Assembly: GCF_001481295.1 (NCBI RefSeq) | Contig: NZ_LOPS01000027.1 | Location: 1-64,000 of the forward strand | Length of the DNA: 64,000 bases | From: Candidatus Methanomethylophilus sp. 1R26 | Lineage (GTDB): Archaea > Thermoplasmatota > Thermoplasmata > Methanomassiliicoccales > Methanomethylophilaceae | Reading direction: 5' to 3' | In this document: one piece after another, positions 1 through 64,000 of the stretch | Layout of the letters: every line of letters begins with the position of its first letter | Position numbering within the stretch: position 1 is the first letter of the stretch | Made by a program: the position numbers and the translations under genes | The notes under the pieces: generated by a model | Told to the model about the DNA's origin: nothing | Databases searched by the model: none | What the model saw: only the letters and a program-made list of their open reading frames with translations

Positions 1-5
1 ATCTT

Positions 6-58
6 AAAAAAAAAAAAAAAAAAGAAACGGTTTGCCGGGGGAGGCGGTGCCTCCCCGG
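6..58 (-). terminator. Intrinsic terminator behind ramA
   Basis: Read on the minus strand, a GC-rich hairpin (arms 35-45 and 49-58, three-base loop, one bulge) follows the ramA stop. It is followed by an unbroken run of 18 T (A6-A23 on the plus strand), a strong U-tract terminator. Confidence 0.75.
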
Positions 59-61
59 CCC

Positions 62-1683
62 TCAGGCCTTCTCGGCCAGCCTCAGGGTGCCGTACTTGAA
101 CACCTTGGAGGGGCACTCGCGCTCGCACCTGTAGCAGGCGGTGCCGAGGCAGTTCTTGGTCTGCACGGTGGCCACTCCGTCGTCGGAGATGGTCAGGGCC
201 TTCTCGGGGCAGTTCCTCTCGCACTTCCTGCAGACGGTGCAGCCGTCCATCTTCCCGACGAGCTGGGTCCCGATGTCGTGGATGATCGTGAGGCCGTTCA
301 CTCCGAGGTCCTGGATGTCCCTGGTGACCATGCGGTGGACGTTGGCGTGCCCGCGGGCCTTCGGAAGGGCCTGGATGCCCTCGACGGCGTTGTTCCTGTT
401 GTATTCCTCGAGGCTCATGCCCTCCTCCCAGAAGGAGAGCTCCTGCATGTAGATCTGCTCGAAGACGTGGTCCGACGCGAACATGACGTGGTTGGCGCGG
501 ATGCCGTTGGCGATGTCCTGCAGCTTGTCGAGGAGCTCCGGGTCCCTCAGGACGTCCTCGGCGAGCGCCAGGGAGGTGTTGCCCCACTGGTAGATCTCGG
601 TCGAGGTCGGGGGTATGAGGCCGACGTCGCGGGCCTTCATGGCATCCACATAAGTTCCGGACGCGCCCGCCATGTACATGGTGTGCATGTCGTCGAACTT
701 GATACCGGCATGTTCCAGGAGGGTGAAATGCCCCGCCTCATGGCGCCAATGGCCTTGGCTGCCTCGGATATGTCGTGGGAATCGACGTAGATGCCGTCCT
801 GGAGGTGCATCCTGCCGTCGGAGGTGGTGAGCTGCCCCTTCCGCCAGAGGTGCTCGTACTGGGCGACGGCCACGGCCGCGATGACGCCGGTCCCGGTGAT
901 CCCCTTCGCCTTGCCGTCCATCGGGCCCTTCTCCATCTCCTGCTCCAGGGCGAAGTTGATGAGGTCTCCGTCCTGGGGGGAGATGCTGTCATCGAGGACC
1001 TTGCATCTCCACGAGAAATCGTATTCGAGGTCGCTGATGGCGCCGGGGGCCGCCAGCATCCCGCAGCGGATGGACTGCCCCTCCATGGCCGGACCCGCGG
1101 CGGCGGACCCGGTGTAGATGTCGTCGCCGACCTTGAGGGCCATCTCGGCGTTGGTACCGTAGTCGGTGACCATGCAGTTGGCCTTCTGCTCCAGGAATCC
1201 GGACTTGTACATCATGGCGAGGGCGTCGGCACCGATCTCGTGCCTGATCGCCGGCGGGACGTAGAGCTCGGTGCCGTCGGGGACGTCGAGGCCGACGTCG
1301 ACGGCGGAGAACACTCCCGCATCCCTCTTCTGCTCCTTGATCCCCCTGGCCTTCTTGGCGTTCTCGCCTGCGAAGGCGAGGTCGTCGACGGGGATCCCCT
1401 GGAACAGGGACATCTGGATCGGGTTGCCGCAGATGGAAACCTTCTCGATCTGGTGCTTGTCGATGCCGAGCGCGTTGATGACCTTGTTCTCGGTGTCGAT
1501 GAGGATCTCATGGGCCACCTGGTTGCCGTTGTTGATGCAGAAGGTGAGATGGTCCATCACGTTGGCGCCAGGCAGGGGGTGGCATTCGGTCGTGACGGTT
1601 TTCAGCACTTTGTTGTTGGACAGGTCGATGGCGTGCGCTCTGCTGCCTGATGTTCCTACATCGATGGCGATTCCTATGCTCAT
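62..1683 (-). CDS. ramA: Corrinoid protein reductive activase RamA (frameshifted)
   Basis: RamA uses ATP to reduce inactive Co(II) corrinoid proteins to Co(I) so that methyltransferase cycles can restart. The N-terminal part opens with an ASKHA-type phosphate loop (AIDVGTSGSRAHAID). The C-terminus holds two ferredoxin-like [4Fe-4S] motifs, CTVCRKCERNCP and CLGTACYRCERECP, as in methanosarcinal RamA. The restored length of about 540 residues is normal. I chose the ATG at 1683 because AAGGAG lies just upstream and homology starts there; the frame stays open to 1770. The frame breaks at about 730 and resumes one base off (RGHFTLLEHAGIKFDDMH); one missing C in a CC repairs it. It lies close to a GTPase/metal cluster and mtaCB. 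Confidence 0.92.
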
Positions 1684-1837
1684 AGAGACTCCTTCTTGAT
1701 GTGCCGCCGGTTGGCACGGAAACGGTTTTCCCCCGCGGCCGGCGCAGAGCCGGCCGAAGTCGTTTAACACTACTTAGAGGACAGTTCATCCTATTTAGGA
1801 TGTCTGGCTCTTGCGGACCTGATTAGGGACTTGGCTG

Positions 1838-2584
1838 TCACTCGTCATGATGCTTGTGGCAGCAGCACCCGTGATGGTGCTCTTCCTCATCATCATCGTC
1901 ATGGTGGTGGTGCTCGTGCTCATCATGATGGTCGTGATGGTGGTCGGGCCTCAGCTTCCCGTTCTCGTCGAGAAGGGAGCTCATGTCCTCGTCATCATGG
2001 CAGCAGCAACCGTCATGGTGGTGGTGCCCGTCCTCATCATGGTCGTCGTCATCGTCATCATGGCAGCAGCATCCGTGATGGTGCTTTTCCTCATCATCGT
2101 CATGGTGGTGATGCTCATGCTCTTCGTCCTCATCATGGTCATCGTCCTCATCCCCGTCATGGTGATGGTGGTGATGGTGATGCTTCAGCGATTCCGGGTC
2201 GATGGCGTAGTCGAGCCCGGAATCATCGATGGCATGCAGCATGACATGGGTGAGTTCGTGCTCGTCGACGTCGAGGACGGCGCACATGAAGTTGAACTTG
2301 ACCTCGTCCTGGCGGGCCATGGTGCCGTGGTGCTCGACCCCGTTGTCCATGTCGATGAGGTTCAGGGTTATCCCGGTGCCGTCGTCCTTGTAGACTGCGG
2401 CCTTGATGTGGCCGAGGAGGCAGCCCGACTCGCCCTGGACGTACTTTCCGACGGCCATCAGGGCATCGGCGAGCCTCGCTTCGGCGTCGGTGTTGAAGTT
2501 GAAGATCTTCCCGGTGAAGCCGGCGGCGGCGCCCCCGGCCTCCTCGATGGAGTTCTCGTGATGGTGCTCGTGCTCCTCGCTCAT
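1838..2584 (-). CDS. His/Asp/Cys-rich metal-binding protein
   Basis: 248 residues with two parts. Residues about 1-135 form an ordinary acidic globular region I do not recognise (GKIFNFNTDAEARLADAL at the start). From about 135 the chain is almost only His, Asp and Glu, with runs of up to eight His and three copies of an HHxGCCCH motif. No signal peptide or membrane segment is seen, so it should be cytoplasmic. The start codon overlaps the stop of the GTPase gene before it by four bases (ATGA), so the two are translationally coupled. A store or donor for Zn, Ni or Co is inferred from composition and from the COG0523 partner; the metal is unknown. The antisense strand looks open and hydrophobic only because CAT/GAT repeats read as Met/Val/Ile codons. 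Confidence 0.85.
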   Translation of the reverse strand: MSEEHEHHHENSIEEAGGAAAGFTGKIFNFNTDAEARLADALMAVGKYVQGESGCLLGHIKAAVYKDDGTGITLNLIDMDNGVEHHGTMARQDEVKFNFMCAVLDVDEHELTHVMLHAIDDSGLDYAIDPESLKHHHHHHHHDGDEDDDHDEDEEHEHHHHDDDEEKHHHGCCCHDDDDDDHDEDGHHHHDGCCCHDDEDMSSLLDENGKLRPDHHHDHHDEHEHHHHDDDDEEEHHHGCCCHKHHDE

Positions 2585-3168
2585 TCTATCATCTCGTAGA
2601 CCTTGTCGAGGTTGTCCCCGGTCTTGACGGACACCGGGATGACCTTGGTCTCGGGGAAGCGCTCATGGAGCCAGGCGGAGGCCTCCTCGATCTGCCCGGG
2701 TTTCGCGAGGTCGGACTTGTTGATGAGGATGAAGTCCGAGGCGCGCATCTGGCCGGTGAAGAAGTCCTCCCTCTTGGTGACCAGGTCGTGGAACCTCTGC
2801 ACATCGGCGATGCCGATGACGACGTCCTTGTCCTCGTCGATGCAGGAGGAGCGGACGAGGTTCTTGACCTTCCCAGGGAGAGCGAGCCCAGTCGGCTCGA
2901 TGATGATGATGTCTGGGTCGATGTCGTTCTTGATGTTCCTGAGCGCGTTCTGGAGGGTCCCGGCGAGGGTGCAGCAGATGCATCCCTGCGGGAGCTCGAT
3001 GGCATCGTATCCCTGGGCCTTGAGGGTCGCCCCATCGACGCCGATCTCGCCCGACTCGTTGACGACGATCGCGACCCTCTCCTTCTTCTGGCCGAGCATG
3101 GTGGCGAGCCTCATGAGCAGACTGGTCTTTCCGCTTCCGAGGAAGCCGCCGATGATGTAGACAATCAT
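2581..3168 (-). CDS. Minimal COG0523 (CobW-type) G3E GTPase, copy 1
   Basis: 195 residues. Visible motifs are Walker A GGFLGSGKTSLL near the N-terminus, the family metal site GCICC (CxCC), Walker B IIIEPTGLALP and the guanine motif NKSD. COG0523 GTPases deliver metals such as Zn or Co to target enzymes. Typical members run beyond 300 residues with a CobW C-terminal domain; this one ends after the GTPase domain. The overlapping downstream gene encodes a His/Cys-rich protein that may replace the missing metal-binding part (inference). A TATA-like TATTTATACT element at about 3190-3205 (minus strand) sits close to the start, so the leader is short. Likely clients are MtaB (Zn) or corrinoid proteins (Co) encoded nearby. 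Confidence 0.85.
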   Translation of the reverse strand: MIVYIIGGFLGSGKTSLLMRLATMLGQKKERVAIVVNESGEIGVDGATLKAQGYDAIELPQGCICCTLAGTLQNALRNIKNDIDPDIIIIEPTGLALPGKVKNLVRSSCIDEDKDVVIGIADVQRFHDLVTKREDFFTGQMRASDFILINKSDLAKPGQIEEASAWLHERFPETKVIPVSVKTGDNLDKVYEMIE

Positions 3169-3332
3169 ACCCGAAACTAATAAAAAGAAGTATAAATAGA
3201 GTTTTCTGACCGCATAACAGTGGTAGTACGGGATGCAGGACGGCCTGCGATCCGGCCGTACCTGGCTGTTCCCATACCTCCTATATTCTATTCTTATCCT
3301 ATAAGTAGGGAGGAGGGGCAGGGCGGGACGGT

Positions 3333-3919
3333 TCAGGCCATCAGTTCATAGACCCTGCCGAGGTTCTCGCCGGTCTTGACGGACACCGGGATGACCTCGG
3401 TCTCGGGGAAGCGTTCTGACAGCCAGGCCATCGCGCTCTCCATGTCCCCGGGCCCTGCGAGGTCGGATTTGTTGATGAGTATGAAGTCCGAGCCCTTCAT
3501 CTGCTCGACGAAGAATCCTTCTCTCTTCTTGATGAGGTCCTTGAACCTCTGAACATCGGCGATGCCGATGACGATGTCCTTCTCCTCCCCGGCGCTGTCT
3601 GCTCCGCCATCTCCTTTACCTTTCCAGGCATGGCGAGCCCGGTGGGCTCGATGATGATGACGTCCGGCGACCTCTCCTTCTCGATCTGCCTGATGGTGTC
3701 CTGCAGGGACCCCGCCAGGGTGCAGCATATGCAGCCCTCGGGGAGTTCATAAGAATCATACCCGCGCTGCTTCAGGGTCTCGCCGTCGACCCCGGACGAT
3801 CCGGACTCGTTGACGATTATGGCAACGTTCTGCCCTTTCTCCGTGAACTGGGCGGCGAGCCTGATCAGAAGGCTGGTCTTCCCGCTGCCCAGGAAGCCTC
3901 CCAGGATGATTATCCGCAT
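3333..3919 (-). CDS. Minimal COG0523 GTPase, copy 2 (frameshifted)
   Basis: A close paralogue of the GTPase at 2581-3168 with the same short layout: GGFLGSGKTSLL, GCICC, IIIEPTGLAMP and NKSD. Both end in almost the same segment (VIPVSVKTG followed by a short helix). The frame breaks at about 3590 in a run of four C on the plus strand; adding one base gives an intact protein of about 195 residues (EEKDIVIGIADVQRFKD follows). It lies between copy 1 and mtaC, transcribed away from mtaC. No His-rich partner follows it directly, so it may act on another client or share the protein at 1838. Confidence 0.8.
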
Positions 3920-4019
3920 GCATCCGATTAGGCAGACCGATTATTAATCAGTTGACGGCGGGCCGGTGCCTGTCGTTATTTAACTGTTTCTGTTTCGAAC
4001 GCAGTCCGAATCAATATAC

Positions 4020-4135
4020 AATTTATGATTGGATGTATATTCCACTAATCTATTATTTAAATCTATTCTAAAAATACGGTGTTGGATATCCATTAGGAAA
4101 TAGAATTAAATACCGAAATCAGCATGTTTTACACA
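4020..4135 (+). promoter_or_regulatory. AT-rich promoter region of mtaCB
   Basis: The stretch between the divergent GTPase gene and mtaC is very AT-rich for this genome. Two TATA-like elements stand out: TATTTAAATC at about 4053 and GAATTAAATACC at about 4102. The second lies roughly 60 bases before the mtaC start and would give a leader of about 35 bases. Which is used cannot be told from sequence. Confidence 0.4.
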
Positions 4136-4170
4136 TCAGGACAAGAAGCGTCCTGTTGGAGGAAGAAGAA

Positions 4171-4971
4171 TTGATCAGCATCGAAGGTGTGGATTTCTCT
4201 AAAATCCTGACCCGCTACGATCTCCAGCTGGAGAACGACCTCTCTCCCGAAGAGATGGCCAAGAAAATGCTCCCGACCGACCCCATACTGAAGAACGTGG
4301 CCGAGAAGGTCATGTACATGAAGTTCAAGGAGGTCATGCCCGCTGTGTCCGATGCTCTCGCCAAGGGCGTCGACCCCCTCGTCATCATCAACGACGGACT
4401 CGTCGCCGGTATGGACATCGTCGCCAAGCTGTACGCTGAGCACGTGTACTACCTCCCCGAGATCATGATGGCCGCCAAGACCATGGAAATGGGAATCAAG
4501 GTTGCCGAGAAGAAGATCCAGGGCGGAAGGCAGACCAAGGCCCTCTGCGTCATGCACGCTGTCGAGGGAGACCCCCACGACATCGGAAAGAACATCGCTG
4601 CCGTCATGATGAGGGCCGCCAACTACACCGTCGTCGACATGGGACGTGACGTTCCGATCACCGACGTCGTCGCCAAGGTCCAGGAGCTCAAGGACGCGGG
4701 AACCCCGCCCATCTTCGTCTCCGGAACCGCTCTGATGACCACCACCATGTCCGCTTTCCCCAAGGAGGCGGCCGAGTTCGTCAAGAAAGGCTGGAACATC
4801 CCCCTGATGGGATGCGGAGGAGCAGTCAACAGGGAGTTCGCGAACAGCTACGACCTCGGAATCTACTCCAAGAAGGCGCCTCAGACCCCGCTCATCGCCC
4901 AGAAGATCCTCGACGGATACGACTGGAAGAAGATCAGGGAAGACTGGGACAACATCGTGGGAGGAAACTGA
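4171..4971 (+). CDS. mtaC: Methanol corrinoid protein MtaC
   Basis: MtaC carries the corrinoid methylated by MtaB with methanol and demethylated by MtaA toward coenzyme M. An N-terminal helical cap (about residues 1-120) precedes a B12-binding Rossmann domain with the base-off ligand motif EGDPHDIGKN (Asp134, His136, Gly139 from this start). The frame is open from TTG 4156, but I place the start at TTG 4171 because GGAGG at 4158-4162 sits eight bases before it and the length then matches the family. mtaB starts two bases after the stop, so the pair is one operon. Confidence 0.93.
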   Translation: MISIEGVDFSKILTRYDLQLENDLSPEEMAKKMLPTDPILKNVAEKVMYMKFKEVMPAVSDALAKGVDPLVIINDGLVAGMDIVAKLYAEHVYYLPEIMMAAKTMEMGIKVAEKKIQGGRQTKALCVMHAVEGDPHDIGKNIAAVMMRAANYTVVDMGRDVPITDVVAKVQELKDAGTPPIFVSGTALMTTTMSAFPKEAAEFVKKGWNIPLMGCGGAVNREFANSYDLGIYSKKAPQTPLIAQKILDGYDWKKIREDWDNIVGGN

Positions 4972-4972
4972 A

Positions 4973-6373
4973 ATGGCATCGATCAAATACACCTCAATGG
5001 CTTACAAGAACGCGGACGACATGGTCATGGGAACCGCCGTCCACCCCTCTCCCCAGGGATACGGCCTCAAATTCGGAGCCGGCATGGTCATCCCCGAGAT
5101 CAACCACGCCCCCAGGCCCGGAAGGGAGAAGGATCCTGAGACCCTCAGGAAAGAGTACTGCGACTACATCACCACCGACGAGCTCAACAGGGCGATCACT
5201 GCCGGTATGCCTGCTCTCTTCATCGAGACCGAGTGGGTTTCCCAGATGTCCGACCCCAAGCTCTCCATCCCCGTCGTCGAGGGCCAGAACGAGCTCTGCG
5301 AGAAGTACCACGAGGAGTACGGAATCGCGACCGGAACCAGGCAGACCATCCCCGACAAGAGGGAGCACGACCACGGACTCAGGACCGGCATGGACACCGT
5401 CCACGCCTACCCCGAGGACTTCTGGTCCTGCTGCGACATCGCCTGCGAGAACGGTGCATCCAACCTCTCCGTCGAGTCCGTCGGCGGAAAAGAGTGCGCT
5501 GACTACGCCGTCACCCAGGGAGACGTCGTCGCCTTCCTGTACGGTGTCGGATACCTCGCCTGCTACGACATGGAGTACGTCTGGAACGGAATGGTCGACG
5601 TCGCCAAGAGGAACAGGGTCGTTCCCGGCGGAGACACCGACTGCTCCGGAGCGAACGTCGCCATGTTCATGGCCGGCGGAATGCTCGACCAGGATGTCCA
5701 GAAGACCTTCTCCGCGGTCACCCGCGCCATCTCCGCTTCCAGGTCCCTTGTGGCCCGCGAGTGCGGTGCGCTCGGACCCGACAAGGACTGCGGATACGAG
5801 GGAGTCATCTGCAAAGCGATCGACGGAAAGCCCATCACCTGCGAGGGTAAGAACTGCCAGTGCGCCCACTGCGACCTGCAGGGCAACCTGATCGCCGCCT
5901 GCTGCGACGCCTGGTCCAACGAGTCCGTCGAGTACCACCCCGAGTTCGGCGGATCCTCTGTCCAGTGCTGGCTCGGATCCCTCGGATACGAGTGCGCTCT
6001 GATGAACACCGCTATCCAGACCAAGCAGGCCAAGACCCTGAGGGACCTCTACACCATCACCGACCTGACCAGGTCGCCTGAGGCCTTCATCCTCGCCTAC
6101 AACAACGCTTTCGAGATCGGAAAGGCCATCGCTGCCGAGGGCAACGACTACTACCTCAGGTCCAGGGCCGCTGCGCTCAAGGCCATCGAGCTCATCGAGG
6201 GCGGATACAACTCCAAGCTCCTGCCTCTCACCAAGAAGCAGTACGAGGTCCTCGAGAAGTGCAAGACGGACATCAACGCCCTGCCCACCGAGACCGACAA
6301 GTTCGCGGAGCAGTGCGCGGCCAAGTACGTCGGCACCATCCCCAACCTCAACCTCAAGAACTACGGGTTCTGA
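4973..6373 (+). CDS. mtaB: Methanol:corrinoid methyltransferase MtaB
   Basis: MtaB activates methanol on zinc and transfers the methyl group to Co(I) of MtaC. The 466 residues match the family length. Expected zinc ligands are present: Glu168 (in VESVGGKE), Cys224 (DTDCSGAN) and Cys273 (KDCGYEG), each four places after Glu164, Cys220 and Cys269 of the Methanosarcina barkeri enzyme. ATG 4973 is preceded by a GGAGG-type site that overlaps the end of mtaC. Codon choice is strongly biased, as expected for a highly expressed catabolic gene. No pyrrolysine codon is needed for MtaB. Confidence 0.95.
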   Translation: MASIKYTSMAYKNADDMVMGTAVHPSPQGYGLKFGAGMVIPEINHAPRPGREKDPETLRKEYCDYITTDELNRAITAGMPALFIETEWVSQMSDPKLSIPVVEGQNELCEKYHEEYGIATGTRQTIPDKREHDHGLRTGMDTVHAYPEDFWSCCDIACENGASNLSVESVGGKECADYAVTQGDVVAFLYGVGYLACYDMEYVWNGMVDVAKRNRVVPGGDTDCSGANVAMFMAGGMLDQDVQKTFSAVTRAISASRSLVARECGALGPDKDCGYEGVICKAIDGKPITCEGKNCQCAHCDLQGNLIAACCDAWSNESVEYHPEFGGSSVQCWLGSLGYECALMNTAIQTKQAKTLRDLYTITDLTRSPEAFILAYNNAFEIGKAIAAEGNDYYLRSRAAALKAIELIEGGYNSKLLPLTKKQYEVLEKCKTDINALPTETDKFAEQCAAKYVGTIPNLNLKNYGF

Positions 6374-6407
6374 GCACTGAGCGAGAGTTGATTGCCAAAA
6401 CCCTTTA

Positions 6408-6436
6408 CCCCCGGCTCAGGCCGGGGGGCTGTTTTC
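6408..6436 (+). terminator. Terminator after mtaB
   Basis: A perfect 8-bp GC hairpin (CCCCCGGC, loop TCAG, GCCGGGGG) at 6408-6427 is followed by a short T-rich stretch (CTGTTTTCT). It lies 35 bases after the mtaB stop and ends the mtaCB unit. Confidence 0.65.
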
Positions 6437-6559
6437 TCCCCTTCTAAATCGGCCGTGTCATTCCTGCACGGCCGTTCCTGTCCCTGCTGCGGTTAATCTA
6501 TTGTTAAATTATTAATATGATTAACAATTGATAAGCCTGAGGAAACTCAGGAGATCATA

Positions 6560-7704
6560 TTGAGGGAAGATACCCAGCTGATCCACGGATACGGGAAGGA
6601 AGACCCCCTCACAGGGGCCGTGAACGTGCCTATCTACCAGACCGCCACATTCAGGCAGCCGGAGCTGGGGCGCTGCTTGGGATACGAATACTCGAGGACC
6701 GGCAATCCGACCAGGGCCGCGCTCGAGAGGGAGATCGCCGTTCTGGAGCACGGCACCGCGGGCTTCGCGTTCGCCTCCGGGATGGCGGCCATCGCCGCCG
6801 TCCTCTCCCTGTTCCGGAGCGGGGACAGGATCCTCATCTCCTCCAACGTCTACGGAGGAACGTTCCGCATCCTCGACAAGGTGTTCAGCAACTTCGGGAT
6901 CACATACTCCATAGTCCACACCGAGGATGCGGAGAGGTTCGAATCAGAGATTACGGCAGATGCGAAGGCTGTCCTCATCGAGAGCCCCGCGAACCCGCTG
7001 ATGACCGTCACGGACATCGCCGCGGCTGCGCAGGCGGCGAGAAGGCACGGGCTGCTGACCATCGTGGACAACACCTTCATGGGGCCCTATCTGCAGAAGC
7101 CCCTCGATCTCGGCGCCGACATCGTGGTCCATTCGGCCACCAAGTACATCGGAGGGCATTCCGACGTGGTCGCCGGGCTCGCAGTGGTAAAGGACAAAGG
7201 ACTGGCGGAGCGCCTGGCGTTCATACAGAACGCTTCGGGAGGCGTCCTGGGACCCTTCGATTCCTACCTGCTCATCAGGAGCCTCAAGACCCTGGGGGTC
7301 AGGATGGAGAGGCACTGCTCCAACGCCCAGTACATGGCGGAGCATCTCGCCGCCGACCCGAGGATAGCCAAGGTCCACTATCCGGGGCTCCCGACAGACC
7401 CAGGGTATGAGGTGAACCGCCGCCAGGCACGCTCCGGCGGAGGGATGATATCGTTCGAGCTCGCGCCCGGTTACGATTACCGGAAGTTCCTGAACTCGGT
7501 GAAGCTCATCGCCCTGGCGGAGTCCCTGGGCGGGGTGGAGTCCCTCATCTGCCATCCTGCGAGCATGACCCACGCATCGATCCCGAAGGAGATCAGGGAG
7601 AAGGTCGGGATCACCGACGGGCTGGTCAGGCTGTCCGTCGCATCGAGGACAGGGACGACATCCTGGAGGACATCGGCCGGGCGCTCGATGCCTCGAAGAT
7701 CTGA
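6560..7704 (+). CDS. PLP-dependent cystathionine gamma-lyase/synthase family enzyme (frameshifted at the end)
   Basis: Member of the Cys/Met metabolism PLP family (MetB, MccB, MetY). Visible are the N-terminal YQTATF and YEYSRTGNPTR segments, the cofactor motif SGMAAI, and the PLP lysine in HSATKYIGGHSD. TTG at 6560 is the likely start, with AGGAG at 6549-6553. The last 22 codons are out of frame: at about 7640 one G is missing, and the restored tail (IEDRDDILEDIGRALDASKI) ends at 7704. A cysteine synthase-like gene follows in the same direction, which fits a reverse transsulfuration pair, homocysteine to cystathionine to cysteine, as in the Bacillus mccA-mccB operon. Acyl-homoserine sulfhydrylase activity is the main alternative. 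Confidence 0.85.
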
Positions 7705-7737
7705 ACTGTTTCGGAAACAGGAAGAGAAGGGGAGCAT

Positions 7738-8666
7738 ACGAGATACCTCAATTCGATACAGGACGGGATCGGGAACACCCCGATCCTGAAGATAAACAAC
7801 TTCGATATCCCGAACGGGAACAGGATATTCGCCAAGATGGAGCTGTTCAACCCCGGAGGTTCCGTCAAGGACCGCGTCGGGATGCGCATGATCGCCGACG
7901 CGGAGGCGCAGGGGGCCCTGCACAGAGGGGACACCATCATCGAGGCGACCGCCGGGAACACCGGCATCGGCATCGCCCTCGCGGCGCTGAACCGCGGTTA
8001 CAGGGTGGTGTTCGTGGTGCCCCTGAAGTTCTCCAAGGAGAAGCTGGCCATCATGAAGGCGCTGGGCGCGGAGATCGTCCACACGCCGAGGTCCGAGGGG
8101 ATGCTCGGGGCCGAGCGCAAGGCCAACGAGATCGTCGCCGGGGACCCGGAGCATACCCACATGATGAAGCAGTTCCGGAACATGTCCAACCCCGCCGCCC
8201 ACTATGCGACAACGGGGCCGGAGATCTACCGCGACCTCGACGGGCGCATAGATTACTTCGTGGCGGGCGCGGCTCCGGAGGGACCTTCACGGGCGTGGTG
8301 AAGTACCTGAAGGAAAGGAAACCGTCCGTCGAAGGGGTCCTTGCGGACCCGGTCGGGTCCACTATCGGCGGCGGGGAGCACGGCGACTACGACATAGAGG
8401 GCATCGGCAACGACTTCATCGCCGACACCATGGACATCAGCCTGGTGGACAGAGTGATCAAGGTCAGGGACTCCGACGCCATGGACACCTGCCGGGAGCT
8501 GGCGAGGCGCGAGGGCGTCATGGCCGGGTCGTCCTCGGGTGCGGCGCTCTGGGCCTCGCTGAAGCTCGCGGAGCAGGTGAAGGACAGCGACATCGTCACC
8601 ATATTCCCCGACCGCGGGGAGCGCTATTTCTCCAAAGGCCTCTGGGGAGACCTGGACAGTGACTGA
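7738..8666 (+). CDS. Cysteine synthase / cystathionine beta-synthase family protein (frameshifted)
   Basis: Fold-type II PLP enzyme of the CysK/CysM/CBS group: GNTPILK at the N-terminus, the PLP lysine in NPGGSVKDR, the substrate loop TAGNTGIG and the C-terminal SSSGAA motif. No CBS domain follows. At about 8270 a G is missing; the phosphate loop GAGSGGTFTG is restored when it is added. No ATG, GTG or TTG fits the conserved start. The first family residues (RYLNSIQDGIGNTP) begin just after an ACG at 7738, itself preceded by AAGGGGAG at 7727-7734. Either ACG is the start or an ATG has been altered. It probably converts homocysteine or O-acetylserine with the enzyme before it. Confidence 0.83.
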
Positions 8667-8803
8667 GGTCTGCGGCCATCGGCCCGTCCTCCGGGCCGGC
8701 CGCGCTCCCTGTCGCTCATGAAAAACGATATAGTTCCGAGCCCTTAGGTCTGCTGGAGGGACTCGAAACGGCCGAAAAACAACTGACACAGGATGCCAAG
8801 ACC

Positions 8804-10163
8804 ATGCTTGGCGACTACCGCAAAGCGATAGTGGCCATGGCACTGCCGATGTTCGTGTCCCTGATGGTGGCGCAGCTCAACACCTTCGTCGACACCTTCT
8901 GGTGCTCGTCGCTCGGCGAGACCGCTCTCGCCGCCGTCGGCATAGTGGCCTCGTTCTACCTGATCATCGTCGGAATCGGTTCCGGCGTCGGAATCGGAAT
9001 TTCCTCTACCATAGCGGCCAAGATCGCCCGCAAGAACAAGGAAGGGGTGGACAGGGTGGCCACCGTGTCCCTGAAGTTCATGCTCGCGGTCGGCCTGATC
9101 TGCGTCCCGGTGTTCCTGCTGATCGGGGACCCCATACTCCAACTGGTCGGAGGGGACGATACCTATGCCGAAGGAAGCGACTACGGGTTCCCGTTCTACA
9201 TCTGCGCCTGGATCCTCGTGATGCAGGGGGTCTGCGCCGGTATCCTGAGAGGGGAGGGCGCGTCCCGCAAATCGATGTACATCCTGGTCATAGCCGCCCT
9301 GCTGAACATAGTGTTCGACCCCCTGTTCACGTTCGTCTTCGACTGGGGGATCGCCGGCTTGTCCTGGGCAACCGTCATGGCCACCGCCATCTCGCTCATC
9401 CCGTTCATCTACTGGTACTTCGTCAAGCCCGAATCGGTCTATGCCGATGTGAAACTGAGGAAATACCCGGTGAAAAGGGACGACCTCGACGACTTCCTGG
9501 CCGTCGGCATCCCGAAGACAGTGGAGCTCGATGTGATGTACAGCGTCAACTTCCTGCTCAACTACTTCGTGGTCTACTGCTGGGGCTCGTACGGTTTCGC
9601 TGTCTATGTGACCGCGTACAAGTATGTCGACCTCATCCTGGTGCCGTCGGTGGCCCTGGCCGGCGCTCTGGTACCGGTGGCCTCAGCCGCATTCTCCGCC
9701 CGCAACTACGAGAAGCTCAGAGCGGCTTATGCCTACTCCATGAAGGCCGCTGCCGCAATCACGCTGGTCCTGGCCGTCATCTTCTTCGCTGCCATGGATT
9801 GGGCGGTGATCCTGTTCACCTACGATGACAGCACCATCGGCATGCGCGGGGACATGATCCACGTGGCCAGGATCCTCCTGGTGGTGGCGGTGCTGTTCGC
9901 CGGCATCAACATATCATCAGCGCTGCTGCAGTCCATAGGCATGGCGAGGGCCTCGCTGTTCAGCACCATCATCCGCAACATGCTCATCATCGTGGCATTC
10001 TGGTTCGGCGGGATGGTCCTGGTATCGCCGGACGCCATCTGGTGGGGGTTCGACCTCTGCGAAGTGTTCGGCGTGGCGCTCATGGCCGCCTGGGCCGAAT
10101 ACGGCATACGGCTGAGGACGGGGGGAGAAGGGCCCGGCGAACCATCATCACCGTATCTCGGAA
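8804..10163 (+). CDS. MATE family efflux transporter 1
   Basis: Multidrug/toxin extrusion type transporter with about 12 hydrophobic helices. The N-terminus (AMALPMFVSLMVAQLNTFVDTFW) and the GEG(A)SRKS loop in the middle match the second MATE gene at 14241. The open frame runs on to 10441, but the last 100 residues have no membrane character, cross a TATA box at 10327 and overlap the next gene. I place the true end near 10163, just after AEYGIRLR, with a probable indel in the six-G run at about 10125. No clear ribosome site precedes ATG 8804. Substrate unknown. Confidence 0.8.
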
Positions 10164-10326
10164 TGAACTTCGCCGGACGCTGTCCTGCAGATGTGCCAGA
10201 TGTTGGATTCCAATCTGTTCCGCACATCCCCCGCCGGATGGCAGGGAGATTATCCATCTCCCCGCCGTGTGTTATCCGGAAGAATGCTGCGCAGCATGAC
10301 CCAGCCGACATCTTGTTTATACACAG

Positions 10327-10335
10327 TTTTATAAA
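10327..10335 (+). promoter_or_regulatory. TATA box for the gene at 10368
   Basis: TTTTATAAA centred 37 bases before the ATG, in an AT-rich pocket, fits an archaeal TATA box with a leader of about ten bases. Its position also argues that the MATE gene upstream must end earlier than its open frame suggests. Confidence 0.5.
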
Positions 10336-10367
10336 CGGCGGTTACCTAAGGAACTCCGGAGAGCTAT

Positions 10368-10784
10368 ATGTCAGAGATTACCGAAGGAACATGGTTCGCA
10401 TACCAGCTGACCGCATCCCGCGGCGGGAGATCGCACAATGAGCCCTCCATCGAGAAGTACACTGTCGCCAAGATCGACGGCGACAGCGTAACGGTCAAAC
10501 TGGAGGTCAACGCTGTTCCCAAGGGAGAGCTCCATACCACCAAGGACTGCGGCTCCTACATCTTCAGCCTCGAAGGCCTGGAGAAGAAAGGCGCGGAGAA
10601 CATCAAGACCCAGTTCGGGCATGTTTATGCCAACATCTACGAGTTCAACGGGGGTGGCAGGTCCGAGAGGGTCTTCCTCGGCAAGGACAACGTCGTCTTC
10701 AGGGATGTCAGGACCGTGATGCAGGAGGACGGTTCCCTGTACACGGAGAACCGCGAGCTCTGCTGGACCAGCATGAAGCTCTGA
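10368..10784 (+). CDS. Hypothetical protein, 138 aa
   Basis: I do not recognise a family. The protein is soluble and charged, with no signal peptide. It reads as beta-rich (alternating strands such as YTVAKIDGDSVTVKLEVN and YIFSLEGLEKKG). One central cysteine (KDCGSY) and a late one (RELCWTS) are seen. It follows its own TATA box and starts at ATG 10368. The next gene begins ten bases after its stop and encodes a membrane-anchored extracellular protein, so the two may be co-transcribed. Confidence 0.65.
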   Translation: MSEITEGTWFAYQLTASRGGRSHNEPSIEKYTVAKIDGDSVTVKLEVNAVPKGELHTTKDCGSYIFSLEGLEKKGAENIKTQFGHVYANIYEFNGGGRSERVFLGKDNVVFRDVRTVMQEDGSLYTENRELCWTSMKL

Positions 10785-10794
10785 AAAGCGTCCG

Positions 10795-11268
10795 ATGCAG
10801 AATACCCAGTATGCCGGACTGGCGGTTGTGGTCGTTATCCTGAGCATGGGGGTGGCGCTCATGGGGTACATGATGCTGTCGTTGACGGATGACGGCGATG
10901 ACCCCGAGTACTCCCTGTCGGACACTGCGGTATATAACGGGACGGAAACCGCCTGCAGCGGCACCGTCGGGTACAAGAACTATAATGAATCCGACTGGGA
11001 GGACTTGATCGGATTCACGCTGAAAGCATCGTGCGGGGATGACTCGGTGGACGATGAGTACGTTATCATCATCAACGCCGAGAGCAAAGTGCCGGAGAGC
11101 GGCTATACCCAGATCGGCACCGACGGGAACCTCAGCATATGGACGGTATCGGACCCCTCGACAAGCAGCGAGGACGGCACCGCGACATACTGGGTCGATT
11201 CTGACGGAGCGGTCGCGAAGATGACTGTCCTGCACAATGGATACACTTACACTGTCAGCAGGGTATGA
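10795..11268 (+). CDS. Membrane-anchored extracellular protein, 157 aa
   Basis: One N-terminal hydrophobic helix (about residues 8-30, AGLAVVVVILSMGVALMGYMM) is followed by an acidic, Ser/Thr/Asp-rich domain likely facing outside. No lipobox is visible. The domain looks beta-stranded and has two Cys (TACSGT and KASCGD) that could form a disulfide. No family recognised. It follows the 138-aa gene closely. Confidence 0.6.
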   Translation: MQNTQYAGLAVVVVILSMGVALMGYMMLSLTDDGDDPEYSLSDTAVYNGTETACSGTVGYKNYNESDWEDLIGFTLKASCGDDSVDDEYVIIINAESKVPESGYTQIGTDGNLSIWTVSDPSTSSEDGTATYWVDSDGAVAKMTVLHNGYTYTVSRV

Positions 11269-11269
11269 G

Positions 11270-11440
11270 AGGAGGCATTTGCTCCCTTTTTACGCCTGAG
11301 ATCAGGAAGGTTCTCTTCAGCCAACCGTATTCTTCGTAGCGCTTCCGCTTGAAGACCTTCTTCTGTACATTTTTCAGGATCCAGACATCCGAGAAACCTG
11401 CTGCCTCCATCATGCGGAGGCCCTCGGCAGAGCGGCCCTC
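11270..11440 (-). pseudogene. C-terminal remnant of a SAM methyltransferase-like gene
   Basis: A short minus-strand frame (open 11255-11527) carries a segment like the end of class I SAM-dependent methyltransferases: RMMEAAGFSDVWILKNVQKK followed by a KRYEEYGWLKRTFLISG-type final strand. Nothing upstream encodes the cofactor-binding part, so this would be a decayed fragment. The match is short and judged from memory. Confidence 0.3.
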
Positions 11441-11542
11441 ATTTCCAGACTGCAGTGATTTAGGGCCCCGTCGGCATTCCTTTCTTTCTTTGAAGTTTCT
11501 GTGTTGAAGATGCAGGAACGGGGGCATGGCCCCCGAGATGTT

Positions 11543-12274
11543 TCACTGGGCGTAGACGAGCAGGGTGATTTCGTAGACGGCCTCGTCGAACTCGTCCTCG
11601 ACGGCCTTGGACGTATCGGCGTACTTGGCGGCGATCATGTAGGTGCCGGGGGAGTCCACAGGGAACTCGAACCTTCCGTCAGCGTCAGTAGTGAACTTCA
11701 CTGTATCGGAGGCGCCCTTCTTCACGACGTTCACTCTGAGGTTCGCTTTGGGTTTCCCTTCATAGAATATCTGGGTCTTCACTTTCGAACCTGCCTTGGG
11801 CTTAGCGGTATCGACGGTGATGTCGAGGTCGGAGAAGAGCACATCGGGTGCTTTTCCATCATCCGAGACGATCGCCTTGCACGCCAAACTGTAGGCTGCG
11901 GAGTATTTCACGTTCCTGAAGTCCCTTTTGATACCGCGGGACCAGCCCTCGTCGTTCTCGATCCACGGCACGGAGTCCGAGGTGTAGTAGACGGTGTACG
12001 GACCGGCCCCGGCGTCGGGGAACTTCACGCGGAGGCAGTTGTCCTCCGGCCCCTGCTCATATTTGATGTCGGCCTTGCCTTTGGCGTCGAAGATGGCGAC
12101 GTGCGCGTAGTCTATCGGCATATGCCTGTCGTTGACCATGTGGTGGCCGTAGTTGCCGTCTATGACGATCTTCCCGTCTTCTTTTCTAGGGTTCTCCAGC
12201 CAGGTCTCGTGGCCGTAGAGCATCCTGCACTGGCTTCTGACGAACTCTGGGTCTTGATCGTAATAGGGGTCCAT
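11543..12274 (-). CDS. DUF4198-like protein, probable nickel-related
   Basis: 243 residues resembling DUF4198, a family often annotated with nickel uptake. The N-terminus has the typical HETWLENP and a GNYGHH stretch rich in potential metal ligands. The C-terminal half is a carboxypeptidase-regulatory-like beta-sandwich (KVKTQIFYEGKPKANLRVNV, then TTDADGRFEFPVDSPGTYMI). Family members usually carry a signal peptide; none is seen here, so it may be cytoplasmic. A TATA-like TTATTTATTC at 12296-12305 gives it its own promoter. cooT and cooC lie just upstream on the same strand, which supports a nickel role. Confidence 0.65.
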   Translation of the reverse strand: MDPYYDQDPEFVRSQCRMLYGHETWLENPRKEDGKIVIDGNYGHHMVNDRHMPIDYAHVAIFDAKGKADIKYEQGPEDNCLRVKFPDAGAGPYTVYYTSDSVPWIENDEGWSRGIKRDFRNVKYSAAYSLACKAIVSDDGKAPDVLFSDLDITVDTAKPKAGSKVKTQIFYEGKPKANLRVNVVKKGASDTVKFTTDADGRFEFPVDSPGTYMIAAKYADTSKAVEDEFDEAVYEITLLVYAQ

Positions 12275-12345
12275 GTGCGGTAATACTAATTTTGAATAAA
12301 TAACATTCTTCGCTCCAGGCCGGGGCCCGGAGAGGAAGCAGTTTC

Positions 12346-12540
12346 TCAGGCCCTGGTCTGCAGCCAGAGCTCGGTCATGATGGTGTCAACCTTGGTGATC
12401 TCTGCGCTCGGGAACTTGTAGGTCTTCCCGGAAGTGTCCATCAGGGTGATGTGATCGGGTTTGGATGTCACTTTGATGACCTTCTCGGCCACTACGTTCT
12501 CATCATCATGTCCGTCCAGGTATACAGTGAACTCGCACAT
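12346..12540 (-). CDS. cooT: CooT-like small nickel-binding protein
   Basis: 64 residues beginning MCEF, with Cys at position 2, the nickel ligand described for CooT. The rest matches the small beta-rich CooT fold (KVIKVTSKPDHITLMDTSGKTYKFPSAEITKVD). It starts five bases after the cooC stop, so both are on one transcript. CooT assists nickel loading of CO dehydrogenase in Rhodospirillum. No CODH gene is seen in this window, so its client here may be another nickel enzyme or F430 synthesis (inference). Confidence 0.75.
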   Translation of the reverse strand: MCEFTVYLDGHDDENVVAEKVIKVTSKPDHITLMDTSGKTYKFPSAEITKVDTIMTELWLQTRA

Positions 12541-12544
12541 TTCC

Positions 12545-13318
12545 TCACATCCCTACAATGGATTCGATCCTCTTCTCGACGGCGGTCAGATCTTTCACGG
12601 CATTGCTGTTCGGATAGGCATCCAGCAGAGTCCTGTTGTCCCAGTCGGCCTGTATGACTGCGCGGTCGTAACTGATGCGGACGGTATCTTCAGGACCTAC
12701 TCCGACCATTTCAGCCATCCTGGCGGCATCCGCCGGGTTCTCGGACTTGTTGACCACCAGCAGATTCCTTCTGACATCGAGGTCCCTGGCCAGTTTCATA
12801 ACCTGCCTGGATACCTCGGCAGACTTCGGGGTGGGCTCCGACAGGATCATATTGAGGTCGAATTCCTTTGCCAGTCCGCGCCCGAAGATCTCCGGCCCTG
12901 CCTGGGAGTCGACGATGGCGATATCGTACTTCTCCTCGCAGGCGTCCGATTCGAGATAGTTCAGCAGGACCTTCACCAATGCTATCGCAGAGCATAGACA
13001 CCCGCTGCCGCCCTCGGGTACGGCGCCCATGACCACCACTCTGATGCCGTCAGGATTCACCCGCGAATGCTTCTCTATGACTTCTTTCCCGATCGCTTCG
13101 GCACCCTCTTCTTCCAGTTCATCGCTGATCTCTGCCTTATCATCCGTTATGGTAGGGGTCTCCAGGAAGGGGATGCCCAGCGTCATCGCGAGGTTCATGC
13201 TGGGGTCTGTATCGAAGACGATGACCTTCTTCCCTGCACGGGCCATGATGGTGGCCACGGTCGACATGGTGGTGGTCTTTCCCACTCCGCCTTTCCCGGT
13301 CGCGATGATCTTCTTCAT
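12545..13318 (-). CDS. cooC: CooC-type nickel-insertion ATPase
   Basis: P-loop ATPase of the MinD/NifH fold with a deviant Walker A at the N-terminus (GKGGVGKTT) and the CooC metal motif CxC in GGSGCLCSA, where the nickel-binding dimer forms. The 257 residues match CooC. It is divergent from the CbiX/CfbA-like gene at 13403 across an 84-base AT-rich promoter region, and cooT follows it. The function, ATP-dependent nickel delivery, is known for the family; the target here is not shown by the sequence. Confidence 0.85.
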   Translation of the reverse strand: MKKIIATGKGGVGKTTTMSTVATIMARAGKKVIVFDTDPSMNLAMTLGIPFLETPTITDDKAEISDELEEEGAEAIGKEVIEKHSRVNPDGIRVVVMGAVPEGGSGCLCSAIALVKVLLNYLESDACEEKYDIAIVDSQAGPEIFGRGLAKEFDLNMILSEPTPKSAEVSRQVMKLARDLDVRRNLLVVNKSENPADAARMAEMVGVGPEDTVRISYDRAVIQADWDNRTLLDAYPNSNAVKDLTAVEKRIESIVGM

Positions 13319-13402
13319 TGTCTCTGTCTGGTAATAATTATGATTAATTTAAAACATACTAATTGCGATTGATTTTTCAATTCGTAATCGATAGCGCCGC
13401 CG

Positions 13403-14236
13403 ATGATTACAGGGGTCATGGTCCTGGGCTTCGATTCAGAGATACCAGAATGCCGCAGGGTCACGGAAGAGTGCGTTCGCAGATTGGCGGAAAGGGGGCA
13501 TTCCAACGTGGTCAGGGCCTTTTACAGAGGGCATCCCTCGGAAACGGAAGCATTGGATGAGCTGACCGCCCTGCATGCGGACCCTATCGTCGTCCTGCCG
13601 CTGGTAGTTTCGGAGGGAGAGCTTTCGGTTCACAGGATGCCGAAGGCGATGGGAATGCCGGATAACTGCTGCTCGTTCACCTATGATTCCGAAGGGCACG
13701 AGGCGGCCGTCAGGTTCTCTACCTCATTCAACTGGCACATCAAGGTGACTGAACTGTTGGAGAAGAGGATAATGGAGGCCGGAGGCCGTTCCGGGGACGG
13801 AATCCTGCTGATCAGGCACGGTTCTTCCATGTCATACTCCGCCAAGGATTCCGCTAAGCATGCCGAGAGGCTGAGGGAGAAAGGGTACACGGTCGAGGAA
13901 GCGTCGCTGTCGGGGCCTGAGAGCATCGGGAAGGCTCTGAGCAGGCTTAGAGCGGAGGTTGCAGGCAGGATCATCGCAGTTCCGCTCACGATCGTATGGA
14001 CGGAGCGCTCTGCACGGATACTTGTCGGAGCTTCGGAAGGGGAGGAAATGACGATGGCCGCCCCGCTCGGAGCGGACGGCCTTATGATAGAGGTCATGGA
14101 ATCTAAGATCCCCGAAGGATGGCGACGGACTACCGGATATGCAGGAAAGGCATTGTGCCAGATCTTTGTGGAATATCTCGCTATTGCATTATACGGCGGC
14201 GATGATTGTTACGATTATTTGATTTCTTATTATTAA
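13403..14236 (+). CDS. CbiX/CfbA-like sirohydrochlorin metal chelatase
   Basis: 277 residues in two related halves. The second half has the clearer signature: LLIRHGSSMSYSAKDSAKHA with the metal-site His, then IIAVPLTIVWTERSARIL. The first half starts VMVLGFDSEIPE and contains IVVLPLVVSEGELSVHRM. Family members insert Co (CbiX) or Ni (CfbA, F430 pathway) into sirohydrochlorin. Placement opposite cooC/cooT favours nickel, but metal choice is not readable from sequence. A second active-site His in the first half is not clear, so only one half may be catalytic. Confidence 0.65.
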   Translation: MITGVMVLGFDSEIPECRRVTEECVRRLAERGHSNVVRAFYRGHPSETEALDELTALHADPIVVLPLVVSEGELSVHRMPKAMGMPDNCCSFTYDSEGHEAAVRFSTSFNWHIKVTELLEKRIMEAGGRSGDGILLIRHGSSMSYSAKDSAKHAERLREKGYTVEEASLSGPESIGKALSRLRAEVAGRIIAVPLTIVWTERSARILVGASEGEEMTMAAPLGADGLMIEVMESKIPEGWRRTTGYAGKALCQIFVEYLAIALYGGDDCYDYLISYY

Positions 14237-14240
14237 ATAC

Positions 14241-15623
14241 ATGAAGCCGATACACAAAGGAATGGATGATCGCGATTCGAACCTTCAGCTGATGCTCGGC
14301 GAGCCGAAGAGGGCCATCCGCAGCATGTTCGTCGCCTTCATCATCGCCGAGGCGGTCATTCAGATAAACCAGTTCGTGGACACCTTCTGGGTCTCAGGAT
14401 TGGGGACCGCATCCGCTTCCGCCGTATCGACCGTCGTGCCGATCTACAATCTGATGACGGCTGCGGGCATCGGCATCGCACTCGGCGCCACCACTACGAT
14501 CGCCTTCCGTCTCGGCCGGGACGAAAGGGAGGCTGCAGAAAGGCTTGCCGGGGCCGCAGTGTTCTTGGGCCTGCTGCTTTCTCTTATTGCTTCGGTTCTC
14601 ACAGCCGTCTTCCTCAAGCAGGCTGTCCGCTTCATGGGGGCGGAGGACGTCATGGATGAGGCCGTGCTGTACATGCTGCCTTACATCCTGCTCTCTCCGG
14701 TCCTGCTTTCGGAAGCGGTTCTGGGAGGGATCCTTAGGGGAGAGGGGGCCGCCCGCAAATCGACCCTCATGCAGATGAGCGCCGCCGTTTTCAACATGGC
14801 CCTCGATCCGCTCTTCATTTATGCTCTGGGATTGGACGTCATGGGAGCAGGCGTTGCAACTGTCGCCGCTACTGCGTTGTCCCTTTTGATCGGAATATAC
14901 TGGTACAAAACCAGGAAGACTGTTGTGGGGATCTCCCGCAGGAGCATCCTGCATCCTGCCAAGGCCGATTTGAGGGAGGTCTTAGGGGTCGGCGGTCCGA
15001 AGACGGGGCAGCAGATCATCTCCGATCTGACCGATCTCCTGCAGAGAGTGTTCATCATCATCGCAGGCGGGACGAACGCCGTGATGCTGTACAATTATCC
15101 ATGGAGGTACATGGGCCTCGCGCAGCTTCCCGCACACGCTTTGGACAGGTCCATGGTGCCGGTCTGCTCTGCCGCCTACGGCCAAGCGCAGACGGACAAG
15201 ATGCGCGCTGCTTTCCTTTATACTATGAAACTGACGCTGTCGGTCTCGCTGGTGATGCTGGTGCTCATGTATGTGTTCGCGGAACCGCTGATGTCCGTCA
15301 TGACCGTCGAGGAGTCCATGAGGGAAGTGCGCCCCGATTTCGTGAAGGCGCTGAGGATCTCGGTCTTCGTCCTCCCGTTCGGCGCCATGATGGGCATGGC
15401 CTCGTCACTGCTTCAATCGATGAAGAAGGCGAAGATCCCCATGGACTTCTACTTGGTATGGGGTTTCATCAAACTGGGGCTTTATGCCGTGGCGTGCCAG
15501 TATTCGATATGGGCGATCCTCTGGTGCATGGTGGCAGTGCACGTCTTCGGAGGGGTGTGCCTTATGATCATCGCGTATGCAGAATTCAAAAGGGTCTCTT
15601 CAGCGAAGCCCAGGCCGGAATGA
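14241..15623 (+). CDS. MATE family efflux transporter 2
   Basis: 460 residues with about 12 membrane helices, paralogous to the gene at 8804. Shared features include INQFVDTFWVSGLGTASASA near the start and LGGILRGEGAARKSTLMQM in the middle. ATG 14241 follows the chelatase stop by four bases, so it may belong to the same transcript; ATG 14262 is an alternative. This intact copy shows that family members end shortly after the last helix, which supports a shorter end for the first copy. Substrate unknown. Confidence 0.85.
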   Translation: MKPIHKGMDDRDSNLQLMLGEPKRAIRSMFVAFIIAEAVIQINQFVDTFWVSGLGTASASAVSTVVPIYNLMTAAGIGIALGATTTIAFRLGRDEREAAERLAGAAVFLGLLLSLIASVLTAVFLKQAVRFMGAEDVMDEAVLYMLPYILLSPVLLSEAVLGGILRGEGAARKSTLMQMSAAVFNMALDPLFIYALGLDVMGAGVATVAATALSLLIGIYWYKTRKTVVGISRRSILHPAKADLREVLGVGGPKTGQQIISDLTDLLQRVFIIIAGGTNAVMLYNYPWRYMGLAQLPAHALDRSMVPVCSAAYGQAQTDKMRAAFLYTMKLTLSVSLVMLVLMYVFAEPLMSVMTVEESMREVRPDFVKALRISVFVLPFGAMMGMASSLLQSMKKAKIPMDFYLVWGFIKLGLYAVACQYSIWAILWCMVAVHVFGGVCLMIIAYAEFKRVSSAKPRPE

Positions 15624-15930
15624 ATCGGCAGATCGGGAGGACTGTTCATGGCGATTGCGGACATTCGGGCGATGATCTGGACGGCTGCTGATTCAGAATC
15701 GTCACTGAACGGAGGACCGACAGAACCAGAATCAGCGGAGCAAGCAGCGGTCATCGGTCAATCGGGATTGGGTGTGACTCATTTTCCGTTGGTATGCGTA
15801 GCGTGTTACTATTTACAAGAAAGTATTATTAACGAGCGTCTGATACAAGGTCCCAGTTCGGAGAGGCCGCACGGCCGCATTTCCGCTGTATGCGCGGCTG
15901 CGGAAGGGGTGTCCCGAAACAGGTGAAATG
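15624..15930 (+). promoter_or_regulatory. Gene-free stretch before the first ABC importer
   Basis: About 300 bases without a credible gene. The only feature I can support is an AT-rich pocket at about 15807-15835 (TACTATTTACAAG, then TATTATTAAC), a likely TATA region roughly 100 bases before the binding-protein start. No hairpin or repeat stands out. Confidence 0.35.
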
Positions 15931-17454
15931 ATGGACAACAAAATTCTCGCGATCATCGCCGTGGCTGTGGTCGCTGTGGTGGCCGCAGGGGCATATTTTG
16001 CCCTCAGCGGCGACGACGATGACGACGGTGTTAACCTGAGCCTCGATGCCTACCCCGGCACGTATCTCACGGTCCTCGGCAACGCCGATCTCGATACCGA
16101 GTTCTCATCTGCAGATGCGACAGCCATCCAGAAGTTCATCGATGACAAGGTGGACGAATCGGACTCGTACAAGTATGAGAACTACTACATGTACGATGCC
16201 AATTACGACGGCAAGATCGACTCTGACGACGTGGACAAGGTCAATGCCATCCTGTCCGCCCTCACAAGCGGCGACTGGTCCGAGGTGGGCGAGGTCCATT
16301 ACGTGAACGTCGACTACAATGTGGTGTCCTATGATATGACCCACAACAACAAGGTCATAACCCTTATCGCTCCTCCCCTGGACACTGTTCTCGCCATGGG
16401 CGGCCAGGATCTGATCGTCGGGACCGACAACAGGATCACCACCGGGAAGTACCATGAGGAGTACAAGAGCACTCTTGACTTCAGTAGCCTCGTCGACGTC
16501 GGCAGCTGCAATGAGCCAGACACCGAGAAGATCCTGAAGGCCTCCGATGACAACGGCGGCGTCAATGTTGTCTGCGGGACCGCGGACAGCTACGGCTCCA
16601 GCATGGAGACTGTGTTCAAGGGCACCGATGTCAGCGTCATCCGCATCGGCTCGTGGGAGTACGGCGCTACCCTCTACGGCCTTATGACCGCCGGGTTCCT
16701 GCTCAAGAAGACGGCCGAGAGCCAGTCGTACTATGAATGGTATGAGGGCGTCCACGATAAAGTGGTTGATATCGTCAACAGCGTCCCTGATGAGAAGAAA
16801 TCCGCAGGGAAGATCGGATCCACTGCCTGCTACGGCTACCTCGACGAGCTGTCGATCCTCGGCGAATATTCCGGCGAGTACACCAACCTGATGGTTCTCG
16901 ACCCTTACGATTCCACCGAAGCGTTCCTCAACGGAGGAACCACCGGGGGCCATGGGAACACGATATCTACGGAAGAGGTAAGCACTATGGTCGAGAAGTA
17001 CAACCTCAAGCACCTGATCCTCATGATCGGAACGCCCTTCCAGGTCGTCACCAAGGCCACCGGGTCCGATAATTACCAGTCGTCCCAGGCATACATGAAG
17101 GAGATCTACAGCAAGTGGCTGGAGAGGATAGCCGGAACAGAATCCGCTGCGCAGGAGGAGTTCCTCAGCAAGTGCGACATATGCATCACCGGCTACTCGT
17201 TCAGCAGCGGTGTATCCGAGGTCCTGAACCAGCTCATCATGTGCTACTACCTGTACCCTGATGAGTTCAAGGCGTACTTCGGCTGCAGCGACGACGCGGC
17301 CGCCAAGGAGAAGATCGGGGAATACGTCGATGCTTACTGCCAGAAGATCGGTATCAGCGGCTCCTGGGCCTTCGAATCTTCCGACGGCGTCTACGGGATG
17401 AACCTCCTCTACTGCGGAGAGGATGATGCCAGGAACATCATGAACGGGATCTGA
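15931..17454 (+). CDS. ABC importer substrate-binding protein with dockerin-like module
   Basis: An N-terminal hydrophobic anchor (about residues 4-24) precedes an acidic linker (GDDDDDG). A dockerin-like pair of Ca-binding F-hands follows: NADLDTEFSSADATAIQKFI and DANYDGKIDSDDVDKVNAIL, about residues 45-110. The rest is a type III (BtuF/FhuD-like) metal-chelate binding domain, beginning around VITLIAPPLDTVLAMGGQD. Two ATGs are adjacent; AGGTGA at 15921-15926 fits 15931 better than 15928. The permease and ATPase genes follow. The ligand is probably a siderophore, haem or corrinoid. The dockerin is unusual for an ABC binding protein. Confidence 0.85.
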   Translation: MDNKILAIIAVAVVAVVAAGAYFALSGDDDDDGVNLSLDAYPGTYLTVLGNADLDTEFSSADATAIQKFIDDKVDESDSYKYENYYMYDANYDGKIDSDDVDKVNAILSALTSGDWSEVGEVHYVNVDYNVVSYDMTHNNKVITLIAPPLDTVLAMGGQDLIVGTDNRITTGKYHEEYKSTLDFSSLVDVGSCNEPDTEKILKASDDNGGVNVVCGTADSYGSSMETVFKGTDVSVIRIGSWEYGATLYGLMTAGFLLKKTAESQSYYEWYEGVHDKVVDIVNSVPDEKKSAGKIGSTACYGYLDELSILGEYSGEYTNLMVLDPYDSTEAFLNGGTTGGHGNTISTEEVSTMVEKYNLKHLILMIGTPFQVVTKATGSDNYQSSQAYMKEIYSKWLERIAGTESAAQEEFLSKCDICITGYSFSSGVSEVLNQLIMCYYLYPDEFKAYFGCSDDAAAKEKIGEYVDAYCQKIGISGSWAFESSDGVYGMNLLYCGEDDARNIMNGI

Positions 17455-17598
17455 AACTTCCAAACTCCTTCAGAGGGGCCCGTGTCCATGCGGCACGGCC
17501 CCTCCTCTCGATATGGTCTATGGTCTGCCGGCGGGGACGAAGTGGATCTCGTTGCCCGCTGTACCGCGGGGAAATGCCGCGGACCGGAGCCGAAAAGC

Positions 17599-18729
17599 AT
17601 GAAAGTATGGGAAAGAATGAAGATAATCAAGGAGAACGTGAGCCTATCGAGCATCTCCAAACGCGCAGTGAGCGAAGGCGATGCTCCTGCAGAGACTGCC
17701 TTCAAGCAGTACAAGGCATTCCGTTACACCAAGATGCTTTTCCTCATAGGGTCGGCGGTCATCCTGCTCTTCCTCATCGGGATCAAACTGGGGATCGGCT
17801 CCTACCCTATATCATTCGGCGATGTGTACAGCACCCTCTGGCACCATCTCAAGGGAGATATCGAGAACTATTCTTACGATAACGTTGTCTGGAACCAGCG
17901 CATGCCGAGGCTCCTGACGGCCATCTTCGTGGGCGTCGGTCTCTCGGCGGCCGGTGCGGCCATGCAGAGCATGATGAAGAACCCCCTGGCCGATCCGTAC
18001 ACCACCGGTATCTCCGCCGGCGCCCTGTTCGGCGCCACGCTGGCCATGACGATGGGGATCACCATCGTGGGCGGATATTACGGCCGCATCGTCAATGCCT
18101 TCGTGTTCGCTATGGTGCCGGCGGCAATAATCCTCATCCTGGCCAAATGGAGGAGGCCCACTCCTGCCATGATGATCCTCGTCGGGATATCAGTCATGTA
18201 CATCTTCAATGCCTTCCAGGCGTTCATGATGCTCACCGCCGATCCCAACTCGGCATCTTCGGTGTACACATGGAGCGTCGGGAGCATCGGGATGACCACT
18301 TGGGAAGAGGTGCCCATGCTGGCCTGCATCGCCCTCCTGGGCGCGGTGGCATTGTTCTTCTGCACCAAGGTCCTCAATGCCCTCAACTCCGGGGATTCCT
18401 ACGCCAAGTCCCTGGGGATCAATGTCGACCGCGTCAGGATCGTCATCATGGTCCTCGTCTCCCTGATAGCGGCGGGTACCGTCAGCTTCACCGGGGTCAT
18501 CGGATTCGTCGGTCTGGTCTCTCCTCATATCGCGCGTATATTCGTGGGCTCGGACAACCGCATCCTCCTGCCCGCTTCGGCGATGATAGGTGCCAGCCTC
18601 ATGGTGCTGTGCGATATCATCGGCTATACGGTCGCCGGCTACAGCCTGCAGATCGGCATCATAACCGCCATGATCGGAGGTCCGCTGTTCCTGATCCTCA
18701 TCGTCTCGCAGAAGAAAGGAGCGTGGTGA
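17599..18729 (+). CDS. FecCD/BtuC-type ABC permease 1
   Basis: About ten membrane helices with family signatures: AMQSMMKNPLADPYTTGIS after the second helix and GVIGFVGLVSPHIARI near the end, where the ATPase docks. The frame is open from 17482, but the first 39 codons look non-coding and the conserved part begins later. I choose ATG 17599, with GGAG at 17586-17589. It moves metal chelates or corrinoids across the membrane with the proteins encoded on either side. The ATPase start lies two bases after its stop. Confidence 0.87.
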   Translation: MKVWERMKIIKENVSLSSISKRAVSEGDAPAETAFKQYKAFRYTKMLFLIGSAVILLFLIGIKLGIGSYPISFGDVYSTLWHHLKGDIENYSYDNVVWNQRMPRLLTAIFVGVGLSAAGAAMQSMMKNPLADPYTTGISAGALFGATLAMTMGITIVGGYYGRIVNAFVFAMVPAAIILILAKWRRPTPAMMILVGISVMYIFNAFQAFMMLTADPNSASSVYTWSVGSIGMTTWEEVPMLACIALLGAVALFFCTKVLNALNSGDSYAKSLGINVDRVRIVIMVLVSLIAAGTVSFTGVIGFVGLVSPHIARIFVGSDNRILLPASAMIGASLMVLCDIIGYTVAGYSLQIGIITAMIGGPLFLILIVSQKKGAW

Positions 18730-18730
18730 A

Positions 18731-19665
18731 ATGGTCGTGCCGATAGTCACTGAGGACCTGTCCGCTTCCTACGATGGCAGGACCAACGTCTGGAGCGGCA
18801 TAAACATCACCATCGACCGTCCCGGTCTGGTGGGGATCCTCGGCCCGAACGGGGTCGGGAAATCCACTCTCATGTACACGATCAACAAGATAATCGACCC
18901 CAGCGGCGGCCATGTGTACCTCGGGGGCAGAGATATTGCCGAGATGGACTACAAGGATATAGCCAGGTTCGTCGCCTACGTCCCTCAGGTGTCCAACGAG
19001 ACTTTCTCGATGAGCGTCATGGACACCGTCCTCATGGGGCGCTATCCGGTTTCCGGCTTCAACACCTCCGACGATGACATCAGGATCGCCGCCAACTGCC
19101 TCGATCTGATGCACATGTCGGAATTCGCGATGCGTCAATTCGACGAACTGTCGGCAGGGCAGCATCAGAAGGTAATGATCGCCAGGGGACTGGCCCAGGA
19201 GCCGGACATCCTTATGCTAGACGAGCCGACCGCGAACCTCGACGTGTACTACCAAATGTACGTCATGAAGATCCTCCGCGAGATCGCCCACAGGAACGGC
19301 ATCATCGTGCTGACCATCTGCCACGACCTCAATGTGGCCTCGAGGTTCTGCGACCGCGTGATACTCCTGTCCGATGGGCATGTCCACTCGGACGGAACGC
19401 CAGAGCAGGTCATCACCGAGAAGAACATCCAGGATGTGTACGGGTCAGGTCGGAGGTCCGCAATGTGGACGGAAGGCCGTATATCATCTTCCACTCAGAC
19501 GATGCGGCCGAACTTGACAGGGATCCCGGGACGATCTATCGGGTGGGGAACTACAAGGGGAAGGAGGCGAGGATATCGGATGCCAAGAATCATTCATCCG
19601 CCTTTCTCAGTGGCCGCTTCGGGAAAAGAACAGGACGCAGAGAAAATGAGGATGAAAGGAAGTAA
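18731..19665 (+). CDS. FecE/BtuD-type ABC ATPase 1 (frameshifted near the end)
   Basis: Walker A GPNGVGKST, signature LSAGQHQKV, Walker B ILMLDEP and the switch His in TICHDLN are all present. The frame breaks in the G run at 19442-19444; with one more G the tail reads YGVRSEVRNVDGRPYIIFHS and ends at 19665. Without the repair the frame would run to 19693 with an arginine-rich nonsense tail. The restored C-terminus adds about 60 residues beyond the nucleotide domain, partly basic. It forms a three-gene importer with the two genes before it. Confidence 0.87.
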
Positions 19666-19696
19666 TGGCCTTCCTGCCTTGATTTTCAAATAAACT

Positions 19697-19713
19697 GCGG
19701 GGCGAATGCCCCG
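19697..19713 (+). terminator. Possible terminator after ABC importer 1
   Basis: A small GC hairpin (GGGGC, loop GAAT, GCCCC) lies about 30 bases after the ATPase stop, followed by AT-rich sequence with TTTTCG. Weak but well placed. Confidence 0.4.
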
Positions 19714-19820
19714 GGAATTGCAATTTTCGTTTCGGGATTACGCATTTTATCGTAAGTAATTCATTTTAGGCATGGCATAATATCAAAAATCTACGAAATC
19801 CGCAGCAATTTTTTCGGATA

Positions 19821-19913
19821 CTTTTATTTACGAACATCTGTTTTGCCCATCCAGTCGTGTGATTGCATTCGACTCGACCTGCACGCTCTGACGCCGAGCG
19901 CTTGACGCGCAGG
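19821..19913 (+). promoter_or_regulatory. agcS promoter and structured leader
   Basis: A TATA-like CTTTTATTTA at 19821-19830 predicts a start near 19850 and a leader of about 80 bases. The leader holds a stem: CCTGC (19878-19882) pairs with GCAGG (19909-19913), and inside it CGCTC (19884-19888) pairs with GAGCG (19896-19900). A long structured leader is unusual in this window, where most leaders are short. Confidence 0.4.
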
Positions 19914-19930
19914 TTTCGGTGTGATAGCTA

Positions 19931-21382
19931 ATGTCGGGATTAGATTCGTTTATTGACAGTTTAAGTGATAGCGTCAATGACGGCATAGCCTTCCTCAACG
20001 ATTATTTCTGGGGAATTTCGTTCGTTTTCCTGATCGGCCTCGGCCTCATCTTCACCTATAAGCTGAAGGGGCTGCAGATCGCCAAGATCAGGGAGACGTC
20101 GAGGCTTGCCCTCTCTGGCGTCTCGGAGGGGAGGAAGACCAATAAGATCTCCTCATTCGAGGCCTTCTGCATAGGAATGGGCGCGCGCATCGGCGTAGGA
20201 AACATCGCCGGTGTTGCCACCGCAATAGTTACCGGAGGGCCCGGAGCGGTCTTCTGGATGTGGATCTTCGCCATCATCGGATCCGCGAGCAGCTTCATGG
20301 AGTCCACGCTCGCGCAGATCTACAAGGAGAGGAAGGGGGACGGCCACTTCTACGGCGGCCCGGCATACTATGCTTCTAAGGGACTGGGCAACAGGAATCT
20401 CGGTATCCTTGCCGCAATTCTCCTTGTGCTCACTTTCGGGATCGGCTTCGTCGCCGTCCAGTCCACGAACGCCTCCAATGCCCTCTGCGGGGCCTTCGAA
20501 TTCGACAATAACCACATCGTGTTCGCGCTTATCATCGCGGCCATAGCCGCGCTCATCATCTTCCGCGGGCTCAAGGCCGCTGCCAAGTTCTCTGCGGGCG
20601 TGGTCCCTTACATGGCGCTCCTGTGGCTCGTCTTCGCCGTCGTTCTCATCTGCTTCAACCTCGGCGGAGTGCCCCACGCGTTCAAGATGATATTCGAGTA
20701 TGCCTTCACCGTGCCCAGCGCTCTCGGCGGAATGATCGGGACAGTGGTCCTGACCGGGCTCAAGAGAGGAGTGTTCTCCAACGAGGCAGGTCTCGGTTCG
20801 GTCGCCAATGTCGCGGCCACCGCGGACGTGAAGCATCCCATCAAGCAGGGGATGATCCAGTCCTTCGGCGTTCTGGTTGATACCCTCATCGTGTGCACCT
20901 TCACCGCTGTCGTCATCCTCTCCTACGGGAACTTCGAAAGCATCCTCGCATTCGGCGAGAAGGGGTCCGTGCTCGTCCAGAGCATCGCCTCGGAGAGCGT
21001 TGGCAACGACATCACCAACTACATCATCGCGCTGTTCATGTTCATCTTCGCGTTCACCAGCCTCATCGGATATTACACCATGAGCGAGTCGAACGCCAGG
21101 TTCATCAAGGATGACAAGAGGGTCATCAACTGCATCAGGCTGCTCGTCATCGCGGTCGCATTCTGCGCCGCGTGCGTTGAGGACGTGTCCCTGGTCGACT
21201 CGTTCAGCGATACCTTCATGGCGGCCATGGCGGCGGTCAACATGACCATCGTGGCGCTTCTCAGCAGGAAGGTCTTCGAGGCCTACCGGGATTACCGGAA
21301 GCAGAAGGCGGAGGGCGTGGAGGAACCGGTCTTCCACAAGGATGCCCTGTCGGACAGCACCGGCGTGACGGAGTGGGATTGA
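19931..21382 (+). CDS. agcS: Sodium:alanine/glycine symporter (AGCS family)
   Basis: 483 residues with about ten to eleven membrane helices. Typical AGCS stretches are FWGISFVFLIGLGLIFTYKL, the GARIGVGNIAGVATAI sodium-site loop and GLKRGVFSNEAGLGS. The family imports alanine or glycine with Na+, as for AgcS of Methanococcus maripaludis. An intact single frame begins at ATG 19931. A small membrane protein gene follows one base after the stop and is likely co-transcribed. Confidence 0.92.
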   Translation: MSGLDSFIDSLSDSVNDGIAFLNDYFWGISFVFLIGLGLIFTYKLKGLQIAKIRETSRLALSGVSEGRKTNKISSFEAFCIGMGARIGVGNIAGVATAIVTGGPGAVFWMWIFAIIGSASSFMESTLAQIYKERKGDGHFYGGPAYYASKGLGNRNLGILAAILLVLTFGIGFVAVQSTNASNALCGAFEFDNNHIVFALIIAAIAALIIFRGLKAAAKFSAGVVPYMALLWLVFAVVLICFNLGGVPHAFKMIFEYAFTVPSALGGMIGTVVLTGLKRGVFSNEAGLGSVANVAATADVKHPIKQGMIQSFGVLVDTLIVCTFTAVVILSYGNFESILAFGEKGSVLVQSIASESVGNDITNYIIALFMFIFAFTSLIGYYTMSESNARFIKDDKRVINCIRLLVIAVAFCAACVEDVSLVDSFSDTFMAAMAAVNMTIVALLSRKVFEAYRDYRKQKAEGVEEPVFHKDALSDSTGVTEWD

Positions 21383-21383
21383 G

Positions 21384-21605
21384 ATGGGTTCCGAGCTCAC
21401 GGCAGAGAAGTGCACCGCGTACATCCGCGCCTGCATCATCATCACTTTCATCCTGGGAGTGATAACGGGCTACCTGTACCACGGCGGCGAGAACAACGCG
21501 ATGTTCGTGCCCCTCATCATCGGGTTCGTCTCGATCTCCTTCGCCTATTATTTCATAGAGAAGCGCGGAGACATCATCGCCGGCAAGAAGGTCGAGGAGG
21601 AGTGA
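21384..21605 (+). CDS. Small two-helix membrane protein
   Basis: 73 residues with two hydrophobic helices (RACIIITFILGVITGYLY and MFVPLIIGFVSISFAYYFI) and a charged C-terminus ending KKVEEE. ATG 21384 begins one base after the agcS stop. No family recognised; it may be an accessory subunit of the symporter (inference from coupling only). Confidence 0.65.
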   Translation: MGSELTAEKCTAYIRACIIITFILGVITGYLYHGGENNAMFVPLIIGFVSISFAYYFIEKRGDIIAGKKVEEE

Positions 21606-21648
21606 CCTCCTTCCTTCCGGCCGCGTAAACCTTTTCCGATTTTTCTCA

Positions 21649-21683
21649 TCGGCCCGGAAACCCTCCGGGCCTGACCTTTTTCT
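21649..21683 (+). terminator. Terminator after the agcS operon
   Basis: A hairpin with arms CGGCCCGGA and TCCGGGCCTG around an AACCC loop (about 21650-21673) is followed by a T-rich stretch (ACCTTTTTC). It lies about 45 bases after the small membrane gene. Confidence 0.6.
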
Positions 21684-21831
21684 TCAGTTCTCATCCCCGA
21701 ATGCCGGCGTCGGCCGGCATCCATAAGTCCCAGGCAAGCCGGGGCGCATTCCACTTTGAGCGGAAGAACGGACAGGGCCTGCAGCGGCCGGATTCTCGAA
21801 GGGGTGCGCGACAGGAAAAGACCCAGATGTA

Positions 21832-21865
21832 GGAAAAAGCAATGGGCGGACCGGTTCCCGCCCGA
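21832..21865 (-). terminator. Terminator after sufB
   Basis: On the minus strand, after the sufB stop, an inverted repeat (GGGCGGGA and TCCGCCC around ACCGG) is followed by ATTGCTTTTTCC. It is a plausible U-tract terminator for the suf operon. Confidence 0.55.
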
Positions 21866-21872
21866 AAAGGTT

Positions 21873-23092
21873 TCAGTTCCCGGCGCTGGCCTTGTCGATG
21901 GCGGCGTCGATCTCCTTCTGGAGGTTCGACGGCAGCCCTTTGATGCCGCCGACCAGGAAGCCGCGGACGATCATCGAGACCGCCTGGTCCTCGGTGAGGC
22001 CGCGGGACATGAGGTACTCGATCTGATCCTGGGCGATCTTTCCGACCGCCGCCTCGTGGGTCATGTCGACGTCGGCGCAGGTGGCGATCAACTCGGGGAT
22101 AGCCTGGGTGGAGCCGCCGTCCTTCAAGATGATGGACTTGCACTCCAGGTGGGCCTTGGCCCCGGGCGCGTTGCCCTCCAGCCTCCCGCGGGCGATCATC
22201 TTGCCTCCGTAGGTGATGTTCCTGCTGAGGATCTCCGCGCCGGTGTTGGGAGCGTTCATGACCGCGCATCCCCCGGTGTCGATGTTGGAGTTGCCGTGCG
22301 CGATGCACATGGTGTTGAAGCTGCAGGTCGCCCCTTCGCCGTCGAGGTAGGCGGTGGGGAAGGTCTGCACGGTGCCGACAGGGTCCAGGACGATGTAGTT
22401 GTTGACGTACCTGGCGCCTTTCTTCAGCATGACGTTGGTCCTCGGCCTGACCGCGGTCTGGGTGTTCCAGCTGTGGATCATGGTGAAGGACATCGAGGAG
22501 TTCTCCCCGACGTACATCTCGGAGACGCGACGTGGAGGGCGTCGTTGGCGTGATGGACCGAGGTGCACCCGGTTATGATGTCGAGGGACGCGTTGTCGTC
22601 GACGATGATGATGTTGTGCAGGTTCTGTATGGACTTGTCCTGCCCCAGCATCATGCAGGTCTGGACGGGGTATTTGAGGTGGTATCCCGGCTTGACGTAG
22701 ATGAAGTACCCGTCGGAGTCCTCCTCGTAGGTCTTGGCGGTGTACTTGTCCTTGGCAGGGTCGACGGCCTTCCAATAGTAGTCCTTGACCCAGGGGTAAT
22801 GCTTGAACGCCAGCCTGGTGGGCTCGATGATGACCCCCTCCTGCGCCCTGTTGGAGCAGTGGGTCATGCCGTTGTCCATGAACAGGATGGTCCCGGAGCG
22901 GGCGGAATCGTCGGTGTCCACGCCGACGTTGATCATCTTGAGCTTGAGGTCGTCGGGGGCATCGGCCAGGTTCTCTATCGGGGCCGCCTTGTCCCTCTCG
23001 CCCTCTTCGTAGCGGTCCAGGTCGATGTCCGATCCGAACGCGGCCTTCTTGCCGAGTGCCTTCTTTATCTCAGAATCATCGCGCTGGGTCAT
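21873..23092 (-). CDS. sufB: Fe-S cluster scaffold SufB (frameshifted)
   Basis: SufB/SufD family scaffold on which Fe-S clusters are assembled with SufC. The N-terminal part (ALGKKAAFGSDIDLDRYEEG) and the beta-helix core (SMSFTMIHSW, LDGEGATCSFNTM, then HEAAVGKIAQDQIEYLMSRG) match archaeal SufB. The frame is lost at about 22528; one missing C restores the join HVGVSEMYVGEN. The ATG at 23092 overlaps the sufC stop by four bases. Only SufB and SufC are present, the minimal archaeal SUF set; no SufS cysteine desulfurase is seen in the window. Confidence 0.88.
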
Positions 23093-23814
23093 TCGTCGTC
23101 AACTCCGTATCCGTTCTTCTTGATCTCGCCGAGGATCTTGTCGGGGTCGCCTTCGCGGACGACCTTCCCGTGGATGAGCACGAACGCCCTGTCCGCGCTC
23201 ATGTAGTCGAGGATCTGCCCGGTATGGGTGATGACGAACGCCGAGACCTTCCTCTTGCGGACGATGCCTGTCTCCGTCCCGTAGATGAGCTCATGGACCT
23301 TCCTGCCGATGAGGCCGATGTTCTCCAGGTCGACCCCGGACTCCGGCTCGTCGAGCATGACGAAGTCGGGCTCCTGAGCGGCGAGCTGCAGGAGCTCGGA
23401 CCTCTTGATCTCCCCTCCGGAGAACCCGACGTGACGTCCCTGTCCATGAAATCGGACATGCGGAACTCCTTCTCGCGCCCCGTGGTCCCCTTCCCGTTGG
23501 CGGCGGTGGCCTCCACGAGGGTTCCCAGCTTGACGCCGATGACGTTGGGGGGCCTCTGCATCATGATCCCGATGCCGAGTTTCGCACGCTGGTCGACGGT
23601 CATGTGCGTGATGTCCTTGCCCTTGAATATGATGGCCCCGCGGGTGACCGTGGTCTGTCCGAATCCCATGATCGCGCTCATGAGGGTCGATTTCCCGGAA
23701 CCGTTGGGTCCGAAGAGGACGCAGGTCTCTCCCTCTTCGACCGACAGGTTGACACCTTTCAGGATCTCGCGCTCCGGCGGAGACATGCAGGTCCTTGATC
23801 TCAAGAAGTGGCAT
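23089..23814 (-). CDS. sufC: SufC ATPase (two frameshifts)
   Basis: ABC-type ATPase that drives cluster assembly on SufB. Walker A GPNGSGKST, the Q-loop MMQRPPNV, signature GFSGGEIKRSE and Walker B FVMLDEPESGVDLENI are visible across three frame segments. Indels lie at about 23775 and 23433. The ATG at 23814 (MPLLEIKDLHV) is chosen because a TATA-like element at 23841-23850 places transcription start almost on it, giving a leaderless message; the frame is open to 23859. It is the first gene of sufCB and divergent from the gene at 23893. Confidence 0.85.
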   Translation of the reverse strand: MPLLEIKDLHVSAGARDPERCQPVGRRGRDLRPLRTQRFREIDPHERDHGIRTDHGHPRGHHIQGQGHHAHDRRPACETRHRDHDAEAPQRHRRQAGNPRGGHRRQREGDHGAREGVPHVRFHGQGRHVGFSGGEIKRSELLQLAAQEPDFVMLDEPESGVDLENIGLIGRKVHELIYGTETGIVRKRKVSAFVITHTGQILDYMSADRAFVLIHGKVVREGDPDKILGEIKKNGYGVDDE

Positions 23815-23892
23815 GTTTGAGTGAATTTCGGTCATCCCTAAAAATACTTCTATCGCCACGCGGACTTTTTGTCATCGGCATCAAGCGAAACC

Positions 23893-24303
23893 ATGATTAC
23901 CGCGGCCGGCATAGGCTGGGTCATGGAAGGGGAGCGGTCCTGCATCAGCGGCATGCCGGCGGATTCCGTCCGCACGCTGATCTCGCCCGGGGGCAGGGGG
24001 CGCATCCTCCTCGGCAGGCGCAGGGTGCCCAAGGAGGAGCTCCTCGCCGAGGTGAGGGACAGGATCGCGCAGGAGGCTCCGGGCCTCCCGACGGCAATGT
24101 GCGGCCGGGGCCACCCGTTGGAGGAGGTCCTGGCAGGTGCAGAAGGCCCGCTGGCCGTCTGCGTGGAGGACCCCGCCTGCCTGCTGGGCGAGGAGCGGTT
24201 CATCGCCTCGTTAGACGATTCCATAATGGTCTTCTGTTGCCAGGAGCTCTGCCATCAGGTCCCGGTCGTCTTCAGGGTCCGCCGAGACGGGACGGCAATG
24301 TAA
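23893..24303 (+). CDS. Cys-containing hypothetical protein, 136 aa
   Basis: I do not recognise a family. The frame is open from 23869; ATG 23893 gives MITAAGIGWVMEGERSCISG. Eight Cys are present, including VFCCQELCHQ near the end and AVCVEDPAC in the middle, so metal or cluster binding is possible. No signal peptide or membrane segment. It is divergent from sufC and lies 28 bases before msrAB, which suggests an oxidative-stress or Fe-S setting. Function unknown. Confidence 0.55.
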   Translation: MITAAGIGWVMEGERSCISGMPADSVRTLISPGGRGRILLGRRRVPKEELLAEVRDRIAQEAPGLPTAMCGRGHPLEEVLAGAEGPLAVCVEDPACLLGEERFIASLDDSIMVFCCQELCHQVPVVFRVRRDGTAM

Positions 24304-24331
24304 TTATCGCCGGCAGACGGTACATCGTCCG

Positions 24332-25348
24332 ATGGAGAAGGAGATCTGGTTCGCAGGGGGCTGCTTCTGGGGGACCGAGAAGCTGATGTCATCCGTCCGC
24401 GGCGTCGTGTCCACCGAGGCCGGATATGCCAACGGGGACCCGTCCGTGGAGCCCACCTATGAGGCGGTCTGCCGCAGGACCACCGGCTACCGGGAGACCG
24501 TGCACGTGGTCTACGATCCCGCCGAGGTCAGCCTGGACTTCCTCGTCTACGTGTTCTACTCGTCCATAGACCCGACCCTGAAGGACAGGCAGGGCGGGGA
24601 CTACGGGCCGCAGTACCAGTCATGCATATTCTGGAAAGAAGGGGATCCTGAGTCGGAGGAGACCGTCCGCAGGATATCGGCGGTCGAGGCACGGAGGCAC
24701 AGCCCGTTCATGACCGTGCTCGAGCCGCTGAAGAGGTTCGTCCGCGCCGAGGAGTACCACCAGAAGTACCTGGACAGGAACGAGCACGGCTACTGCCATG
24801 TCGAGCCTTGGACCATCGATGCGGCCGCGGGCAGGAAATTCGATCCGGGCGATTACCGGCGCCCCTCCGAAGAGGAGATCAGGGAGAGGCTCACGCCGGA
24901 GCAGTACGAGGTGACCCAGCATGCCGCGACCGAGCCTCCTTTCGATAACGAGTACGATGCTGAGTTCAGGCGCGGGATATTCGTGGACAGGGTGAGCGGG
25001 GAGCCCCTTTTCGTATCCTCGGACAAGTTCAACTCCCACTGCGGATGGCCGGCCTTCTCGCGCCCGATAGACCCGAGCGCGGTCGTCATCCGCGAGGACC
25101 ACTCCCTCCCGGTGACCAGGCTCGAGGTCCGCGGGAGGGTCTCCGACAGCCATCTGGGACATGTTTTCTACGGCGACCGCTCATCGCCCAACGGCGTGAG
25201 GTACTGCATGAACAGCGCCTCCCTCATGTTCATCCCGATCGAGGACATGGAGAGGAAAGGCTATGGGAAGCTCATCCCGCTCGTCGGCCCGAAGAGGGAG
25301 ATGTGGCGAGTTTACTTCCCGCCGTCCGCCAGCCTCTTCGCCGCGTAA
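24332..25348 (+). CDS. msrAB: Peptide methionine sulfoxide reductase MsrA-MsrB fusion
   Basis: Repairs both methionine sulfoxide epimers in oxidised proteins. MsrA (about residues 1-165) has the catalytic GCFWGTE motif and YQKYLDRNEHGYCH. MsrB (about 185-320) has HCGWPAFSRPI, the SDSHLGHVF loop and the catalytic Cys in RYCMNSASLMF. The paired CxxC zinc motifs of many MsrB enzymes are absent. ATG 24332 starts the conserved EIWFAGGCFWG. The 3' end overlaps the convergent GNAT-like gene by 37 bases. Confidence 0.93.
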   Translation: MEKEIWFAGGCFWGTEKLMSSVRGVVSTEAGYANGDPSVEPTYEAVCRRTTGYRETVHVVYDPAEVSLDFLVYVFYSSIDPTLKDRQGGDYGPQYQSCIFWKEGDPESEETVRRISAVEARRHSPFMTVLEPLKRFVRAEEYHQKYLDRNEHGYCHVEPWTIDAAAGRKFDPGDYRRPSEEEIRERLTPEQYEVTQHAATEPPFDNEYDAEFRRGIFVDRVSGEPLFVSSDKFNSHCGWPAFSRPIDPSAVVIREDHSLPVTRLEVRGRVSDSHLGHVFYGDRSSPNGVRYCMNSASLMFIPIEDMERKGYGKLIPLVGPKREMWRVYFPPSASLFAA

Positions 25349-25572
25349 GAGCACGAGGCCGTCAGCTTCAGGCCCTCCTCGGCGGCGAACGATTCAGCGC
25401 GGTCGACCATCATGCCGGCTATGCCTTGCCCCCTGCATGCGGGATCGACCACGGTATGCTCGATGTCCATCCTGCCGTCTTCGATGGAATAGGTGAGGTA
25501 TCCGACCTCCTTCCCGTCCGTCATCGCCGAGATGCGGCAGCGGCAGCGGTCCTGGGTTATTTCAGGCTCCAT
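25312..25572 (-). CDS. Small GNAT-like acetyltransferase
   Basis: About 86 residues with the acetyl-CoA loop CRGQGIAGMMVDRAESFAAE preceded by a strand pair (GYLTYSIEDGRMDIEHTVV), as in the short YjdJ/Gtn-like GNAT proteins. The frame is open from 25587; ATG 25572 (MEPEITQDR) is chosen because an AT-rich TATA-like stretch near 25597-25605 would give a leaderless start. Divergent from the methyltransferase gene at 25625. Substrate unknown. Confidence 0.65.
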   Translation of the reverse strand: MEPEITQDRCRCRISAMTDGKEVGYLTYSIEDGRMDIEHTVVDPACRGQGIAGMMVDRAESFAAEEGLKLTASCSYAAKRLADGGK

Positions 25573-25624
25573 GGCAGAGGATGGCATGCGGAAAAGATAA
25601 GCGTTTCAGAAGCGTCCTCTGTTC

Positions 25625-26632
25625 ATGGAACCGAGGGAGCGCATCATCAGAGCATTTTCGGACGGGGACGGAGAGCGGCCTCCTGCCGCCATCTTCACCC
25701 AATCGGCGACCGTCTCCCAGATGGACAGGTGCGGGGCCGCCTGGCCGGAGGCCAACTACCGGGCCGATCTTATGGCGAGGCTGGCGCTGGAATCATCGAT
25801 GTCGTTCGGGTTCCCGACCGTCCGCGTGCCGTTCTCCATCACTGCGGAGGCCCAGTCGCTGGGATGCGGGATAAGGGACTGCGGGAAGAGCAGCCAGCCG
25901 ATGGTCGTCGGATCGCCTTACAGGGACAGCGGGGCCGTCCCGGACGTGCCCGACATGCCTTCTCCGGAGGAGTTCGCCGCCTCTCCCCTGATCAGATTGG
26001 CGCCGGAGGCCCTGCGCCTGGCCGGGAGGGAGCGCCCGGACCTCTTCTCCGTATCCGGCGTCGCCGGGCCGGTGTCCGTCGTCGGCCTCCTGCTGGGCAT
26101 CGAGAACCTGGTCATGGGGACCATGTCCGACATGCCGCTGATCGGCAGGTGGATCTCGGCGGTGCAGCCGCTCATAACCGCGGAAGCGAAGCTCTGCGCC
26201 GAGGCCGCCGACTGCGTGCAGGTGACGGACGGCCTCGCATCCCCCGACATCCTCCCCCCGGATGAGTTCGATGCCGTGTGCGGGGACCGCCTGCGTCCGA
26301 TATATTCGTCCCTGAGATGCTACAAGACGCTGCATATCTGCGGGGACTGCACGGAGACCGTCGGCAAAATGGCCCGCATCGGCGCCGACGGGATATCGAT
26401 CGATGTGCAGACCGATACCGCAACGGCGGTCAGGGAGGCGGAGGGAAGGACGGCCCTCATCGGGGGCGTAGGGCCCGTCAGCCCGCTGTACACCGGGACA
26501 CCGGAAGAAGTGAGGGATGAGGCGCTTGCATCGGCGGAGGCGGGATACGGGATCATCGCTCCGGGGTGCGGGGTGCCGCCGTCGGCGTCCGATGAGAACC
26601 TCCGCGCTCTGGCACATTACCCGGATGCGTGA
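25625..26632 (+). CDS. MtaA/MtbA-type methylcobamide:coenzyme M methyltransferase
   Basis: Uroporphyrinogen decarboxylase-fold methyltransferase that moves methyl from a corrinoid protein to coenzyme M. The zinc motif His-X-Cys...Cys is present as LHICGDCTETV and APGCGVPP. The N-terminus (RERIIRAFSDGDGERPPAAIF) and RCGAAWPEAN match MtaA and also the partial gene at 63568. 335 residues, intact. Whether it serves methanol (MtaA) or methylamines (MtbA) cannot be decided from sequence; it is not adjacent to a corrinoid protein gene here. Confidence 0.88.
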   Translation: MEPRERIIRAFSDGDGERPPAAIFTQSATVSQMDRCGAAWPEANYRADLMARLALESSMSFGFPTVRVPFSITAEAQSLGCGIRDCGKSSQPMVVGSPYRDSGAVPDVPDMPSPEEFAASPLIRLAPEALRLAGRERPDLFSVSGVAGPVSVVGLLLGIENLVMGTMSDMPLIGRWISAVQPLITAEAKLCAEAADCVQVTDGLASPDILPPDEFDAVCGDRLRPIYSSLRCYKTLHICGDCTETVGKMARIGADGISIDVQTDTATAVREAEGRTALIGGVGPVSPLYTGTPEEVRDEALASAEAGYGIIAPGCGVPPSASDENLRALAHYPDA

Positions 26633-26717
26633 CGGTCCTTCCGCCTGAAGGCGCGGCGCCGTTCAGAATAAAAAGTTGAAAAGCAGGGCGCATGTGGTAA
26701 GGCGCCCTGCCGGGAAT

Positions 26718-27037
26718 TCATTCGATCTTGAACTCCACGTTCCTCTTGAGGCCGAGGTCGGCGGCCACTTCGAGGGCCTTGTTGAAGGCGCAGGGGACGG
26801 GGCATGCGGCGTGGGGCAGCATTTGGCCGCCGCCTGGTAGAAGGGGTTCTCCAGCATGTTCTTGCCCATGACGTCCATGTACTCGACGGACTTGACCTCC
26901 TGGGCGAGCTTGTTTATGTGCGGGCAGGCGGACTCGACCTGGAAATCCACATGCATCATGTCATCGCTCATCTTGGCGTTGATGACGGTGCCGAGCTTGC
27001 ATACTCCGGGGTCGACAGTGACTTTGACATCGCTCAT
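26718..27037 (-). CDS. Small Cys-containing protein of methanogens, DUF6951-like (frameshifted)
   Basis: About 107 residues. The N-terminal part reads VKVTVDPGVCKLGTVINAK, followed by FQVESACPHINKLAQEVKS. The restored C-terminal part has CCPHAACPVPCAFNKALEVA. The frame breaks at about 26813 in a run of four G on the plus strand; one more base joins the halves and the stop is at 26718. Five or more conserved-looking Cys suggest metal or cluster binding. I recall similar small proteins in methanogens (DUF6951) but no function. ATG at 27037. Confidence 0.65.
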
Positions 27038-27071
27038 ATGAACACTTCGGATGCCCATCCATGAACGCAGG

Positions 27072-27869
27072 TTATATAATGTTCGCAGCCCGGGTCGGCA
27101 TCGTGTGGCCCGGACCATGATCCTCATTGTTTTTGCCCTGAGCGGCGACGGCCGCCTGCTTGGCGGCCAGCGCCTCCTGGTCCCCGAGGTACCTCTTCGA
27201 GACAACCTTCATCGCATCGTCGAATGTGTAGACGAGCGGCACGCCGGTCGGTATGTTGACCTTGGTGATCTCCTCGTCGCCCATGCCGTCGAGGTACTTG
27301 ACCAGGGCGCGGATGGAGTTCCCGTGGGCGAAGACCACGACCTTCCTGCCGTTCTCGATGTCCTTCTTTATCCTGGACTCGTAGTAGGGGACCGCCCTCG
27401 CCACAGTATCGGCCAGGCTCTCGGTGAGCGGATGGCCCTCGGCAGGAGTGCCAGCATACCTGGGCTCGCGGGCTGGGTTCCTAGGGTCGTCCTCGGCCAG
27501 GGCAGGCGGCCTCACGGAATAGGAGCGCCTCCAGATCCTGACCTGCTCCTCCCCGTACTTCTCCGCGGTTTCGGACTTGTTGAGCCCCTGAAGGGCGCCG
27601 TAATGGCGCTCGTTGAGCCTCCAGGACTTCTCCTCCTCGATCCACTCGAGGTCCATTTCGGCAAGTGCCAGATGTGCGGTGTGGATCGCCCTTTTCAGGT
27701 ATGAGGTGTACACCTTATCGAAGGCCATGCCCTCTGCCTTCATGAGACGGCCTGCCTCGGCGGCCTCTTTCCTTCCCTTCTCGGAAAGGTCCACGTCGGT
27801 CCAGCCCGTGAAAAGGTTGAGGCTGTTCCACTCGCTCTCTCCGTGTCTGACAAGCACAAGCTGCTTCAT
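27072..27869 (-). CDS. gpmA: 2,3-bisphosphoglycerate-dependent phosphoglycerate mutase
   Basis: Interconverts 3- and 2-phosphoglycerate in glycolysis and gluconeogenesis. The phosphohistidine motif [10 protein letters not shown], the [12 protein letters not shown] loop and the second catalytic His in [16 protein letters not shown] are present. The length matches GpmA. The last 18 codons are probably not native: adding one T to the five-T run at 27130-27134 (plus strand) gives a stop at 27124 and the usual ending [11 protein letters not shown] at 27869. Many archaea use the unrelated ApgM instead, so a dPGM suggests bacterial origin. Confidence 0.9.
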
Positions 27870-28240
27870 GGTACTTCCTGCCCGCGGGGGCTACGGAAGA
27901 GCGATGGTCTGCTTTTAGATAAACCAAGCTATGAGAATACTGCGAGAATAAGAGGATCAGAAGGGCTGTCCGGGAACCGCCGGCGGGCCCGATATTGATC
28001 TCTTGCCTGTATTGTTCCGACCGCAATCATGCCGCAGAAAGGAATCAGCGATACGGGAAACGGCATTCATGCGCGGTTTCAGGGGAAGTTCCGGGGATGT
28101 CGCAGATCTGTGGAGATGTACTGGTTTACAATTGTTTATAGGGATAAATTGCTTAGAAAAATATGGCGATTGTAAACCGAATTATAACTTCTGGATGTTA
28201 TCCGTCGAAATATTAAATTACTCTAGGTTAGATACTTTTG
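27870..28240. other. Gene-free stretch
   Basis: No credible coding region. The right part is AT-rich and includes a TATA-like AATATTAAATTA at about 28210-28221, placed to start a plus-strand transcript near 28241. Confidence 0.4.
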
Positions 28241-28430
28241 CCAGGTAGAGGCCGAAGAGCCGCTGGCCTGTTCGTTCAGTTTCTCTGGGTTCGGGAGGCG
28301 GCTGAGTCCGACCGCAGGCCGACAAAGGCCTGCAGCCTACCTTGAAACAAGGAATGGTCGTTTATGGGGACTGACTGCCGCAATGAATCGTTCGCATGCG
28401 CGATGGCTCATGCGGTAGCGGCAGGCTGTG
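28241..28430 (+). ncRNA. Candidate structured RNA of unknown class
   Basis: GC-rich segment just after a TATA-like element. AGGTAG at about 28242 can pair with CTACCT at about 28337, closing a domain of about 100 bases. Within it AGGCC...GGCCT and the perfect stem GCAGGCC-GACAAA-GGCCTGC form hairpins, and CCTTGAAACAAGG forms another just after it. No coding potential is seen. It lacks the conserved motifs I know for archaeal SRP RNA, RNase P RNA or 5S rRNA. It could be an independent RNA or a long leader of the adhesin gene at 28530. Confidence 0.4.
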
Positions 28431-28529
28431 TTACCTCAGACCTTTATTCAACACCTGAAGAGCACCTGTACATCTTCTGTGATGGGCGGGAAAGGCAGGA
28501 GATGCTCCGAAGATGCAGAGTATGATAAT

Positions 28530-31500
28530 ATGAATGCGAAGAAACTAGCGATCCTGTCTGCGATCGCCGCGCTGGCGATGGTTTTCGCCGCGGCTGCGGT
28601 CGTACAGGGCTCTGAGGATTCAGCTGCAGATGATGCATACCAGACCCTCGTTGTGGGCGACGGGGACGGAGAGTATGTGACCATCGCAGCCGCTCTCGAG
28701 AAAGCAGGGAATGGAGACCACATACTGCTTGCCAAAGACGTCGAAGAAGACGTAACGATCGCTGCTGGCAATGTGGTCCTCGACCTCAACGGCCACAAGC
28801 TGACCAATGTTTCGTCCGATACGATCACCGTCGCGCTCGGGGCCGAGCTTATCATCACGGACAGCTCCGATGGCAAAGGGACCGTGGACAACGTCACCGA
28901 CGGCAAGGCCGCTGTGTTCAACAACGGCACCGTCACGATCCAGAACGGCAAATTCATCCGCTCCCTCGAGACCGGGGTCTCTCCCAAAGAAAAAGGAGAC
29001 AACAGTTTCTACACCGTCCTCAACCATGGGATTATGACCGTCGAGAACGGAACCTTCGAGAACAGCGGAAAGTTCTCCAGTCTATTCGAGAACGGCTACT
29101 ATACTTATGCCAGCACCGATTCCAGGAGCGGTTATGTCGAGAGCACCAACCAGACCGCGCCCTCGCTGACAATCAACGGCGGTTCGTTCTCCGGCGGAGT
29201 CAACGCAATCAAGAACGATGACGGAGGAGTCCTCGAGATTACCGGCGGCACCTTCGAGAACGTGACGCAGTTCTGCGTCATGACCTACTCGAACGCCTCT
29301 ATCACCGGAGGAACCTACAAGATCTCCGATTCGGCCTCGGCAGCCATCTACTGCGAGGGCGACAAGACCGCTCCCACCGACCTCGGCAAGCTGGGGATCT
29401 CCGGAAACCTCGGTAAGATCATACTGGCGAACGACGCCGACGTTACCCTCTCGGGAGACGTCACTACCGATGTGATCGTATGCGGCAGCGGCGCCGCCAC
29501 CATCGACCTGAACGGCCACAAGCTGACCAACGCCTCCGATGACACCATCACAGTGGCGCTCGGGGCCAGCCTTACTATCACTGGGAACGGCACCGTCGAC
29601 AACCTCACCAACGGGAAGGCCGACGTCTTCAACAACGGCACTGTCGTCATCGAGAACGGCAAGTTCACCCGCTCTCTGGAAGCAGGCACCATCGGCGAGA
29701 ATCACACCAACGGTTCCGCCAACGGCAATTCCTACTACACCGTCCTCAACCACGGCATCATGACCATCGAGAACGGCACCTTCGAGAACAGCGGAAGCTT
29801 CTCCAGCCTCATCGAGAACGGATACTACAATTACACCAGTACCAACTCCAGGGAAGGTTATGTCGAGGGCATCAACGCGGCTAACCCCGAGCTGACCATC
29901 ACCGGAGGCTCATTCACAGGCGGTAAGAATACCGTCAAGAATGACGACGGAGGAATCCTCAAGATTGCCGGAGGAACCTTCTCCAACGTCGCCCAGTACT
30001 GTGTCATGACCTACGGGAATGCTTCGATCATTGGAGGAACCTACAAGGTCTCCGATTCGGCCACGGCCGTTATCTACTGCGAGGGCGACAAGAACGAACC
30101 CACAGACCTCGGCAAGCTGGAGATCTCCGGGGCTATCGGAAGGATCATCCTGACGGACGACGCCGACGTCACCCTCTCCGGCGACGTCACTGCCGACATC
30201 ATCGTGGCCAAGGACTACGGAGGCTCTGTCACACTCGACCTCAACGGTTACAAGCTGACCAATGTATCGTCCGACACGATCGCAGTAGCGTCCGGGGCCG
30301 AGCTCACCATTAAGGACAGCTCGAACGGCAAAGGAACAGTGGATAACGTCACCAACGGCAAGGCCGATGTCTTCAACAACGGCACCGTGACCATCCTGAA
30401 CGGTACTTTCATCCGCTCTGCAGAAGCAGACAACACGAAAGAATCCGGCAATGGCAACTCGTACTACAACCTGGTGAACCACGGCTCTATGACAATCATG
30501 GATGCCACTGTCTACTCCACTGGGCACTTCTCGAGCCTCATTGAGAACGGATACTACGACTACCCCGCCACTGATTCCAGGAGCGGTTATGTCGAGGGCA
30601 CCAACCAGGCCGCTCCCTCGCTGACCATCGCCGGCGGTTCGTTCTCCGGCGGCATCAACACCGTCAAGAACGACGACGGCGGGGTCCTCGAAATCAACGG
30701 AGGAACCTTCGAGAACGTCACGCAGGCTTGCGTTCTGAACCACAACATTGCAACCATCACCGGCGGCATCTTCGATGCGATCGCAGACGACGGCAAGGTC
30801 TACCGCGCAATCATCAATTGCGGATGCGATGCTGCCACCGATATCGGAAAGCTGACGATTTCGGGCGGAGATTTCAAGGGCTACTTCCTCAGCGTTTCGG
30901 ATGATAATGGCACCATTGAGATCAACGGCGGAACCTTCAGCGAATATCCGATTCAGTACGATGGCAATGCAACAATGAGCAAGGCCGCTGATGTGAAGCT
31001 GCCTGCTCCTATCGGCTATTCCTGGAACGATGACGGAAAGCTCGTCATCAACCAGTACAAGGTCATCTACCTCGTCAATGGCGAGGCAGTCGGCGAGATT
31101 GAGAACTACGATTACAAGTCAGAAGTTTCAGTCCGCGAGGCTCTTGAGGAAATCGGATATACGATCACCCCGTGGTCCACCGATGATATCGAGGTCACTG
31201 ACGGCAAGTTTATCATCGGCGCTTCCGATGTCACTTTCAAGGCCACTAAGACTCCTAACAAGTACGGTTACACCATCAACTATCTCGACAAGGACAATAA
31301 TGTTCTTGCTGAGGCAGTCAGCGGCACCGCTGATTTCGGTGCGACTTTCGAAGCCCCTCTTGCGGCTGTTGTCGGTTATACCGCGCCTGAGATTCAGAGC
31401 CTTACCATCACGGCTGACCCTGAGAGCAACGTTGTGACCTACGTCTACACTATCAACACCTACGGGTACACCGTGAAGTACGTGGACGCCGACGGCAACG

Positions 31501-33481
31501 AGATTGCTCCTGACTTTACCGGCAAGGCAAACTATGGAGCCACCGTCGAAGCGCCTATCATCGCTGTCGATGGCTACACTGCGCCTACGGTTCAGGTAAT
31601 CCTCAAGATTACTGAGAATGAGGCCGACAATGTCTTCTCTTACCCATACACCATCAACAGCTACGGTTATACCGTGAAGTACGTGGATGCTGACGGCAAG
31701 TCCATCAAGGACTCGACCGCTGCAGAAGCTGTCTTCGGCAGCATTGTTACTCCGGAGATCCCTGCAATCGACGGATACACCGCGCCCGCACAGACCCAGA
31801 CGATCACCATCGCCTCCGATGTCTCGAAGAACGTCGTGACCTACACCTACGCCATCAATAGCTACAAGGTCACCTATCTGGTCGACGGAGTGGCTCTCGA
31901 AGGCGCAGTCTCCTACGACTACAAGTCCGCGGTCGCTGTCGCCGAGAAGTATGCGAAGACCGGCTACACCGTCTCCGATTGGTCATCCGACGATGTCGCC
32001 ATCGAGGACGGCAAGTTCACGATGCCCGCGAAGGACGTCGAGATTGAGGCTACCACCGCCGTCAACCAGTACTCCTATACTGTGAAGTACGTGGACGCCG
32101 ACGGAAACGAGATCGCCGATGCCGCCACCGGCAAGGCAGACTACGGAGCCACCGTCGAAGCGCCCATCATCACTGTCGATGGATACACTGCGCCTGCAAC
32201 TCAGGGATCCGTCAAGATCACTGAGGTCGAGGCCGAGAACGTCTACACCTACACCTACGCTATCAACAGCTACGGATACACCGTGAAGTGCGTGGACGCC
32301 GACGGCAACTCCATCAGGGACGCTGTCGCTGCAGAAGCTGTCTTCGGCACCGATGTCACCCCCGAGATCCCCGCGATCGACGGATACACCGCGCCCGCAC
32401 AGACCCAGACGATCACCATCGCCTCCGATGAAACGAAGAACGTCGTGACCTACGTCTACACGATCAACAGCTACGGTTACACTGTGAAGTACGTGGACGC
32501 CGACGGCAATGAGATCGCTGATGCCGCCACCGGCAAGGCCGTCTTCGGCACCGATGTCACCCCCGAGATCCCTGCGATCGACGGATACACCGCGCCCGCA
32601 CAGACCCAGACGATCACTATCGCCTCCGATGAGACGAAGAACATCGTGACCTACACCTACAGCATCAACAGCTACGTCCTCACCTACCTCACGGCGGGCG
32701 ATGTCCTACTCTCCGAGCTCACCGTCGAGTACAACTCCTCTGTGACCGCGCCCGCCGACCCCGTCAGGGAAGGCAGCTACGTCTTCGCAGGATGCTCCTC
32801 AACGGCAGTGCCTGCACCTTCCCGTTCGAGATGCCTGCCCACGATGTGACCCTCGTTGCAACTTGGGACGTTGTCATTCCCGATGCCGACAGTGAAACTG
32901 ACATCATTTCCGTCAATGTTGACGCGGATGGTGCTCCGATCTCCTCCGACAGCATGCAGGCGATCGTCAGCTCCGCCGAATCCGACGAGAACGTTACCCT
33001 GGAGGTCTCCATCGGCAGCGGCATCACTGTTGTGTTCGACAATGCGGCCATCAGGAACTTCGGTACCGGGGCTGCAGAGCTCACTGCCGATGAGATTCCC
33101 ACCGACGAACTGACCGATGCGGTCAGGAACATCGTCGGAGACGGAACTGTGTACAGCATCAGTTTCGGCTCCAACACCAACTTCGGTGAGGGAACCGCGA
33201 CCGTCACCCTCCCCTACGCCCTTGCCGATGGAAGGGACGCAGCCGGCCTATACATCGCATACATCTACGACGGACAGGTGGCTGAGACCTTCGACTGCGA
33301 CTACTCGGATGACGGAACGGTTACCTTCACCACCGGCCACTTCTCGACTTACGCAATCATGTACGAAGAGCCCTCCGACGACAATGATGATGAGTTCATC
33401 TTCGCGCTCATCGTCGCGGTGGTCATTGTTATCGCCGTCTTCGGAGCGGTCTTCCTCGCACAGCGCAGCGGGAAGTACTGA
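28530..33481 (+). CDS. Giant repeat adhesin-like surface protein (frameshifted)
   Basis: About 1,650 residues. A signal peptide starts at ATG 28530 (MNAKKLAILSAIAALAMVFAA). Three right-handed beta-helix repeats of about 240 residues follow (each with VVLDLNGHKLTN-like starts). Then come InlB-type (YKVIYLVNGEAVGEI) and MucBP-like repeats (YGYTVKYVDADGN, 67-residue period), and a C-terminal membrane anchor (FALIVAVVIVIAVFGAVFLA) ending in RSGKY. One G is missing at about 32793 (FAGWLLNGSACTFPFEMP when restored). The architecture fits a cell-surface adhesin of a gut archaeon binding glycans or host/bacterial surfaces (inference). The frame is open from 28428 but those codons look non-coding. Confidence 0.85.
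28782..30900 (+). repeat. Three tandem beta-helix repeats, about 725 bp each
   Basis: Repeat units begin at about 28782, 29505 and 30237 (spacing 723 and 732 bases), each encoding a DLNGHKLTN or DLNGYKLTN start, an NNGTV stretch, a Y-Y-x-V/L-NHG line and an NDDGG line. DNA identity is high enough to mislead short-read assembly. Confidence 0.85.
31263..32672 (+). repeat. Tandem MucBP-like 67-residue repeats
   Basis: Units with YGYTVKYVDADG begin at about 31461, 31662, 32070, 32271 and 32472. Spacing is exactly 201 bases where units are adjacent; an InlB-like unit lies between at about 31863. Parts of neighbouring units are nearly identical in DNA, such as the stretch encoding EIPAIDGYTAPAQTQTITI. 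Confidence 0.85.
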
Positions 33482-33610
33482 TCAAACCTTTTAACCGGGA
33501 GCGGGGGAAACCCCGCCGGCCCCGGGATTCCCGGGGCCCGGCCATCTCCCTTTTTGTTCATCTTCCCCATGATGTCAATCATCGGATCGCCGGTCCGTAA
33601 CATCGAATCA

Positions 33611-33620
33611 GTATAATATG
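33611..33620 (+). promoter_or_regulatory. TATA box for the SPFH/NfeD operon
   Basis: AGTATAATATGC in an AT-rich pocket 40 bases before the ATG at 33655 suggests a leader of about 15-20 bases. Confidence 0.45.
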
Positions 33621-33654
33621 CGCAGATGCATACATTTCCATAGGTGTTTAACCG

Positions 33655-34739
33655 ATGGACGCAGCGACCGTAATATCGATTGCAATCGTGATCCTCTTCG
33701 CCATTGTCGTGGCAGTGGCGAGCGGAGTGAAGATCGTGCAGCCCTATGAGCAGGCGATATACATGCGCCTGGGGAAGTTCGTGCGCGTACTGAACCAGGG
33801 ACTGAACTTCGTCTGCCCCCTGATCAACCAGGTGGTCAAGCTGGACCTCCGCACAGAGGTCCTGGACGTCCCCAAGCAGGAGGTCATCACCAAGGACAAC
33901 TCTCCTGTCTCCGTGGACGCAATCATCTACATCAAGGTCATAGACCCGGAGAAGGCGTTCTTCGAGGTCACCGACTACCACATAGCGACTGTCAACCTCG
34001 CTCAGACCACACTGCGTTCCGTCATCGGCCAGATGGAGCTTGACGAGATCCTCTCCAACAGGGAGAGCATCAACGTCCAGCTCAGGGACACCCTCGACGA
34101 GGCCACCGACAAGTGGGGCGTCAGGGTCGAGAACGTCGAAATCAAGGAGGTCGACCCGGCCGCCAAGGTCAAGGACTCCATGGAGGAGCAGACCTCCGCA
34201 GAGAGGAAGAGGCGCGCAGCCATCCTGGAAGCGGACGGCCAGAAGAGAGCCGCCATCCTGGAGGCCGAGGGTAAGAAGAAGTCCAAGATCCTCGAGGCCG
34301 AGGGTACCAGGCAGTCGATGATCCTCGAAGCGGAAGGCAGGAGGACGGCGACCATCCTGGAGGCCCAGGGAGAGGCCCAGAAGCTCAGGATCATGTCTGT
34401 CGGTGCCGCCGCCATGGACTCCAAGGCCTTGTCCGTCCTGTCGATGGACACCCTGAGGCCGTCGGCGAGGGCCAGTCGTCGAAGTTCTTCTTCCCGATGG
34501 AGCTCACCAGGCTGGTCGAGGGGATCTCCGATTACATGGGGTCCGCCCAGAGGGTCCCGGACCGCGCCGTGTCCGACACCGACAGCGTGAAGAAGGCCGT
34601 CGGCGACCCGGACGAAGTGCTTGGGCCTATCCCGACCCAGGAGGACATCAGGCACGAGACCGACTCCTTCAAGAAGAACGTGCAGGACGACCTTGACGAG
34701 TCATCCGCCATGGCCGCGCCTGAGATGCCGAGGGTGTGA
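33655..34739 (+). CDS. SPFH/stomatin-like membrane protein (frameshifted)
   Basis: An N-terminal membrane helix (VISIAIVILFAIVVAVASGV) is followed by the SPFH/band 7 domain (VQPYEQAIYMRLGKFVRVLN, then QTTLRSVIGQMELDEIL). A long Ala/Glu/Lys coiled coil comes next, with repeats of the type AILEAEGKKKSKILEAEG. One G is missing at about 34457; the restored C-terminus (FFFPMELTRLVEGISDYMG) ends at 34739. Stomatins form membrane microdomain scaffolds and pair with NfeD, encoded three bases downstream. Length about 361 residues. Confidence 0.9.
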
Positions 34740-34742
34740 GCC

Positions 34743-35192
34743 ATGGAGGAACTGGTCGTCGCCGCGGCCATCCTGGCCTTCGGGCTGATCCTCCTGACAG
34801 CGGAAGCGTTCTTCCCGGGAGGGTACCTGCTCATCCCGGGCGGAGTGCTCGTCATCGTCGGGGTGTTCGGGCTGGCCGACCGGGACGACCTGTTCACATG
34901 GGTCACCGCGGCGGTGGCCATAGTCGCGGCCGTGCCGGTGACCGCCGGCACGGTGTACCTCTACAAGCGCCTGGGGGCCCCGGTGCCGCCGTCGACGACG
35001 GTCTCCGAGTCCCTGATCGGGAAAGATGGCGTCGTGACGGCCGAGGTCACTCCCGGGAACATCCGCGGCAAGGTCAGGATCGGCTCCGATACCTGGAGCG
35101 CGGACTCTGACAGCCCCATCCCCGTCGGGACCGAGGTCACCGTCGTGAGTTCCGAGGGCGTCCACGTGCATGTGGCCCCCAAGAAGGGCTGA
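34743..35192 (+). CDS. nfeD: NfeD-like membrane protein
   Basis: 149 residues: two to three N-terminal helices (VVAAAILAFGLILLTAEAFF, GGVLVIVGVFGLA, VTAAVAIVAAVPVTAGTVYL) and a C-terminal OB-fold domain (SLIGKDGVVTAEVTPGNIRG ending in VTVVSSEGVHVHV). It is the short NfeD type without a ClpP-like protease part. The stomatin-NfeD gene pair is widespread; the two proteins are thought to act together in membrane quality control. Confidence 0.88.
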   Translation: MEELVVAAAILAFGLILLTAEAFFPGGYLLIPGGVLVIVGVFGLADRDDLFTWVTAAVAIVAAVPVTAGTVYLYKRLGAPVPPSTTVSESLIGKDGVVTAEVTPGNIRGKVRIGSDTWSADSDSPIPVGTEVTVVSSEGVHVHVAPKKG

Positions 35193-35200
35193 TAAACCTC

Positions 35201-35650
35201 TTACCTCGGGGCCTCAGGCCCCTCTTTTTCAATAAGTGCCAGGAGCTCTCCGACGCTGCGGGCGGTGCGCCCGGCCAGGGGCCCCGATATCATCATGTTG
35301 TCCGTCCCGTACTCGGCAGTGCGGACATCGGTCTTGATCCCGAAGCAGGGCTTACCGCGCGCCAGTGCATAGCCGAGCTCGACGCATGCCCCCTCATCGG
35401 GAACCCTCCCGTCGAGGTTCAGCACCAGTCCGTCGCAGGATTCCAGGAGCTTTATGTCCTCGCGGAACACCTCGGCCGCCTTTGAGGAGGCGTATTCTGC
35501 ATCCGCCATGCGTGCCGGGTCTATCTCCGCCTGGCATTCCTGGGGGAGGACGAGCTCGAGGCCTTCCTCGGCGAACGCCTCCCTGAGCTTCAGGTTGTAG
35601 GTCCTCTCAGAATTGCAGAACAGCGGCCCGGCCAGGTAGAATCTCTTCAT
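35201..35650 (-). CDS. Nucleoside 2-deoxyribosyltransferase-like protein
   Basis: 149 residues starting MKRFYLAGPLFCNSE, the substrate-binding start of the family, with the conserved acidic/ALARGKPCFGIKTD segment (VPDEGACVELGYALARGKP) and DNMMISGPL later. Such enzymes exchange or hydrolyse deoxynucleosides. ATG 35650 is chosen; the frame is open to 35833 but those 61 residues do not resemble the family, and a CTATA element at about 35685 fits the shorter start. Confidence 0.8.
   Translation of the reverse strand: MKRFYLAGPLFCNSERTYNLKLREAFAEEGLELVLPQECQAEIDPARMADAEYASSKAAEVFREDIKLLESCDGLVLNLDGRVPDEGACVELGYALARGKPCFGIKTDVRTAEYGTDNMMISGPLAGRTARSVGELLALIEKEGPEAPR
35207..35229 (+). terminator. 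Terminator after nfeD
   Basis: GGGGCCT-CA-GGCCCC hairpin followed by TCTTTTT, 15 bases after the nfeD stop. It lies within the last codons of the convergent gene, so both share the same DNA. Confidence 0.65.
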
Positions 35651-35869
35651 CGGTATTCCCATTCCATATCTCCGAACATGGGTATAGACATTTGCGGAGA
35701 CTGGGCTTTCCTGCAGTCTGGCACATATCAGGGCTTCTTTCAAGGGCTCGATCTCTGCAGATCCGTACCGATGGATGGCATATGCCTGAGCATTCGTTTT
35801 CAATTCATAAGTGCCAGACATTCTTTTCATCACAGGCGGTCAGTTTCCATCTCCTTTCCTGAAACATGC

Positions 35870-35882
35870 AAAGCTATATTTA
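35870..35882 (+). promoter_or_regulatory. TATA box of the TetR-controlled membrane gene
   Basis: GCTATATTTATC lies about ten bases before the operator-like palindrome and 75 bases before the ATG at 35954. Confidence 0.5.
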
Positions 35883-35891
35883 TCAGACATA

Positions 35892-35939
35892 GTGTTGTGC
35901 AAATCGCACAACACAGTGTTGCATAAGTTGATCGCAACA
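35892..35939 (+). promoter_or_regulatory. Double operator-like palindrome
   Basis: A perfect inverted repeat with 9-bp arms (GTGTTGTGC, spacer AAATC, GCACAACAC) spans 35892-35914. A second, weaker one follows, TGTTGC at about 35917 and GCAACA at about 35933. Both sit just after the TATA box, so a bound repressor would block initiation. The convergent tetR gene at 36622-37302 is the obvious candidate regulator. Confidence 0.65.
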
Positions 35940-35953
35940 AGCGAGTGATCTTC

Positions 35954-36625
35954 ATGGAAAGCGAATTCAAACACTACGTCAAGAGGTATTTTCTGAGGCT
36001 GCGCCCGATAATCGCAGTTTCTCTGATAATGGGCTGCTTCCTCTGCCTGTTCGTGAACAACATCGCAGTGTCGATGACGAACTACAATGCCGGTATGGGG
36101 TCCATGTACAGCCGGATGTACTTCAAAGCCACAGGAGTGGTTCCGGCGATGATCTGCGGGTTTGGGTCTGTGGCGTTTCTCGAGATCATACCGAGGATGA
36201 GAGGGCGGCATGTGGTTGCAGACAGGACCAAGTACAGGCTGGCTGCCATCGCCCTTGCGGCAGCAATAATAGAGACCGTCCTGCTGGTCGTTCACACGGT
36301 GCTTGTCCTTCTGAAGAACGGGGACCTGGACGGGTATGCGTTCCTTCCTGTAGGATACATGGGGATGTTCCTCCTTGCGATGGGATTCGCGAGCATCGCA
36401 TATCTGGGGGTGAGCCTGTTCTCAGAGCCGAAGAAGATGCTGATGTTCGGCGGAGGGCTGTCGGCATTGAGCATCCTGTCATCGATGCTTGGCATCCTCA
36501 GTTTCCCGACGATGGTCATGGCAGGAGCAGGCGCGGATTGGTGCGATTACTTCTATTGCTTCTCGCTGACGGGATTCGTGGACATAGACTCCCTGGTCAG
36601 CATAGGGACATCTTCCCCGGATTAA
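35954..36625 (+). CDS. Multi-helix membrane protein, TetR-controlled
   Basis: About 223 residues with six hydrophobic helices (for example PIIAVSLIMGCFLCLFVNNI, YRLAAIALAAAIIETVLLVV, YMGMFLLAMGFASIAYLGVSL). No recognised family. GTG 35945 is in frame, but ATG 35954 with downstream MESEFKHYVKRYFL looks better. The palindromic operator and the convergent tetR gene (4-base overlap at the stops) suggest a regulated permease or stress protein. Function unknown. Confidence 0.7.
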   Translation: MESEFKHYVKRYFLRLRPIIAVSLIMGCFLCLFVNNIAVSMTNYNAGMGSMYSRMYFKATGVVPAMICGFGSVAFLEIIPRMRGRHVVADRTKYRLAAIALAAAIIETVLLVVHTVLVLLKNGDLDGYAFLPVGYMGMFLLAMGFASIAYLGVSLFSEPKKMLMFGGGLSALSILSSMLGILSFPTMVMAGAGADWCDYFYCFSLTGFVDIDSLVSIGTSSPD

Positions 36626-37302
36626 GGATGCTTAATCGGATACGCGGGGCTGCTGGCGTTCTCGGCCGTGCTGCTGGCTGCTGCGCACTTCATCTCAGTC
36701 AGGAAGAATTCTCCTTCATCGCCCGGAGCTCGATGGCCGTTCTTGATGTACTGCCCGATGCCGTTGAGCATGAGCCCGTGGGCCTTTCTGAACATGGCGG
36801 AGAGATCGGTGCCGGAGCTGATGTCGAAGAGGTTGTAGGACGCACCCATGAGAGCGGACATGATGAATGACATGATGAGAAGCTCATCCTCTTTGGGGCA
36901 TTCGATTTTATAAATTTCGAAGACCAGCGGTTTGAGCGTGTCCCTGAGCTTCGGAAGGAACTCGGGGACAGCGCCGCTTCCGATGAGGAATATGACTTTC
37001 CTGCTGAACTTCTGGAAGAACTTCGTGATGAATTCCTCGAAGCCCGGAGGCTCGGCCATGATCTCCTCCTCGATGATCTTCTTCCCCTCCTCCCTGATGA
37101 AGGCGAGGATGTCCTCCGAAACCTTCTCCATAAGGTCCTGGATGCTGTCGAAGTGCTCGTAGAACGTGGAGCGGTTCATGCCTGCGCGGGCCATGACCGT
37201 CCTCACGTTCGCCGTGTTGAGGCCCGACTCGAACACAATGCTCCAGAAGGCGTCGATGATCTTCTGCCTCGAGATCTCCGTGAGCTCCGCGTTGGTGGCC
37301 AT
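36622..37302 (-). CDS. TetR family transcriptional regulator 1
   Basis: N-terminal TetR helix-turn-helix: SRQKIIDAFWSIVFESGLNT then VRTVMARAGMNRSTFYEHFD. The C-terminal ligand domain is about 130 residues, all helical. ATG 37302 (MATNAELTEISRQKI) is chosen over the longer frame from 37332. It ends in a 4-base overlap with the convergent membrane gene and probably represses that gene through the palindrome at 35892. Confidence 0.85.
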   Translation of the reverse strand: MATNAELTEISRQKIIDAFWSIVFESGLNTANVRTVMARAGMNRSTFYEHFDSIQDLMEKVSEDILAFIREEGKKIIEEEIMAEPPGFEEFITKFFQKFSRKVIFLIGSGAVPEFLPKLRDTLKPLVFEIYKIECPKEDELLIMSFIMSALMGASYNLFDISSGTDLSAMFRKAHGLMLNGIGQYIKNGHRAPGDEGEFFLTEMKCAAASSTAENASSPAYPIKHP

Positions 37303-37444
37303 TATCCTTTCTCCCGCGAAGCATGAAGGCACCGGGGGAAATAACTTTATTGAAACTTTCTGCGGCCGTCTCGTTCGATTCTAAGAACTGCAGCTGGCAC
37401 TTATGGGCCGGCTGGCAGTCAGATCCCGTTTGCCTGATTGAAAG

Positions 37445-37453
37445 TTTTATATC
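37445..37453 (+). promoter_or_regulatory. TATA box of tRNA-Ala
   Basis: TTTTATATC, 38-46 bases before the tRNA 5' end, as expected for an archaeal tRNA promoter with a short 5' extension. Confidence 0.6.
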
Positions 37454-37490
37454 CTTTGCTCTGTTAGCAGGCTTCGCCGGGATTTTCCTT

Positions 37491-37567
37491 GGGCAAGTAG
37501 ATCAGCCCGGTAGATCGCTGCCTTCGCAAGGCAGAGGCCGCGCGTTCGAATCGCGCCTTGTCCACCA
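37491..37567 (+). tRNA. tRNA-Ala (anticodon CGC)
   Basis: Cloverleaf is complete: acceptor GGGCAAG/CTTGTCC, anticodon stem CTGCC/GGCAG around TTCGCAA (anticodon CGC) and T stem GCGCG/CGCGC around TTCGAAT. The third acceptor pair is G-U, the alanine identity element. Discriminator A is followed by an encoded CCA. No intron is needed. Confidence 0.95.
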
Positions 37568-37647
37568 TCATATCGCTCCGACCGAGCACATCTCCGAGTT
37601 CCTGTATTATCGATCCTCTGCGGCGGATCGCTGCATATTGAGATGTG

Positions 37648-37685
37648 ACTGAAAATCCACTGCAAGTTGCAGCGGATTTTCATTT
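37648..37685. repeat. Palindromic repeat, left of the DUF4143 ATPase
   Basis: A 38-base near-palindrome with core ACTGCAAGTTGCAG and AT-rich flanks GAAAATCC/GGATTTTC. It begins three bases after the ATPase stop codon (read on the minus strand). Its reverse complement matches the element at 38960-38997 in 33 of 38 positions. Confidence 0.8.
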
Positions 37686-37688
37686 GCT

Positions 37689-38946
37689 TTACAGCGCGGA
37701 CATGATGGTCTCGTCCAGCAGGAAATCCCTGATCCCAACGATGAGGATTCCGTTGTCATCGGTCCACGGACGGACGTCGTCTCCGACGACCAGTATCCTT
37801 CTGAATGTGTCGGGAACCTTTCTGAACGGCCTGATCTCCTGTTCCATCTTATCGCCGTCGGGGATACCGTAGGCTGATTGGATATACCATCTGGAATCGG
37901 CCCTGTTCACAACGAAATCGATCTCCAGCTGACGGTATTCCTGTTTTCCGCCGACCATCGTCCTGGATTCGACGACGCCCACATCCACGCTGTAGCCCCT
38001 CGACCTCAGTTCATTGTAGATGATGTTCTCCATCAGACGGGTAGGTTCCTGCTGTCTGAAGTTCAGTCTGGCATTCCTGAGGCCGACATCTGCTGCATAG
38101 TACTTGCACGGCGTATCGAGGAGTTTCTTTCCCTTTATGTCATATCTTTCTGCCCTCTCGAAAAGATATGCGTTGCACAGCAGATCGATATAACGCCCGA
38201 CCGTGTTGTTGGCCATTTTTGAACGGTTGACCGTTGCCATCATGTTCTGGATCTTCGTCGGATTGGTCAGAGATCCGACTGAGGAGCACAGAAGATCGAA
38301 CACCGCGGAGAGTTCTCTCGGCATCTTCACCCCGTCGTGCTCCCCGATATCCTTCAGATAGACTTCCCTGACGAGGCTGTCGAGATAGGATGCCTTCTGT
38401 TCTTCGTCCGGTCTGCTGAGGAGTTCGGGCATGCCCCCGAATGTCATGTACTCCTTCCAGAGAGAATCGATGCTCCTGTTCGGATATGCTGAACGGAATT
38501 CTCCGAGGCAGAGGGCGGACGCGGATTTCGTCGCCTCTTCCGCGGAACTCGGTGAGGATGTCTGATGAGAGGAATTTTGAATTGCTGCCGGTGATGTAGA
38601 TGTCCGCATTGTCCAGGTGCCTCAGGCCGTTCACCGTATCCTGGAAGCCCGGGACCATCTGGATCTCGTCTAACAAGATGTAGCAGGGCCCGTTGACAGA
38701 TCTCATCTCGGAGACTATGTGATCGTACAGGGATTGAGCATCACGGAGATGTTTGTTCGAGATGTCGTCCAGGGCGATGCCTATGATGTTGGATTCAGGG
38801 ACGCCCTCGGACAGGAGATGATCTTTGAACAGTTTGAACAGAAGATAGGACTTGCCGCACCTTCTGATGCCGGTTATCACCTTCACGGAACTGTTCCATT
38901 TCCTTTTGATCACTCTGTTGAGATATCTGTCGCGATTGATTTCCAT
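37689..38946 (-). CDS. AAA ATPase with DUF4143 domain (frameshifted)
   Basis: About 420 residues. The AAA part has Walker A GIRRCGKSYLLFKL and Walker B CYILLDEIQMV, then ITGSNSKFLSSDILTEFRGR with sensor residues. The DUF4143 part contains WKEYMTFGGMPELL and the PD-(D/E)XK-like segment LEIDFVVNRADSRWYIQSAY. The frame slips at about 38510 within a CTCT stretch (two bases short or one too many). ATG 38946 (MEINRDRYLNRVIK) is chosen. The family is common in archaea and gut bacteria, often in several mobile copies; cellular role uncertain. Two near-identical palindromic repeats bracket this gene exactly. Confidence 0.85.
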
Positions 38947-38959
38947 GACGGCCATCCCC

Positions 38960-38997
38960 AAATGAAAACCTACTGCAAGTTGCAGTGCATTTTCAGT
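38960..38997. repeat. Palindromic repeat, right of the DUF4143 ATPase
   Basis: 38 bases with the same ACTGCAAGTTGCAG core and ends AAATGAAAA/ATTTTCAGT. It lies 14-51 bases before the ATPase start, where a promoter operator would also be. Taken with 37648-37685 it forms an inverted pair (33/38 identical). Confidence 0.8.
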
Positions 38998-39159
38998 AGA
39001 TTATCATTGCGGCGGCAGTTGACGGGCCTCGGCCTGCCATCTATCAATCATGCGATTGCGCATCATCCCGCTGCGTCTATCGCAGTACGGGGCGGAGCTG
39101 CATATTCATAATCCCTGTCCCGTTACGTTTTTATCTCTATCAAACTAATCTGTGCCCCG

Positions 39160-39798
39160 ATGAAGGATTTCATCCGTGCTAGGACTGCTGAGCAGATCGC
39201 TGAGAGGCGTAACGAGATCGTCAACGCCTGCGAGCAGATCTACATGGAAGGAGGATTCGATGCGGTGACCTTCAAGGCCATATCGGAGAAGACGTCCTTC
39301 ACCCGTCCGTCCATCTACAACTATTATGCGACCAAGGAGGAGGTCATGCTCGACCTCTTCGAGCGCTATTTCGTCAGATGGTACGGCGAGATCTTCGCGG
39401 CCACTGATTCCGCGCCTTCCCTGACGGCGAACGCCCTCTGCAAGATCATAACGGATGTATCCGACCGCTATCAGAACCTGTTCCTCATGTTCAGCGATCT
39501 GAGGAACATCGAAGAGGGCTGCAGGATCGAGAGGATAGCGGCCTTCAAGAAGAAGTACTTCGAGTTCAACGACCGCGTGGCGGACCTCATCGCCCGCAGG
39601 TTCCCGAACACGTCGGCGAAGGTCGCGTGCTGCTTCATCGAGGGGCTGCTCATCCTTTTCCACGGAACATATCCGATAAGCTATCTCTCCGATAAACAGA
39701 AGGAAGCGATCAAAGCGGCCGGCGGCACCGTCCCCTGCAGGACGTTCAGGCAGATATTCTACGGCCAGATGGTCCGTCTGACCGGCATGCTCGAATGA
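39160..39798 (+). CDS. TetR family transcriptional regulator 2
   Basis: 212 residues: HTH of the TetR type (AERRNEIVNACEQIYMEGGF, then FKAISEKTSFTRPSIYNYYATKEEVM) and an all-helical ligand domain with TetR_C-like YISYLSDKQK region. Intact from ATG 39160. It lies immediately before the metal-chelate importer/nitrogenase-like operon, same direction, and may bind the palindrome at 39916 (inference). Confidence 0.85.
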   Translation: MKDFIRARTAEQIAERRNEIVNACEQIYMEGGFDAVTFKAISEKTSFTRPSIYNYYATKEEVMLDLFERYFVRWYGEIFAATDSAPSLTANALCKIITDVSDRYQNLFLMFSDLRNIEEGCRIERIAAFKKKYFEFNDRVADLIARRFPNTSAKVACCFIEGLLILFHGTYPISYLSDKQKEAIKAAGGTVPCRTFRQIFYGQMVRLTGMLE

Positions 39799-39907
39799 TA
39801 CGCCCGCTCCGATCCCCTGTTGTCTTTTCCTGCCCTCAGCATCCTCGGGGATGTCTTTCCAATCCATTGCTCCCGTCTTCTGTAATTGTTTTACTCTTCG
39901 GATTTCG

Positions 39908-39934
39908 TTTTAATAATTGGATGAGTCATCCAAT
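39908..39934 (+). promoter_or_regulatory. TATA box and 19-bp palindrome before ABC importer 2
   Basis: TTTTAATAAT (39908-39917) is a TATA-like element. It runs into a perfect palindrome ATTGGATG-AGT-CATCCAAT at 39916-39934, ten bases before the predicted start codon. The arrangement suits repression by a dimeric regulator such as the adjacent TetR or a metal-dependent repressor. Confidence 0.6.
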
Positions 39935-39943
39935 ATTGGTGGT

Positions 39944-41283
39944 ATAATCCAAAGCAAATCATCATCGCCGCGGCCGCCGCGGTCATAATCGCCGTTGCCG
40001 GGATAGCGGCCATCGCCGTCCTCGGGAATGACGACGGCCAGGATAAGACGTTCAATCCCTACGACTCGGACAGCGTCCGCCTCAAGATCCTCGGCAACGC
40101 CGACGGAAGCGACGCCATCGACTCCGATGATGTGGACCTGATAAACAGGATCATCGAGGCCAACAGCGACGAGGATGAGACCAAGCACATCGACTGGAAG
40201 ACCCAGTACCCGTTCGCCGATGCCGACAACGACGGCGATGTGGATGCAGACGATGCAGCGCTCGTCCAGAAGTTCATCAACAAAGAATCTGCGAAGATGT
40301 ATTATCTCAACTACTACGGGAATGTGACCTACGTCAATTATCCCATCGGGCAGCACATCGGGGCGGAGTACCTCCAGCTGCAGATCCTCCCCATCATCCA
40401 TTCCTACAGCATGCTGACCGCTATCGATACCACGACGCCCACCATGTACGGCGACAGCATGTTCCCCGGTATCACCAAACTGGAATCCCTCGGCAACTGG
40501 AGGGAGATCACCGTCGAGACCATGACCAAGCTCAACAGCGAGGGCAAGCTGGACACCCTTCTCCAATGGACCGGAGGCCAGAACAGCGATTACCTCTGGG
40601 ACAAGGCCTATGAATCGGGCATAGCCGATAAGGTGTCGATCGTCATCGTCCCCTGCCAGGGGCCCAGGTGCATCGAGGGGATCCTCGAGGTCGCCTGCAT
40701 GCTCGGAGACCAGTCCCTCTCGGACGACTACCGCGAGTGGTACGACAACATCATCGACAGCTTCAGCGGCATCACCGAGAAGAAGACGGTGACCGCGGTC
40801 AGGGGATACAGCACGGACCAGAGCACCATCGCCGCTTTCGGGTCCGATCAGGGACCTGCTCTCTGGTTCAACGAGATCATCAACTTCCAGGAAGCCTACG
40901 TCGGGAAGACCAACTTCACCAGCCTCGGCTACGAGGGATTCTCGTCGAGCGCGACTGATGAGGTCATCGTCATGTTCCAGAAGCCGGCGAGCGTCACCTA
41001 CGAAGGCTTCAACAGTTATGTCGAGGAGATATACAAGGCACTGTTCCCCGAGACGAGCCAGTACAAGAACCAGACCCTGTACGCGATCTCGTTCGAGATC
41101 ATGCCTTATGCCGCCGGGCCGGCAGGATGCTACATCCTCGCCTCGTACCTGTACCCCGACATGTTCGACACCGAGAAGGCCCTCGACTGCCTTCAGGAGT
41201 ACCTGGACAGCTTCGGAATCCGCTCGGGAGCGGACGCCAGGCAGGGATACACGTACACCGGATCCGGATACGGGACCTCCTGA
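39944..41283 (+). CDS. ABC importer substrate-binding protein 2 with dockerin-like module
   Basis: N-terminal anchor (AAAAVIIAVAGIAAIAVLG) is followed by two dockerin-like F-hands (LGNADGSDAIDSDDVDLINR and DADNDGDVDADDAALVQKFI). A BtuF/FhuD-type binding domain with about 330 residues follows. Same architecture as the protein at 15931. No start codon exists in frame; at 39944 the sequence reads ATAATCC, and inserting one G gives ATGAATCC (MNPKQIIIAAA) right after a GGTGG ribosome site. I therefore assume a lost G. It heads an operon with permease, ATPase and two nitrogenase-like genes. Confidence 0.82.
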
Positions 41284-41300
41284 GGAGATGACGGCGGGGC

Positions 41301-42419
41301 ATGGACATGTCGGACGACGACCCGGTGGTCAGATCGGCCAAGCTCTGGTGCGACGGCACCGGGGAAGCTGCGGACATCTTCCGGGCGGTGAAGGAATACC
41401 GCACTTCGGCGCTCAGGAAGCTCGGCTTCATGTTCGTCTGCGTCGCCGCGGCCGTAGCGGTCGCCGGGCTCTCGCTCGGATACGGGACGATGAAGATCCC
41501 GTTCTCCGAATGCTACAGCATCCTCTGGGACCACATCACGGGGGACATCGGGGACACGCAGCTCGACTACATCGTGGTGAAGGAGCGCCTGCCCCGCATC
41601 GTCACCGCCCTGGTGACCGGATGCGCCCTGGGGGTCTCCGGATGCGCCATGCAGACCCTCCTGAAGAACCCTCTGGCCGACCCTTACACCACAGGCATAT
41701 CGAGCGGGGCCGGCTTCGGCGCCACCATCGCGGTGGTCGCCGGAGTCTCCCTGGTGGCGGGGGACTATGCGATAGTGGTCAACGCCTTCGTGTTCTCCCT
41801 CATCCCCCTCGCTGTCATACTGACCATATCCAAGATCAAGGGCGCGGACCCGACGACCATGATCATGGCGGGGATCGCCGTCATGTTCATTTTCAACGCG
41901 TTCACCACCCTGTTCAAGCTCAACGCCGACCCCGACTCCCTGGCTAAGATCTACGCCTGGACGGTCGGAACGGTCAGCGACGCCAAATGGAACAGCATAG
42001 CGCTGATGGCGGCCGTGACCGTCGCAGGCGTCGCAGTCACCCAGATGTGCGCCGCGAAGCTGAACATCCTCTCCGCCGGCGACGACTCGGCCAAGTCCAT
42101 GGGGATAGACGTCGAGGACTTCAGGATCGTCCTGCTCCTCGTCGTCTCAGTGATGGTCTCAGTCGTGGTGAGCTTCACCGGCCTCATCGGGTTCGTCGGA
42201 TTGGTCTCGCCGCACATCTGCAGGATATTCGTGGGGGCGGACAACCGCTACCTCGTGATCTCCTCGGCGATGTTCGGCGCGGTGCTGCTGGAGGTCGCCG
42301 ATTTCGTCGGCAGGACGATAATCGCGCCTGCTGAGCTCCAGGTCGGAGTGGTCACCGCTCTCATCGGCGGCCCCATGTTCCTGTACCTGATCGTCAAGCA
42401 GCGCAGGAGGGCATGGTGA
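41301..42419 (+). CDS. FecCD/BtuC-type ABC permease 2
   Basis: 372 residues with about nine to ten helices. Typical segments are GCAMQTLLKNPLADPYTTGI and SFTGLIGFVGLVSPHICRIF. The first 35 residues are charged and cytoplasmic. Intact from ATG 41301, 17 bases after the binding-protein stop. It is clearly paralogous to the permease at 17599 and should carry a related chelate. Confidence 0.9.
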   Translation: MDMSDDDPVVRSAKLWCDGTGEAADIFRAVKEYRTSALRKLGFMFVCVAAAVAVAGLSLGYGTMKIPFSECYSILWDHITGDIGDTQLDYIVVKERLPRIVTALVTGCALGVSGCAMQTLLKNPLADPYTTGISSGAGFGATIAVVAGVSLVAGDYAIVVNAFVFSLIPLAVILTISKIKGADPTTMIMAGIAVMFIFNAFTTLFKLNADPDSLAKIYAWTVGTVSDAKWNSIALMAAVTVAGVAVTQMCAAKLNILSAGDDSAKSMGIDVEDFRIVLLLVVSVMVSVVVSFTGLIGFVGLVSPHICRIFVGADNRYLVISSAMFGAVLLEVADFVGRTIIAPAELQVGVVTALIGGPMFLYLIVKQRRRAW

Positions 42420-42423
42420 TAAG

Positions 42424-43200
42424 ATGCAGGTGAAGATGGAGGATGTCGACATCGGCTACGGCGGGAAAGCGATCGTCCGCGGCGCCGATTTCACGCTCGA
42501 GGGCCCGGGGCTGAACTGCATTATCGGGCCCAATGGGGTGGGGAAGTCCACCCTGGTCAAGTGCATCGACGGGCTCCTCCCGCCGATGAAGGGGAAGGTA
42601 TCGATCGACGGCGCCGACCTGTCCTCGCTGAGCAGGAAGGATATCTCCGCCAAGATCGCCTACGTCCCGGTGCAGGCGGAGGACCTCTTCTCGATGACGG
42701 TCTTCGACACCGTGATGATCGGCCGCTCCAACAAGTACCGCTGGAGGGCGAGGGCGGAGGACATCGCCAAAGTGAAGACGGTGCTGGAGGTCTTGGGGAT
42801 CGGCGATCTGGCCCAGTGCAGGTTCAACGAGCTCTCCGCGGGACAGCGCGAGCTTGTCGCCATCGCGCGCGGTCTGGTGCAGGAGACCGAGATAATCATA
42901 CTTGACGAACCCACTGCGAACCTTGATCTGGGTCATCAGCTTTTCGTCACCTCTCTGCTCCATGAGATCGCGATGAGGAAGGGCGTCATGGTCATCATGA
43001 TAAGCCACAACGTGAACATCGCCTCGATGTTCGCCGACAGCATCCTGCTCATGGCCCCGCCCGGGACGGTCAAGAAGGTCGGGACTGTGGGGGATGTCAT
43101 CGAGGAGAGGACGATCTACGACACCTACAGGGTGAGGTCCACGGTCATCACCCACGAGGAACGCCCGGTGATCCTCCTAAACCGCCGCCTGGAGCCGTGA
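42424..43200 (+). CDS. FecE/BtuD-type ABC ATPase 2
   Basis: 258 residues, intact: Walker A GPNGVGKST, Q-loop VPVQAEDLFSM, signature LSAGQRELV, Walker B IIILDEPTANLD and switch His in MISHNVN. Starts four bases after the permease stop. Its own stop overlaps a possible GTG start of the next gene and lies two bases before that gene's ATG at 43203, so the importer and the nitrogenase-like genes are tightly linked. Confidence 0.92.
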   Translation: MQVKMEDVDIGYGGKAIVRGADFTLEGPGLNCIIGPNGVGKSTLVKCIDGLLPPMKGKVSIDGADLSSLSRKDISAKIAYVPVQAEDLFSMTVFDTVMIGRSNKYRWRARAEDIAKVKTVLEVLGIGDLAQCRFNELSAGQRELVAIARGLVQETEIIILDEPTANLDLGHQLFVTSLLHEIAMRKGVMVIMISHNVNIASMFADSILLMAPPGTVKKVGTVGDVIEERTIYDTYRVRSTVITHEERPVILLNRRLEP

Positions 43201-43202
43201 AC

Positions 43203-45276
43203 ATGCCGTCCGCAGGATTCTCAGTGGCCGTCTACGGCAAGGGCGGGATCGGCAAATCGACCGTCTCATCCAATCTGGCATATGTCCTGGGGAAGAGAGG
43301 GGAGAAGGTCACGCTGATCGGGTGCGACCCGAAGCACGACTCCTCCCGCTCCCTCCTCTCCGGGAAGGGCCTGCGCACGGTCGTGGGCTACCTGGCCGAG
43401 ACCGCCCCGCAGGACAGGCGCCTGGAGGACGTTTCCGCCGTCGGGGACGCGGGCGTGACCTGCATAGAGGCGGGAGGCCCGGACCCGGGGGTAGCTGCGC
43501 CGGGAAGGGAATAATCATGATGTTCCAGGCGCTGGAGATGATGGGCGCCGACAGGTCGGGGATCACCATCTACGATGTCCTCGGGGACGTCGTCTGCGGA
43601 GGCTTCGCGGTCCCCATGCGCAGAGGGCGCTCGGACGCCGTCTACATCGTGACATCCGGCGAGGCGATGTCCCTCTATGCCGCCAACAGCATACTCCGCG
43701 GAGAGAAGCGGTTCGAGGAAGGAGGAGGCAAGATCGCCGGCCTGGTCCTCAACCGCAGGGGTGTGCCGGGGGAGGATGCCCTGGTCGATGCGTTCGCCGA
43801 GGCTGTCGGCGTCCCGGTGGCCGTCCGCATTGGCCGCTCGCAGCTGTTCGCCGAGGCAGAGAGGGCCGGGAAGACTCTCTGCCGCATGTTCCCCGGATCG
43901 GAGGAGGCGGCGGAGTTCTCCGCACTGGCGGACGACCTGACAGCCCTCTCGTCCGGGCGCAGGGCGCTCAGCACGCCTTCGCCTTTGACCGATGCCCAGC
44001 TCGACAGGCTGCTGTCGGAAGGGAGGATCGAGGGGAGGGGGGAGTACGTCCCGGCGGCCGCGAAGGCTCCCGCATCCGGGATCCGGATGGTGCCTCCGAG
44101 GATCGGAAGAGGGCCGATGTCCGCGGTGCTCGAGGCCGGCATGGTGTCCGACATCCCGGCCGTGGTGCACGGTCCGCGCGAATGCTGGGTCTCTATGATG
44201 GGCGAGTTCAGGGGCCGCCGGCTGTACGGAGGGCCCCCTGCCTCCGGAGGATGGAACATCATCTCGTCATCGCTGTCGTCCGCCGGCCTCGCCCTCGGAG
44301 GCGCGGACAGCCTCAGGGCGACCTTGGACGGGCTGGCGTCCGAAGGATATCCTGCCGCCATCGTCCTGACGACGTGCCAGACCCAGATGTCCGGGGATGA
44401 TGTCGCTGCCGTTGCCTCGGAGACAGAGAGGGCCCATCCCGGCATGCATGTCATCATAGCCGACGGCGGGGCCGCCAAGACCGAAGGGGACGCCCACATG
44501 GACGTCCTGAGGGGCCTGGCGGACCTCATCGATGCCGACGTATCGCCCGACATGTCATTGCTGGCGGTGATGGACGACACTTTCGAGAGGCTCGGCAGAG
44601 GCGACAACCTCCGTTTTGCGGACCGCATCATCGCAGGCACCGGCATCAGGCGCACGGCGGGCTTCCTGGAGGACTGCAGTTCATACACAATCAGGAACCT
44701 GAAGCGCGCAGGCATCGCGGTCATGGGGGAGGACAGGACCGGATGCAGGGAGCTCCGCGGGATCCTCTCCGCCAAAGGCATCCGTTTCATGGACGGTGCC
44801 CTGCCCAGCGGGTTCTCTGAGACCCTGCGGTGGCTGGATTCCCTGGAGAGGTTCTCCGGGCATGATACCTCTGTTGCAGCCTCGAGAGCGGAGAAGGAGT
44901 ACTCCGGGGCCCTGGAGAGTTTCGGGAAGGGGGTGTCCGGGCGCAGGGTTGCCGTCGCCACCGGCCACAGGGACGAGGTCTCCTGGATCGCCGAGGCGCT
45001 CTCCGACGCCGGCGCGACCCGCTCGTGTACCTCGCAGGCTCGGGAGGGACGGGGGACGGAGGGTTCGCAGGGAGCCCGGAGCAGATCAGGGAGCAGATCG
45101 CGGCGGATGAGCCGGACCTCGCGGTCTGCCCGTTCTGGGCGCGTCCCGGAGCGGGGATACGCACCATGGGCCTTCCGGAGACGTTCGTATCGCATCTCGC
45201 CTCGGCAGGATTCCTGGAACGTGCCGGGAACGTACTGAGGGCGGAGACAGATCTCGGATGGAGGAGATGGAGATGA
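43203..45276 (+). CDS. NifH-NifD fusion, nitrogenase-like reductase (two frameshifts)
   Basis: About 691 residues. Residues 1-260 form a complete NifH-type reductase: Walker A GKGGIGKST at 12-20, CDPKHDS at 41-47, and both [4Fe-4S] ligands, Cys99 (GSCAGKGI) and Cys132 (GDVVCGGF). After a linker, residues about 300-691 form a NifD-like component-1 chain. Likely cluster Cys are 328 (HGPREC) and 392 (TTCQTQMSGDD), with Cys492 further on. No FeMo-cofactor ligands are recognisable. Missing G residues at about 43491 and 45016 split the frame; the fusion region itself (43500-45010) is one unbroken frame, so the fusion is not an artefact of repair. ATG 43203 has GGAG at 43191. Not nitrogen fixation; probably reduction of an imported chelate or tetrapyrrole (inference). 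Confidence 0.85.
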
Positions 45277-46436
45277 CAGACGGATTGGGAGGGGCCGGAG
45301 GATGCGCCCCGGGAGCGTACGTCGGAGGGGTGATGGCCGCCCAGGGGATACCCGGAGCGGTGCTGGTGCTGCACGGGCAGAACGGATGCAGGAAAGGGCT
45401 GTCGCTCTGCAACCGCCTTTATCCGAGGAAGGACTCGCCGAGGGGCCCGGACGGGCACCGCTCCGTAGAGTTCACGGGGGTCACTGCAGCGGATTATACC
45501 AATGGGGCCTCCTACAGGAAATTGGAGGAGAAGCTCTCCGCGCTCAGCGGAAGGTACGGGATGTACCTGCTGTTCACGTCGCCGGGGCTTTCGATAGTCG
45601 GCGACGACTGCCTCCGGGCGGCCCGTGCGGCCGGAACGGGGGACAGGGTGGTCTCCTTCGATCCCGATCAGCTCGGCACCGGATGCCCGGAAGGCTTCGA
45701 CACCGTCGTGAGGGAGGTCCTGAGGCGTACCGTGCCGGACAGGGAGGAGGCGATCCCCGGAACGGTCAACGTCCTCGGGCTGAGCATCATGCACAAGGAC
45801 TGGAGGTGCGTGAAGCAGGAGGTCGGGCATCTTCTCGGGAAGGCGGGGCTGAAAGTGCTGAGCTTCCCGGGAGCCGGCAGCTCCCTGGAGGAGCTGCGCG
45901 CATCGGCATCGGCCGAGTTCAACATCGTCCTCTGCCCCGAGCACTGCGCGAAGACCGCCGCCTTCTATACGGAGATGTTCGGGACCCCGGCCGTATCGTC
46001 CGGGGAGTCGCCCGTGGGGTTCGATGCCTTCGAGAGGTTCTACTGCCGGGTCTCGGATGAGACCGGGCATGAGACCGAGCACGGCTTCCAGATGCTGAAG
46101 AACTCCCGCCGCCGGGCCTACGAGTGCATACTTGCCTCCGACACGGACCTGACGGGGCTGTCTTACAGGATCGATTCCGTTCCGTCCACGGCGGATCCGC
46201 TGGGCAGATGGCTGGAATCGTCCCTCGGCATGGTGCCCGCCGCCGGCAGGCCCGACGTTCTCTTCGCGCCGGGGGATGACGCCCTCTTCGCCGAGCGCTC
46301 CGGGCGTTGCGGGACGGGCATCGACATCGGGTTCCCGTCATCCGCGTATGTGGACTTCTCAAAGGCCCCTGTGATGGGCCTCGACGGCGCCATGTACATC
46401 CTCGGGTCCCTGTTCAATAGGGCCGGGCGCTCATGA
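45273..46436 (+). CDS. NifK/BchB-like component-1 partner
   Basis: 387 residues related to NifD/K, BchN/B and CfbD. The start MTDGLGGAGGCAPGAYVGGV places Cys11 where NifK has its first cluster Cys; Cys39 (HGQNGC) matches the second; at the third position (FTSPGLSIVGDD) Cys is missing, though Cys113 follows directly. With Cys328 and Cys392 of the fusion this gives four Cys, enough for one [4Fe-4S] cluster at the interface. ATG 45273 overlaps the stop of the fusion gene (ATGA) and has GGAGG eight bases before it; ATG 45258 is less likely. The stop overlaps the convergent AAA gene by six bases. Confidence 0.8.
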   Translation: MTDGLGGAGGCAPGAYVGGVMAAQGIPGAVLVLHGQNGCRKGLSLCNRLYPRKDSPRGPDGHRSVEFTGVTAADYTNGASYRKLEEKLSALSGRYGMYLLFTSPGLSIVGDDCLRAARAAGTGDRVVSFDPDQLGTGCPEGFDTVVREVLRRTVPDREEAIPGTVNVLGLSIMHKDWRCVKQEVGHLLGKAGLKVLSFPGAGSSLEELRASASAEFNIVLCPEHCAKTAAFYTEMFGTPAVSSGESPVGFDAFERFYCRVSDETGHETEHGFQMLKNSRRRAYECILASDTDLTGLSYRIDSVPSTADPLGRWLESSLGMVPAAGRPDVLFAPGDDALFAERSGRCGTGIDIGFPSSAYVDFSKAPVMGLDGAMYILGSLFNRAGRS

Positions 46437-47537
46437 TTTGTCGAACTCGCCTTCCCTGAGCATCTTCAGGAGGTTGTTCCCCCTGCGGATGCTCTTATCG
46501 GTGAGGCTGGCGAGCGATCTGAGCTCCCCGTCCTTGAGCAGGAAGCAGCAGTCGGGGCGGACGTCCTCGCCGGCGATTATCTCGGGGTTGTGGGTGACGA
46601 ATATGCACTGGGTCTTGTTGCCGGCGATTATCCTCTCGATGAAGCTGTCGGATGTGCGGTAATCGAACAGGTCGTCGAAATCGTCGAGGAAGACGAAGCC
46701 CCCGCGCCCGCGGGAGCGTTTCCACCAGCAGTACAGGCGGCAGATCAGGGCGGTCCCGCGGGACGCCGTCTCGAAGAACGGCAGCCTCTTGCTGCCTTTG
46801 ACGATGTACAGCCTCCCTCCGTCGGAGACGAGGTCGGCCTCTATGGCGCACACGTCCCTGAGGAACGACCGGAAGTCCCCGACGAGGCCGTTGGAGATGA
46901 TGTACTCCTCGTTGTCGTTCTCGGTGCCGGTGAGGCCGAGATGGAAGTCGTGCTTCCACATGGCCATGTAGTACATCGAGCTCCGGGCGGTCTCGCGCAT
47001 CCCCTCGGTGACGTCGTCCCTGCTGAGGGAACGGTCCAGGATCCTCCTGAGCAGGGACTCGGAGCCGTCCAGGCCTTCTGTGCTCACGTTCCCGGCCCCG
47101 ATCGACGCCAGGCTGAACGAATTGCCCGAAGGGTCGTCGAGATCGTAATCGAAGACCGTCCTCCCGTTCACAGAGTACATCTCGGAGGCCAGGAGCGACG
47201 GGGATTTCCTCGAATATTCATAGACCGCGGTGGACCCGCCGAAGGCGAACTCGTAATGGAAGACCGCCCGGTCTGACGTTCCGTAGCCGTTGATGAAGCA
47301 GTCCGGGTCCTTCTGCCCGACATTATTGTCGAGTCCCGTCAGGGTGGTTATGATGTCGCAGAGGGCATACCCGAAGCTCGATTTCCCGGACCCGTTGTTG
47401 CCGATGAGCACTATCTTCCCGAGAAGGTCGCCGCGGACGTACATCTTCCCGAAACGGTAGTTCTTCTTGTCGGTGAAGTCGAGCTTCGCCCTCCCGCGGA
47501 AGCAGCGGTAGTTCTCGACCCAGAACCTGATCAGCAT
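46431..47537 (-). CDS. AAA family ATPase, OLD/RloA-like
   Basis: 368 residues. N-terminus MLIRFWVENYRCFRGRAKLD and Walker A GNNGSGKSSFGYAL are typical of SMC-like AAA_15/AAA_21 ATPases. The signature region is weak; Walker B is FVFLDDFDDLFD, with Asp where Glu is usual, and the H-loop reads IFVTHNPEIIAG. No nuclease (Toprim) domain follows. Such proteins occur in defence and abortive infection loci as well as alone; no defence partner is seen here. Intact. Confidence 0.78.
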   Translation of the reverse strand: MLIRFWVENYRCFRGRAKLDFTDKKNYRFGKMYVRGDLLGKIVLIGNNGSGKSSFGYALCDIITTLTGLDNNVGQKDPDCFINGYGTSDRAVFHYEFAFGGSTAVYEYSRKSPSLLASEMYSVNGRTVFDYDLDDPSGNSFSLASIGAGNVSTEGLDGSESLLRRILDRSLSRDDVTEGMRETARSSMYYMAMWKHDFHLGLTGTENDNEEYIISNGLVGDFRSFLRDVCAIEADLVSDGGRLYIVKGSKRLPFFETASRGTALICRLYCWWKRSRGRGGFVFLDDFDDLFDYRTSDSFIERIIAGNKTQCIFVTHNPEIIAGEDVRPDCCFLLKDGELRSLASLTDKSIRRGNNLLKMLREGEFDKS

Positions 47538-47617
47538 CCGAAGCCCATATGAGGTAGGTGTTTTTAGCCGTTATTGGGCAGATGACCCAGTTGGATTCAT
47601 CTGCGCAGCGGACGGCC

Positions 47618-49420
47618 TCAGTCGCACCCTTCGAACTGGCTGTCGTAGAGGCTGCGGTAGAACCCGTTGAGGGCCATCAGCTCCGAATGGCTTCCCTTCT
47701 CCACGATGCTCCCGTCCCTCACCACGAGGATGATGTCGGAGTTCACGATGGTCGACAGGCGGTGCGCGATGACGAACGACGTCCTTCCGCGCATCAGGTG
47801 GTCCATCGCATCCTGTATCCTGCGCTCGGTTATGGTGTCCACCGAGCTGGTTGCCTCGTCGAGGATGAGCAGCGGCGCGTCCTTGGCCATCGCCCTGGCG
47901 ATGGATATCTGCTGCCTTTGGCCCGAGGACAGCGATGAGGCAGCTATCTTCGCATCCAGGCCGCCGGCGTGCGACTCGAGGAACGGTCCCAGGCCGACGT
48001 CTCCGAGGATCTCCTCCAGGCGGGAATCCGATACACCGCCGCATCCGTAGGCCACGTTCTCCCTTATCGTCCCGTCGAAGACCCAGGAGTCCTGGAGGAC
48101 CATGCAGAACAGGGAGCGCACATCTTCGCGCTTCATGTCGTATATCGAGACGCCGTCTATCCTGATGTCGCCGCTGTCGGCGTCGTAGAAGCGCAGCATG
48201 AGGTTCGCAAGAGTGGTCTTGCCGGCCCCCGTCGGGCCGACGATGGCCACCTTCTCCCCCGGCCTCACGGAGATGTTGAGGCCGCGGATGACCTCCCTCC
48301 CGGGCACGTAAGAGAACCTGAGGTCATCGAACTCCACCTCGCCCCTGACCTTCCCGGGGCGGGCGGTCTTGGTGGACTCGTCGGGCATGTCGGGGGTGTC
48401 CAGGAAAGCGAAGATCCTGTCCGCCGATGCGGACACGGACTGCATCGAGGTCAGCGATTCGGACAGCATCATGAGAGGCCTCGAGAGCATGCCGGAATAG
48501 ACTATGAAGGCGACTACCACCCCGTACCCGATCTCGCCCTCGACGACCAGCATCGAGCCGAAGACGCAGACCGCTACGTACGAGATGTTGGAGGCGAAAT
48601 TGATGGCGGCCGGCATTGTCCCGCCCATGGTCCTGGCCAGGAAGGAGCTCCTAAACAGGTCCCTGTCGACCTCGGCGAAGCGCTCCATGGCGCCCGCTTC
48701 GCCGTTGTAGGTGCGGACGATCTCGTGCCCGTAGTAGTTCTCGTCCACGATGCCGTTTATGAGGCCCAGGTCCCTGCTCTGCCTGCTGAAGTACTTCCCG
48801 GAATGCCTGATGATGAACAGCATGAACAGCAGGCCGGCGGCCGTGGGGAGGGCGGAGAGGGCGGCGAGCTTCCAGTCGGTGTACAGCATCATGATCACCG
48901 CGCCGACGGCGATCGTCACCGAAGAGACCGCCTGGGTTATGCAGTCGGCGCTCTGGTTCCCGATGATGTCGGCGTCGTTGGTCATCAGGCTCATGACGTC
49001 GCCGGTCGTGCGGCCGTCGTAGTAGTTCAGGGGGACGGTGTTGATCTTCCTGCTCAGGTCCCTCCTGACCAGGTTGGCTATCTTCTCGGAGGCGGCCGGG
49101 ATGAGATAGTCGCTGGCGGTCATGAACAGCATCGACAGGGCGTAGACGGCCAGCAGGAAGAAGGCGGTGCCGGCGATGAGGTCCGTGTCGATGTCCCTGC
49201 CCCCGAGCACGGCGCCGGAAATCTCATCGGTTATGGCCTCGAGGTACTGGGGCCCGATGAGAGAGAAAACAGTGGACAGCACCGAGAATGCTATGCCTGC
49301 GTACACCTCGCGGCGGTAATCTCCCATGTAGCCGATGAGCCGGCGCAGGGTCCCCCGTATGTTCTTCGGCCTCTCGCCGGAGGCCGCCCACCTCGGCGCG
49401 CTGCCCGGGTTCCCCGGCAC
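47618..49420 (-). CDS. ABC exporter half-transporter B (MdlB-like)
   Basis: 600 residues: six-helix type I exporter domain (YRREVYAGIAFSVLSTVFSL, then YLIPAASEKIANLVRRDLSR) and nucleotide domain with Walker A GPTGAGKTTL, signature LSSGQRQQISIARAM and Walker B LLILDEATSSVD. The start is GTG 49420, one base after the stop of the partner gene, so the two halves form a heterodimer. Likely exports lipids, peptides or drugs. Intact. Confidence 0.9.
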   Translation of the reverse strand: MPGNPGSAPRWAASGERPKNIRGTLRRLIGYMGDYRREVYAGIAFSVLSTVFSLIGPQYLEAITDEISGAVLGGRDIDTDLIAGTAFFLLAVYALSMLFMTASDYLIPAASEKIANLVRRDLSRKINTVPLNYYDGRTTGDVMSLMTNDADIIGNQSADCITQAVSSVTIAVGAVIMMLYTDWKLAALSALPTAAGLLFMLFIIRHSGKYFSRQSRDLGLINGIVDENYYGHEIVRTYNGEAGAMERFAEVDRDLFRSSFLARTMGGTMPAAINFASNISYVAVCVFGSMLVVEGEIGYGVVVAFIVYSGMLSRPLMMLSESLTSMQSVSASADRIFAFLDTPDMPDESTKTARPGKVRGEVEFDDLRFSYVPGREVIRGLNISVRPGEKVAIVGPTGAGKTTLANLMLRFYDADSGDIRIDGVSIYDMKREDVRSLFCMVLQDSWVFDGTIRENVAYGCGGVSDSRLEEILGDVGLGPFLESHAGGLDAKIAASSLSSGQRQQISIARAMAKDAPLLILDEATSSVDTITERRIQDAMDHLMRGRTSFVIAHRLSTIVNSDIILVVRDGSIVEKGSHSELMALNGFYRSLYDSQFEGCD

Positions 49421-49421
49421 G

Positions 49422-51178
49422 TCAGGCCCCTCCTGCGAGCTGCGATTCAGCTATGCTCCTGTAGATGGGGCAGGATTGCATCAGCTGGTCATGGGTGCCG
49501 AGGCCCACGATCCTCCCGCCGTCCACCACGGCGATGCGGTCCGCGTCCATGATGGTCCCCACCCTCTGCGCGATGATGATGCGGGTGGCCCCCTCGGTGC
49601 TCTTCCGGAGGGATTCGCGCAGAGCTAGGTCCGTCTTGAAATCGAGCGCCGAGAAGGAATCGTCGAAGACGTAGATCTCCGGGCGCATGCACACGGCCCT
49701 GGCGATGCAGACCCTCTGCTTCTGCCCGCCGGAGATGTTCCTGCCGTACTGGGATATGCGGGTATCGAGGCCGTCGGGGGAGGCGCTGACGAACTCCGAC
49801 GCCTGCGCGATGTCCAGCGCCTCGCGTATCTCTGCTTCTGACCTCTCCCCGCCGTTTCCCCCATACCCGACGTTCTCCCTTATGGTCCCGGTGAAGATGA
49901 CGGCGTCCTGGGGCACGTAGCCTATCCTGGAATGCAGGGCGGTCTGCCGGAACTCCCTGACGTCCGTCCCGTCCACCAGCACCTGCCCGGAATCAGGGTC
50001 GTAGAGGCGCGGGATGAGCCTCGCGATGGAGCTCTTCCCGCTCCCGGTGGGGCCGATGAAGGCGATGGTCTCCCCCTTCCCGACGGAGAAGCTCACATCG
50101 CTCAGGGCGGCCGTGTCAGAGCCGGGATAGGTGAAGGTGACGTGCCTGAACTCGACGGTGCCCTCCCTGCCCGGCTCGCCGGATTCCCTGGGCCCGTCCT
50201 TCACAGAGGCTCGTGGCCGATGACCTCCTCCACGCGCCGGGACGCCACCATGGCGCGGGGGAACATCCTGACCACGCCGTTCATCATCATGAACGCCGAG
50301 ATGATCTGCGATGCGTAGGAGGTGAAGACCACCATGTCGGAGAACTCGGACATCTTGGCCGCCGTGCCGGACGACGATGCGATTATCCCTGCTCCGATCC
50401 AGTAGATAGCCAGGGTCAGGAAGTTGCTGACCGAGCTGAATATCGGGTGCATCGGGGCCATCGCATGGACGACGGAGAGGTTGTTGTCCAGGAGCTCGTC
50501 GCTGGCCCTGTCCAGCTTCTCCCTCTGGACGGCCTCCGTACCGTAGGCGCGTATGGTGCGCAGGCCCTCCAGCTCTTCCCTGGCGGCCCGGTTGACCCCG
50601 TCGGTGAGCCACTGGATCCGCTTGAACCTGGGGACTATGAAGTACGTGGTGAAGACAGTGACGCAGATCAGGACGGCGACCGCGGCGGCGGTGGCGGCCG
50701 TCCATTCCCAGTGCTTGCCGGAGATCATCACGATGGCGAAGGCCGCGGTGAGGGGCGCCTTTATCATCAGGGTCAGGCCCCTGGCCGTGAACTGCATCAG
50801 CTGGTAGACATCATTGGTCGAGCGGGTGGCCAGGCTGGCGGCCGAGAAGGTGTTCATGTCCTCCTCGGAGAAGGACTGCACCTTGGCGAACTCCAGACGG
50901 CGGAGCGTGCTTCCCAGGGATGCGCCGATGCGGGCCGCGACGGTGGAGGAGAGGACGGCCAGGATCAGGCTGAGGAGGGCGGCGGAGACCATCTTGATGC
51001 CGTTCTCGGTGACGGCGGAGTTCGAGGTGTCCCCGGACACCACCTGCTCCTGGATGGCGTCGGTCATGTCGTTCATGTAGCCGGGGATGCTGATGTCCAG
51101 GTACGCCTGCCCCATTATCAGGCATGCCAGGACGGCGATGAGGGCCCACCCTCCTTTCCCCAGGTATCTGAAAATCAT
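49422..51178 (-). CDS. ABC exporter half-transporter A (MdlA-like, frameshifted)
   Basis: About 586 residues. Six-helix domain from MIFRYLGKGGWALIAVLACL, then nucleotide domain with Walker A GPTGSGKSSI, signature ISGGQKQRVCIARAV and IYVFDDSFSALDFKTD. In the last motif the catalytic Glu after Walker B is Asp-Ser, typical for the degenerate site of heterodimeric exporters. A missing base in GG at 50208 (plus strand) splits the frame between the two domains. First gene of the exporter pair. Confidence 0.88.
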
Positions 51179-51261
51179 GAAACGCCCTGCCGGTTCGGTC
51201 GGGCATCGCCCTGCCGATAATTATCCTTTCACAGGAACAACAGGATTGGATTGGAAAAACC

Positions 51262-52248
51262 TCATCTGAAGGAGAAGGAGGCGTAGTGGCGGTACTCCTC
51301 GCCCGCATGCAGGACGCAGGAGGGGAAGTTCCCGTGGTTGGGGGAGTCTGGGCAGAACTCGGTCTCCAGGCAGAGGCCGCTGCGTCTCCCGTAGGAGGCC
51401 CCGTCCTTCCCGGTGCAGGGCTTCAGCCCCTCGGCCGTGTAGAACTGCAGCGCCGGGAGGTCCGTCCTCAGCTTCATCGTTATCCCGGTGTCGCCGCAGG
51501 AGACCTCGGCCGCATCCTCCCCGTCCAGGAGGTAGCAGCAGTCGTAGCCCCCGTACTTGCGGAGCCTGGCCCCCAGCGAGCGGGGCTCCCGGAAGTCCAT
51601 GGGCGTTCCGTCCACGGCGACGATCTCCCCGGTGGGGAGGGAGCGGTCGCCGGACGGGAGGTAGCGGGAGGCACTGATCCTCAGAGTGTGGCCGGAGACA
51701 TCGCCGTTCCCCTGGCCCGCGAGGTTGAAGTAGGAATGGTTGGTCAGCGAGCAGACGGTGTCGGCATCGGAATGTGCCAGATAGTCGATCCTGAGCCCTT
51801 CCTCGGAGACGGTGTAGCGGACCGAGGCCTCCAGGTTCCCCGGGTAGCCCTCCTCCCCGTCAGCGCTCCTTATCGAGAGGACGGCGTGATCCTCCCCCGA
51901 CTCATCGATGTGCCAGATCCTCCTGTCGAATCCCCTGAACCCGCCGTGGATGTGGTCCGGGCCGCGGTTCTCGAGAGCTCCACGGTCCTCCCTTCGAAGG
52001 GGAACCTGCCGTCAGCGATGCGGTTGGCGAACCTTCCGATCACCGCCCCCATCCGGCCGTGCCTGTTCTCGTATTCCGAGGCCGTCTGGTACCCCAGGGC
52101 GACGTCGGGTGTAGAAGCCTTCGCGGTCGGGAACGGTCAGCGACTGCAGGGCGGCCCCGTAGGTGATGACCGAGCAGGATACCTCCCCGGCCTCCAGGTC
52201 TATCTTGTCCGCGGGGCCCTCGGAGGTCATCCCGAAGGGGGAGATCAT
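51262..52248 (-). CDS. galM: Aldose 1-epimerase (two frameshifts)
   Basis: Mutarotase that interconverts sugar anomers. Restored reading shows the family motifs: ENRHGRMGAVIGRFANRI, GPDHIHGGFRGFDRR (catalytic His), NHSYFNLAGQG (second His) and a final Glu in LCLETEFCPDSPNH. An extra base at about 52108 (C run on the minus strand) and a missing one at about 51972 explain the split. The ATG at 52248 overlaps the stop of the SUFU gene (ATGA), so they are coupled. Confidence 0.85.
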
Positions 52249-52837
52249 GCGCCTCTCCTGGCCAGGAACATCTGCGGGCGGACGCGTCGTGGGGATAGAA
52301 CCTCTCGTAGAGGGCGTCCCCGAGGTCGGCCTCGGAGGCGGTCACGGGCATCACCTGCAGGAACGTGATCGTTTTCCCGAGGCCCAGCCGCAGCTGGAGG
52401 ATATCCGTGTCCTCTATGGCCTCCGGGAACAGCAGGGTGGCGGCGCTCATGGGCTGGGTGCGGTCCTTGAAGTCGAGGATGTCGGTGGCGACCACGCCGG
52501 TCTTGTTGAGCTGCGCGAACGAGGCCGCCCTCCACAGGTACTCGGCGTACCAGTGCCAGCCGTTCTTCCCCTCGCTGAAGTCGATGCCTGGGGGGACGAA
52601 CATCATGTACTCGTTGTGGAAGCTGGCGGTCTCCCCGTAGCGCACGCCTTCGCGCTTCGGCATCTTGTAATCGGAGGCACCGACGGTGCAGATCTTCCAA
52701 AAATCATACTTCCGGTCCGGGGCGTAGATGAGCATCCCGTAGGACGGATCGCTCCCCACCGTCGTCTTCCTCTGCGGCTCCGCCCCGAAGCAGTCGTTCA
52801 GGTGCTCTTCGATCTTCCTCGCTGTGCCTCCGTTCGT
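52245..52837 (-). CDS. Suppressor-of-fused (SUFU) domain protein
   Basis: About 197 residues. Segments GSDPSYGMLIYAPDRKYDFW, FHNEYMMFVPPGIDF, WHWYAEYLWRAASFAQLNK and ITFLQVMPVTASEADL match SUFU-domain proteins of bacteria, whose role is unknown. The region upstream of 52759 continues the homology (IEEHLNDCFGAEP). The only site-supported start is ACG at 52837, six bases after a perfect GGAGGT. One base is missing near 52275; the restored end QMFLARRGA stops at 52245 and overlaps galM. It overlaps the end of the Sel1 gene. Confidence 0.72.
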
Positions 52838-53977
52838 TCTCTTACCTCCTTACCGTACATGGAGACGTCCTTCCCCATCTTCCTGAGCTCCTCGACCGCC
52901 TCGGGGCAGCCCTGCTCGGCAGATTGGCGGTAGTATCTCTCCGCAGTCTCCGGGGACTTCTCCACGCCCTCCCCCAGGCGGTACATATCGCCCAGGCTGC
53001 AGGTGGCTAGCCCGCTCCCGTGCTCGGAGGCGATGCCATACAGCTTCTTGGCGACTTCGTAGTCCTTTTCGATGCCCCGGCCGTTCTCGTACATGTCGCC
53101 GAGGTTGCAGACGGCGTCGCTGCTCCCTCCGATGGCGGCCACCCAATACCATGAGATGGCCTTGCCGTAGTCTATCCCGACGCCGACTCCCGTCTCGTAG
53201 GCCACCCCGACGTTGAACTGAGCGTCGGTGTTGCCGTTGTCGGCGGCCTTGCTGAACAGCTCGAACGCCTTGGCCTCGTCGATCGGGACGCCTCCCCGTC
53301 GGAGTACATGCAGGCCAGGAAATACTGCGCATCAGGCAGGTCCTGATCCGCGGCCTCCGTGAAGAGCTCGAACGCCTTGGACAGGTCGCGCGGGACGGTG
53401 TCCCCCGAATAATACAGCAGTCCCAGACGTTCCTGGGCGGGGCCGAACCCATCCTTCGCGGCCCTGCTGAGGAGCTCGGCGGCCTCTCCGCGGGCAGGCC
53501 CCTTCTCCTCCTGCAGTATGAGCTCGGCGAGCAGCAGGGCGGCCTCCGGGAGGCCCTGCTGGACAGCGGACCTGTACCAGGCCTTGGCCATCGCGGTGTC
53601 CTTCTCGGTCCCGTAGCCGTTCTCGTACATGATCCCCAGCTGGGCCTCGGCGCGGTCGTAGCGTGGTCGGCCGCTTCCTGCATCAGGTCGAAGGCCTTCT
53701 TCCGGTCCTGCTTGACGCCTTCGCCGTAGAGGTACATGATGGCCAGGTTCAGCCTCGCAGTGTCCATCCCTCCTGCCGCGGCCTTCGTGTACCACTTGGC
53801 GGCCTTCGCGTAATCCTGCTTCACTCCGTTGCCATCATAGTACATCAGGCCGAGGTTGAACATGGCTTCCGCCACGTTGCGGCGGGCCAGCCTCCTGAAG
53901 ATGCGCCCTGCTCTGCGGTGATCGCCTTCCGTGATGTACTTCACACCCTCGGACAGCTCCTGGTCGGCGTTCTTCAT
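52798..53977 (-). CDS. Sel1-repeat protein (two frameshifts)
   Basis: About 393 residues made of some nine Sel1-like (TPR-related) repeats of about 36 residues, for example AEAMFNLGLMYYDGNGVKQD and AVCNLGDMYENGRGIEKDYE. Such solenoids bind other proteins. Missing G residues at about 53661 and 53291 break the frame; repeats continue in phase when added. ATG 53977 (MKNADQELSEG) is chosen; GTG 53998 is possible. Cytoplasmic, no signal peptide. Its 3' end overlaps the SUFU gene by 40 bases, so the Sel1, SUFU and galM genes form one unit. Confidence 0.83.
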
Positions 53978-54166
53978 GGTATGTTCTATTGCGAGCACCG
54001 ATAAGATGGTATCGAACGGAACGTCGGAAAACTGGAGAAAGGGGTCCGAGCGTGCGCATACCTTGGACGAAAAGACTGCGTCCGTCCGGGCCCGAAATGA
54101 TGCTCACACCGCTTGGCTATATAACGGTTGCCAATCGAAAGCCGCAGCGAGCCCAGAATCGATGGA

Positions 54167-54211
54167 AAATAGTCCTCTCCCGCCGATGGCGGCGGACGGG
54201 AGAGGCTATTT
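54167..54211 (-). terminator. Hairpin terminator after the ABC importer 3 operon
   Basis: Arms AAATAG-CCTCTCCCG and CGGGAGAGG-CTATTT pair over 15 bp with a single bulge; the loop holds a smaller stem (CCGCC/GGCGG). It lies 20 bases after the last stop of the minus-strand operon, and on that strand the exit side reads ACTATTTTCC. Confidence 0.65.
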
Positions 54212-54232
54212 GGTAAAATGTTTCGCAGGGTT

Positions 54233-55240
54233 TCAGTTCTGTTTTTCATTCAGACTCGGATCTGTCGCGGAAGTTGCACTTTCGGAGCTGACCTTCGGCT
54301 CTTCCTTGCTCTTGAACATGCTGAGGCCGAATCCCTTCTTGGGCTTCTTCCTGCTCACGATGCCCGCGTCGTCGGACATCACGTTCTGGTTCTCCAGGTA
54401 ATCGAGGATGTCCCGCCTGAGCTTGGTGAACTCCGGAGACGCTCTGTCCCTGGGTCTTTCCCACGGGACGTCGATGACCTTGTAGACCGTCGAAGGCCTC
54501 TTGGTCAGGATGACCACGCGGTCGGACAGGAACAGCGCCTCGTCGACGGAGTGGGTGATGAAGATGATGGTCCTCTCGCTGTGCATGAGGATCCTCGTCA
54601 GCTGCTCCTGCATGATGTTCCTGGTCTGGGCGTCGAGCGCTCCGAACGGCTCGTCCATGAGGGTCACCGCCGGGTGCATGACCAGAGCGCGGGCGATGCC
54701 CACCCTCTGCTTCATGCCTCCGGAGAGCTCATAGATGCGGGAGTCCGCGAAGTCCTCCAGGCCGACGGCCTTGATGTACCGCATGGCCCTCTCCTCGCGT
54801 TCCGCCTTGGGGACGCCTGCGACCTCCATCCCGAACTCGACGTTCTGCTTCACGCTCCTCCAGGGGAAGAGCGCGAAGTCCTGGAACACCATCCCGCGGT
54901 CGGAGCCCGGCGCGGTGCACGGCTTCCCGCCCATGGTGATGGTCCCGGATGTGGGCTGCAGGAGCCCCGCGATGCATCTGAGGATGGTTGTCTTCCCGCA
55001 TCCTGACGGACCTACGATGGAGACGAGCTCCCCCTTCTTCACGTCAAGGCTGAAGTTCTCCACCGCGGTGGTCTCCGACTCGTCGGTCTTGTACACCACG
55101 TGCAGGTCCTTGATGGACATCAGGGTCTCGCCCTCGGGGATGTCCTTGTAAAGCAGGTCGGTGCGGTCCGCTCTCACACGGTCCCTGGACCTGTACCTCG
55201 GGCCTCTGTCTTTATCCCGTCGTTGGCAGCCATCAGACAT
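54233..55240 (-). CDS. SsuB/TauB/NrtD-type ABC ATPase
   Basis: Walker A GPSGCGKTT, Q-loop MVFQDFALFPWRS, signature LSGGMKQRVGIARAL, Walker B VTLMDEPFGALD and switch His IFITHSVDEALFLSDRV are typical of importers for sulfonates, taurine, nitrate or pyrimidines. The domain proper starts at MSIKDLHVV (55108), but the frame is open back to ATG 55240, which overlaps the permease stop; I choose the longer form with low confidence. A C-terminal extension (KKPKKGFGLSMFKSKEEPKV) of about 40 residues is basic and unusual. Confidence 0.85.
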   Translation of the reverse strand: MSDGCQRRDKDRGPRYRSRDRVRADRTDLLYKDIPEGETLMSIKDLHVVYKTDESETTAVENFSLDVKKGELVSIVGPSGCGKTTILRCIAGLLQPTSGTITMGGKPCTAPGSDRGMVFQDFALFPWRSVKQNVEFGMEVAGVPKAEREERAMRYIKAVGLEDFADSRIYELSGGMKQRVGIARALVMHPAVTLMDEPFGALDAQTRNIMQEQLTRILMHSERTIIFITHSVDEALFLSDRVVILTKRPSTVYKVIDVPWERPRDRASPEFTKLRRDILDYLENQNVMSDDAGIVSRKKPKKGFGLSMFKSKEEPKVSSESATSATDPSLNEKQN

Positions 55241-56083
55241 CCATCCCCATTCTCTTCGATATGTACTTGTGTATGTAGTCGGCGAGCCCGGAGGTGAGGA
55301 TCCCCAGCACTGCGATGATGACGATCGCGGCGTAGGCGGAAGGCCAGAAGCCTGCTGTCGCCTGCTCGGAGAGGTAGAACCCGATGCCTCCGAGAGGAGA
55401 GGCGTACAGCTCCGCGGCAACGATGCACATCCAGCCGATGCCGAGCCCGACCTTGATCCCGTTCATGATGTAGGGAACGGTGGACGGTATCATGACCTTC
55501 ACGAAGATCTGGGCGTCGGAGGCCCCCAGCGTCTTGGAGGCATCTATGAGGTTCGGCTCGATCTTCGAGACCCCGAAGATGACGTTGGTCAGCAGAGGGA
55601 AGAAGATACCGACGAAGACGACCAGCATGGGCCCGGTCTCGTAGTCGATGGCGACCATGAAGATAGCGCCCATGCGATGGGCGCGATGGGCCTGAGGACC
55701 TCGATCATCGGAGTGGCGAACTCCCTCAGGGTAGCGAACTTGCCGAGGACCAGGCCCAGGGGTATGGACACCACCAGGGCGAGGATGAATCCCTCCAGGT
55801 AAGTGGACAGCGATGAGCTGATGTACGACCACATGGACTTCCCGCCGGACATGGTGTCCCCGTTGCTGTAGAAGTCCACAAGGGCGTCCCAGGTGTCCGC
55901 GGGGTTGGGGATGGTGTACGAGTTTGCGATGATGGATATGACCCACCAGGCCTCCACGAACATCACCAGCGATATCGCGGTGATCAGGAGCTTCCTTCCT
56001 GCCCGGTGGTATTTGTTGTGTTTGTCGTATTTGAAATGCAGGACCGCGTCCGCGATCCCGCCTTCCCTGAACTCCAGTGCCAA
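55233..56083 (-). CDS. SsuC/TauC-type ABC permease (frameshifted)
   Basis: About 283 residues, six helices. The N-terminal helix (LLITAISLVMFVEAWWVISI) and the EAA loop region (DASKTLGASDAQIFVKVMIP) identify the family. One base is missing in CCC at 55669-55671 (plus strand); the restored join reads IAPIAWGAIFMVAIDYETGP. It starts ten bases after the binding-protein stop and its stop overlaps the ATPase start. Confidence 0.87.
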
Positions 56084-56093
56084 TCTATCGCCT

Positions 56094-57359
56094 TCAGACC
56101 GTCACGAGCTGCCCGTTGACGCAGGTTATGGTCGCAGGGGGAGCTCCCATGAACCCGAAGTCCGCAGAGCCGTTCTGCATGGCGACTGCAACGCCGGCGC
56201 CGTTCGACTCGTTGACCTGCTGGATGTTGATCCCGTAGTGTGTGAAGAATCCCTGCGCCACTCCGACCTGGAGGGCGATCTGGTGGATGTCTCCGGAGAT
56301 GACGGCGACCGTCACGGTGGTGCTGGTCCCGTTGTAGCTGCCGTAGCTCTCCGCCTCATGCAGGTACGACTCGTCGACGAACCTGTTGGCGAACTGCACA
56401 GAGTTGGAGAAGCCGAGGTCGGACATACTGTACCTGAGGGTGCTTGAGTTCGCCTCGACGATGTCGGCGATATCGTACTTAAGCTGCGTCAGGGTCCCGT
56501 CCTCGTCCGCGTAGACGTAGGTGATGTTGCTGAGGGCGTCCTTGATGTAGGTCTCGCTGAGTCCGGTGGAGCTCACGCAGGTGCTCACCAGTGCATTGTA
56601 ATTATCGGACGAAGTGTCGCTGAGGGCCGCATTGACCCAGTTGACCGATTCGATGTATCCGGCGAGGAACCTCTCGGTGACGTCCTGGTGGCTGTTCACA
56701 TAAGAGGAATAACCCGCGAGGACGCAGCAGGTGTGCCCGGGGAAGAAGTAGTTGGTGAGACCCAGGCCCTGGAATGCCGTGCCTTCGGCATCGATGACTG
56801 CAGAGTACTGAGGTTCCCATATGATCCCGATGTCCGGATGGGGAGTGTCGTTCATGATCTTGCTGGCATTGGTGAACGTCGAGATGTACGCCACCTGGCT
56901 GGATGACACCGATGTCCCGGATTCGTACAGCACGAACGAAAGCCCCATCGAGGTAACTATCTGGTTCATCTGAACGTGCTGGATGGAGGTGTTTCCCGGG
57001 GTTCCGCATATGAGGCCTCCCCAGGCAGCCGCATTATCCGAACTGACAGAATATACTAGATTTCCCTCAGAGTCCGCAGAGGGAGTGTAGAAAGGAGTAC
57101 CGTTCCTGTAGGGGACGTTCACGCTGTATGTTACCTCTGAACCGTCGACGGTGGCGGTGAACGTCGTACTGACAGTGGATTCCACTTCGTCCTTGTCAAT
57201 GTATATGCCCGATCCCTCGGTGTTCACACGTGCCAATATGTTGTAGACGTTGTTAGAGCCGTTGTCATCGTTGATGGATTCATCGTAGACGATGATGCCG
57301 GCCATCGCGCCCATGATGGCGACGACGATGATGGCGGTGGACCAAAATTTAGCGTTCAT
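56094..57359 (-). CDS. NMT1/SsuA-type substrate-binding protein, circularly permuted
   Basis: 421 residues, one intact frame. An N-terminal anchor (FWSTAIIVVAIMGAMAGIIV) precedes a periplasmic binding domain. The order is abnormal. The segment that normally opens this fold, VAVISGDIHQIALQVGVAQG through ADFGFMGAPPATITCVNGQL, is at the C-terminus (about residues 348-421). The chain begins with the strand that should follow it, YNILARVNTEGSGIYIDKDE, then CGTPGNTSIQHVQMNQI. End and start join into a continuous canonical domain. It heads a three-gene importer. The ligand may be a sulfonate, nitrate or pyrimidine-like compound. Confidence 0.85.
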   Translation of the reverse strand: MNAKFWSTAIIVVAIMGAMAGIIVYDESINDDNGSNNVYNILARVNTEGSGIYIDKDEVESTVSTTFTATVDGSEVTYSVNVPYRNGTPFYTPSADSEGNLVYSVSSDNAAAWGGLICGTPGNTSIQHVQMNQIVTSMGLSFVLYESGTSVSSSQVAYISTFTNASKIMNDTPHPDIGIIWEPQYSAVIDAEGTAFQGLGLTNYFFPGHTCCVLAGYSSYVNSHQDVTERFLAGYIESVNWVNAALSDTSSDNYNALVSTCVSSTGLSETYIKDALSNITYVYADEDGTLTQLKYDIADIVEANSSTLRYSMSDLGFSNSVQFANRFVDESYLHEAESYGSYNGTSTTVTVAVISGDIHQIALQVGVAQGFFTHYGINIQQVNESNGAGVAVAMQNGSADFGFMGAPPATITCVNGQLVTV

Positions 57360-57435
57360 GGTATGCCTTTCTGTTGAAATCGAATCTGGCTGGATTCTAT
57401 ATGTACCTTTGTAAAATATTTTCCAAAAAGGATAA

Positions 57436-57457
57436 AATTTCGGGGATTATCGAAATT
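57436..57457. promoter_or_regulatory. Inverted repeat upstream of ABC importer 3
   Basis: AATTTCG (57436-57442) and CGAAATT (57451-57457) around eight bases, in the AT-rich region between the importer and ppa. It could be an operator for either gene. TATA-like stretches occur on both sides. Confidence 0.35.
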
Positions 57458-57564
57458 AATTCCTAATTCGGGGAGAACTTGCAATCAAGGGATAATCAAT
57501 CCAGTAAATGATATCAGATCGCCTTCTCGTTATCCTTTTATCAATAATCCTTATTGGGAGAAGC

Positions 57565-58092
57565 ATGGCAAGCATCGTCGACACCATATCGAAGGACAGG
57601 GTGAAGCCGGAGGAGTTCACCGCCTTCGTCGAGATCAGCAAAGGCAGCAAGATGAAGTATGAACTTGACGAGGAGACCGGTCTTCTCGCTGTCGACAGGA
57701 TCCTCTACACCTCAACGGCCTACCCCTGGAACTACGGGCTCATCCCCCTGACCGTCGCTCCCGACGGGGACCCGCTCGATGTCCTCATCATCAGCAGCGT
57801 GCCTATCCAGGCAGGATGCCTGGCCAAATGCCGCCCCATCGGCATCATGAGGATGAACGACAGCGGCGACCAGGACGACAAGGTCCTAGCCGTCATGCCC
57901 AAGGACCCTATGTTCAAGGACTTCACCGACATCGCCCAGCTGCCCAAGCACCTCGGCGAGGAGATCCAGCACTTCTTCAACGTCTACAAGGCGCTCGAGG
58001 GCAAGAAGACCCAGACCGGAGAGATCGAGGGCCCCGAGGCCGCGAAGAAGACCATAAAGGACTGCATGGACGCCTACGCGGCCAAGCACTGA
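57565..58092 (+). CDS. ppa: Inorganic pyrophosphatase (family I)
   Basis: Hydrolyses pyrophosphate from biosynthesis. Family I motifs: KYELDEETGLLAVDR, YPWNYGLIPLTV, the metal-binding signature DGDPLDVLII and DQDDKVLAVM. 175 residues from ATG 57565, preceded by GGGAG and a TATA-like CTTTTATC at about 57535. The frame is open from 57508 but those codons span the promoter. Intact. Confidence 0.94.
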   Translation: MASIVDTISKDRVKPEEFTAFVEISKGSKMKYELDEETGLLAVDRILYTSTAYPWNYGLIPLTVAPDGDPLDVLIISSVPIQAGCLAKCRPIGIMRMNDSGDQDDKVLAVMPKDPMFKDFTDIAQLPKHLGEEIQHFFNVYKALEGKKTQTGEIEGPEAAKKTIKDCMDAYAAKH

Positions 58093-58182
58093 CCGAAACC
58101 TTTTAGGGCCTTTGGACAGGGCCCACAATCGGCCTCTGGCCCGGTAATCAGTTATATATGCCAGAGGCCGTGGCATCGCATC

Positions 58183-58881
58183 ATGGCGAAATACGTCTGC
58201 ACGCTGTGCGGATACGTCTACGACGAGGACAAGGGCATACCCGAGAGCGGTATCGTCCCCGGTACCCGCTTCGAAGACCTTCCGGACGATTGGACATGCC
58301 CTATGTGCGGTTCGCCCAAGAGCATGTTCAAGAAAATCGAAGAAGCCCCTGCACCATCCGAGCCTGTCTCCGCAGGCCCGGTGAAAGATGCCGTATCCAT
58401 CCCCGCCGGCGAGGGAGGCGACCGCATGAGGGAGATGTCCTTCGCGGAGATGGCCGACCTCTGCTCCAACCTCCAGAGGGGATGCGAGAAGCAGTACCTG
58501 ACCGAGGAGGCCGGCCTCTTCGGCGAGATCTCGGATTACTACCGCAAGCGCGCGGAGCCTGCCTCGGACCTCACCGACGAGCGCCTTCTGGCACTCATCA
58601 ACGAGGGGCTTGCCGCCTATGACTCGGCGGATGCCGCGGCAGGAGCGGCAGGAGACCGCGGGGCCAAGCGCGCCATGCTCTGGAGCACCAAGGTGGCCCG
58701 CATCCTGCAGGCCCTGGTGGAGCGCCTCGGCAAGGAAGGCGAGGGCTTCCTGGAGAATACCGGCGTCTGGGTATGCGACATCTGCGGGTTCATCTATGTC
58801 GGGAACGACCCGCCGGAAATCTGCCCTGTCTGCAAGGTGCCGCGCGACAAGCTGGTCAAGATCGAGAGGAGGCAGATCTGA
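58183..58881 (+). CDS. Double-rubredoxin protein with helical middle
   Basis: 232 residues. Residues 1-52 are a classical rubredoxin ([15 protein letters not shown], then [15 protein letters not shown]). A Pro/Ala-rich linker leads to a helical region of about 110 residues ([20 protein letters not shown] onward). The end is a second, rubrerythrin-type rubredoxin ([20 protein letters not shown], then VCKVPRDKL). The middle lacks the ExxH diiron ligands of rubrerythrin. It overlaps the ferredoxin gene by one base, so the pair probably forms an electron-transfer chain, perhaps for oxygen or peroxide defence (inference). Confidence 0.85.
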
Positions 58882-59372
58882 TGCATGCGATAAGGAATCT
58901 GAAGATGTGCGAGAAGGAATGCCTCTGCCTGTACGTATGCCCCACCGGGGCGACGGACACCGAGACGGGGCAGATCGACTTCACCAAATGCATAGGGTGC
59001 GGGATGTGCGTCCGCAGCTGTCCCAGCAAGGCCCTTTCACTGGTGCCGGACCTGTATCCGCTCCAGCAGCCGAAGGCCGCGGAGATCTGCGATGCCGTGT
59101 TCGCGCAGGCCCGCTGCCGCGTCGCCGCCGAATCGCTGTGCCGCGGGGCGGCGGAAGCTGCCCGCGACCCCATCCGGAAGCAGACCGCCGAGGCGATGGA
59201 GCTCTCCTTCCGCCGCCAGGCCGAGGACCTCTACCGCGAAGCGGGCTACATGATCCCCCAGTCCCCGAACGTCAGAAAGATGCTCGAGGCGATGGCCGGG
59301 TCGGACGACCCCGCCTTCCCGAAGCAGGCGGCCGCCCGTCTGCTTGAGCTCCTCCAGCGCCAGGGGCATTGA
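58881..59372 (+). CDS. 4Fe-4S ferredoxin-type protein with helical C-terminus
   Basis: 163 residues. One normal [4Fe-4S] motif CIGCGMCVRSCP and a first, altered motif around CEKECLCLYVCP. Residues 60-163 are helical and rich in Ala/Arg (AEAMELSFRRQAEDLYREAG). The ATG overlaps the stop of the rubredoxin gene (TGATG). It likely accepts or donates electrons to that protein; the helical part resembles no family I know. Confidence 0.82.
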   Translation: MHAIRNLKMCEKECLCLYVCPTGATDTETGQIDFTKCIGCGMCVRSCPSKALSLVPDLYPLQQPKAAEICDAVFAQARCRVAAESLCRGAAEAARDPIRKQTAEAMELSFRRQAEDLYREAGYMIPQSPNVRKMLEAMAGSDDPAFPKQAAARLLELLQRQGH

Positions 59373-59446
59373 GCGCCGGGCGGGCCATGCCCGCCCCCCG
59401 CTCTCACCGACCAATTCTTAAATCTGCGTTAGGCCATCCATATGGC

Positions 59447-59865
59447 ATGGCAATGATTACGCCCAAGATGAAGGCCCTGTTCGAGGACCACAAGAAATCG
59501 CACAAGTACTTCGCGCTTGCCACCGCCTCCAAGGACGGTGTCCCCACGTCGTCCCCATCGGCTTCCTGTGGGTTGCCAATGACAAGGAGATCTGGGTCAT
59601 CGACAACTACATGAACAAGACCCTTGCGAACATCAAGGAGAACCCTGTCGCCGCCGTGTACGCCCTGGCGGGAGAGGGCCATGACTGCATACAGGTCAAG
59701 GGCGCATGCATGTACTTCGACTTCGGCCCCGATTACGAGGCCGCCGTCAAGATGGCGCACGAGAAGAACCCCGCCTTCCCTGCGAAGGGTCTCATAAAGA
59801 TCGCCGTCACCGATGTGTACGACACGGCCCCCGGCGAGCACGCCGGCATGAAGTACAAGGAGTGA
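59447..59865 (+). CDS. Pyridoxamine 5'-phosphate oxidase-like FMN protein (frameshifted)
   Basis: About 139 residues of the FMN-binding split-barrel type: YFALATASKDGVP, VVPIGFLWVANDKEIWVIDN (restored), then NPVAAVYAL. A missing C at about 59545 breaks the frame between the first two strands. ATG 59447 follows a TATA-like TTCTTAAATC by about 25 bases, so the message is probably leaderless. Substrate unknown; PLP synthesis is not implied. Confidence 0.78.
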
Positions 59866-59872
59866 CCGGCGC

Positions 59873-60067
59873 TCAGTCGTCGGGCGCTCCGTCCATGTAC
59901 TTGACCGTATAGGCGCCGATCACGGCGCCGAATACGATCATGAGCATGTAGAAGAGCGAGTCGTACATGAGCCACCCGACCCACCCCACGGCGAAGCCCA
60001 CGGCTCCGCCGATGATGGCCGCCCACTTCATGCGGTGGCGGGTCATGGCGGTGGTCTTGGAGCCCAT
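59873..60067 (-). CDS. Small membrane protein coupled to purB
   Basis: 64 residues: a basic start (MGSKTTAMTRHRMKWAA), two hydrophobic stretches (IIGGAVGFAVGWVGWLMY and FYMLMIVFGAVIGAYTV) and an acidic end. ATG 60067 overlaps the purB stop (ATGA), so it is translated from the same message. No family recognised. Confidence 0.65.
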   Translation of the reverse strand: MGSKTTAMTRHRMKWAAIIGGAVGFAVGWVGWLMYDSLFYMLMIVFGAVIGAYTVKYMDGAPDD

Positions 60068-61437
60068 CACTCGACCTTCCTCTCCAGAGCGGACTCGACA
60101 GCGTCGACCATCTTGTCGACGATCTCGCCGGAAGCTCCGGTGTAGCCTGCGGGGTCCATGACTGCGGCCAGCTCTTCCTTGGTGAAGCGGTCGCGGACCT
60201 CTTTCCTCTCCCAGAGGGTCTCGGAGAGGTCGATCTCCCTGTCCTCGGCCTCCATGGAGGCTTCTCTCACGATCTCGTGGGCGTCCTGCCTGCCGATGCC
60301 CTTGCCGACGAAGGCCATCATCACCGGCTCGGCCATCACAAGGCCGTGCGCCGAAGCGATGTTCCTGAGCATCTTGTCGCGGTGGACCTCGAGGCCGGAG
60401 AAGACCTTATTCATCTTATAGAGCATGTAATCGATGAGCGTGAAGACGTGGGGCAGGGTGAACCTCTCAGCGCTGGAGTTGGAGAGGTCCCTCTCGTGCC
60501 AGAGGACCTGGTTCTCGAAGGTCGGCATGACGAAGCCCCTCAGTATGCGGGCGAGGCCGCAGACGTTCTCGGAGTTGATGGGGTTCCTCTTCTGGGCCAT
60601 GGTGGACGAGCCCACCTGGTGCTCCTTGTCGAAGTACTCTGAGACCTCGCCGATCTCGGATCTCTGGAGGTTCCTGACCTCCGTCGCGTACCTCTCGAGG
60701 GAGGTCCCGAGGGTGGCCATGAGGCAAATCAGCTCGGTGTACCTGTCCCTGCCGACGACCTGGGTTGCGGCCGGCTCGTAGGTGAGCCCGAGGTCCTGCA
60801 TGACCATGGCCTGGATCTTATGGAAGTTCTTCCCGAGCGCGGCCCCGGTCCCGACGGCGCCGGCCATCTTGCCGCAGCAGGCCCTGGGCATGATCTCGAT
60901 TATCCTCTGCCTGTACCTGAGGATCTCAGCGATGTACCCGGCGATCTTGAAGCCGTAGGTAATGGGGATGGCGAACTGAGCGTGGGTCCTGCCGATCTCC
61001 AGGGTGTCCCTCTCCCTCTTGGCCAGCTTGGCGAGGGTGTAGGCGAACTCATCGATGTCGTCCGAGACCAGCTTGAGGGCGTCGGCGATCTGCATCGCGG
61101 TGGCGGTGTCGACGATGTCGTTGGATGTGGCCCCGAGGTGCACGTACTTCCCGGCATCGCCCCTGCATTTCTCGGTCATCGCCTTGACCATGGCCATGAG
61201 GTCGTGGTTGGTGAGCTTCTCGATCTCCTTGATCCTCTCCACGGTGACCTCGCCGGACTCGGCCACGCGGGTGATCTCGTCGGCATCGGCCTGCGGGATC
61301 TCTCCCAAGGAGGCATGCGCCCTGGCAAGGGCCGCCTCGACCTTCATCTGGTAATTGATGCGGCTGGTCTCGGAGAAGATTGACTTCATCTCTTTGCGAC
61401 CGTACCTGTAGTCCAAGGGACAGACGTAATCACTCAT
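60067..61437 (-). CDS. purB: Adenylosuccinate lyase
   Basis: Acts twice in purine synthesis, releasing fumarate from SAICAR and from adenylosuccinate. The family signature GSSTMAQKRNPINSE, the catalytic His region GRTHAQFAIPITYG and TSNDIVDTATAMQ are present. 456 residues, intact. A TATA-like TTCTATTAAATAATG stretch lies 20-35 bases upstream on the minus strand. Confidence 0.95.
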   Translation of the reverse strand: MSDYVCPLDYRYGRKEMKSIFSETSRINYQMKVEAALARAHASLGEIPQADADEITRVAESGEVTVERIKEIEKLTNHDLMAMVKAMTEKCRGDAGKYVHLGATSNDIVDTATAMQIADALKLVSDDIDEFAYTLAKLAKRERDTLEIGRTHAQFAIPITYGFKIAGYIAEILRYRQRIIEIMPRACCGKMAGAVGTGAALGKNFHKIQAMVMQDLGLTYEPAATQVVGRDRYTELICLMATLGTSLERYATEVRNLQRSEIGEVSEYFDKEHQVGSSTMAQKRNPINSENVCGLARILRGFVMPTFENQVLWHERDLSNSSAERFTLPHVFTLIDYMLYKMNKVFSGLEVHRDKMLRNIASAHGLVMAEPVMMAFVGKGIGRQDAHEIVREASMEAEDREIDLSETLWERKEVRDRFTKEELAAVMDPAGYTGASGEIVDKMVDAVESALERKVE

Positions 61438-61646
61438 GCTTATCTCTGGAATCGGATAGGCTTACATTATTTAATAGAACTTATGCGCGCAGCCCCTGCT
61501 CGGCAATCGATTGCAGCCATTGCGGATGCCGTATGCGTCTGCAGAATCACATTATTCTGGCCAACTGCAGCCACTGGTCCTGACATTTTCCGGAGCGCCC
61601 GAAAAGGACCGATAATCCTACGTGTTTTGTGATTCCAGTACTAAAC

Positions 61647-61655
61647 TTTATAAGG
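61647..61655 (+). promoter_or_regulatory. TATA box for the coiled-coil gene
   Basis: TTTATAAGG lies 44-52 bases before ATG 61699; the surrounding sequence is AT-rich. Confidence 0.45.
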
Positions 61656-61698
61656 GATACCATTATAGAGCGCTTAAAAGTGGGCCACGCTTTGAATC

Positions 61699-62754
61699 AT
61701 GGCCAAAACGAACGTGAGTGATATTTTTATGACTGACGAGGAAAAAGTCCAGGTTGAAGACACCGAACAGATGGCCGCCGAGCAGGCCGAGAACGAGCAG
61801 GAGCCGGAGAACGCCCAGGAAGAGCAGCAGGCCGAGAGCGAGCAGGTCCCTTCCGCTGAAGAGGCGGAGCCGACCCCCGAGGAGAAGGCCAAGCTGGCCG
61901 ACCTCGAGGCCCAGAAGACCATCCTCAACAACGAGGCCGAGGTCCACAGGCAGAAGAGGGACGAGCTGAACGCCCAGACCAAGGAGTGGAAGTCCAAGAG
62001 GGACGCCCTCAACGCCCAGGTCAGGGAGCTCGTCGAGGAGGCAGGCAAATCCCGCGAGGTCCGCGACGGCTTCAACCAGAAGGTCCGCGAGTCCAAAGCA
62101 GTCAGGGACGAGTGGAACAAGAAGGTGTCCGAGATCAGGGCCAAGATCAACGAGATCCGCCCCGAGAAGAAGAAGGAAGGCGAAGAGGAGAGCCTCGGCC
62201 AGATGAAGGCCCGCCTCGACCGCATGGAGATGCAGCAGCAGACCATGCCCATGGGCGCTGACAAGGAGAAGGCCCTCGTCAAGCAGATCCAGGAGCTTGC
62301 CAAGCAGATCGGCGAGCGCGAGAAGGTCGAGGAAGGCGATGAGGAGATCCGCGGGCTCGTCCAGGAGCTCAGGGACGCCAAGGCCAAGGCCGAGGAGGCC
62401 CACAAGCAGGTCTCGATCAACGCCGAGGAGGCCCAGAAGGCCCACGACAACATGCTCTCGCTCTACCAGCGCGCCGATGCCATCCGCAAGGAGGCCGATG
62501 CCGCTCAGGCGAAGTTCGTCGAGTGCAAGCAGAAGGCCGATGAGGAGCACCGCCTGCACATCGAGTCCATCAAGTCGGTCCATGCGGTCGGAAAGGACGC
62601 CGACGGCATCAAGAACAAGAAGAACATCGCCAAGAAGAAGCGCACCGACTACGAGACCAAGAAGAAGGCTGAGGAGATCTTCGAGAAGTTCAAGGCCGGA
62701 GAGAAGCTCTCGACCGAGGACCTCATGATCCTCCAGAAGTCCGGGTACCTCTGA
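61699..62754 (+). CDS. Archaeal coiled-coil protein (COG1340-like)
   Basis: 351 residues, highly charged. A disordered Glu/Gln-rich N-terminus (about 1-60) is followed by near-continuous coiled coil (RDELNAQTKEWKSKRDALNA, then EWNKKVSEIRAKINEIRPEK) and a basic end (KNKKNIAKKKRTDYETKKKA). It matches the widespread archaeal COG1340 family of unknown role, possibly structural or nucleic-acid linked. Intact, own promoter. Confidence 0.8.
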   Translation: MAKTNVSDIFMTDEEKVQVEDTEQMAAEQAENEQEPENAQEEQQAESEQVPSAEEAEPTPEEKAKLADLEAQKTILNNEAEVHRQKRDELNAQTKEWKSKRDALNAQVRELVEEAGKSREVRDGFNQKVRESKAVRDEWNKKVSEIRAKINEIRPEKKKEGEEESLGQMKARLDRMEMQQQTMPMGADKEKALVKQIQELAKQIGEREKVEEGDEEIRGLVQELRDAKAKAEEAHKQVSINAEEAQKAHDNMLSLYQRADAIRKEADAAQAKFVECKQKADEEHRLHIESIKSVHAVGKDADGIKNKKNIAKKKRTDYETKKKAEEIFEKFKAGEKLSTEDLMILQKSGYL

Positions 62755-62930
62755 AAGTCACTCACGGAAACCCTTTACTTCCTCCGGGAACGGAGGAAGA
62801 CACTTTTCAATTTTGTATAATCCGTTTCAGAATGCCGAACTGATTCGTAATACTGCTTATCACTCTATCCGGCATATATCCCCATGCAGAAGGCTGAGGC
62901 GGAAGCCGAGCCTTCCCAGGAGGAATCTGA

Positions 62931-63571
62931 ATGGACAAGAAGGATCTTCTGAATGCCCTCGCGGATGCAGTGGAGTCCTGTAAGCCCGAAGTCGCGACGG
63001 AGGTCGCGAAGAAGCTCTTGACTCCGGAATGGATCCTGTAGAGGCCATCAACGAGGGCCTCGTGGTCGGAATGGACAGAATCGGCGAGCATTACGCCGCA
63101 AGGGAGATGTACCTCCCTCAGGTGCTCGTCGCCGCGCATGCCATGTACAACGGGCTGGATGTCCTGCTGCCCGCTATACCCAAGGCCGATCTCGCCGACG
63201 CGAAGAAGGCCGAGACCGCCGTGGTCATGGGAGATGTCCATGATATCGGCAAGAACATCGTGAAGACGATGCTGACCGCGTCGGGCTACATCGTCAACGA
63301 CCTCGGAAAGGACGTCGATCCCAAGGTCATCGCTTCCACCGCCAAGGAGCAGGGGATCGGCGTGGTCTGCCTGAGCACGCTCATGACCCCGACTATGGAC
63401 AGCATGGCCGCCGCTCTGAAGGCGCTCGAGGAGAACGGATACCGGAAGAAGTGCACCGTGACCATCGGCGGGCCTCCGACGACGGACGGGTTCGCCAAGG
63501 AGATCGGCGCGGACCACAGGGATACGGACGCGACCAATTGCGTCAAGTGGCTGAAGGAGGAAGGTCTATGA
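62931..63571 (+). CDS. Methyltransferase corrinoid protein (MtbC/MttC/MtmC-type, frameshifted)
   Basis: About 214 residues: helical cap (KKDLLNALADAVESCKPEVA, then MDPVEAINEGLVVGMDRIGE) and B12 domain with GDVHDIGKN (DxHxxG) and TIGGPPTTDGFAKEIGAD. A missing G at about 63026 splits the frame in the cap (LTPGMDPVEAI when restored). ATG 62931 has AGGAGG seven bases upstream. It accepts methyl from a methylamine, dimethylsulfide or similar donor; the donor-specific methyltransferase is not in the window. The CoM methyltransferase gene overlaps its stop. Confidence 0.87.
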
Positions 63572-64000
63572 GCATGAGCTGCAGGGACAGGGTGCTCGCG
63601 GCCATGCACCGCGAGTCCCTTGACAGGCCGCCGGTGGCGATCTTCACCACCTGCGACACGATCGACATGATGAACGCCTGCGGGGCGGCGTGGCCGGAGG
63701 CTCACTCCGATCCGCAGAAGATGGCCACCCTGGGATGCGCCCAGGCCGATTACTTCGGGCTGGAATCCGTCAGGGCGGGGTTCTGCCTCACGGAGGAGGC
63801 CGAGCGCCTCGGGTGCAAGATGAGGATGGGCTCGAAGACATCGTCCCCGATGATCCTCTCCCACCCGTACACGTACGACCCCCAGAAGAGGATATTCGAC
63901 GACCCCGAGAAGCTCCAGGAGATAATGCCCCTGGATGACTTCTGCAAGGGCGGCAGGGTGAAGACCGCCATCGACGCGATGGCGATCATGCACAAGACCC
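63568..64000 (+). CDS. MtaA/MtbA-type coenzyme M methyltransferase (partial, cut by window end)
   Basis: The first 144 residues are present. MSMSCRDRVLAAMHRESLDR and CGAAWPEAHSDPQKMATLGC match the protein at 25625. The zinc-motif half lies beyond the window. ATG 63568 overlaps the corrinoid protein stop (ATGA) and has GGAGG seven bases before it, so both are produced together: this enzyme would demethylate that corrinoid protein toward coenzyme M. Confidence 0.88.
   Translation, partial: MSMSCRDRVLAAMHRESLDRPPVAIFTTCDTIDMMNACGAAWPEAHSDPQKMATLGCAQADYFGLESVRAGFCLTEEAERLGCKMRMGSKTSSPMILSHPYTYDPQKRIFDDPEKLQEIMPLDDFCKGGRVKTAIDAMAIMHKT

Follow-up and report, generated by a model that had tools for sequence, protein, structure and literature searches.

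A probably split COG0523 protein with a separate His/Asp-tailed chain beside the methanol methyltransferase genes of Methanomassiliicoccales

Results

Gene organization near the contig start

The DNA analyzed here (the window) is a stretch of 64,000 nucleotides on contig C27 in the draft assembly (1.72 Mb) of Candidatus Methanomethylophilus sp. 1R26. Four genes lie on its minus strand in the order second GTPase, GTPase, partner and ramA, and mtaC and mtaB are divergently arranged on the plus strand. The GTPase (2581–3168, minus strand) is a short G3E/COG0523 protein of 195 residues, recognized by PF02492, that lacks a C-terminal domain. The open reading frame of its partner, a protein of 248 residues (1838–2584, minus strand), begins within the stop codon of the GTPase (ATGA). 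The same operon contains RamA, the corrinoid-protein reductive activase (62–1683, minus strand), which matches TIGR04270 in two pieces. The divergent neighbor is MtaC, the methanol corrinoid protein (4156–4971, plus strand; NF040669, E 9.5e-80, with B12-binding domains), and next to it is the methanol:corrinoid methyltransferase MtaB (4973–6373, plus strand; PF12176, E 1.4e-192), a zinc enzyme and the client that we propose. An open frame on the plus strand opposite the tail of the partner (1847–2599) was rejected as a gene, as it merely mirrors the repeat codons. Elsewhere in the same genome, mtbB, mttB and mtmB with in-frame TAG (pyrrolysine) codons are found (G000:C11:393-9880 and G000:C2:787-2166).

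A preliminary description of this DNA placed the pair beside ramA and mtaCB, which is correct, and was silent on the second GTPase and on two frameshifts. Compared with a complete genome of the same species (G035), which has the same genes at 98.7% identity, the window has one base fewer near 736, within ramA, and one base fewer near 3595, within the second short GTPase (3333–3919, minus strand; PF02492 match in two frames). Since both genes are intact in G035 (locus L034, with a ramA reading frame of 569 residues and a second GTPase of 195 residues), the frameshifts look like defects of the draft assembly or of the strain. The second GTPase has no partner of its own; it is a recent duplicate of the window GTPase and its sister in the GTPase tree (99/93).

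Membership of the window GTPase in G3E/COG0523 is indicated by a PF02492 match over residues 3–176 (E 1.2e-40; 139.4 bits against a curated cut-off of 20.7) and by the presence of all four motifs on the minus strand: Walker A GFLGSGKT (3124–3147), the metal motif GCICC (2971–2985), EPTG (2887–2898) and NKSD (2710–2721). A Pfam scan found no CobW_C (PF07683), which is common to most COG0523 proteins, in the 195-residue chain, and the chain ends at the point where the C-terminal domain would start. The PF02492 match and the reading frames thus bear out the earlier account of a GTPase without the CobW C-terminal domain that overlaps the tailed protein by ATGA. Its word "truncated" holds for the missing domain but is a relative term, as short G3E proteins are already described by NF041053, a 195-residue model of a CobW-related selenoprotein. 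That model is the best NCBIfam match of the window GTPase and has the same length, but the score of 102.6 bits is below the cut-off of 180 and the GCICC motif has Cys in place of Sec, so the protein falls outside NF041053. The second-best NCBIfam model is CobW.

The partner has no family match in Pfam or NCBIfam. Its folded domain of about 110 residues (approximately residues 18–128; 2201–2533, minus strand) is delimited by an alignment of homologues (A1), by AlphaFold2 and by a profile match to G3E C-terminal domains. It includes a conserved GHIK (2402–2413, minus strand) and a conserved FMxAV (2276–2290, minus strand), and residues G22, G58, H59, K61, G82 and M100 are invariant in A1. AlphaFold2 run on nine sequences predicts the order beta, long helix, beta, beta, short beta, beta, helix, with a mean pLDDT of 89 for the domain; a single-sequence AlphaFold model of the partner (pLDDT 41) was discarded. 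From residue 134 the protein continues as a tail of 115 residues defined by its composition (1841–2185, minus strand; 40 His, 31 Asp, 16 Glu and 9 Cys), in which units of 33 and 63 bp are repeated in tandem and in frame. The His/Asp tail with three HHxGCCCH modules reported previously is therefore present, with HHHGCCCH at 2060–2083, HHDGCCCH at 1997–2020 and HHHGCCCH at 1856–1879, all on the minus strand.

The two-protein module is conserved and the tail is variable

Homologues of the partner were found in 101 of the 147 genomes of the order Methanomassiliicoccales, representing 21 of 30 genera. There were no matches outside the order among 389 sampled Thermoplasmatota genomes, a pattern scan of genome contigs returned matches from Methanomassiliicoccales only, and none was found on plasmids. 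GTPase and partner are present in G035 at 99–100%, and the sole difference in length is 6 bp, in frame, within the tail. The exact four-base ATGA overlap occurs in 78 of 99 GTPase–partner pairs, a count in which a few loci are perhaps included twice. Among tails of at least 30 residues (n = 43), His, Asp, Glu and Cys together make up 41–88% (median 69%). The G035 copies, the distribution across genomes, the composition of the tails and the frequency of the overlap argue that GTPase and partner are not a chance combination. The usual arrangement in the order is GTPase, partner and RamA beside mtaCB.

The domain of the partner is conserved and its tail is not, with tail lengths of 2 to 285 residues across lineages. 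Tails are reduced to 2–15 residues in lineages g7, g10 and g13 and to short HEHE stretches in f5, and the Cys modules differ by lineage (CxCH, DDPxCxCH or GCCCH). Several g9 genomes encode single chains in which a Cys/His linker is enclosed by two copies of the domain. Two-domain partners joined by a Cys/His-rich linker were observed at loci L039, L040, L041, L080, L081 and L092; at L092, the stretch after the first domain is 285 residues long and contains 61 Cys. The tails at L082 (8501–9307) and L083 (8344–9093) carry a repeated VVNNYY...YYHCCC, unlike the plain His/Asp tails found elsewhere. Judged from these sequence comparisons, what is conserved is the module of two proteins and the tail is an embellishment of it, since the domain persists while the tail varies.

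The preliminary description spoke of a "metal sponge", and as the essence of the locus this is not supported by the survey, as several lineages keep the pair with almost no tail. A tail protein that serves as a metal store or in detoxification, without directed delivery, would fit the extreme His/Cys content, the repeat-driven lengthening and the second domain copies on Cys/His linkers in several genomes. However, no part of the protein is less conserved than the tail, the domain and the overlap are kept with only 2–20 tail residues in g7, g10, g13 and parts of f5/f6, and a GTPase is unnecessary for storage. We consider pure storage very unlikely.

The partner is probably a detached G3E C-terminal domain

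The same order also encodes full-length G3E GTPases of 360 residues (for example at L186 and L188), in which PF02492 is followed by an unnamed C-terminal part. Profiles of the partner match this C-terminal domain at 78% for mta-type partners (E 1.8e-5), 94% for all partners (E 1.4e-7, 103 columns) and 96% for sister-type partners (E 2.3e-9, 120 columns), where the E-values are those of a single pairwise comparison and not of a database search. The alignment is collinear over 90–120 columns. As controls, the best of 60–100 column shuffles reached 2–6%, with a maximum of about 4% for the comparisons at 94% and 96%, the reversed alignment reached 0.1%, and the partner profile had no match to the GTPase half of the full-length proteins. 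In the sampled loci a short GTPase is almost always accompanied by an adjoining partner gene, with few short orphans, and none of the sampled full-length G3E loci has a partner gene. Because the partner is homologous to the full-length C-terminal domain and adjacent to a short GTPase, the pair is probably a split COG0523 protein whose C-terminal domain became a separate, translationally coupled chain. This supports, and makes more specific, the earlier suggestion of a split version of a His-tailed metallochaperone.

Structural comparison adds an independent hint. In a Foldseek search of 350,542 chains with the partner-domain model, the COG0523 protein YjiA of E. coli ranked 2–4 (prob 0.72–0.92, E 0.02–0.04). 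VIA-align of the model with YjiA 161–318 gave Z 6.1–6.2 and an rmsd of 4.5–5.0 over 107–110 residues, against Z values of up to 7.8 for unrelated alpha/beta folds. Alone, this match is below significance and is only a hint in favor of a detached domain. Identity of the partner with Pfam CobW_C was rejected on sequence grounds, as the hhalign values of 0.3% and 3% did not exceed those of shuffled controls, and the C-terminal profiles of the full-length G3E proteins likewise had no match in the Pfam CobW_C set. A PDB profile search with A1 returned chance matches only (T-cell-receptor and designed proteins), and a Pfam scan of the partner members gave scattered weak matches (PCI, POTRA_3), none of them coherent.

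Short GTPases form three clades with different neighbors

The short GTPases of the order fall into three clades, mta (43 rows, 98/99), topA (15 rows, 100/99) and urod (17 rows, 97/95), each with its own type of partner. In about a dozen genomes, the topA clade stands tail-to-tail with an archaeal topoisomerase I that bears C4 zinc ribbons; topA-type GTPase–partner loci come from many genera (L144, L148, L152, L154, L158, L159, L171, L174, L175, L179 and L181). The urod clade has two settings, one with an MtbC/MtgC-like corrinoid protein, a URO-D/MtaA-like methyltransferase and a hydantoinase-like protein, and the other with two URO-D proteins and a RamA homologue. In some genera (loci L164, L165, L167 and L168), an orphan mta-clade GTPase lies at RamA-mtaCB and the GTPase–partner pair lies elsewhere.

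Two urod-type loci have further neighbors. At L162 (1233–4943, genome G110), a cobaltochelatase gene, cobN, is convergent with a urod-clade GTPase–partner pair. At L153 (1357–2337, genome G130, family f6), a gene of the HgcA type (mercury methylation corrinoid; 412.7 bits against a cut-off of 275) lies directly upstream of the GTPase–partner pair and downstream of a URO-D gene. HgcA and CobN belong to corrinoid and not to zinc biology, which speaks against the zinc reading proposed below.

Short GTPases lie near MtaB and not near methylamine methyltransferases

The preliminary description proposed a survey of whether the pair follows mtaCB or methylamine genes. The answer at the level of loci is that the short GTPase tracks MtaB and never the methylamine methyltransferases: in 19 genomes, a short GTPase is at most 10 kb away from 21 of 27 MtaB loci, compared to 0 of 74 methylamine methyltransferase loci (MttB 0/28, MtmB 0/26, MtbB 0/20). 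Two of the six MtaB exceptions are fragments at contig ends, and the 21 loci are not independent because of shared ancestry. Proximity was scored at the locus level and not as co-occurrence in genomes; co-occurrence carries little weight here, as partner and MtaB are both present in the majority of genomes and many metagenome-assembled genomes are broken.

All four methyltransferase types (MtaB, MttB, MtmB and MtbB) work together with corrinoid proteins and use RamA-type activation. To our knowledge, the pyrrolysine methyltransferases are not zinc enzymes. Both MtaA and MtaB are zinc-dependent according to PMC2770081, which for MtaB cites Sauer and Thauer (1997). The contrast between MtaB and the methylamine enzymes favors zinc for MtaB over cobalt or corrinoid, because the methylamine enzymes also need a corrinoid protein and RamA and yet are never found near the GTPase.

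The same contrast bears on a role in which the split GTPase assists MtaC and related corrinoid proteins with the loading or protection of their corrinoid, as CobW aids the entry of cobalt into corrin. The mta- and urod-type modules are flanked by genes for corrinoid proteins, CobN adjoins one urod-type module and an HgcA gene precedes the pair in another, and CobW is the second model in the NCBIfam ranking. On the other hand, genes for the corrinoid-dependent methylamine methyltransferases are missing from the vicinity of the module, and the topA-type modules have no corrinoid neighbor. We regard a corrinoid role as rather unlikely.

A function directed at RamA has to be weighed as well, in which the pair helps to assemble or activate the corrinoid-reactivation machinery and nearness to MtaB is secondary. 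In the mta clade, linkage to MtaB and linkage to RamA are inseparable by position, since RamA is in the same operon. The commonest operon is GTPase-partner-RamA, and a RamA homologue also adjoins the URO-D type C modules at L146, L147 and L182. Against this, RamA is absent from the vicinity of the topA-type modules and of the pairs in lineages g5, g11 and g12, and the assembly of Fe-S clusters, such as those of RamA, is not a known function of G3E GTPases. Such a function appears unlikely to us.

The preliminary description had offered storage or delivery of zinc for MtaB or of cobalt for corrinoids. Zinc for MtaB is the better of the two options on the locus counts, but it is a tentative reading: RamA shares the operon, some sister modules have corrinoid proteins, HgcA or CobN at their flanks, and the pair occurs without MtaB in G034, which is complete, and in G024.

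Linkage to an ABC transporter in part of the order

Through its relatives only, the pair is tied to a TauABC/NitT-like ABC transporter, which is its neighbor in most of the family's other genera. In the window, this transporter is at 54.2–57.4 kb, about 54 kb from the GTPase–partner pair, with the gene of the substrate-binding protein (56094–57359, minus strand) next to those of the permease and ATPase (approximately 54233–56010, minus strand); the permease seems to run in two frames in the draft. The substrate-binding protein has an HxCC (56724–56735, minus strand), in which the His and first Cys are conserved in 48 of 48 sequences and the second Cys in 47 of 48, and a DxHQ (56280–56291, minus strand) conserved in 46–47 of 48. 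Homologues away from methyltransferase genes, which the preliminary description had named as refuting its reading, do exist in part, as some genera have the pair beside this transporter instead. In g5, g11 and g12, transporter and pair form one gene cluster without mta or RamA.

These observations raise the alternative that pair and transporter together take up and hand over a single metal or metal complex, of which MtaB is only one consumer. Of the 78 genomes of the window's family (f1) that have both, 51 have them no more than 10 kb apart, and the HxCC and DxHQ of its binding protein would suit such a route. However, it is located elsewhere, away from the pair, in the window genus and in f5/f6, and nearly all members of the order have it, with or without a detected pair (the substrate-binding protein is in 132 of 147 genomes, the partner in 101). 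Its neighbors in f5/f6 (radical SAM/GNAT, TPR, pyridine-nucleotide reductase and anaerobic NRDD proteins) give no hint of the substrate, and its Tau/Ssu relatives carry sulfonates. Possible substrates are a metal or a sulfonate such as coenzyme M, the synthesis genes of which are absent in at least one relative (PMC4824259). A shared uptake route strikes us as improbable.

Discussion

The observations of the preliminary description are confirmed by this analysis and its interpretation is partly supported. We infer the metal, the interaction of GTPase and partner, and the client from sequence and gene neighborhood. The explanation that we favor, to which we give an even chance as a whole, is a split COG0523-type metallochaperone whose tail acts as a metal buffer, most likely for Zn(II), and which delivers to MtaB at this locus and to their own zinc enzymes in the case of the sister modules. 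GTPase and partner would reassemble into one working GTPase. The tail would buffer the metal and hand it to the GCICC site, and GTP binding and hydrolysis would power its handover to an apo-client, here most likely at the zinc site of MtaB. Sister modules could play the same role for the adjoining URO-D methyltransferases and zinc-ribbon topoisomerase I.

A broader proposal is that the order uses a family of split zinc-insertion GTPases, one copy per zinc enzyme (MtaB, URO-D-type methyltransferases and topoisomerase I). An evolvable His/Cys tail would buffer the metal, and many genera would add a linked ABC importer whose binding protein has the HxCC; together, these parts would constitute a dedicated metal supply for methanol methanogenesis. 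We put this forward as doubtful, though possible.

In gut and rumen methanogens, methanogenesis from methanol begins with MtaB. If the GTPase is indeed split and its metal tail separable, GTPase action and metal buffering could be tested separately. The contrast between MtaB and the methylamine enzymes yields a prediction about client and metal that is direct and can be falsified, and the sister modules at URO-D methyltransferases and zinc-ribbon topoisomerase are built-in comparisons.

A G3E GTPase that works with a separate, His-tailed metal partner is familiar from UreG with UreE and from HypB with HypA or SlyD. The window pair has the same layout, but those are nickel systems, and its partner has no Pfam or NCBIfam match to them. 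The full-length 360-residue G3E proteins of the same order combine a GTPase with a C-terminal domain homologous to the partner, yet they are single chains with a GCFC-type motif and no metal tail, encoded at separate loci that lack a partner. The zinc chaperone GTPases ZNG1 and ZigA and E. coli YjiA, all of COG0523, are likewise G3E GTPases with a CxCC motif and a C-terminal domain, but they are single chains, and the sequence profile of the window partner does not match Pfam CobW_C.

The closest precedent is subfamily 13 of COG0523, which is found beside mtaA, mtaB, mtaC and ramM in Methanosarcina and some clostridia (Haas et al. 2009, PMC2770081). It represents the same GTPase family in the same kind of neighborhood as the window pair, and the available part of that paper contains no mention of a split gene, a partner, a tail protein or sister modules. 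The paper also reports the COG0523 protein MA4382 in methanol-grown cells and His-stretches in about 40% of COG0523 proteins (PMC2770081). Among open-access papers, we found none that deals with CobW proteins in Methanomassiliicoccales or with a COG0523 protein whose C-terminal domain is detached. The occurrence of COG0523 proteins beside mta genes is thus already known (Haas et al. 2009, PMC2770081), and the split, the partner family, the sister modules and the linked ABC transporter appear to be new.

What the first reader, a model, noticed from the sequence alone, without database searches (positions are those of the whole stretch)
39944..46436. Five-gene operon joining a metal-chelate importer to a NifH-NifD fusion and a NifK-like protein
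Seen: binding protein, permease, ATPase, then a single chain with complete NifH motifs (Walker A, both Fe-S Cys) running unbroken into a NifD-like chain, then a NifK-like gene, with gaps of a few bases or ATGA overlaps. Known nitrogenase-like enzymes (BchLNB, CfbCD, methylthio-alkane reductase) use separate NifH proteins and, as far as I know, are not tied to a BtuCDF/FhuBCD-type importer. Inference: an imported chelate (corrinoid, haem, siderophore) is reduced by this complex, to free its metal or remodel its ring. This is my top candidate for an undescribed system.
Basis: partly seen in the sequence, partly recalled or inferred. Interest (0 to 1): 0.92.

Follow-up and report, generated by a model that had tools for sequence, protein, structure and literature searches.

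The report
Nitrogenase-like reductase in a B12-uptake regulon
A gut-type methane-producing archaeon carries an operon in which a fused nitrogenase-like, ATP-driven electron pump is tied to an importer for metal-containing ring molecules, and a DNA switch shared with vitamin B12 genes suggests that the system processes imported B12-type compounds.

Summary
The operon is real: binding protein, FecCD permease, ATPase, NifH-NifD fusion, NifK-like protein. SufB in the window and the genome's CfbD are broken likewise, so I read these as assembly errors. Intact fusions occur in about half of 101 related genomes and in some bacteria; those sampled form one clade apart from Nif, Bch, CfbCD and Mar-like rows.

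The fusion and an ABC linkage are already in print without a function (Dos Santos 2012). Not found in print here: (1) fusions lie near FecCD importers well above background (16 of 26 within 5 kb, 2.6 expected); (2) some relatives place CobN, ChlI/D or CbiZ beside them; (3) a palindrome, TTGGATN5ATCCAA, lies upstream of the window operon and, in the order, of fusions, importers, CobN, CbiX/CbiD, CbiM and CbiA/CbiP-type genes, which suggests a cobalamin/cobalt regulon; (4) the window's NifK-like subunit models closest to DPOR BchB, a tetrapyrrole reductase.

Best reading: corrinoid uptake plus ATP-driven corrinoid reduction. Substrate and chemistry are inferred.

The parts
39160..39798 (+). TetR-family regulator gene directly upstream; role in this operon not shown
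   Evidence: PF00440 6e-8, PF17929 4e-7
39916..39934 (.). perfect palindrome ATTGGATGA-G-TCATCCAAT, a member of the order-wide operator-like motif TTGGATN5ATCCAA
   Evidence: 0 mismatches, 0.03 matches expected in the window at up to 3 mismatches
39943..41283 (+). substrate-binding protein with N-terminal dockerin-like segment; start codon missing in this assembly (first literal start GTG 40132)
   Evidence: profile match to Peripla_BP_2-type proteins 98.1%, E 1e-13, negative control 0.2%; PF01497 hits 2 of 11 family members
41301..42419 (+). FecCD/BtuC-type permease
   Evidence: PF01032 3.2e-91
42424..43200 (+). BtuD/FhuC-type ABC ATPase
   Evidence: PF00005 3e-28; best NCBIfam models haem, F420-0, FecE and corrinoid ATPases, all below cut-off
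43197..43508 (+). NifH-NifD fusion, piece 1: NifH residues about 1-97 with Walker A (first frame)
   Evidence: PF00142 3e-30; tblastn frame 3
43496..45018 (+). NifH-NifD fusion, piece 2: rest of NifH with both Fe-S cysteines, running openly into the NifD-like domain
   Evidence: PF00142 2.5e-33 and PF00148 1.3e-26; tblastn frame 2
45019..45276 (+). NifH-NifD fusion, piece 3: C-terminal end of the NifD part (third frame), stop TGA 45274-45276
   Evidence: tblastn frame 1 at 45079-45270
45258..46436 (+). NifK-like subunit (ATG 45258, or ATG 45273 in an ATGA overlap); model closest to DPOR BchB
   Evidence: PF00148 1e-31; AlphaFold2 pLDDT 85; VIA-align Z 33.5-36.9 to 12 DPOR entries
46431..47537 (-). 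AAA_21 ATPase, convergent neighbour, kept beside the fusion in the two closest relatives with long contigs (L049, L051); role unknown
   Evidence: (PF13304 1e-11)
47618..51190 (-). heterodimeric ABC exporter pair, related to the pair beside the fusion in L059; one gene frame-broken near 50.2 kb; membership in the system uncertain

Best explanation
This is a corrinoid (cobalt-tetrapyrrole) uptake operon that carries its own nitrogenase-type reductase. The binding protein captures an extracellular corrinoid, and the FecCD permease and ATPase bring it in. The NifH domain, covalently tied to the NifD domain, hydrolyses ATP and passes electrons through its [4Fe-4S] cluster to a [4Fe-4S] cluster at the NifD/NifK interface. 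In the window clade its ligands would be two NifD cysteines, one NifK cysteine and one non-cysteine ligand, much as DPOR uses three cysteines and one aspartate (recalled). From there electrons reach a corrinoid held between the two subunits. The likeliest chemistry is low-potential reduction of the cobalt centre (towards Co(I)) or of the ring, so that adenosylation, CbiZ remodelling or CobN/ChlI/ChlD metal exchange can follow. Shown here: gene content, folds, one clade for the sampled fusions, importer linkage, tetrapyrrole-enzyme linkage in some relatives, an operator-like motif shared with cbi genes. Inferred: substrate, direction and product of the reaction, cluster type, that the motif is an operator, and the regulator.
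For: FecCD within 5 kb of 16 of 26 fusions (20 genomes) against 2.55 expected from genome densities (P 4e-11), within 8 kb 19 of 26 against 3.61. CobN, ChlI/D or CbiZ within 8 kb of 12 of 40 fusions of the order, 2 of 15 in the named scan and 4 of 9 split relatives, against 0 of 57 other NifH genes of that scan. In L057, L061 and L062 one cluster holds binding protein, permease, ATPase, CbiZ, ChlI, ChlD, fusion, K, with CobN nearby. Four of five neighbouring CobN proteins scanned pass the CobN equivalog cut-off (981, 973, 923, 914 vs 822 bits; the fifth, L050, is cut by its contig end); L061 CobN is nearer to solved CobN (766 bits) than to the haem dechelatase HmuS (379 bits). Motif TTGGATN5ATCCAA: 27 exact sites in 5 genomes against 0 reversed controls; by my classification 21 of 27 lie by an importer, fusion, CobN, ChlI, CbiD/CbiX or CbiM gene. 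It lies within 400 bp upstream of fusions in 5 (exact), 12 (up to 1 mismatch) and 22 (up to 2) of 38, against 1.7, 3.3 and 5.5% of random stretches of the same loci. Window K: the 12 best entries are all DPOR BchB/ChlB, Z 33.5-36.9, next NifEN 31.9; the BchB model is matched by 16 of 16 K proteins. NifD C88 equivalent in 55 of 55 fusions, C154 equivalent in 53 of 55 (2 truncated), NifK C95 equivalent in 56 of 56.
Against: No CobN, CbiZ or ChlI/D was found in the window itself; that link comes from relatives, and most fusions (28 of 40, 13 of 15) have no such neighbour within 8 kb, some on short contigs. Three genomes with fusions (G016, G028, G029) show no CobN at all. Importer linkage is not unique to this clade: 11 of 57 other NifH genes have it too. 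Loci are related, so the P values are too small. Six of the 27 exact motif sites had no clearly related target, and in three further genomes several sites lie by unrelated genes or no gene. A protein next to an importer need not act on the imported molecule. The window copy is broken in three places and might be decaying. The BchB likeness of K is a fold likeness; no active-site residue for a tetrapyrrole was tested. The nifE model also matches 14 of 16 K proteins.
Confidence: 0.6

Rival explanations
1. Haem or another iron/magnesium porphyrin is imported and reduced, with CobN-type proteins acting as dechelatases, as HmuS does in Bacteroides.
For: HmuS is a CobN-family haem dechelatase encoded in a haem-acquisition operon (PMC12583661, passages); the ATPase's best NCBIfam match is the haem ATPase model, below cut-off; K resembles BchB.
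Against: Four of five neighbouring CobN scanned pass the cobaltochelatase cut-off, and L061's is nearer CobN than HmuS; CbiZ and the motif shared with CbiD, CbiX and CbiM point to cobalt corrinoids. No Feo gene was among the motif targets that got a name; one target, an NAD_binding_7 protein, could be a precorrin-2 dehydrogenase, which haem and B12 paths share (recalled).
Confidence: 0.15
2. The reductase acts on a siderophore or another metal chelate, or couples metal import to assembly of a metal cluster, as Dos Santos et al. 2012 suggested for nitrogenase-like genes beside ABC transporters.
For: FecCD importers carry many chelates; importers also stand by 11 of 57 other NifH genes in the scan; PMC3464626 passages.
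Against: It does not explain CbiZ, CobN and ChlI/D neighbours or the motif shared with cbi genes.
Confidence: 0.12
3. The window copy is a decaying pseudogene of an otherwise functional family.
For: Three apparent single-base losses in about 5.1 kb; the closest relatives L049, L050 and L051 are intact in the fusion.
Against: SufB and an ABC exporter in the same window, and the genome's CfbD, needed for F430, are broken in the same way, so base-level assembly error is the simpler cause; permease, ATPase, K and the palindrome are intact.
Confidence: 0.15
4. The chains are CfbCD, DPOR or nitrogenase paralogues with a chance neighbour.
For: Best NCBIfam matches are CfbC and nifH for the NifH part and BchB for K.
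Against: The tabulated scores are below the curated cut-offs; a separate NifH of the CfbC kind and a frame-broken CfbD exist in the same genome; fused D and H each form one clade apart from these families; linkage well above background.
Confidence: 0.04

Closest known systems
[quoted passage not shown] 2012, PMC3464626; PMC11237513 cluster 443; 'fused nifH/nifE' in PMC4153887)
   Same: Same architecture, also in archaea and Firmicutes; the authors also saw nitrogenase-like genes beside ABC transporters and a two-plus-one cysteine pattern (in M. labreanum and D. hafniense) like that of the window clade.
   Different: No function, no cobalamin motif and no CobN/CbiZ link in the passages I read.
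Light-independent protochlorophyllide reductase (BchL, BchN, BchB)
   Same: NifH-type ATPase plus a heterodimeric component 1; window K is closest to BchB in fold. The C95-equivalent cysteine of K falls beside the BchB motif HAPQGD (one column off in the alignment), whose Asp is a cluster ligand (recalled).
   Different: NifH part fused to NifD part; scores far below the BchB cut-off; importer instead of bch genes.
Ni-sirohydrochlorin a,c-diamide reductive cyclase CfbCD
   Same: The NifH-like part scores best against CfbC; both would belong to methanogen tetrapyrrole metabolism in this reading.
   Different: Separate genes elsewhere in the same genome; CfbD needs no K partner (recalled); scores below cut-off.
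Corrinoid salvage by BtuCDF and CbiZ
   Same: Importer of the same class; CbiZ within 8 kb in 5 of 40 fusions of the order.
   Different: Known salvage does not use a nitrogenase-type reductase (recalled).
HmuS haem dechelatase with the hmu operon (PMC12583661, passages)
   Same: Haem uptake plus a CobN-family protein in anaerobes.
   Different: CobN here is nearer to cobaltochelatase; a nitrogenase-like reductase is added; the paper states that the role of archaeal homologues is unclear.

Membership tests
Nitrogenase (NifDK) | FeMo-cofactor ligands Cys275 and His442 in the alpha chain | tested here: not met
   Cys at the C275 column in 1 of 55 fused rows, His at the H442 column in 0 of 55 (40 gaps); alignment is loose there
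DPOR (BchLNB) | scores above the curated cut-offs of BchB and BchL | tested here: not met
   window K 43.6 vs 490 bits; the two NifH pieces of the window 83.6 and 56.4, intact L049 184.1, vs 345 bits for BchL
DPOR (BchLNB) | BchB-like fold of the second subunit | tested here: met
   12 highest entries all DPOR, Z 33.5-36.9; a shared fold shows no function
CfbCD | CfbC and CfbD curated cut-offs; separate genes, CfbD without K partner | tested here: not met
   NifH part of L049 285.6 vs 402 bits; fusions hit TIGR03282 at 18.6-33.8 vs 268.4 bits in the 8 genomes searched; a separate CfbD, frame-broken, in own genome
Methylthio-alkane reductase / other Mar-like | falls in the Mar-like clade | tested here: not met
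   trees of D and H place Mar-like rows apart, 99* and 100*; the Mar-like label of L144 is recalled, not from a curated model
[quoted passage not shown]
   in intact relatives; in the window only after allowing two frame changes
Class of FecCD/BtuCDF importers | FecCD permease, ABC ATPase, Peripla_BP_2-type binding protein in one operon | tested here: met
   the binding protein by profile only
BtuCDF (vitamin B12 importer) | transport of corrinoids | not testable with these tools
   permease 209 bits vs BtuC cut-off 334; substrate needs binding assays
Cobalamin/cobalt regulon of this order | motif TTGGATN5ATCCAA upstream of the operon and of cbi genes | tested here: met
   regulator unknown, so regulation itself is not shown

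The most novel reading that the evidence does not exclude
A corrinoid-reworking machine driven by a nitrogenase-type ATPase: the fused reductase forces electrons into imported corrinoids (super-reduced cobalt or a reduced ring), so that either Co(I) is made for adenosylation, filling the gap of a corrinoid reductase in archaea (gap recalled), or CobN with ChlI/ChlD can run metal exchange and strip or replace cobalt in foreign corrinoids. It would be the first nitrogenase-superfamily enzyme of B12 salvage that I know of, and a role for archaeal CobN proteins that have had none.
Probability: 0.35. Interest if true: 0.9.

Novelty: new variant of a known kind. Interest (0 to 1): 0.75.

Why it matters
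Nitrogenase-like enzymes with no function have been listed for over a decade. A motif shared with cobalamin genes and a recurrent link to FecCD importers, and in some relatives to CbiZ and CobN, gives this group a testable substrate class. It would add B12 metabolism to the chemistry of the nitrogenase superfamily, give archaeal CobN proteins a context, and bear on how methanogens of animal guts, which depend on corrinoids for methylotrophic methane formation (recalled), compete for B12 and cobalt.

Tried and rejected
Pfam and NCBIfam on the window binding protein gave nothing; PDB sequence search with the L051 protein gave only weak matches, mostly to dockerin-like chains; its AlphaFold2 model was poor (pLDDT 41.7, three sequences), so I used profile comparison with a negative control. 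Plasmid search with the window K found nothing. Rfam found only a tRNA in the window at gathering thresholds, no cobalamin riboswitch. I first read a cysteine in the window K (GGCAPG) as a swap for the lost NifD C62, but the three clade mates lack it, so I dropped that idea. The first layout script missed the fusion in L063 behind a longer reverse ORF; the HMM scan recovered it. Paper searches on siderophore and haem links listed unrelated papers. A chance-neighbour reading was disfavoured by the linkage test. In one search the third fusion of L052 counts as a miss although a FecCD gene lies just beyond the fetched stretch, so the count is conservative. In one search, L103 (short contig) was left out of every group, L093 as a copy of L080 was left out, and L157, a NifH-NifD fusion of another kind, stands among the controls. 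VIA-align saw only Foldseek's candidates, so absence of other folds there means nothing. One exact motif site of G074 (C43) was not fetched, and the list for G065 was cut.
Full report
What is in the sequence. The window is part of a 1.72 Mb assembly in 50 contigs, 82.85% complete. Its family (f1) holds G038, whose contig L080 is letter for letter the same as L093, recorded as Thermoplasmata archaeon isolate SIG5. The nearest named row to the window K in the tree is from Methanomassiliicoccaceae, so I take the genome as a member of the Methanomassiliicoccales (inference). The chain is not unbroken. Against intact relatives it aligns in three frames, 43218-43508, 43496-45016 and 45079-45270, as if one base were missing near 43.50 and near 45.02 kb; the binding-protein gene likewise lacks its start codon near 39.94 kb. 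Walker A is in the first frame and both Fe-S cysteines are in the second. The NifH-to-NifD junction is open. SufB at 22526 and an ABC exporter near 50.2 kb are split between frames too, and so is the genome's CfbD. I therefore favour base-level assembly errors. About 50 of 101 related genomes hold a fusion whose match spans at least 450 of the 499 query residues in one open frame of 600 aa or more (my hand count of the rows listed). Of the loci fetched by place, 38 fusions are longer than 500 aa and 37 longer than 600 aa; the other, in L055, stops after 534 aa, where one search counts an in-frame TAG.

What family it is. In a tree of 86 component-1 rows the 32 fused NifD parts included form one clade (SH-aLRT 99), the window sitting with L049, L050 and L051 (99); NifD/E/Anf, Mar-like and Bch rows lie elsewhere, and CfbD is a long branch among the K rows (quick method, deep branches uncertain). 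In a NifH tree of 61 rows the 24 fused rows included are one side of a branch (100), apart from CfbC-like, Nif and Mar-like rows. Tabulated scores against the curated CfbC, nifH, BchL and BchB models are below cut-off. The NifD part keeps the equivalents of C88 (55 of 55 rows) and C154 (53 of 55, 2 truncated) and, outside the window clade, C62 (51 of 55; lost in all 4 of window, L049, L050, L051); the NifK part keeps the equivalent of C95 (56 of 56). Cys at the FeMo-cofactor position 275 is present in 1 of 55 and His at 442 in 0 of 55, the latter mostly gaps. So nitrogen fixation is not expected. The window NifK-like protein was modelled at pLDDT 85. In the second-look alignment the 12 best entries are all DPOR BchB or ChlB, Z 33.5-36.9, and the next is NifEN at 31.9; the BchB model is matched by all 16 K proteins scanned, the nifE model by 14. 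DPOR reduces a tetrapyrrole.

Importer linkage. FecCD permeases are common in these genomes, 2 to 22 each in 26 genomes, so chance had to be measured. In 26 fusions of 20 genomes a FecCD gene lies within 5 kb in 16 (2.55 expected, P 4e-11) and within 8 kb in 19 (3.61 expected, P 2e-12); within 3 kb it is 6 against 1.81 (P 0.007). The loci are related, so the P values overstate the case, but the link recurs in other lineages: fusions of Treponema L098 and Methanoregula L090, and split H, D, K genes of Phascolarctobacterium L113 and Sporomusa L161. Within 8 kb it is seen at 25 of 40 fusions of the order (31 of the 40 with at least 12 kb of flank), 5 of 15 of the named scan (8 of 15 with such flank) and 3 of 9 split relatives. 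It is not exclusive: 11 of 57 other NifH genes from the same scan have an importer; in the NifH tree these 11 lie outside the fused clade.

Tetrapyrrole enzymes. Neighbours in relatives are CobN, ChlI, ChlD and CbiZ. Within 8 kb, one or more of these occurs at 12 of 40 fusions of the order, 2 of 15 fusions of the named scan, 4 of 9 split relatives and 0 of 57 other NifH genes (the HMMs were built from fusion neighbours, which could favour them somewhat). L050, in the window's own clade, has CobN next to the fusion with a motif site (1 mismatch) in between. Four of five CobN proteins scanned pass the CobN equivalog cut-off of 822 bits (981, 973, 923, 914), with BchH scores lower in each; L050's is cut by the contig end and scores 323. 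L061 CobN is nearer to solved CobN (766 bits) than to HmuS (379 bits). The window itself shows no CobN, CbiZ or ChlI/D, and 7 of 26 genomes searched have no CobN match, three of them with fusions.

A shared motif. Directly upstream of the window operon is a perfect palindrome at 39916-39934. With up to 3 mismatches the own genome has four further sites (reversed control 0); two of them, on contig C50, lie upstream of binding-protein genes on either side of another fusion; the sites on C4 and C49 were not examined. The core TTGGATN5ATCCAA with at most one mismatch occurs in all 41 genomes examined, 3 to 25 per genome, against 0 to 2 for the reversed control; exact sites number 27 in five genomes against 0. 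By my reading, 21 of the 27 lie by a binding protein, permease, ATPase, fusion, CobN, ChlI, the divergent CbiD/CbiX pair, or CbiM-CbiN. The other six lie by a Sel1 protein, an unscanned ORF that looks like a topoisomerase (recalled), an unclear ORF, an ORF without Pfam hit, an NAD_binding_7 protein, and a ribonucleotide reductase or anthranilate synthase. In three further genomes I fetched 6 sites of G062, 6 of 7 of G074 and the 5 of G065 that the cut list showed. Targets include a CobB/CbiA protein, binding proteins, a B12-binding protein and a CbiP-like protein, but also a radical SAM protein, an amidohydrolase, NAD synthase, an FtsZ-like, an M50-like and a dehydrogenase gene, ORFs without hit, and two sites with no gene within 350 bp. 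Upstream of fusions (400 bp) the site is exact in 5, within one mismatch in 12 and within two in 22 of 38, against 1.7, 3.3 and 5.5% of random stretches of the same loci. In L074 exact sites precede the fusion, four binding-protein genes and CobN. The simplest reading is a cobalamin or cobalt regulon of the order. A predicted cobalamin regulon with an unknown regulator is mentioned for Pyrococcus (PMC10746257, passage); I could not compare its motif.

How it most likely works. Imported corrinoids arrive oxidised; adenosylation needs Co(I), a very low potential (recalled). A NifH-type ATPase is a natural device for such electrons. A DPOR-like D/K pocket could hold a corrinoid. CbiZ would then remodel it, and CobN with ChlI and ChlD could insert or remove the metal. 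The literature leaves archaeal CobN without a role: PMC12583661 says that such homologues are not tied to other cob genes and that their functions are unclear (passages), and PMC8305020 speculates on cobalamin salvage (passages). The motif and linkage here speak for salvage. Exporters also recur near fusions (17 of 40 and 3 of 15, against 1 of 57 controls) and in the window (47.6-51.2 kb), which would fit disposal of a spent ring or ligand, but this is weak.

What is known. Dos Santos 2012 (PMC3464626, passages) described the fused nifH-nifE ORF followed by nifN-like genes in archaea, Firmicutes and Deltaproteobacteria, and noted ABC transporters beside nitrogenase-like genes, proposing metal transport for cofactor assembly. 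PMC11237513 and PMC4153887 (passages) mention the fusion in Methanomassiliicoccales. No paper in the held library contains CobN, nitrogenase-like and ABC transporter together, and searches on corrinoid, haem, siderophore and cobalamin-regulon terms listed no paper whose title or abstract start shows this link (listings capped). Subscription papers are largely missing from that library, so the link may exist elsewhere.

Verdict. The architecture is known, the function is not. New here, as far as these searches go, are the corrinoid context from two lines (neighbours and motif), one clade for the sampled fusions, and the BchB-like second subunit. I put the corrinoid reading at 0.6, with the exact reaction open.

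Noticed in passing
window 15844-19690 (+): A second binding-protein, FecCD permease and ATPase set of the same importer class; no NifH or NifD match in that stretch.
   Followed up: no
window 21876-23098 (-): SufB-like gene split between two frames at 22526, a sign of indel errors in this assembly.
   Followed up: partly
G000 contigs C50, C6, C1 (L069, L070, L071): Further NifH-NifD copies in the same genome; C50 lies between two importers, each with a motif site; the C6 and C1 copies are frame-broken; C1 has CobN beside it.
   Followed up: partly
G000 contigs C43 and C13 (L072, L073): Two contigs carry the CfbC-type NifH region at about 89-91% identity with many one-base gaps; possible strain mixture or contamination.
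   Followed up: partly
L106, L108, L109, L112, L114, L120, L123, L133, L143, L146, L165: A different NifH group in Bacillota, Spirochaetota, Synergistota and Actinomycetota also sits beside FecCD importers; in the NifH tree it groups with CfbC-like rows of Methanomassiliicoccales.
   Followed up: partly
L113, L125, L151, L161: Negativicutes carry unfused H, D and K genes with CobN and, variously, CbiZ, ChlI/D and importers: a possible cultivable system for testing the same idea.
   Followed up: partly
L157 5178-8237 (+): A Bradymonadales MAG has a NifH-NifD ORF of about 1019 codons whose NifD part scores weakly (58 bits); perhaps an independent fusion. It was not put in the trees.
   Followed up: no
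window 46431-47537 (-); L049 and L051: An AAA_21 ATPase stays beside the fusion in the window's clade; role unknown.
   Followed up: no
L074 (G058): Two fusions, several Peripla_BP_2 proteins, CobN and an exporter within 19 kb, with seven exact motif sites.
   Followed up: partly
window 37491-37564 (+): A tRNA gene, the only Rfam match in the window at gathering thresholds.
   Followed up: no

Follow-up and report, generated by a model that had tools for sequence, protein, structure and literature searches.

Can the domain of an ABC importer receptor naturally begin with what should be its middle and end with what should be its beginning, or does such an order betray a scrambled assembly? The question is raised by a gene in the 64,000-nucleotide stretch of archaeal DNA that was analysed here (Candidatus Methanomethylophilus sp. 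1R26, contig NZ_LOPS01000027.1, positions 1 to 64,000; hereafter 'the window'). The initial annotation had proposed that the segment opening SsuA/NMT1-type binding domains sits at the C-terminus of the encoded protein, that joining the end of the chain to its start restores the canonical order, and that an intact frame, a correctly placed membrane anchor and the permease and ATPase genes that follow speak against an assembly break. It had also called a natural permutation of an importer receptor unexpected.

A receptor with exchanged segments

The features of the locus are collected in Table 1. The receptor frame (57359..56094) is indeed intact, with 421 codons for amino acids and no internal stop, the N-terminal hydrophobic helix lies where the anchor had been placed, and the first ∼75 residues of the canonical domain come last in the chain. 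A β-rich insert (residues 56–112; window positions 57024–57194) directly follows the new N-terminus; it is longest in the window receptor, shorter in most other receptors of the same segment order, and left in large part without a match by the canonical profile described below.

Table 1. Features of the receptor locus in window coordinates.
Feature	Coordinates	Strand	Basis or remark
Circularly permuted SsuA/NMT1-type substrate-binding protein, 421 aa, arrangement A (anchor + N-M-C)	56094..57359	-	ORF, profile matches, AF2, conspecific copy
N-terminal membrane anchor and acidic linker, residues 1–36 (helix 3–29)	57252..57359	-	Sequence, AF2 secondary structure
Segments N+M, residues 38–345: canonical fourth strand onwards, second lobe, return to first lobe; canonically last	56325..57248	-	Canonical-only profile 91–327 on residues 97–337
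Segment C, residues 346–421: canonical domain start (three strand-helix units, GDIHQ and GAPPA motifs), here C-terminal	56097..56324	-	Canonical-only profile 2–80 on residues 348–417; NMT1_2 start; strands/helices 347–415
ABC permease (BPD_transp_1, SsuC/TauC/SaoP-like)	55233..56083	-	Two frames in window via one-base deletion near 55667
ABC ATPase (NrtCD/TauB/SsuB/SaoA-like)	54233..55233	-	One-base deletion near 55206, close to start

The exchange is evident from profile matches. Positions 21–72 of the 252 positions of Pfam profile NMT1_2 (PF13379) match residues 363–415, that is, the start of the profile matches the end of the protein (25.6 bits; cut-off 24.7). NMT1_2, NMT1 (PF09084; 20.8 bits, cut-off 20.5) and the NCBIfam model SsuA_fam all match the C-terminal ∼60 residues only, each with its own beginning. 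When the C-terminal end is joined to the N-terminal start, as the initial annotation had suggested, the PF13379 match becomes stronger (25.6 to 32.8 bits) and longer (profile positions 22–105) and crosses the join, and PF09084 reaches 23.4 bits on the rotated protein. Five canonical-order homologues alone were also made into a profile of 327 positions, which matches the window receptor twice and in swapped order, with positions 91–327 on residues 97–337 (E = 8e-38) and positions 2–80 on residues 348–417 (E = 6e-11). Judged by these profiles, the exchanged order is far beyond chance. Unpermuted relatives are known (the canonical orthologues L081, L084, L088, L101 and L130), and both segments of the window receptor are homologous to theirs in exchanged order. 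The window receptor does not have the order of secondary-structure elements found in canonical SsuA/TauA/NMT1-type proteins (type II, cluster F), and it is a permuted relative of these proteins rather than a canonical member. A sequence search of the PDB with the raw protein gave no match, which is unsurprising for a permuted and diverged sequence, and a single-domain score computed over all rotations of the sequence gave no discrimination.

The AF2 model of the window receptor, built with 30 native sequences, is a single confident body (pLDDT 91.2, pTM 0.87) in which the C-terminal segment is predicted to form three strand-helix units and the N-terminal body to open with the next strand. Judged by its confidence scores and secondary structure, the prediction called for in the initial annotation indicates one fold, and a separate partial domain at the C-terminus was not seen. 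Foldseek comparison of this model with the PDB gave as best matches CmpA (bicarbonate receptor; E = 2e-4) and SsuA (sulfonate receptor), with a TM-score of ∼0.46 that is in keeping with the use of an order-dependent aligner and is not proof of the fold.

Four circular orders in one orthologous family

For comparison with its homologues, the window receptor was divided into segments N (residues 38–191), M (192–347) and C (348–421), and profiles of these segments were mapped onto the homologous proteins. Four circular orders are found: (i) order A, N-M-C, that of the window; (ii) order B, M-C-N, in seven genomes of two genera (L031–L037); (iii) order D, N2-M-C-N1, which is cut inside segment N and is the commonest order in the other families of the same taxonomic order and in more distant genomes; and (iv) the canonical order, C-N-M, of the five orthologues named above. 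In window numbering, the breakpoints lie at ∼338–346 (canonical), 421|38 (A), 190–195 (B) and 147–152 (D), and in the AF2 model of the window receptor all four fall between secondary-structure elements. Orthologues read from each order carry an anchor, either a hydrophobic helix or a lipobox-like sequence, at the N-terminus. These proteins constitute one orthologous family in Thermoplasmatota and their relatives, in which the termini moved several times while the operon and the binding-site residues remained fixed. For a form with order B (L179), AF2 yields a model of fair confidence (pLDDT 82, pTM 0.82), whose Foldseek search returned weak type II matches only and was left out of the evidence; in the structure alignments of order B, the C1-N2 junction of natural tandem proteins (see below) was used to place the fragments.

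Some homologues are found in other settings. In two A-order operons on contigs labelled as Rhodocyclaceae MAGs (L166 and L170), an archaeal-type permuted receptor stands beside genes that by eye look bacterial (fructose-bisphosphatase-like and PurU-like); a gut betaproteobacterium has probably acquired this receptor from archaea. A protein of 900 aa (L100:1-2700, minus strand) is a fusion of fibronectin-type-, PKD-like- and repeat-looking domains with a D-order receptor domain in which the Cys-Cys motif has been lost; this receptor domain was apparently recruited into a surface protein. Finally, three cytoplasmic-looking proteins (L139, L140 and L141) combine an N-terminal helix-turn-helix-like part with a receptor-like domain having a Cys-Cys motif (IPCC/YPCC); it is possible that these are transcription regulators sensing a related ligand.

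Authenticity of the window's order

If the order had been scrambled in this draft genome, the permutation would be an artefact of assembly. The window assembly is 82.85% complete and consists of 50 contigs, and two one-base deletions lie near the receptor gene, all of which would favour such an explanation. However, a conspecific genome assembled in one contig of 1.77 Mb (G033) carries the receptor gene in the same order and at 99% identity, and the order is common to homologues from dozens of independent assemblies. A homologue is present in 91 of the 100 genomes sampled from the family, and the full-length homologues read from these genomes, a comparison that the initial annotation had recommended, are all permuted, mostly with the order of the window. 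A second, independent collection was scanned with an alignment of order A only, the profile alignment of all orders being too diverse, and yielded 34 loci, mostly in records named Methanomethylophilaceae/Methanomassiliicoccaceae or Thermoplasmata. Moreover, genomes consisting of one contig provide examples of orders A, B and D, of the canonical order and of tandem forms (G033, G041, G199, G111 and G043). We therefore reject the assembly artefact, to which the closed conspecific genome and the conserved order leave a practically negligible probability. The earlier conclusion that the gene does not span an assembly break is borne out, and in the genomes compared no sign was seen of a tandem duplication collapsed during assembly. 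The data support an SsuA/NMT1-type receptor whose circular permutation is natural, is maintained in an archaeal family and is seen in closed genomes.

The importer operon

The receptor-permease-ATPase gene order is shared by canonical, D, A, B and tandem orthologues, and the operon encodes a permease of SsuC type and an ATPase of SsuB type. Both of these genes do follow the receptor in the window, as had been reported, but in comparison with G033, where (at 98.9% identity to the window) both frames are open, one base is missing from each. The deletion at 55667 interrupts the permease frame and that at 55206 the beginning of the ATPase frame; they represent either assembly errors or recent decay. 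One may then ask if the receptor, although real and permuted, is encoded by a decaying gene and no longer serves import, its permease and ATPase being broken in this strain. The two deletions would agree with this, as would the degenerate copies found elsewhere in the family (L100 and the first copy of the doubled receptor L085). Yet the permease and ATPase frames of the closed conspecific genome are open, the site residues of the window receptor are intact, the operon is conserved across the family, and single-base deletions in draft assemblies are commonly errors, so that decay appears very improbable.

In the methanogen family, the operon often adjoins or faces genes for a RACo/RamA-type corrinoid activator and for a very His/Cys-rich protein without Pfam match (L148, L153–L155, L164, L169, L171, L174, L176 and L177), a neighbourhood that hints at a connection with methyl or metal metabolism but is not seen in this window.

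Tandem forms and the history of the rearrangements

The family also comprises double-length receptors, namely N-M-C-N-M-C proteins of 766–793 aa (L014, L015/L151, L021 and L172) and a doubled D form of 731 aa (L085). In 3 of the 3 tandems tested (L014, L021 and L085), a full canonical-order unit (profile positions 2–326) extends across the junction. A tandem chain that is cut elsewhere would yield other circular orders, as is needed by the model of permutation by duplication (PMC3320104). The halves of L014 have long identical stretches in common, and in the tree its two copies are sisters within one tandem clade, which suggests either homogenisation or gene conversion between the copies, or a repeated or fresh duplication. 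In L085, only the second copy retains the Cys-Cys and GAPPA-type motifs, which the first has lost; one half of this protein may be decaying or purely structural.

For the trees, all sequences were rotated to one order. Order B arose at least twice: it falls in two places, and a tree constrained to keep it as one group is worse by 141 log-likelihood units (p-AU = 3.9e-9). This rejection is conservative, since junctions specific to an arrangement would tend to draw like orders together. A grouping of all canonical forms with the canonical outgroup on one side is likewise disfavoured (p-AU = 0.0085, for a group named with the tree in view), implying that canonical and D orders interconverted, or that D arose, more than once, in either direction. 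The deep branches of the tree are weakly supported, and our main claim does not rest on the result for the canonical and D orders.

How, then, did the permuted orders come about? Half-trimmed intermediates were not found among the sampled loci, and neither B clade has the sampled tandem clade as its sister group in the tree, the deep branches of which are weak. The case for the tandem route accordingly rests on the fact that tandems exist, and not on a lineage followed through the tree. Fission of the receptor and re-fusion of its pieces is an accepted alternative model for circular permutation (PMC3320104). However, no split receptor gene was encountered among the homologues read, in which tandem double-length forms are present, and the operon context is the same in every order. 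We thus regard fission and re-fusion as rather unlikely, and consider, with a probability of roughly 0.88, the window receptor to be the membrane-anchored receptor of an SsuABC/TauABC-type importer, and a circular permutant from a repeatedly permuted family that was formed by tandem duplication and trimming. In a first step, the receptor part that follows the anchor would likely have been duplicated in tandem and in frame, giving a functional double-length protein; in a second, a 5' part of the first copy and a 3' part of the second would have been lost. In the chain as it now stands, the anchor is joined to the fourth strand of lobe 1, and the three strand-helix units that canonically precede this strand come last. 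Most likely, such a permutant would fold as an ordinary two-lobed receptor, close on a small ligand and dock on the adjacent permease.

It is tempting to go one step further and to speculate that the termini in this family are effectively mobile, with tandem fusion and re-trimming recurring in place, order B arising independently at the same loop, at least one lineage returning from a permuted to the canonical order, and the canonical forms of Methanomassiliicoccales being secondary. We offer this broader proposal tentatively, as a possibility to which we would give less than even odds.

Conserved residues and candidate ligands

Near-invariant in every order are D357, H359, Q360, G387, N46, G49, S50, Q127, W181, H209, C211 and C212, and the corresponding D-x-H-Q and H-x-C-C motifs are absent from two SsuA-like outgroup proteins. 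Given its family resemblance (SsuA, TauA and SaoX) and its operon, the protein very probably acts as a receptor in ABC import. Taken by itself, the conservation of the two invariant motifs suggests that the ligand may be of the thiol, organosulfur or soft-metal kind.

Kinship with SsuA/TauA, and the presence of mcrA in the methanogenic hosts of the window's family, might suggest that the imported compound is coenzyme M, a sulfonate, destined for methanogenesis. Many hosts of order D and canonical forms, however, have the same site residues without a detected mcrA: the gene was not found in G219, G199, G206, G168, G158, G177, G237, G146, G284, G255 and G273, several of these genomes being incomplete. 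Coenzyme M is therefore an unlikely ligand for the whole family, and the ligand does not appear to be specific to methanogenesis, while import of coenzyme M by the A/B branch alone is possible. In a search for sulfopyruvate decarboxylase, nearly all matches were below the cut-off, and the controls matched in every genome.

Relation to known systems

Inferences of circular permutation usually build on a small number of isolated protein pairs. Here, one orthologous receptor in one conserved operon is found in canonical form, in three permuted forms and in two tandem registers across many genomes, including closed ones, and the model of duplication and trimming thus becomes directly testable with respect to breakpoints, intermediates and the cost to binding and docking. 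By implication, attachment of the membrane anchor at any of four different loops is compatible with a working ABC receptor. Furthermore, order-dependent annotation misses permuted receptors, as exemplified by the window's own genome, in which a search with Pfam NMT1 gave no match at E ≤ 0.001. No description of a permuted SsuA-like receptor was found in the literature searched, the coverage of which left out most subscription journals; a permuted substrate-binding protein (PMC4990184) and a multiply permuted enzyme family (PMC3320104) are already known.

The closest known systems are SsuA and TauA, which share with the receptor described here an operon having matching permease and ATPase types, and whose N-terminal residues correspond to its C-terminal end. 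The canonical orthologues match the respective models (TIGR01728, PF13379, PF09084) along most of their length; for L088, the values are E = 7e-35 for TIGR01728, E = 5e-27 and 95.7 bits for PF13379, and 46.8 bits for PF09084, and the nearest solved structures by sequence are a taurine-binding protein (6ssy) and SsuA (2x26). Scores against the NCBIfam models nevertheless stay under the curated cut-offs, the best one in canonical order being 120.7 versus 163.5 (TIGR01728). The Sec-assisted organometallic transporter SAO, which is described as rich in Cys/Sec motifs (PMC13188914), also bears a resemblance: of its subunits SaoX, SaoP and SaoA (NF040735, NF040733 and NF040729), the last two belong to the curated models that fit the permease part and the ATPase best, and SaoX matches canonical relatives at E = 3e-19. 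However, every score is far under the curated cut-off (for SaoX on canonical relatives, 69.6–75.2 versus 300), for which reason we rejected Sao as a functional assignment, and SaoX is not described as permuted.

That a permutation of such a receptor was unexpected has to be tempered, since a precedent has been published in another fold class. Tp0684 (MglB-2) from Treponema pallidum is a circularly permuted type I ('Type Ic') glucose-binding protein which, like the window receptor, is a natural permutation of an ABC receptor with an N-terminal tether and with the first three strands of the first lobe at the C-terminus (PMC4990184). Tp0684, however, has a type I fold, a sugar ligand and one described order, whereas the present family is of type II (SsuA-like) and displays three permuted orders along with canonical and tandem forms. 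For multiple circular permutations within one family, PMC3320104 points to DNA methyltransferases (citing Jeltsch 1999 and Bujnicki 2002), for which tandem or partially duplicated intermediates are documented there. These methyltransferases are intracellular enzymes, whereas the family described here consists of membrane-anchored receptors, encoded in a conserved three-gene operon and permuted at the same locus in related genomes.
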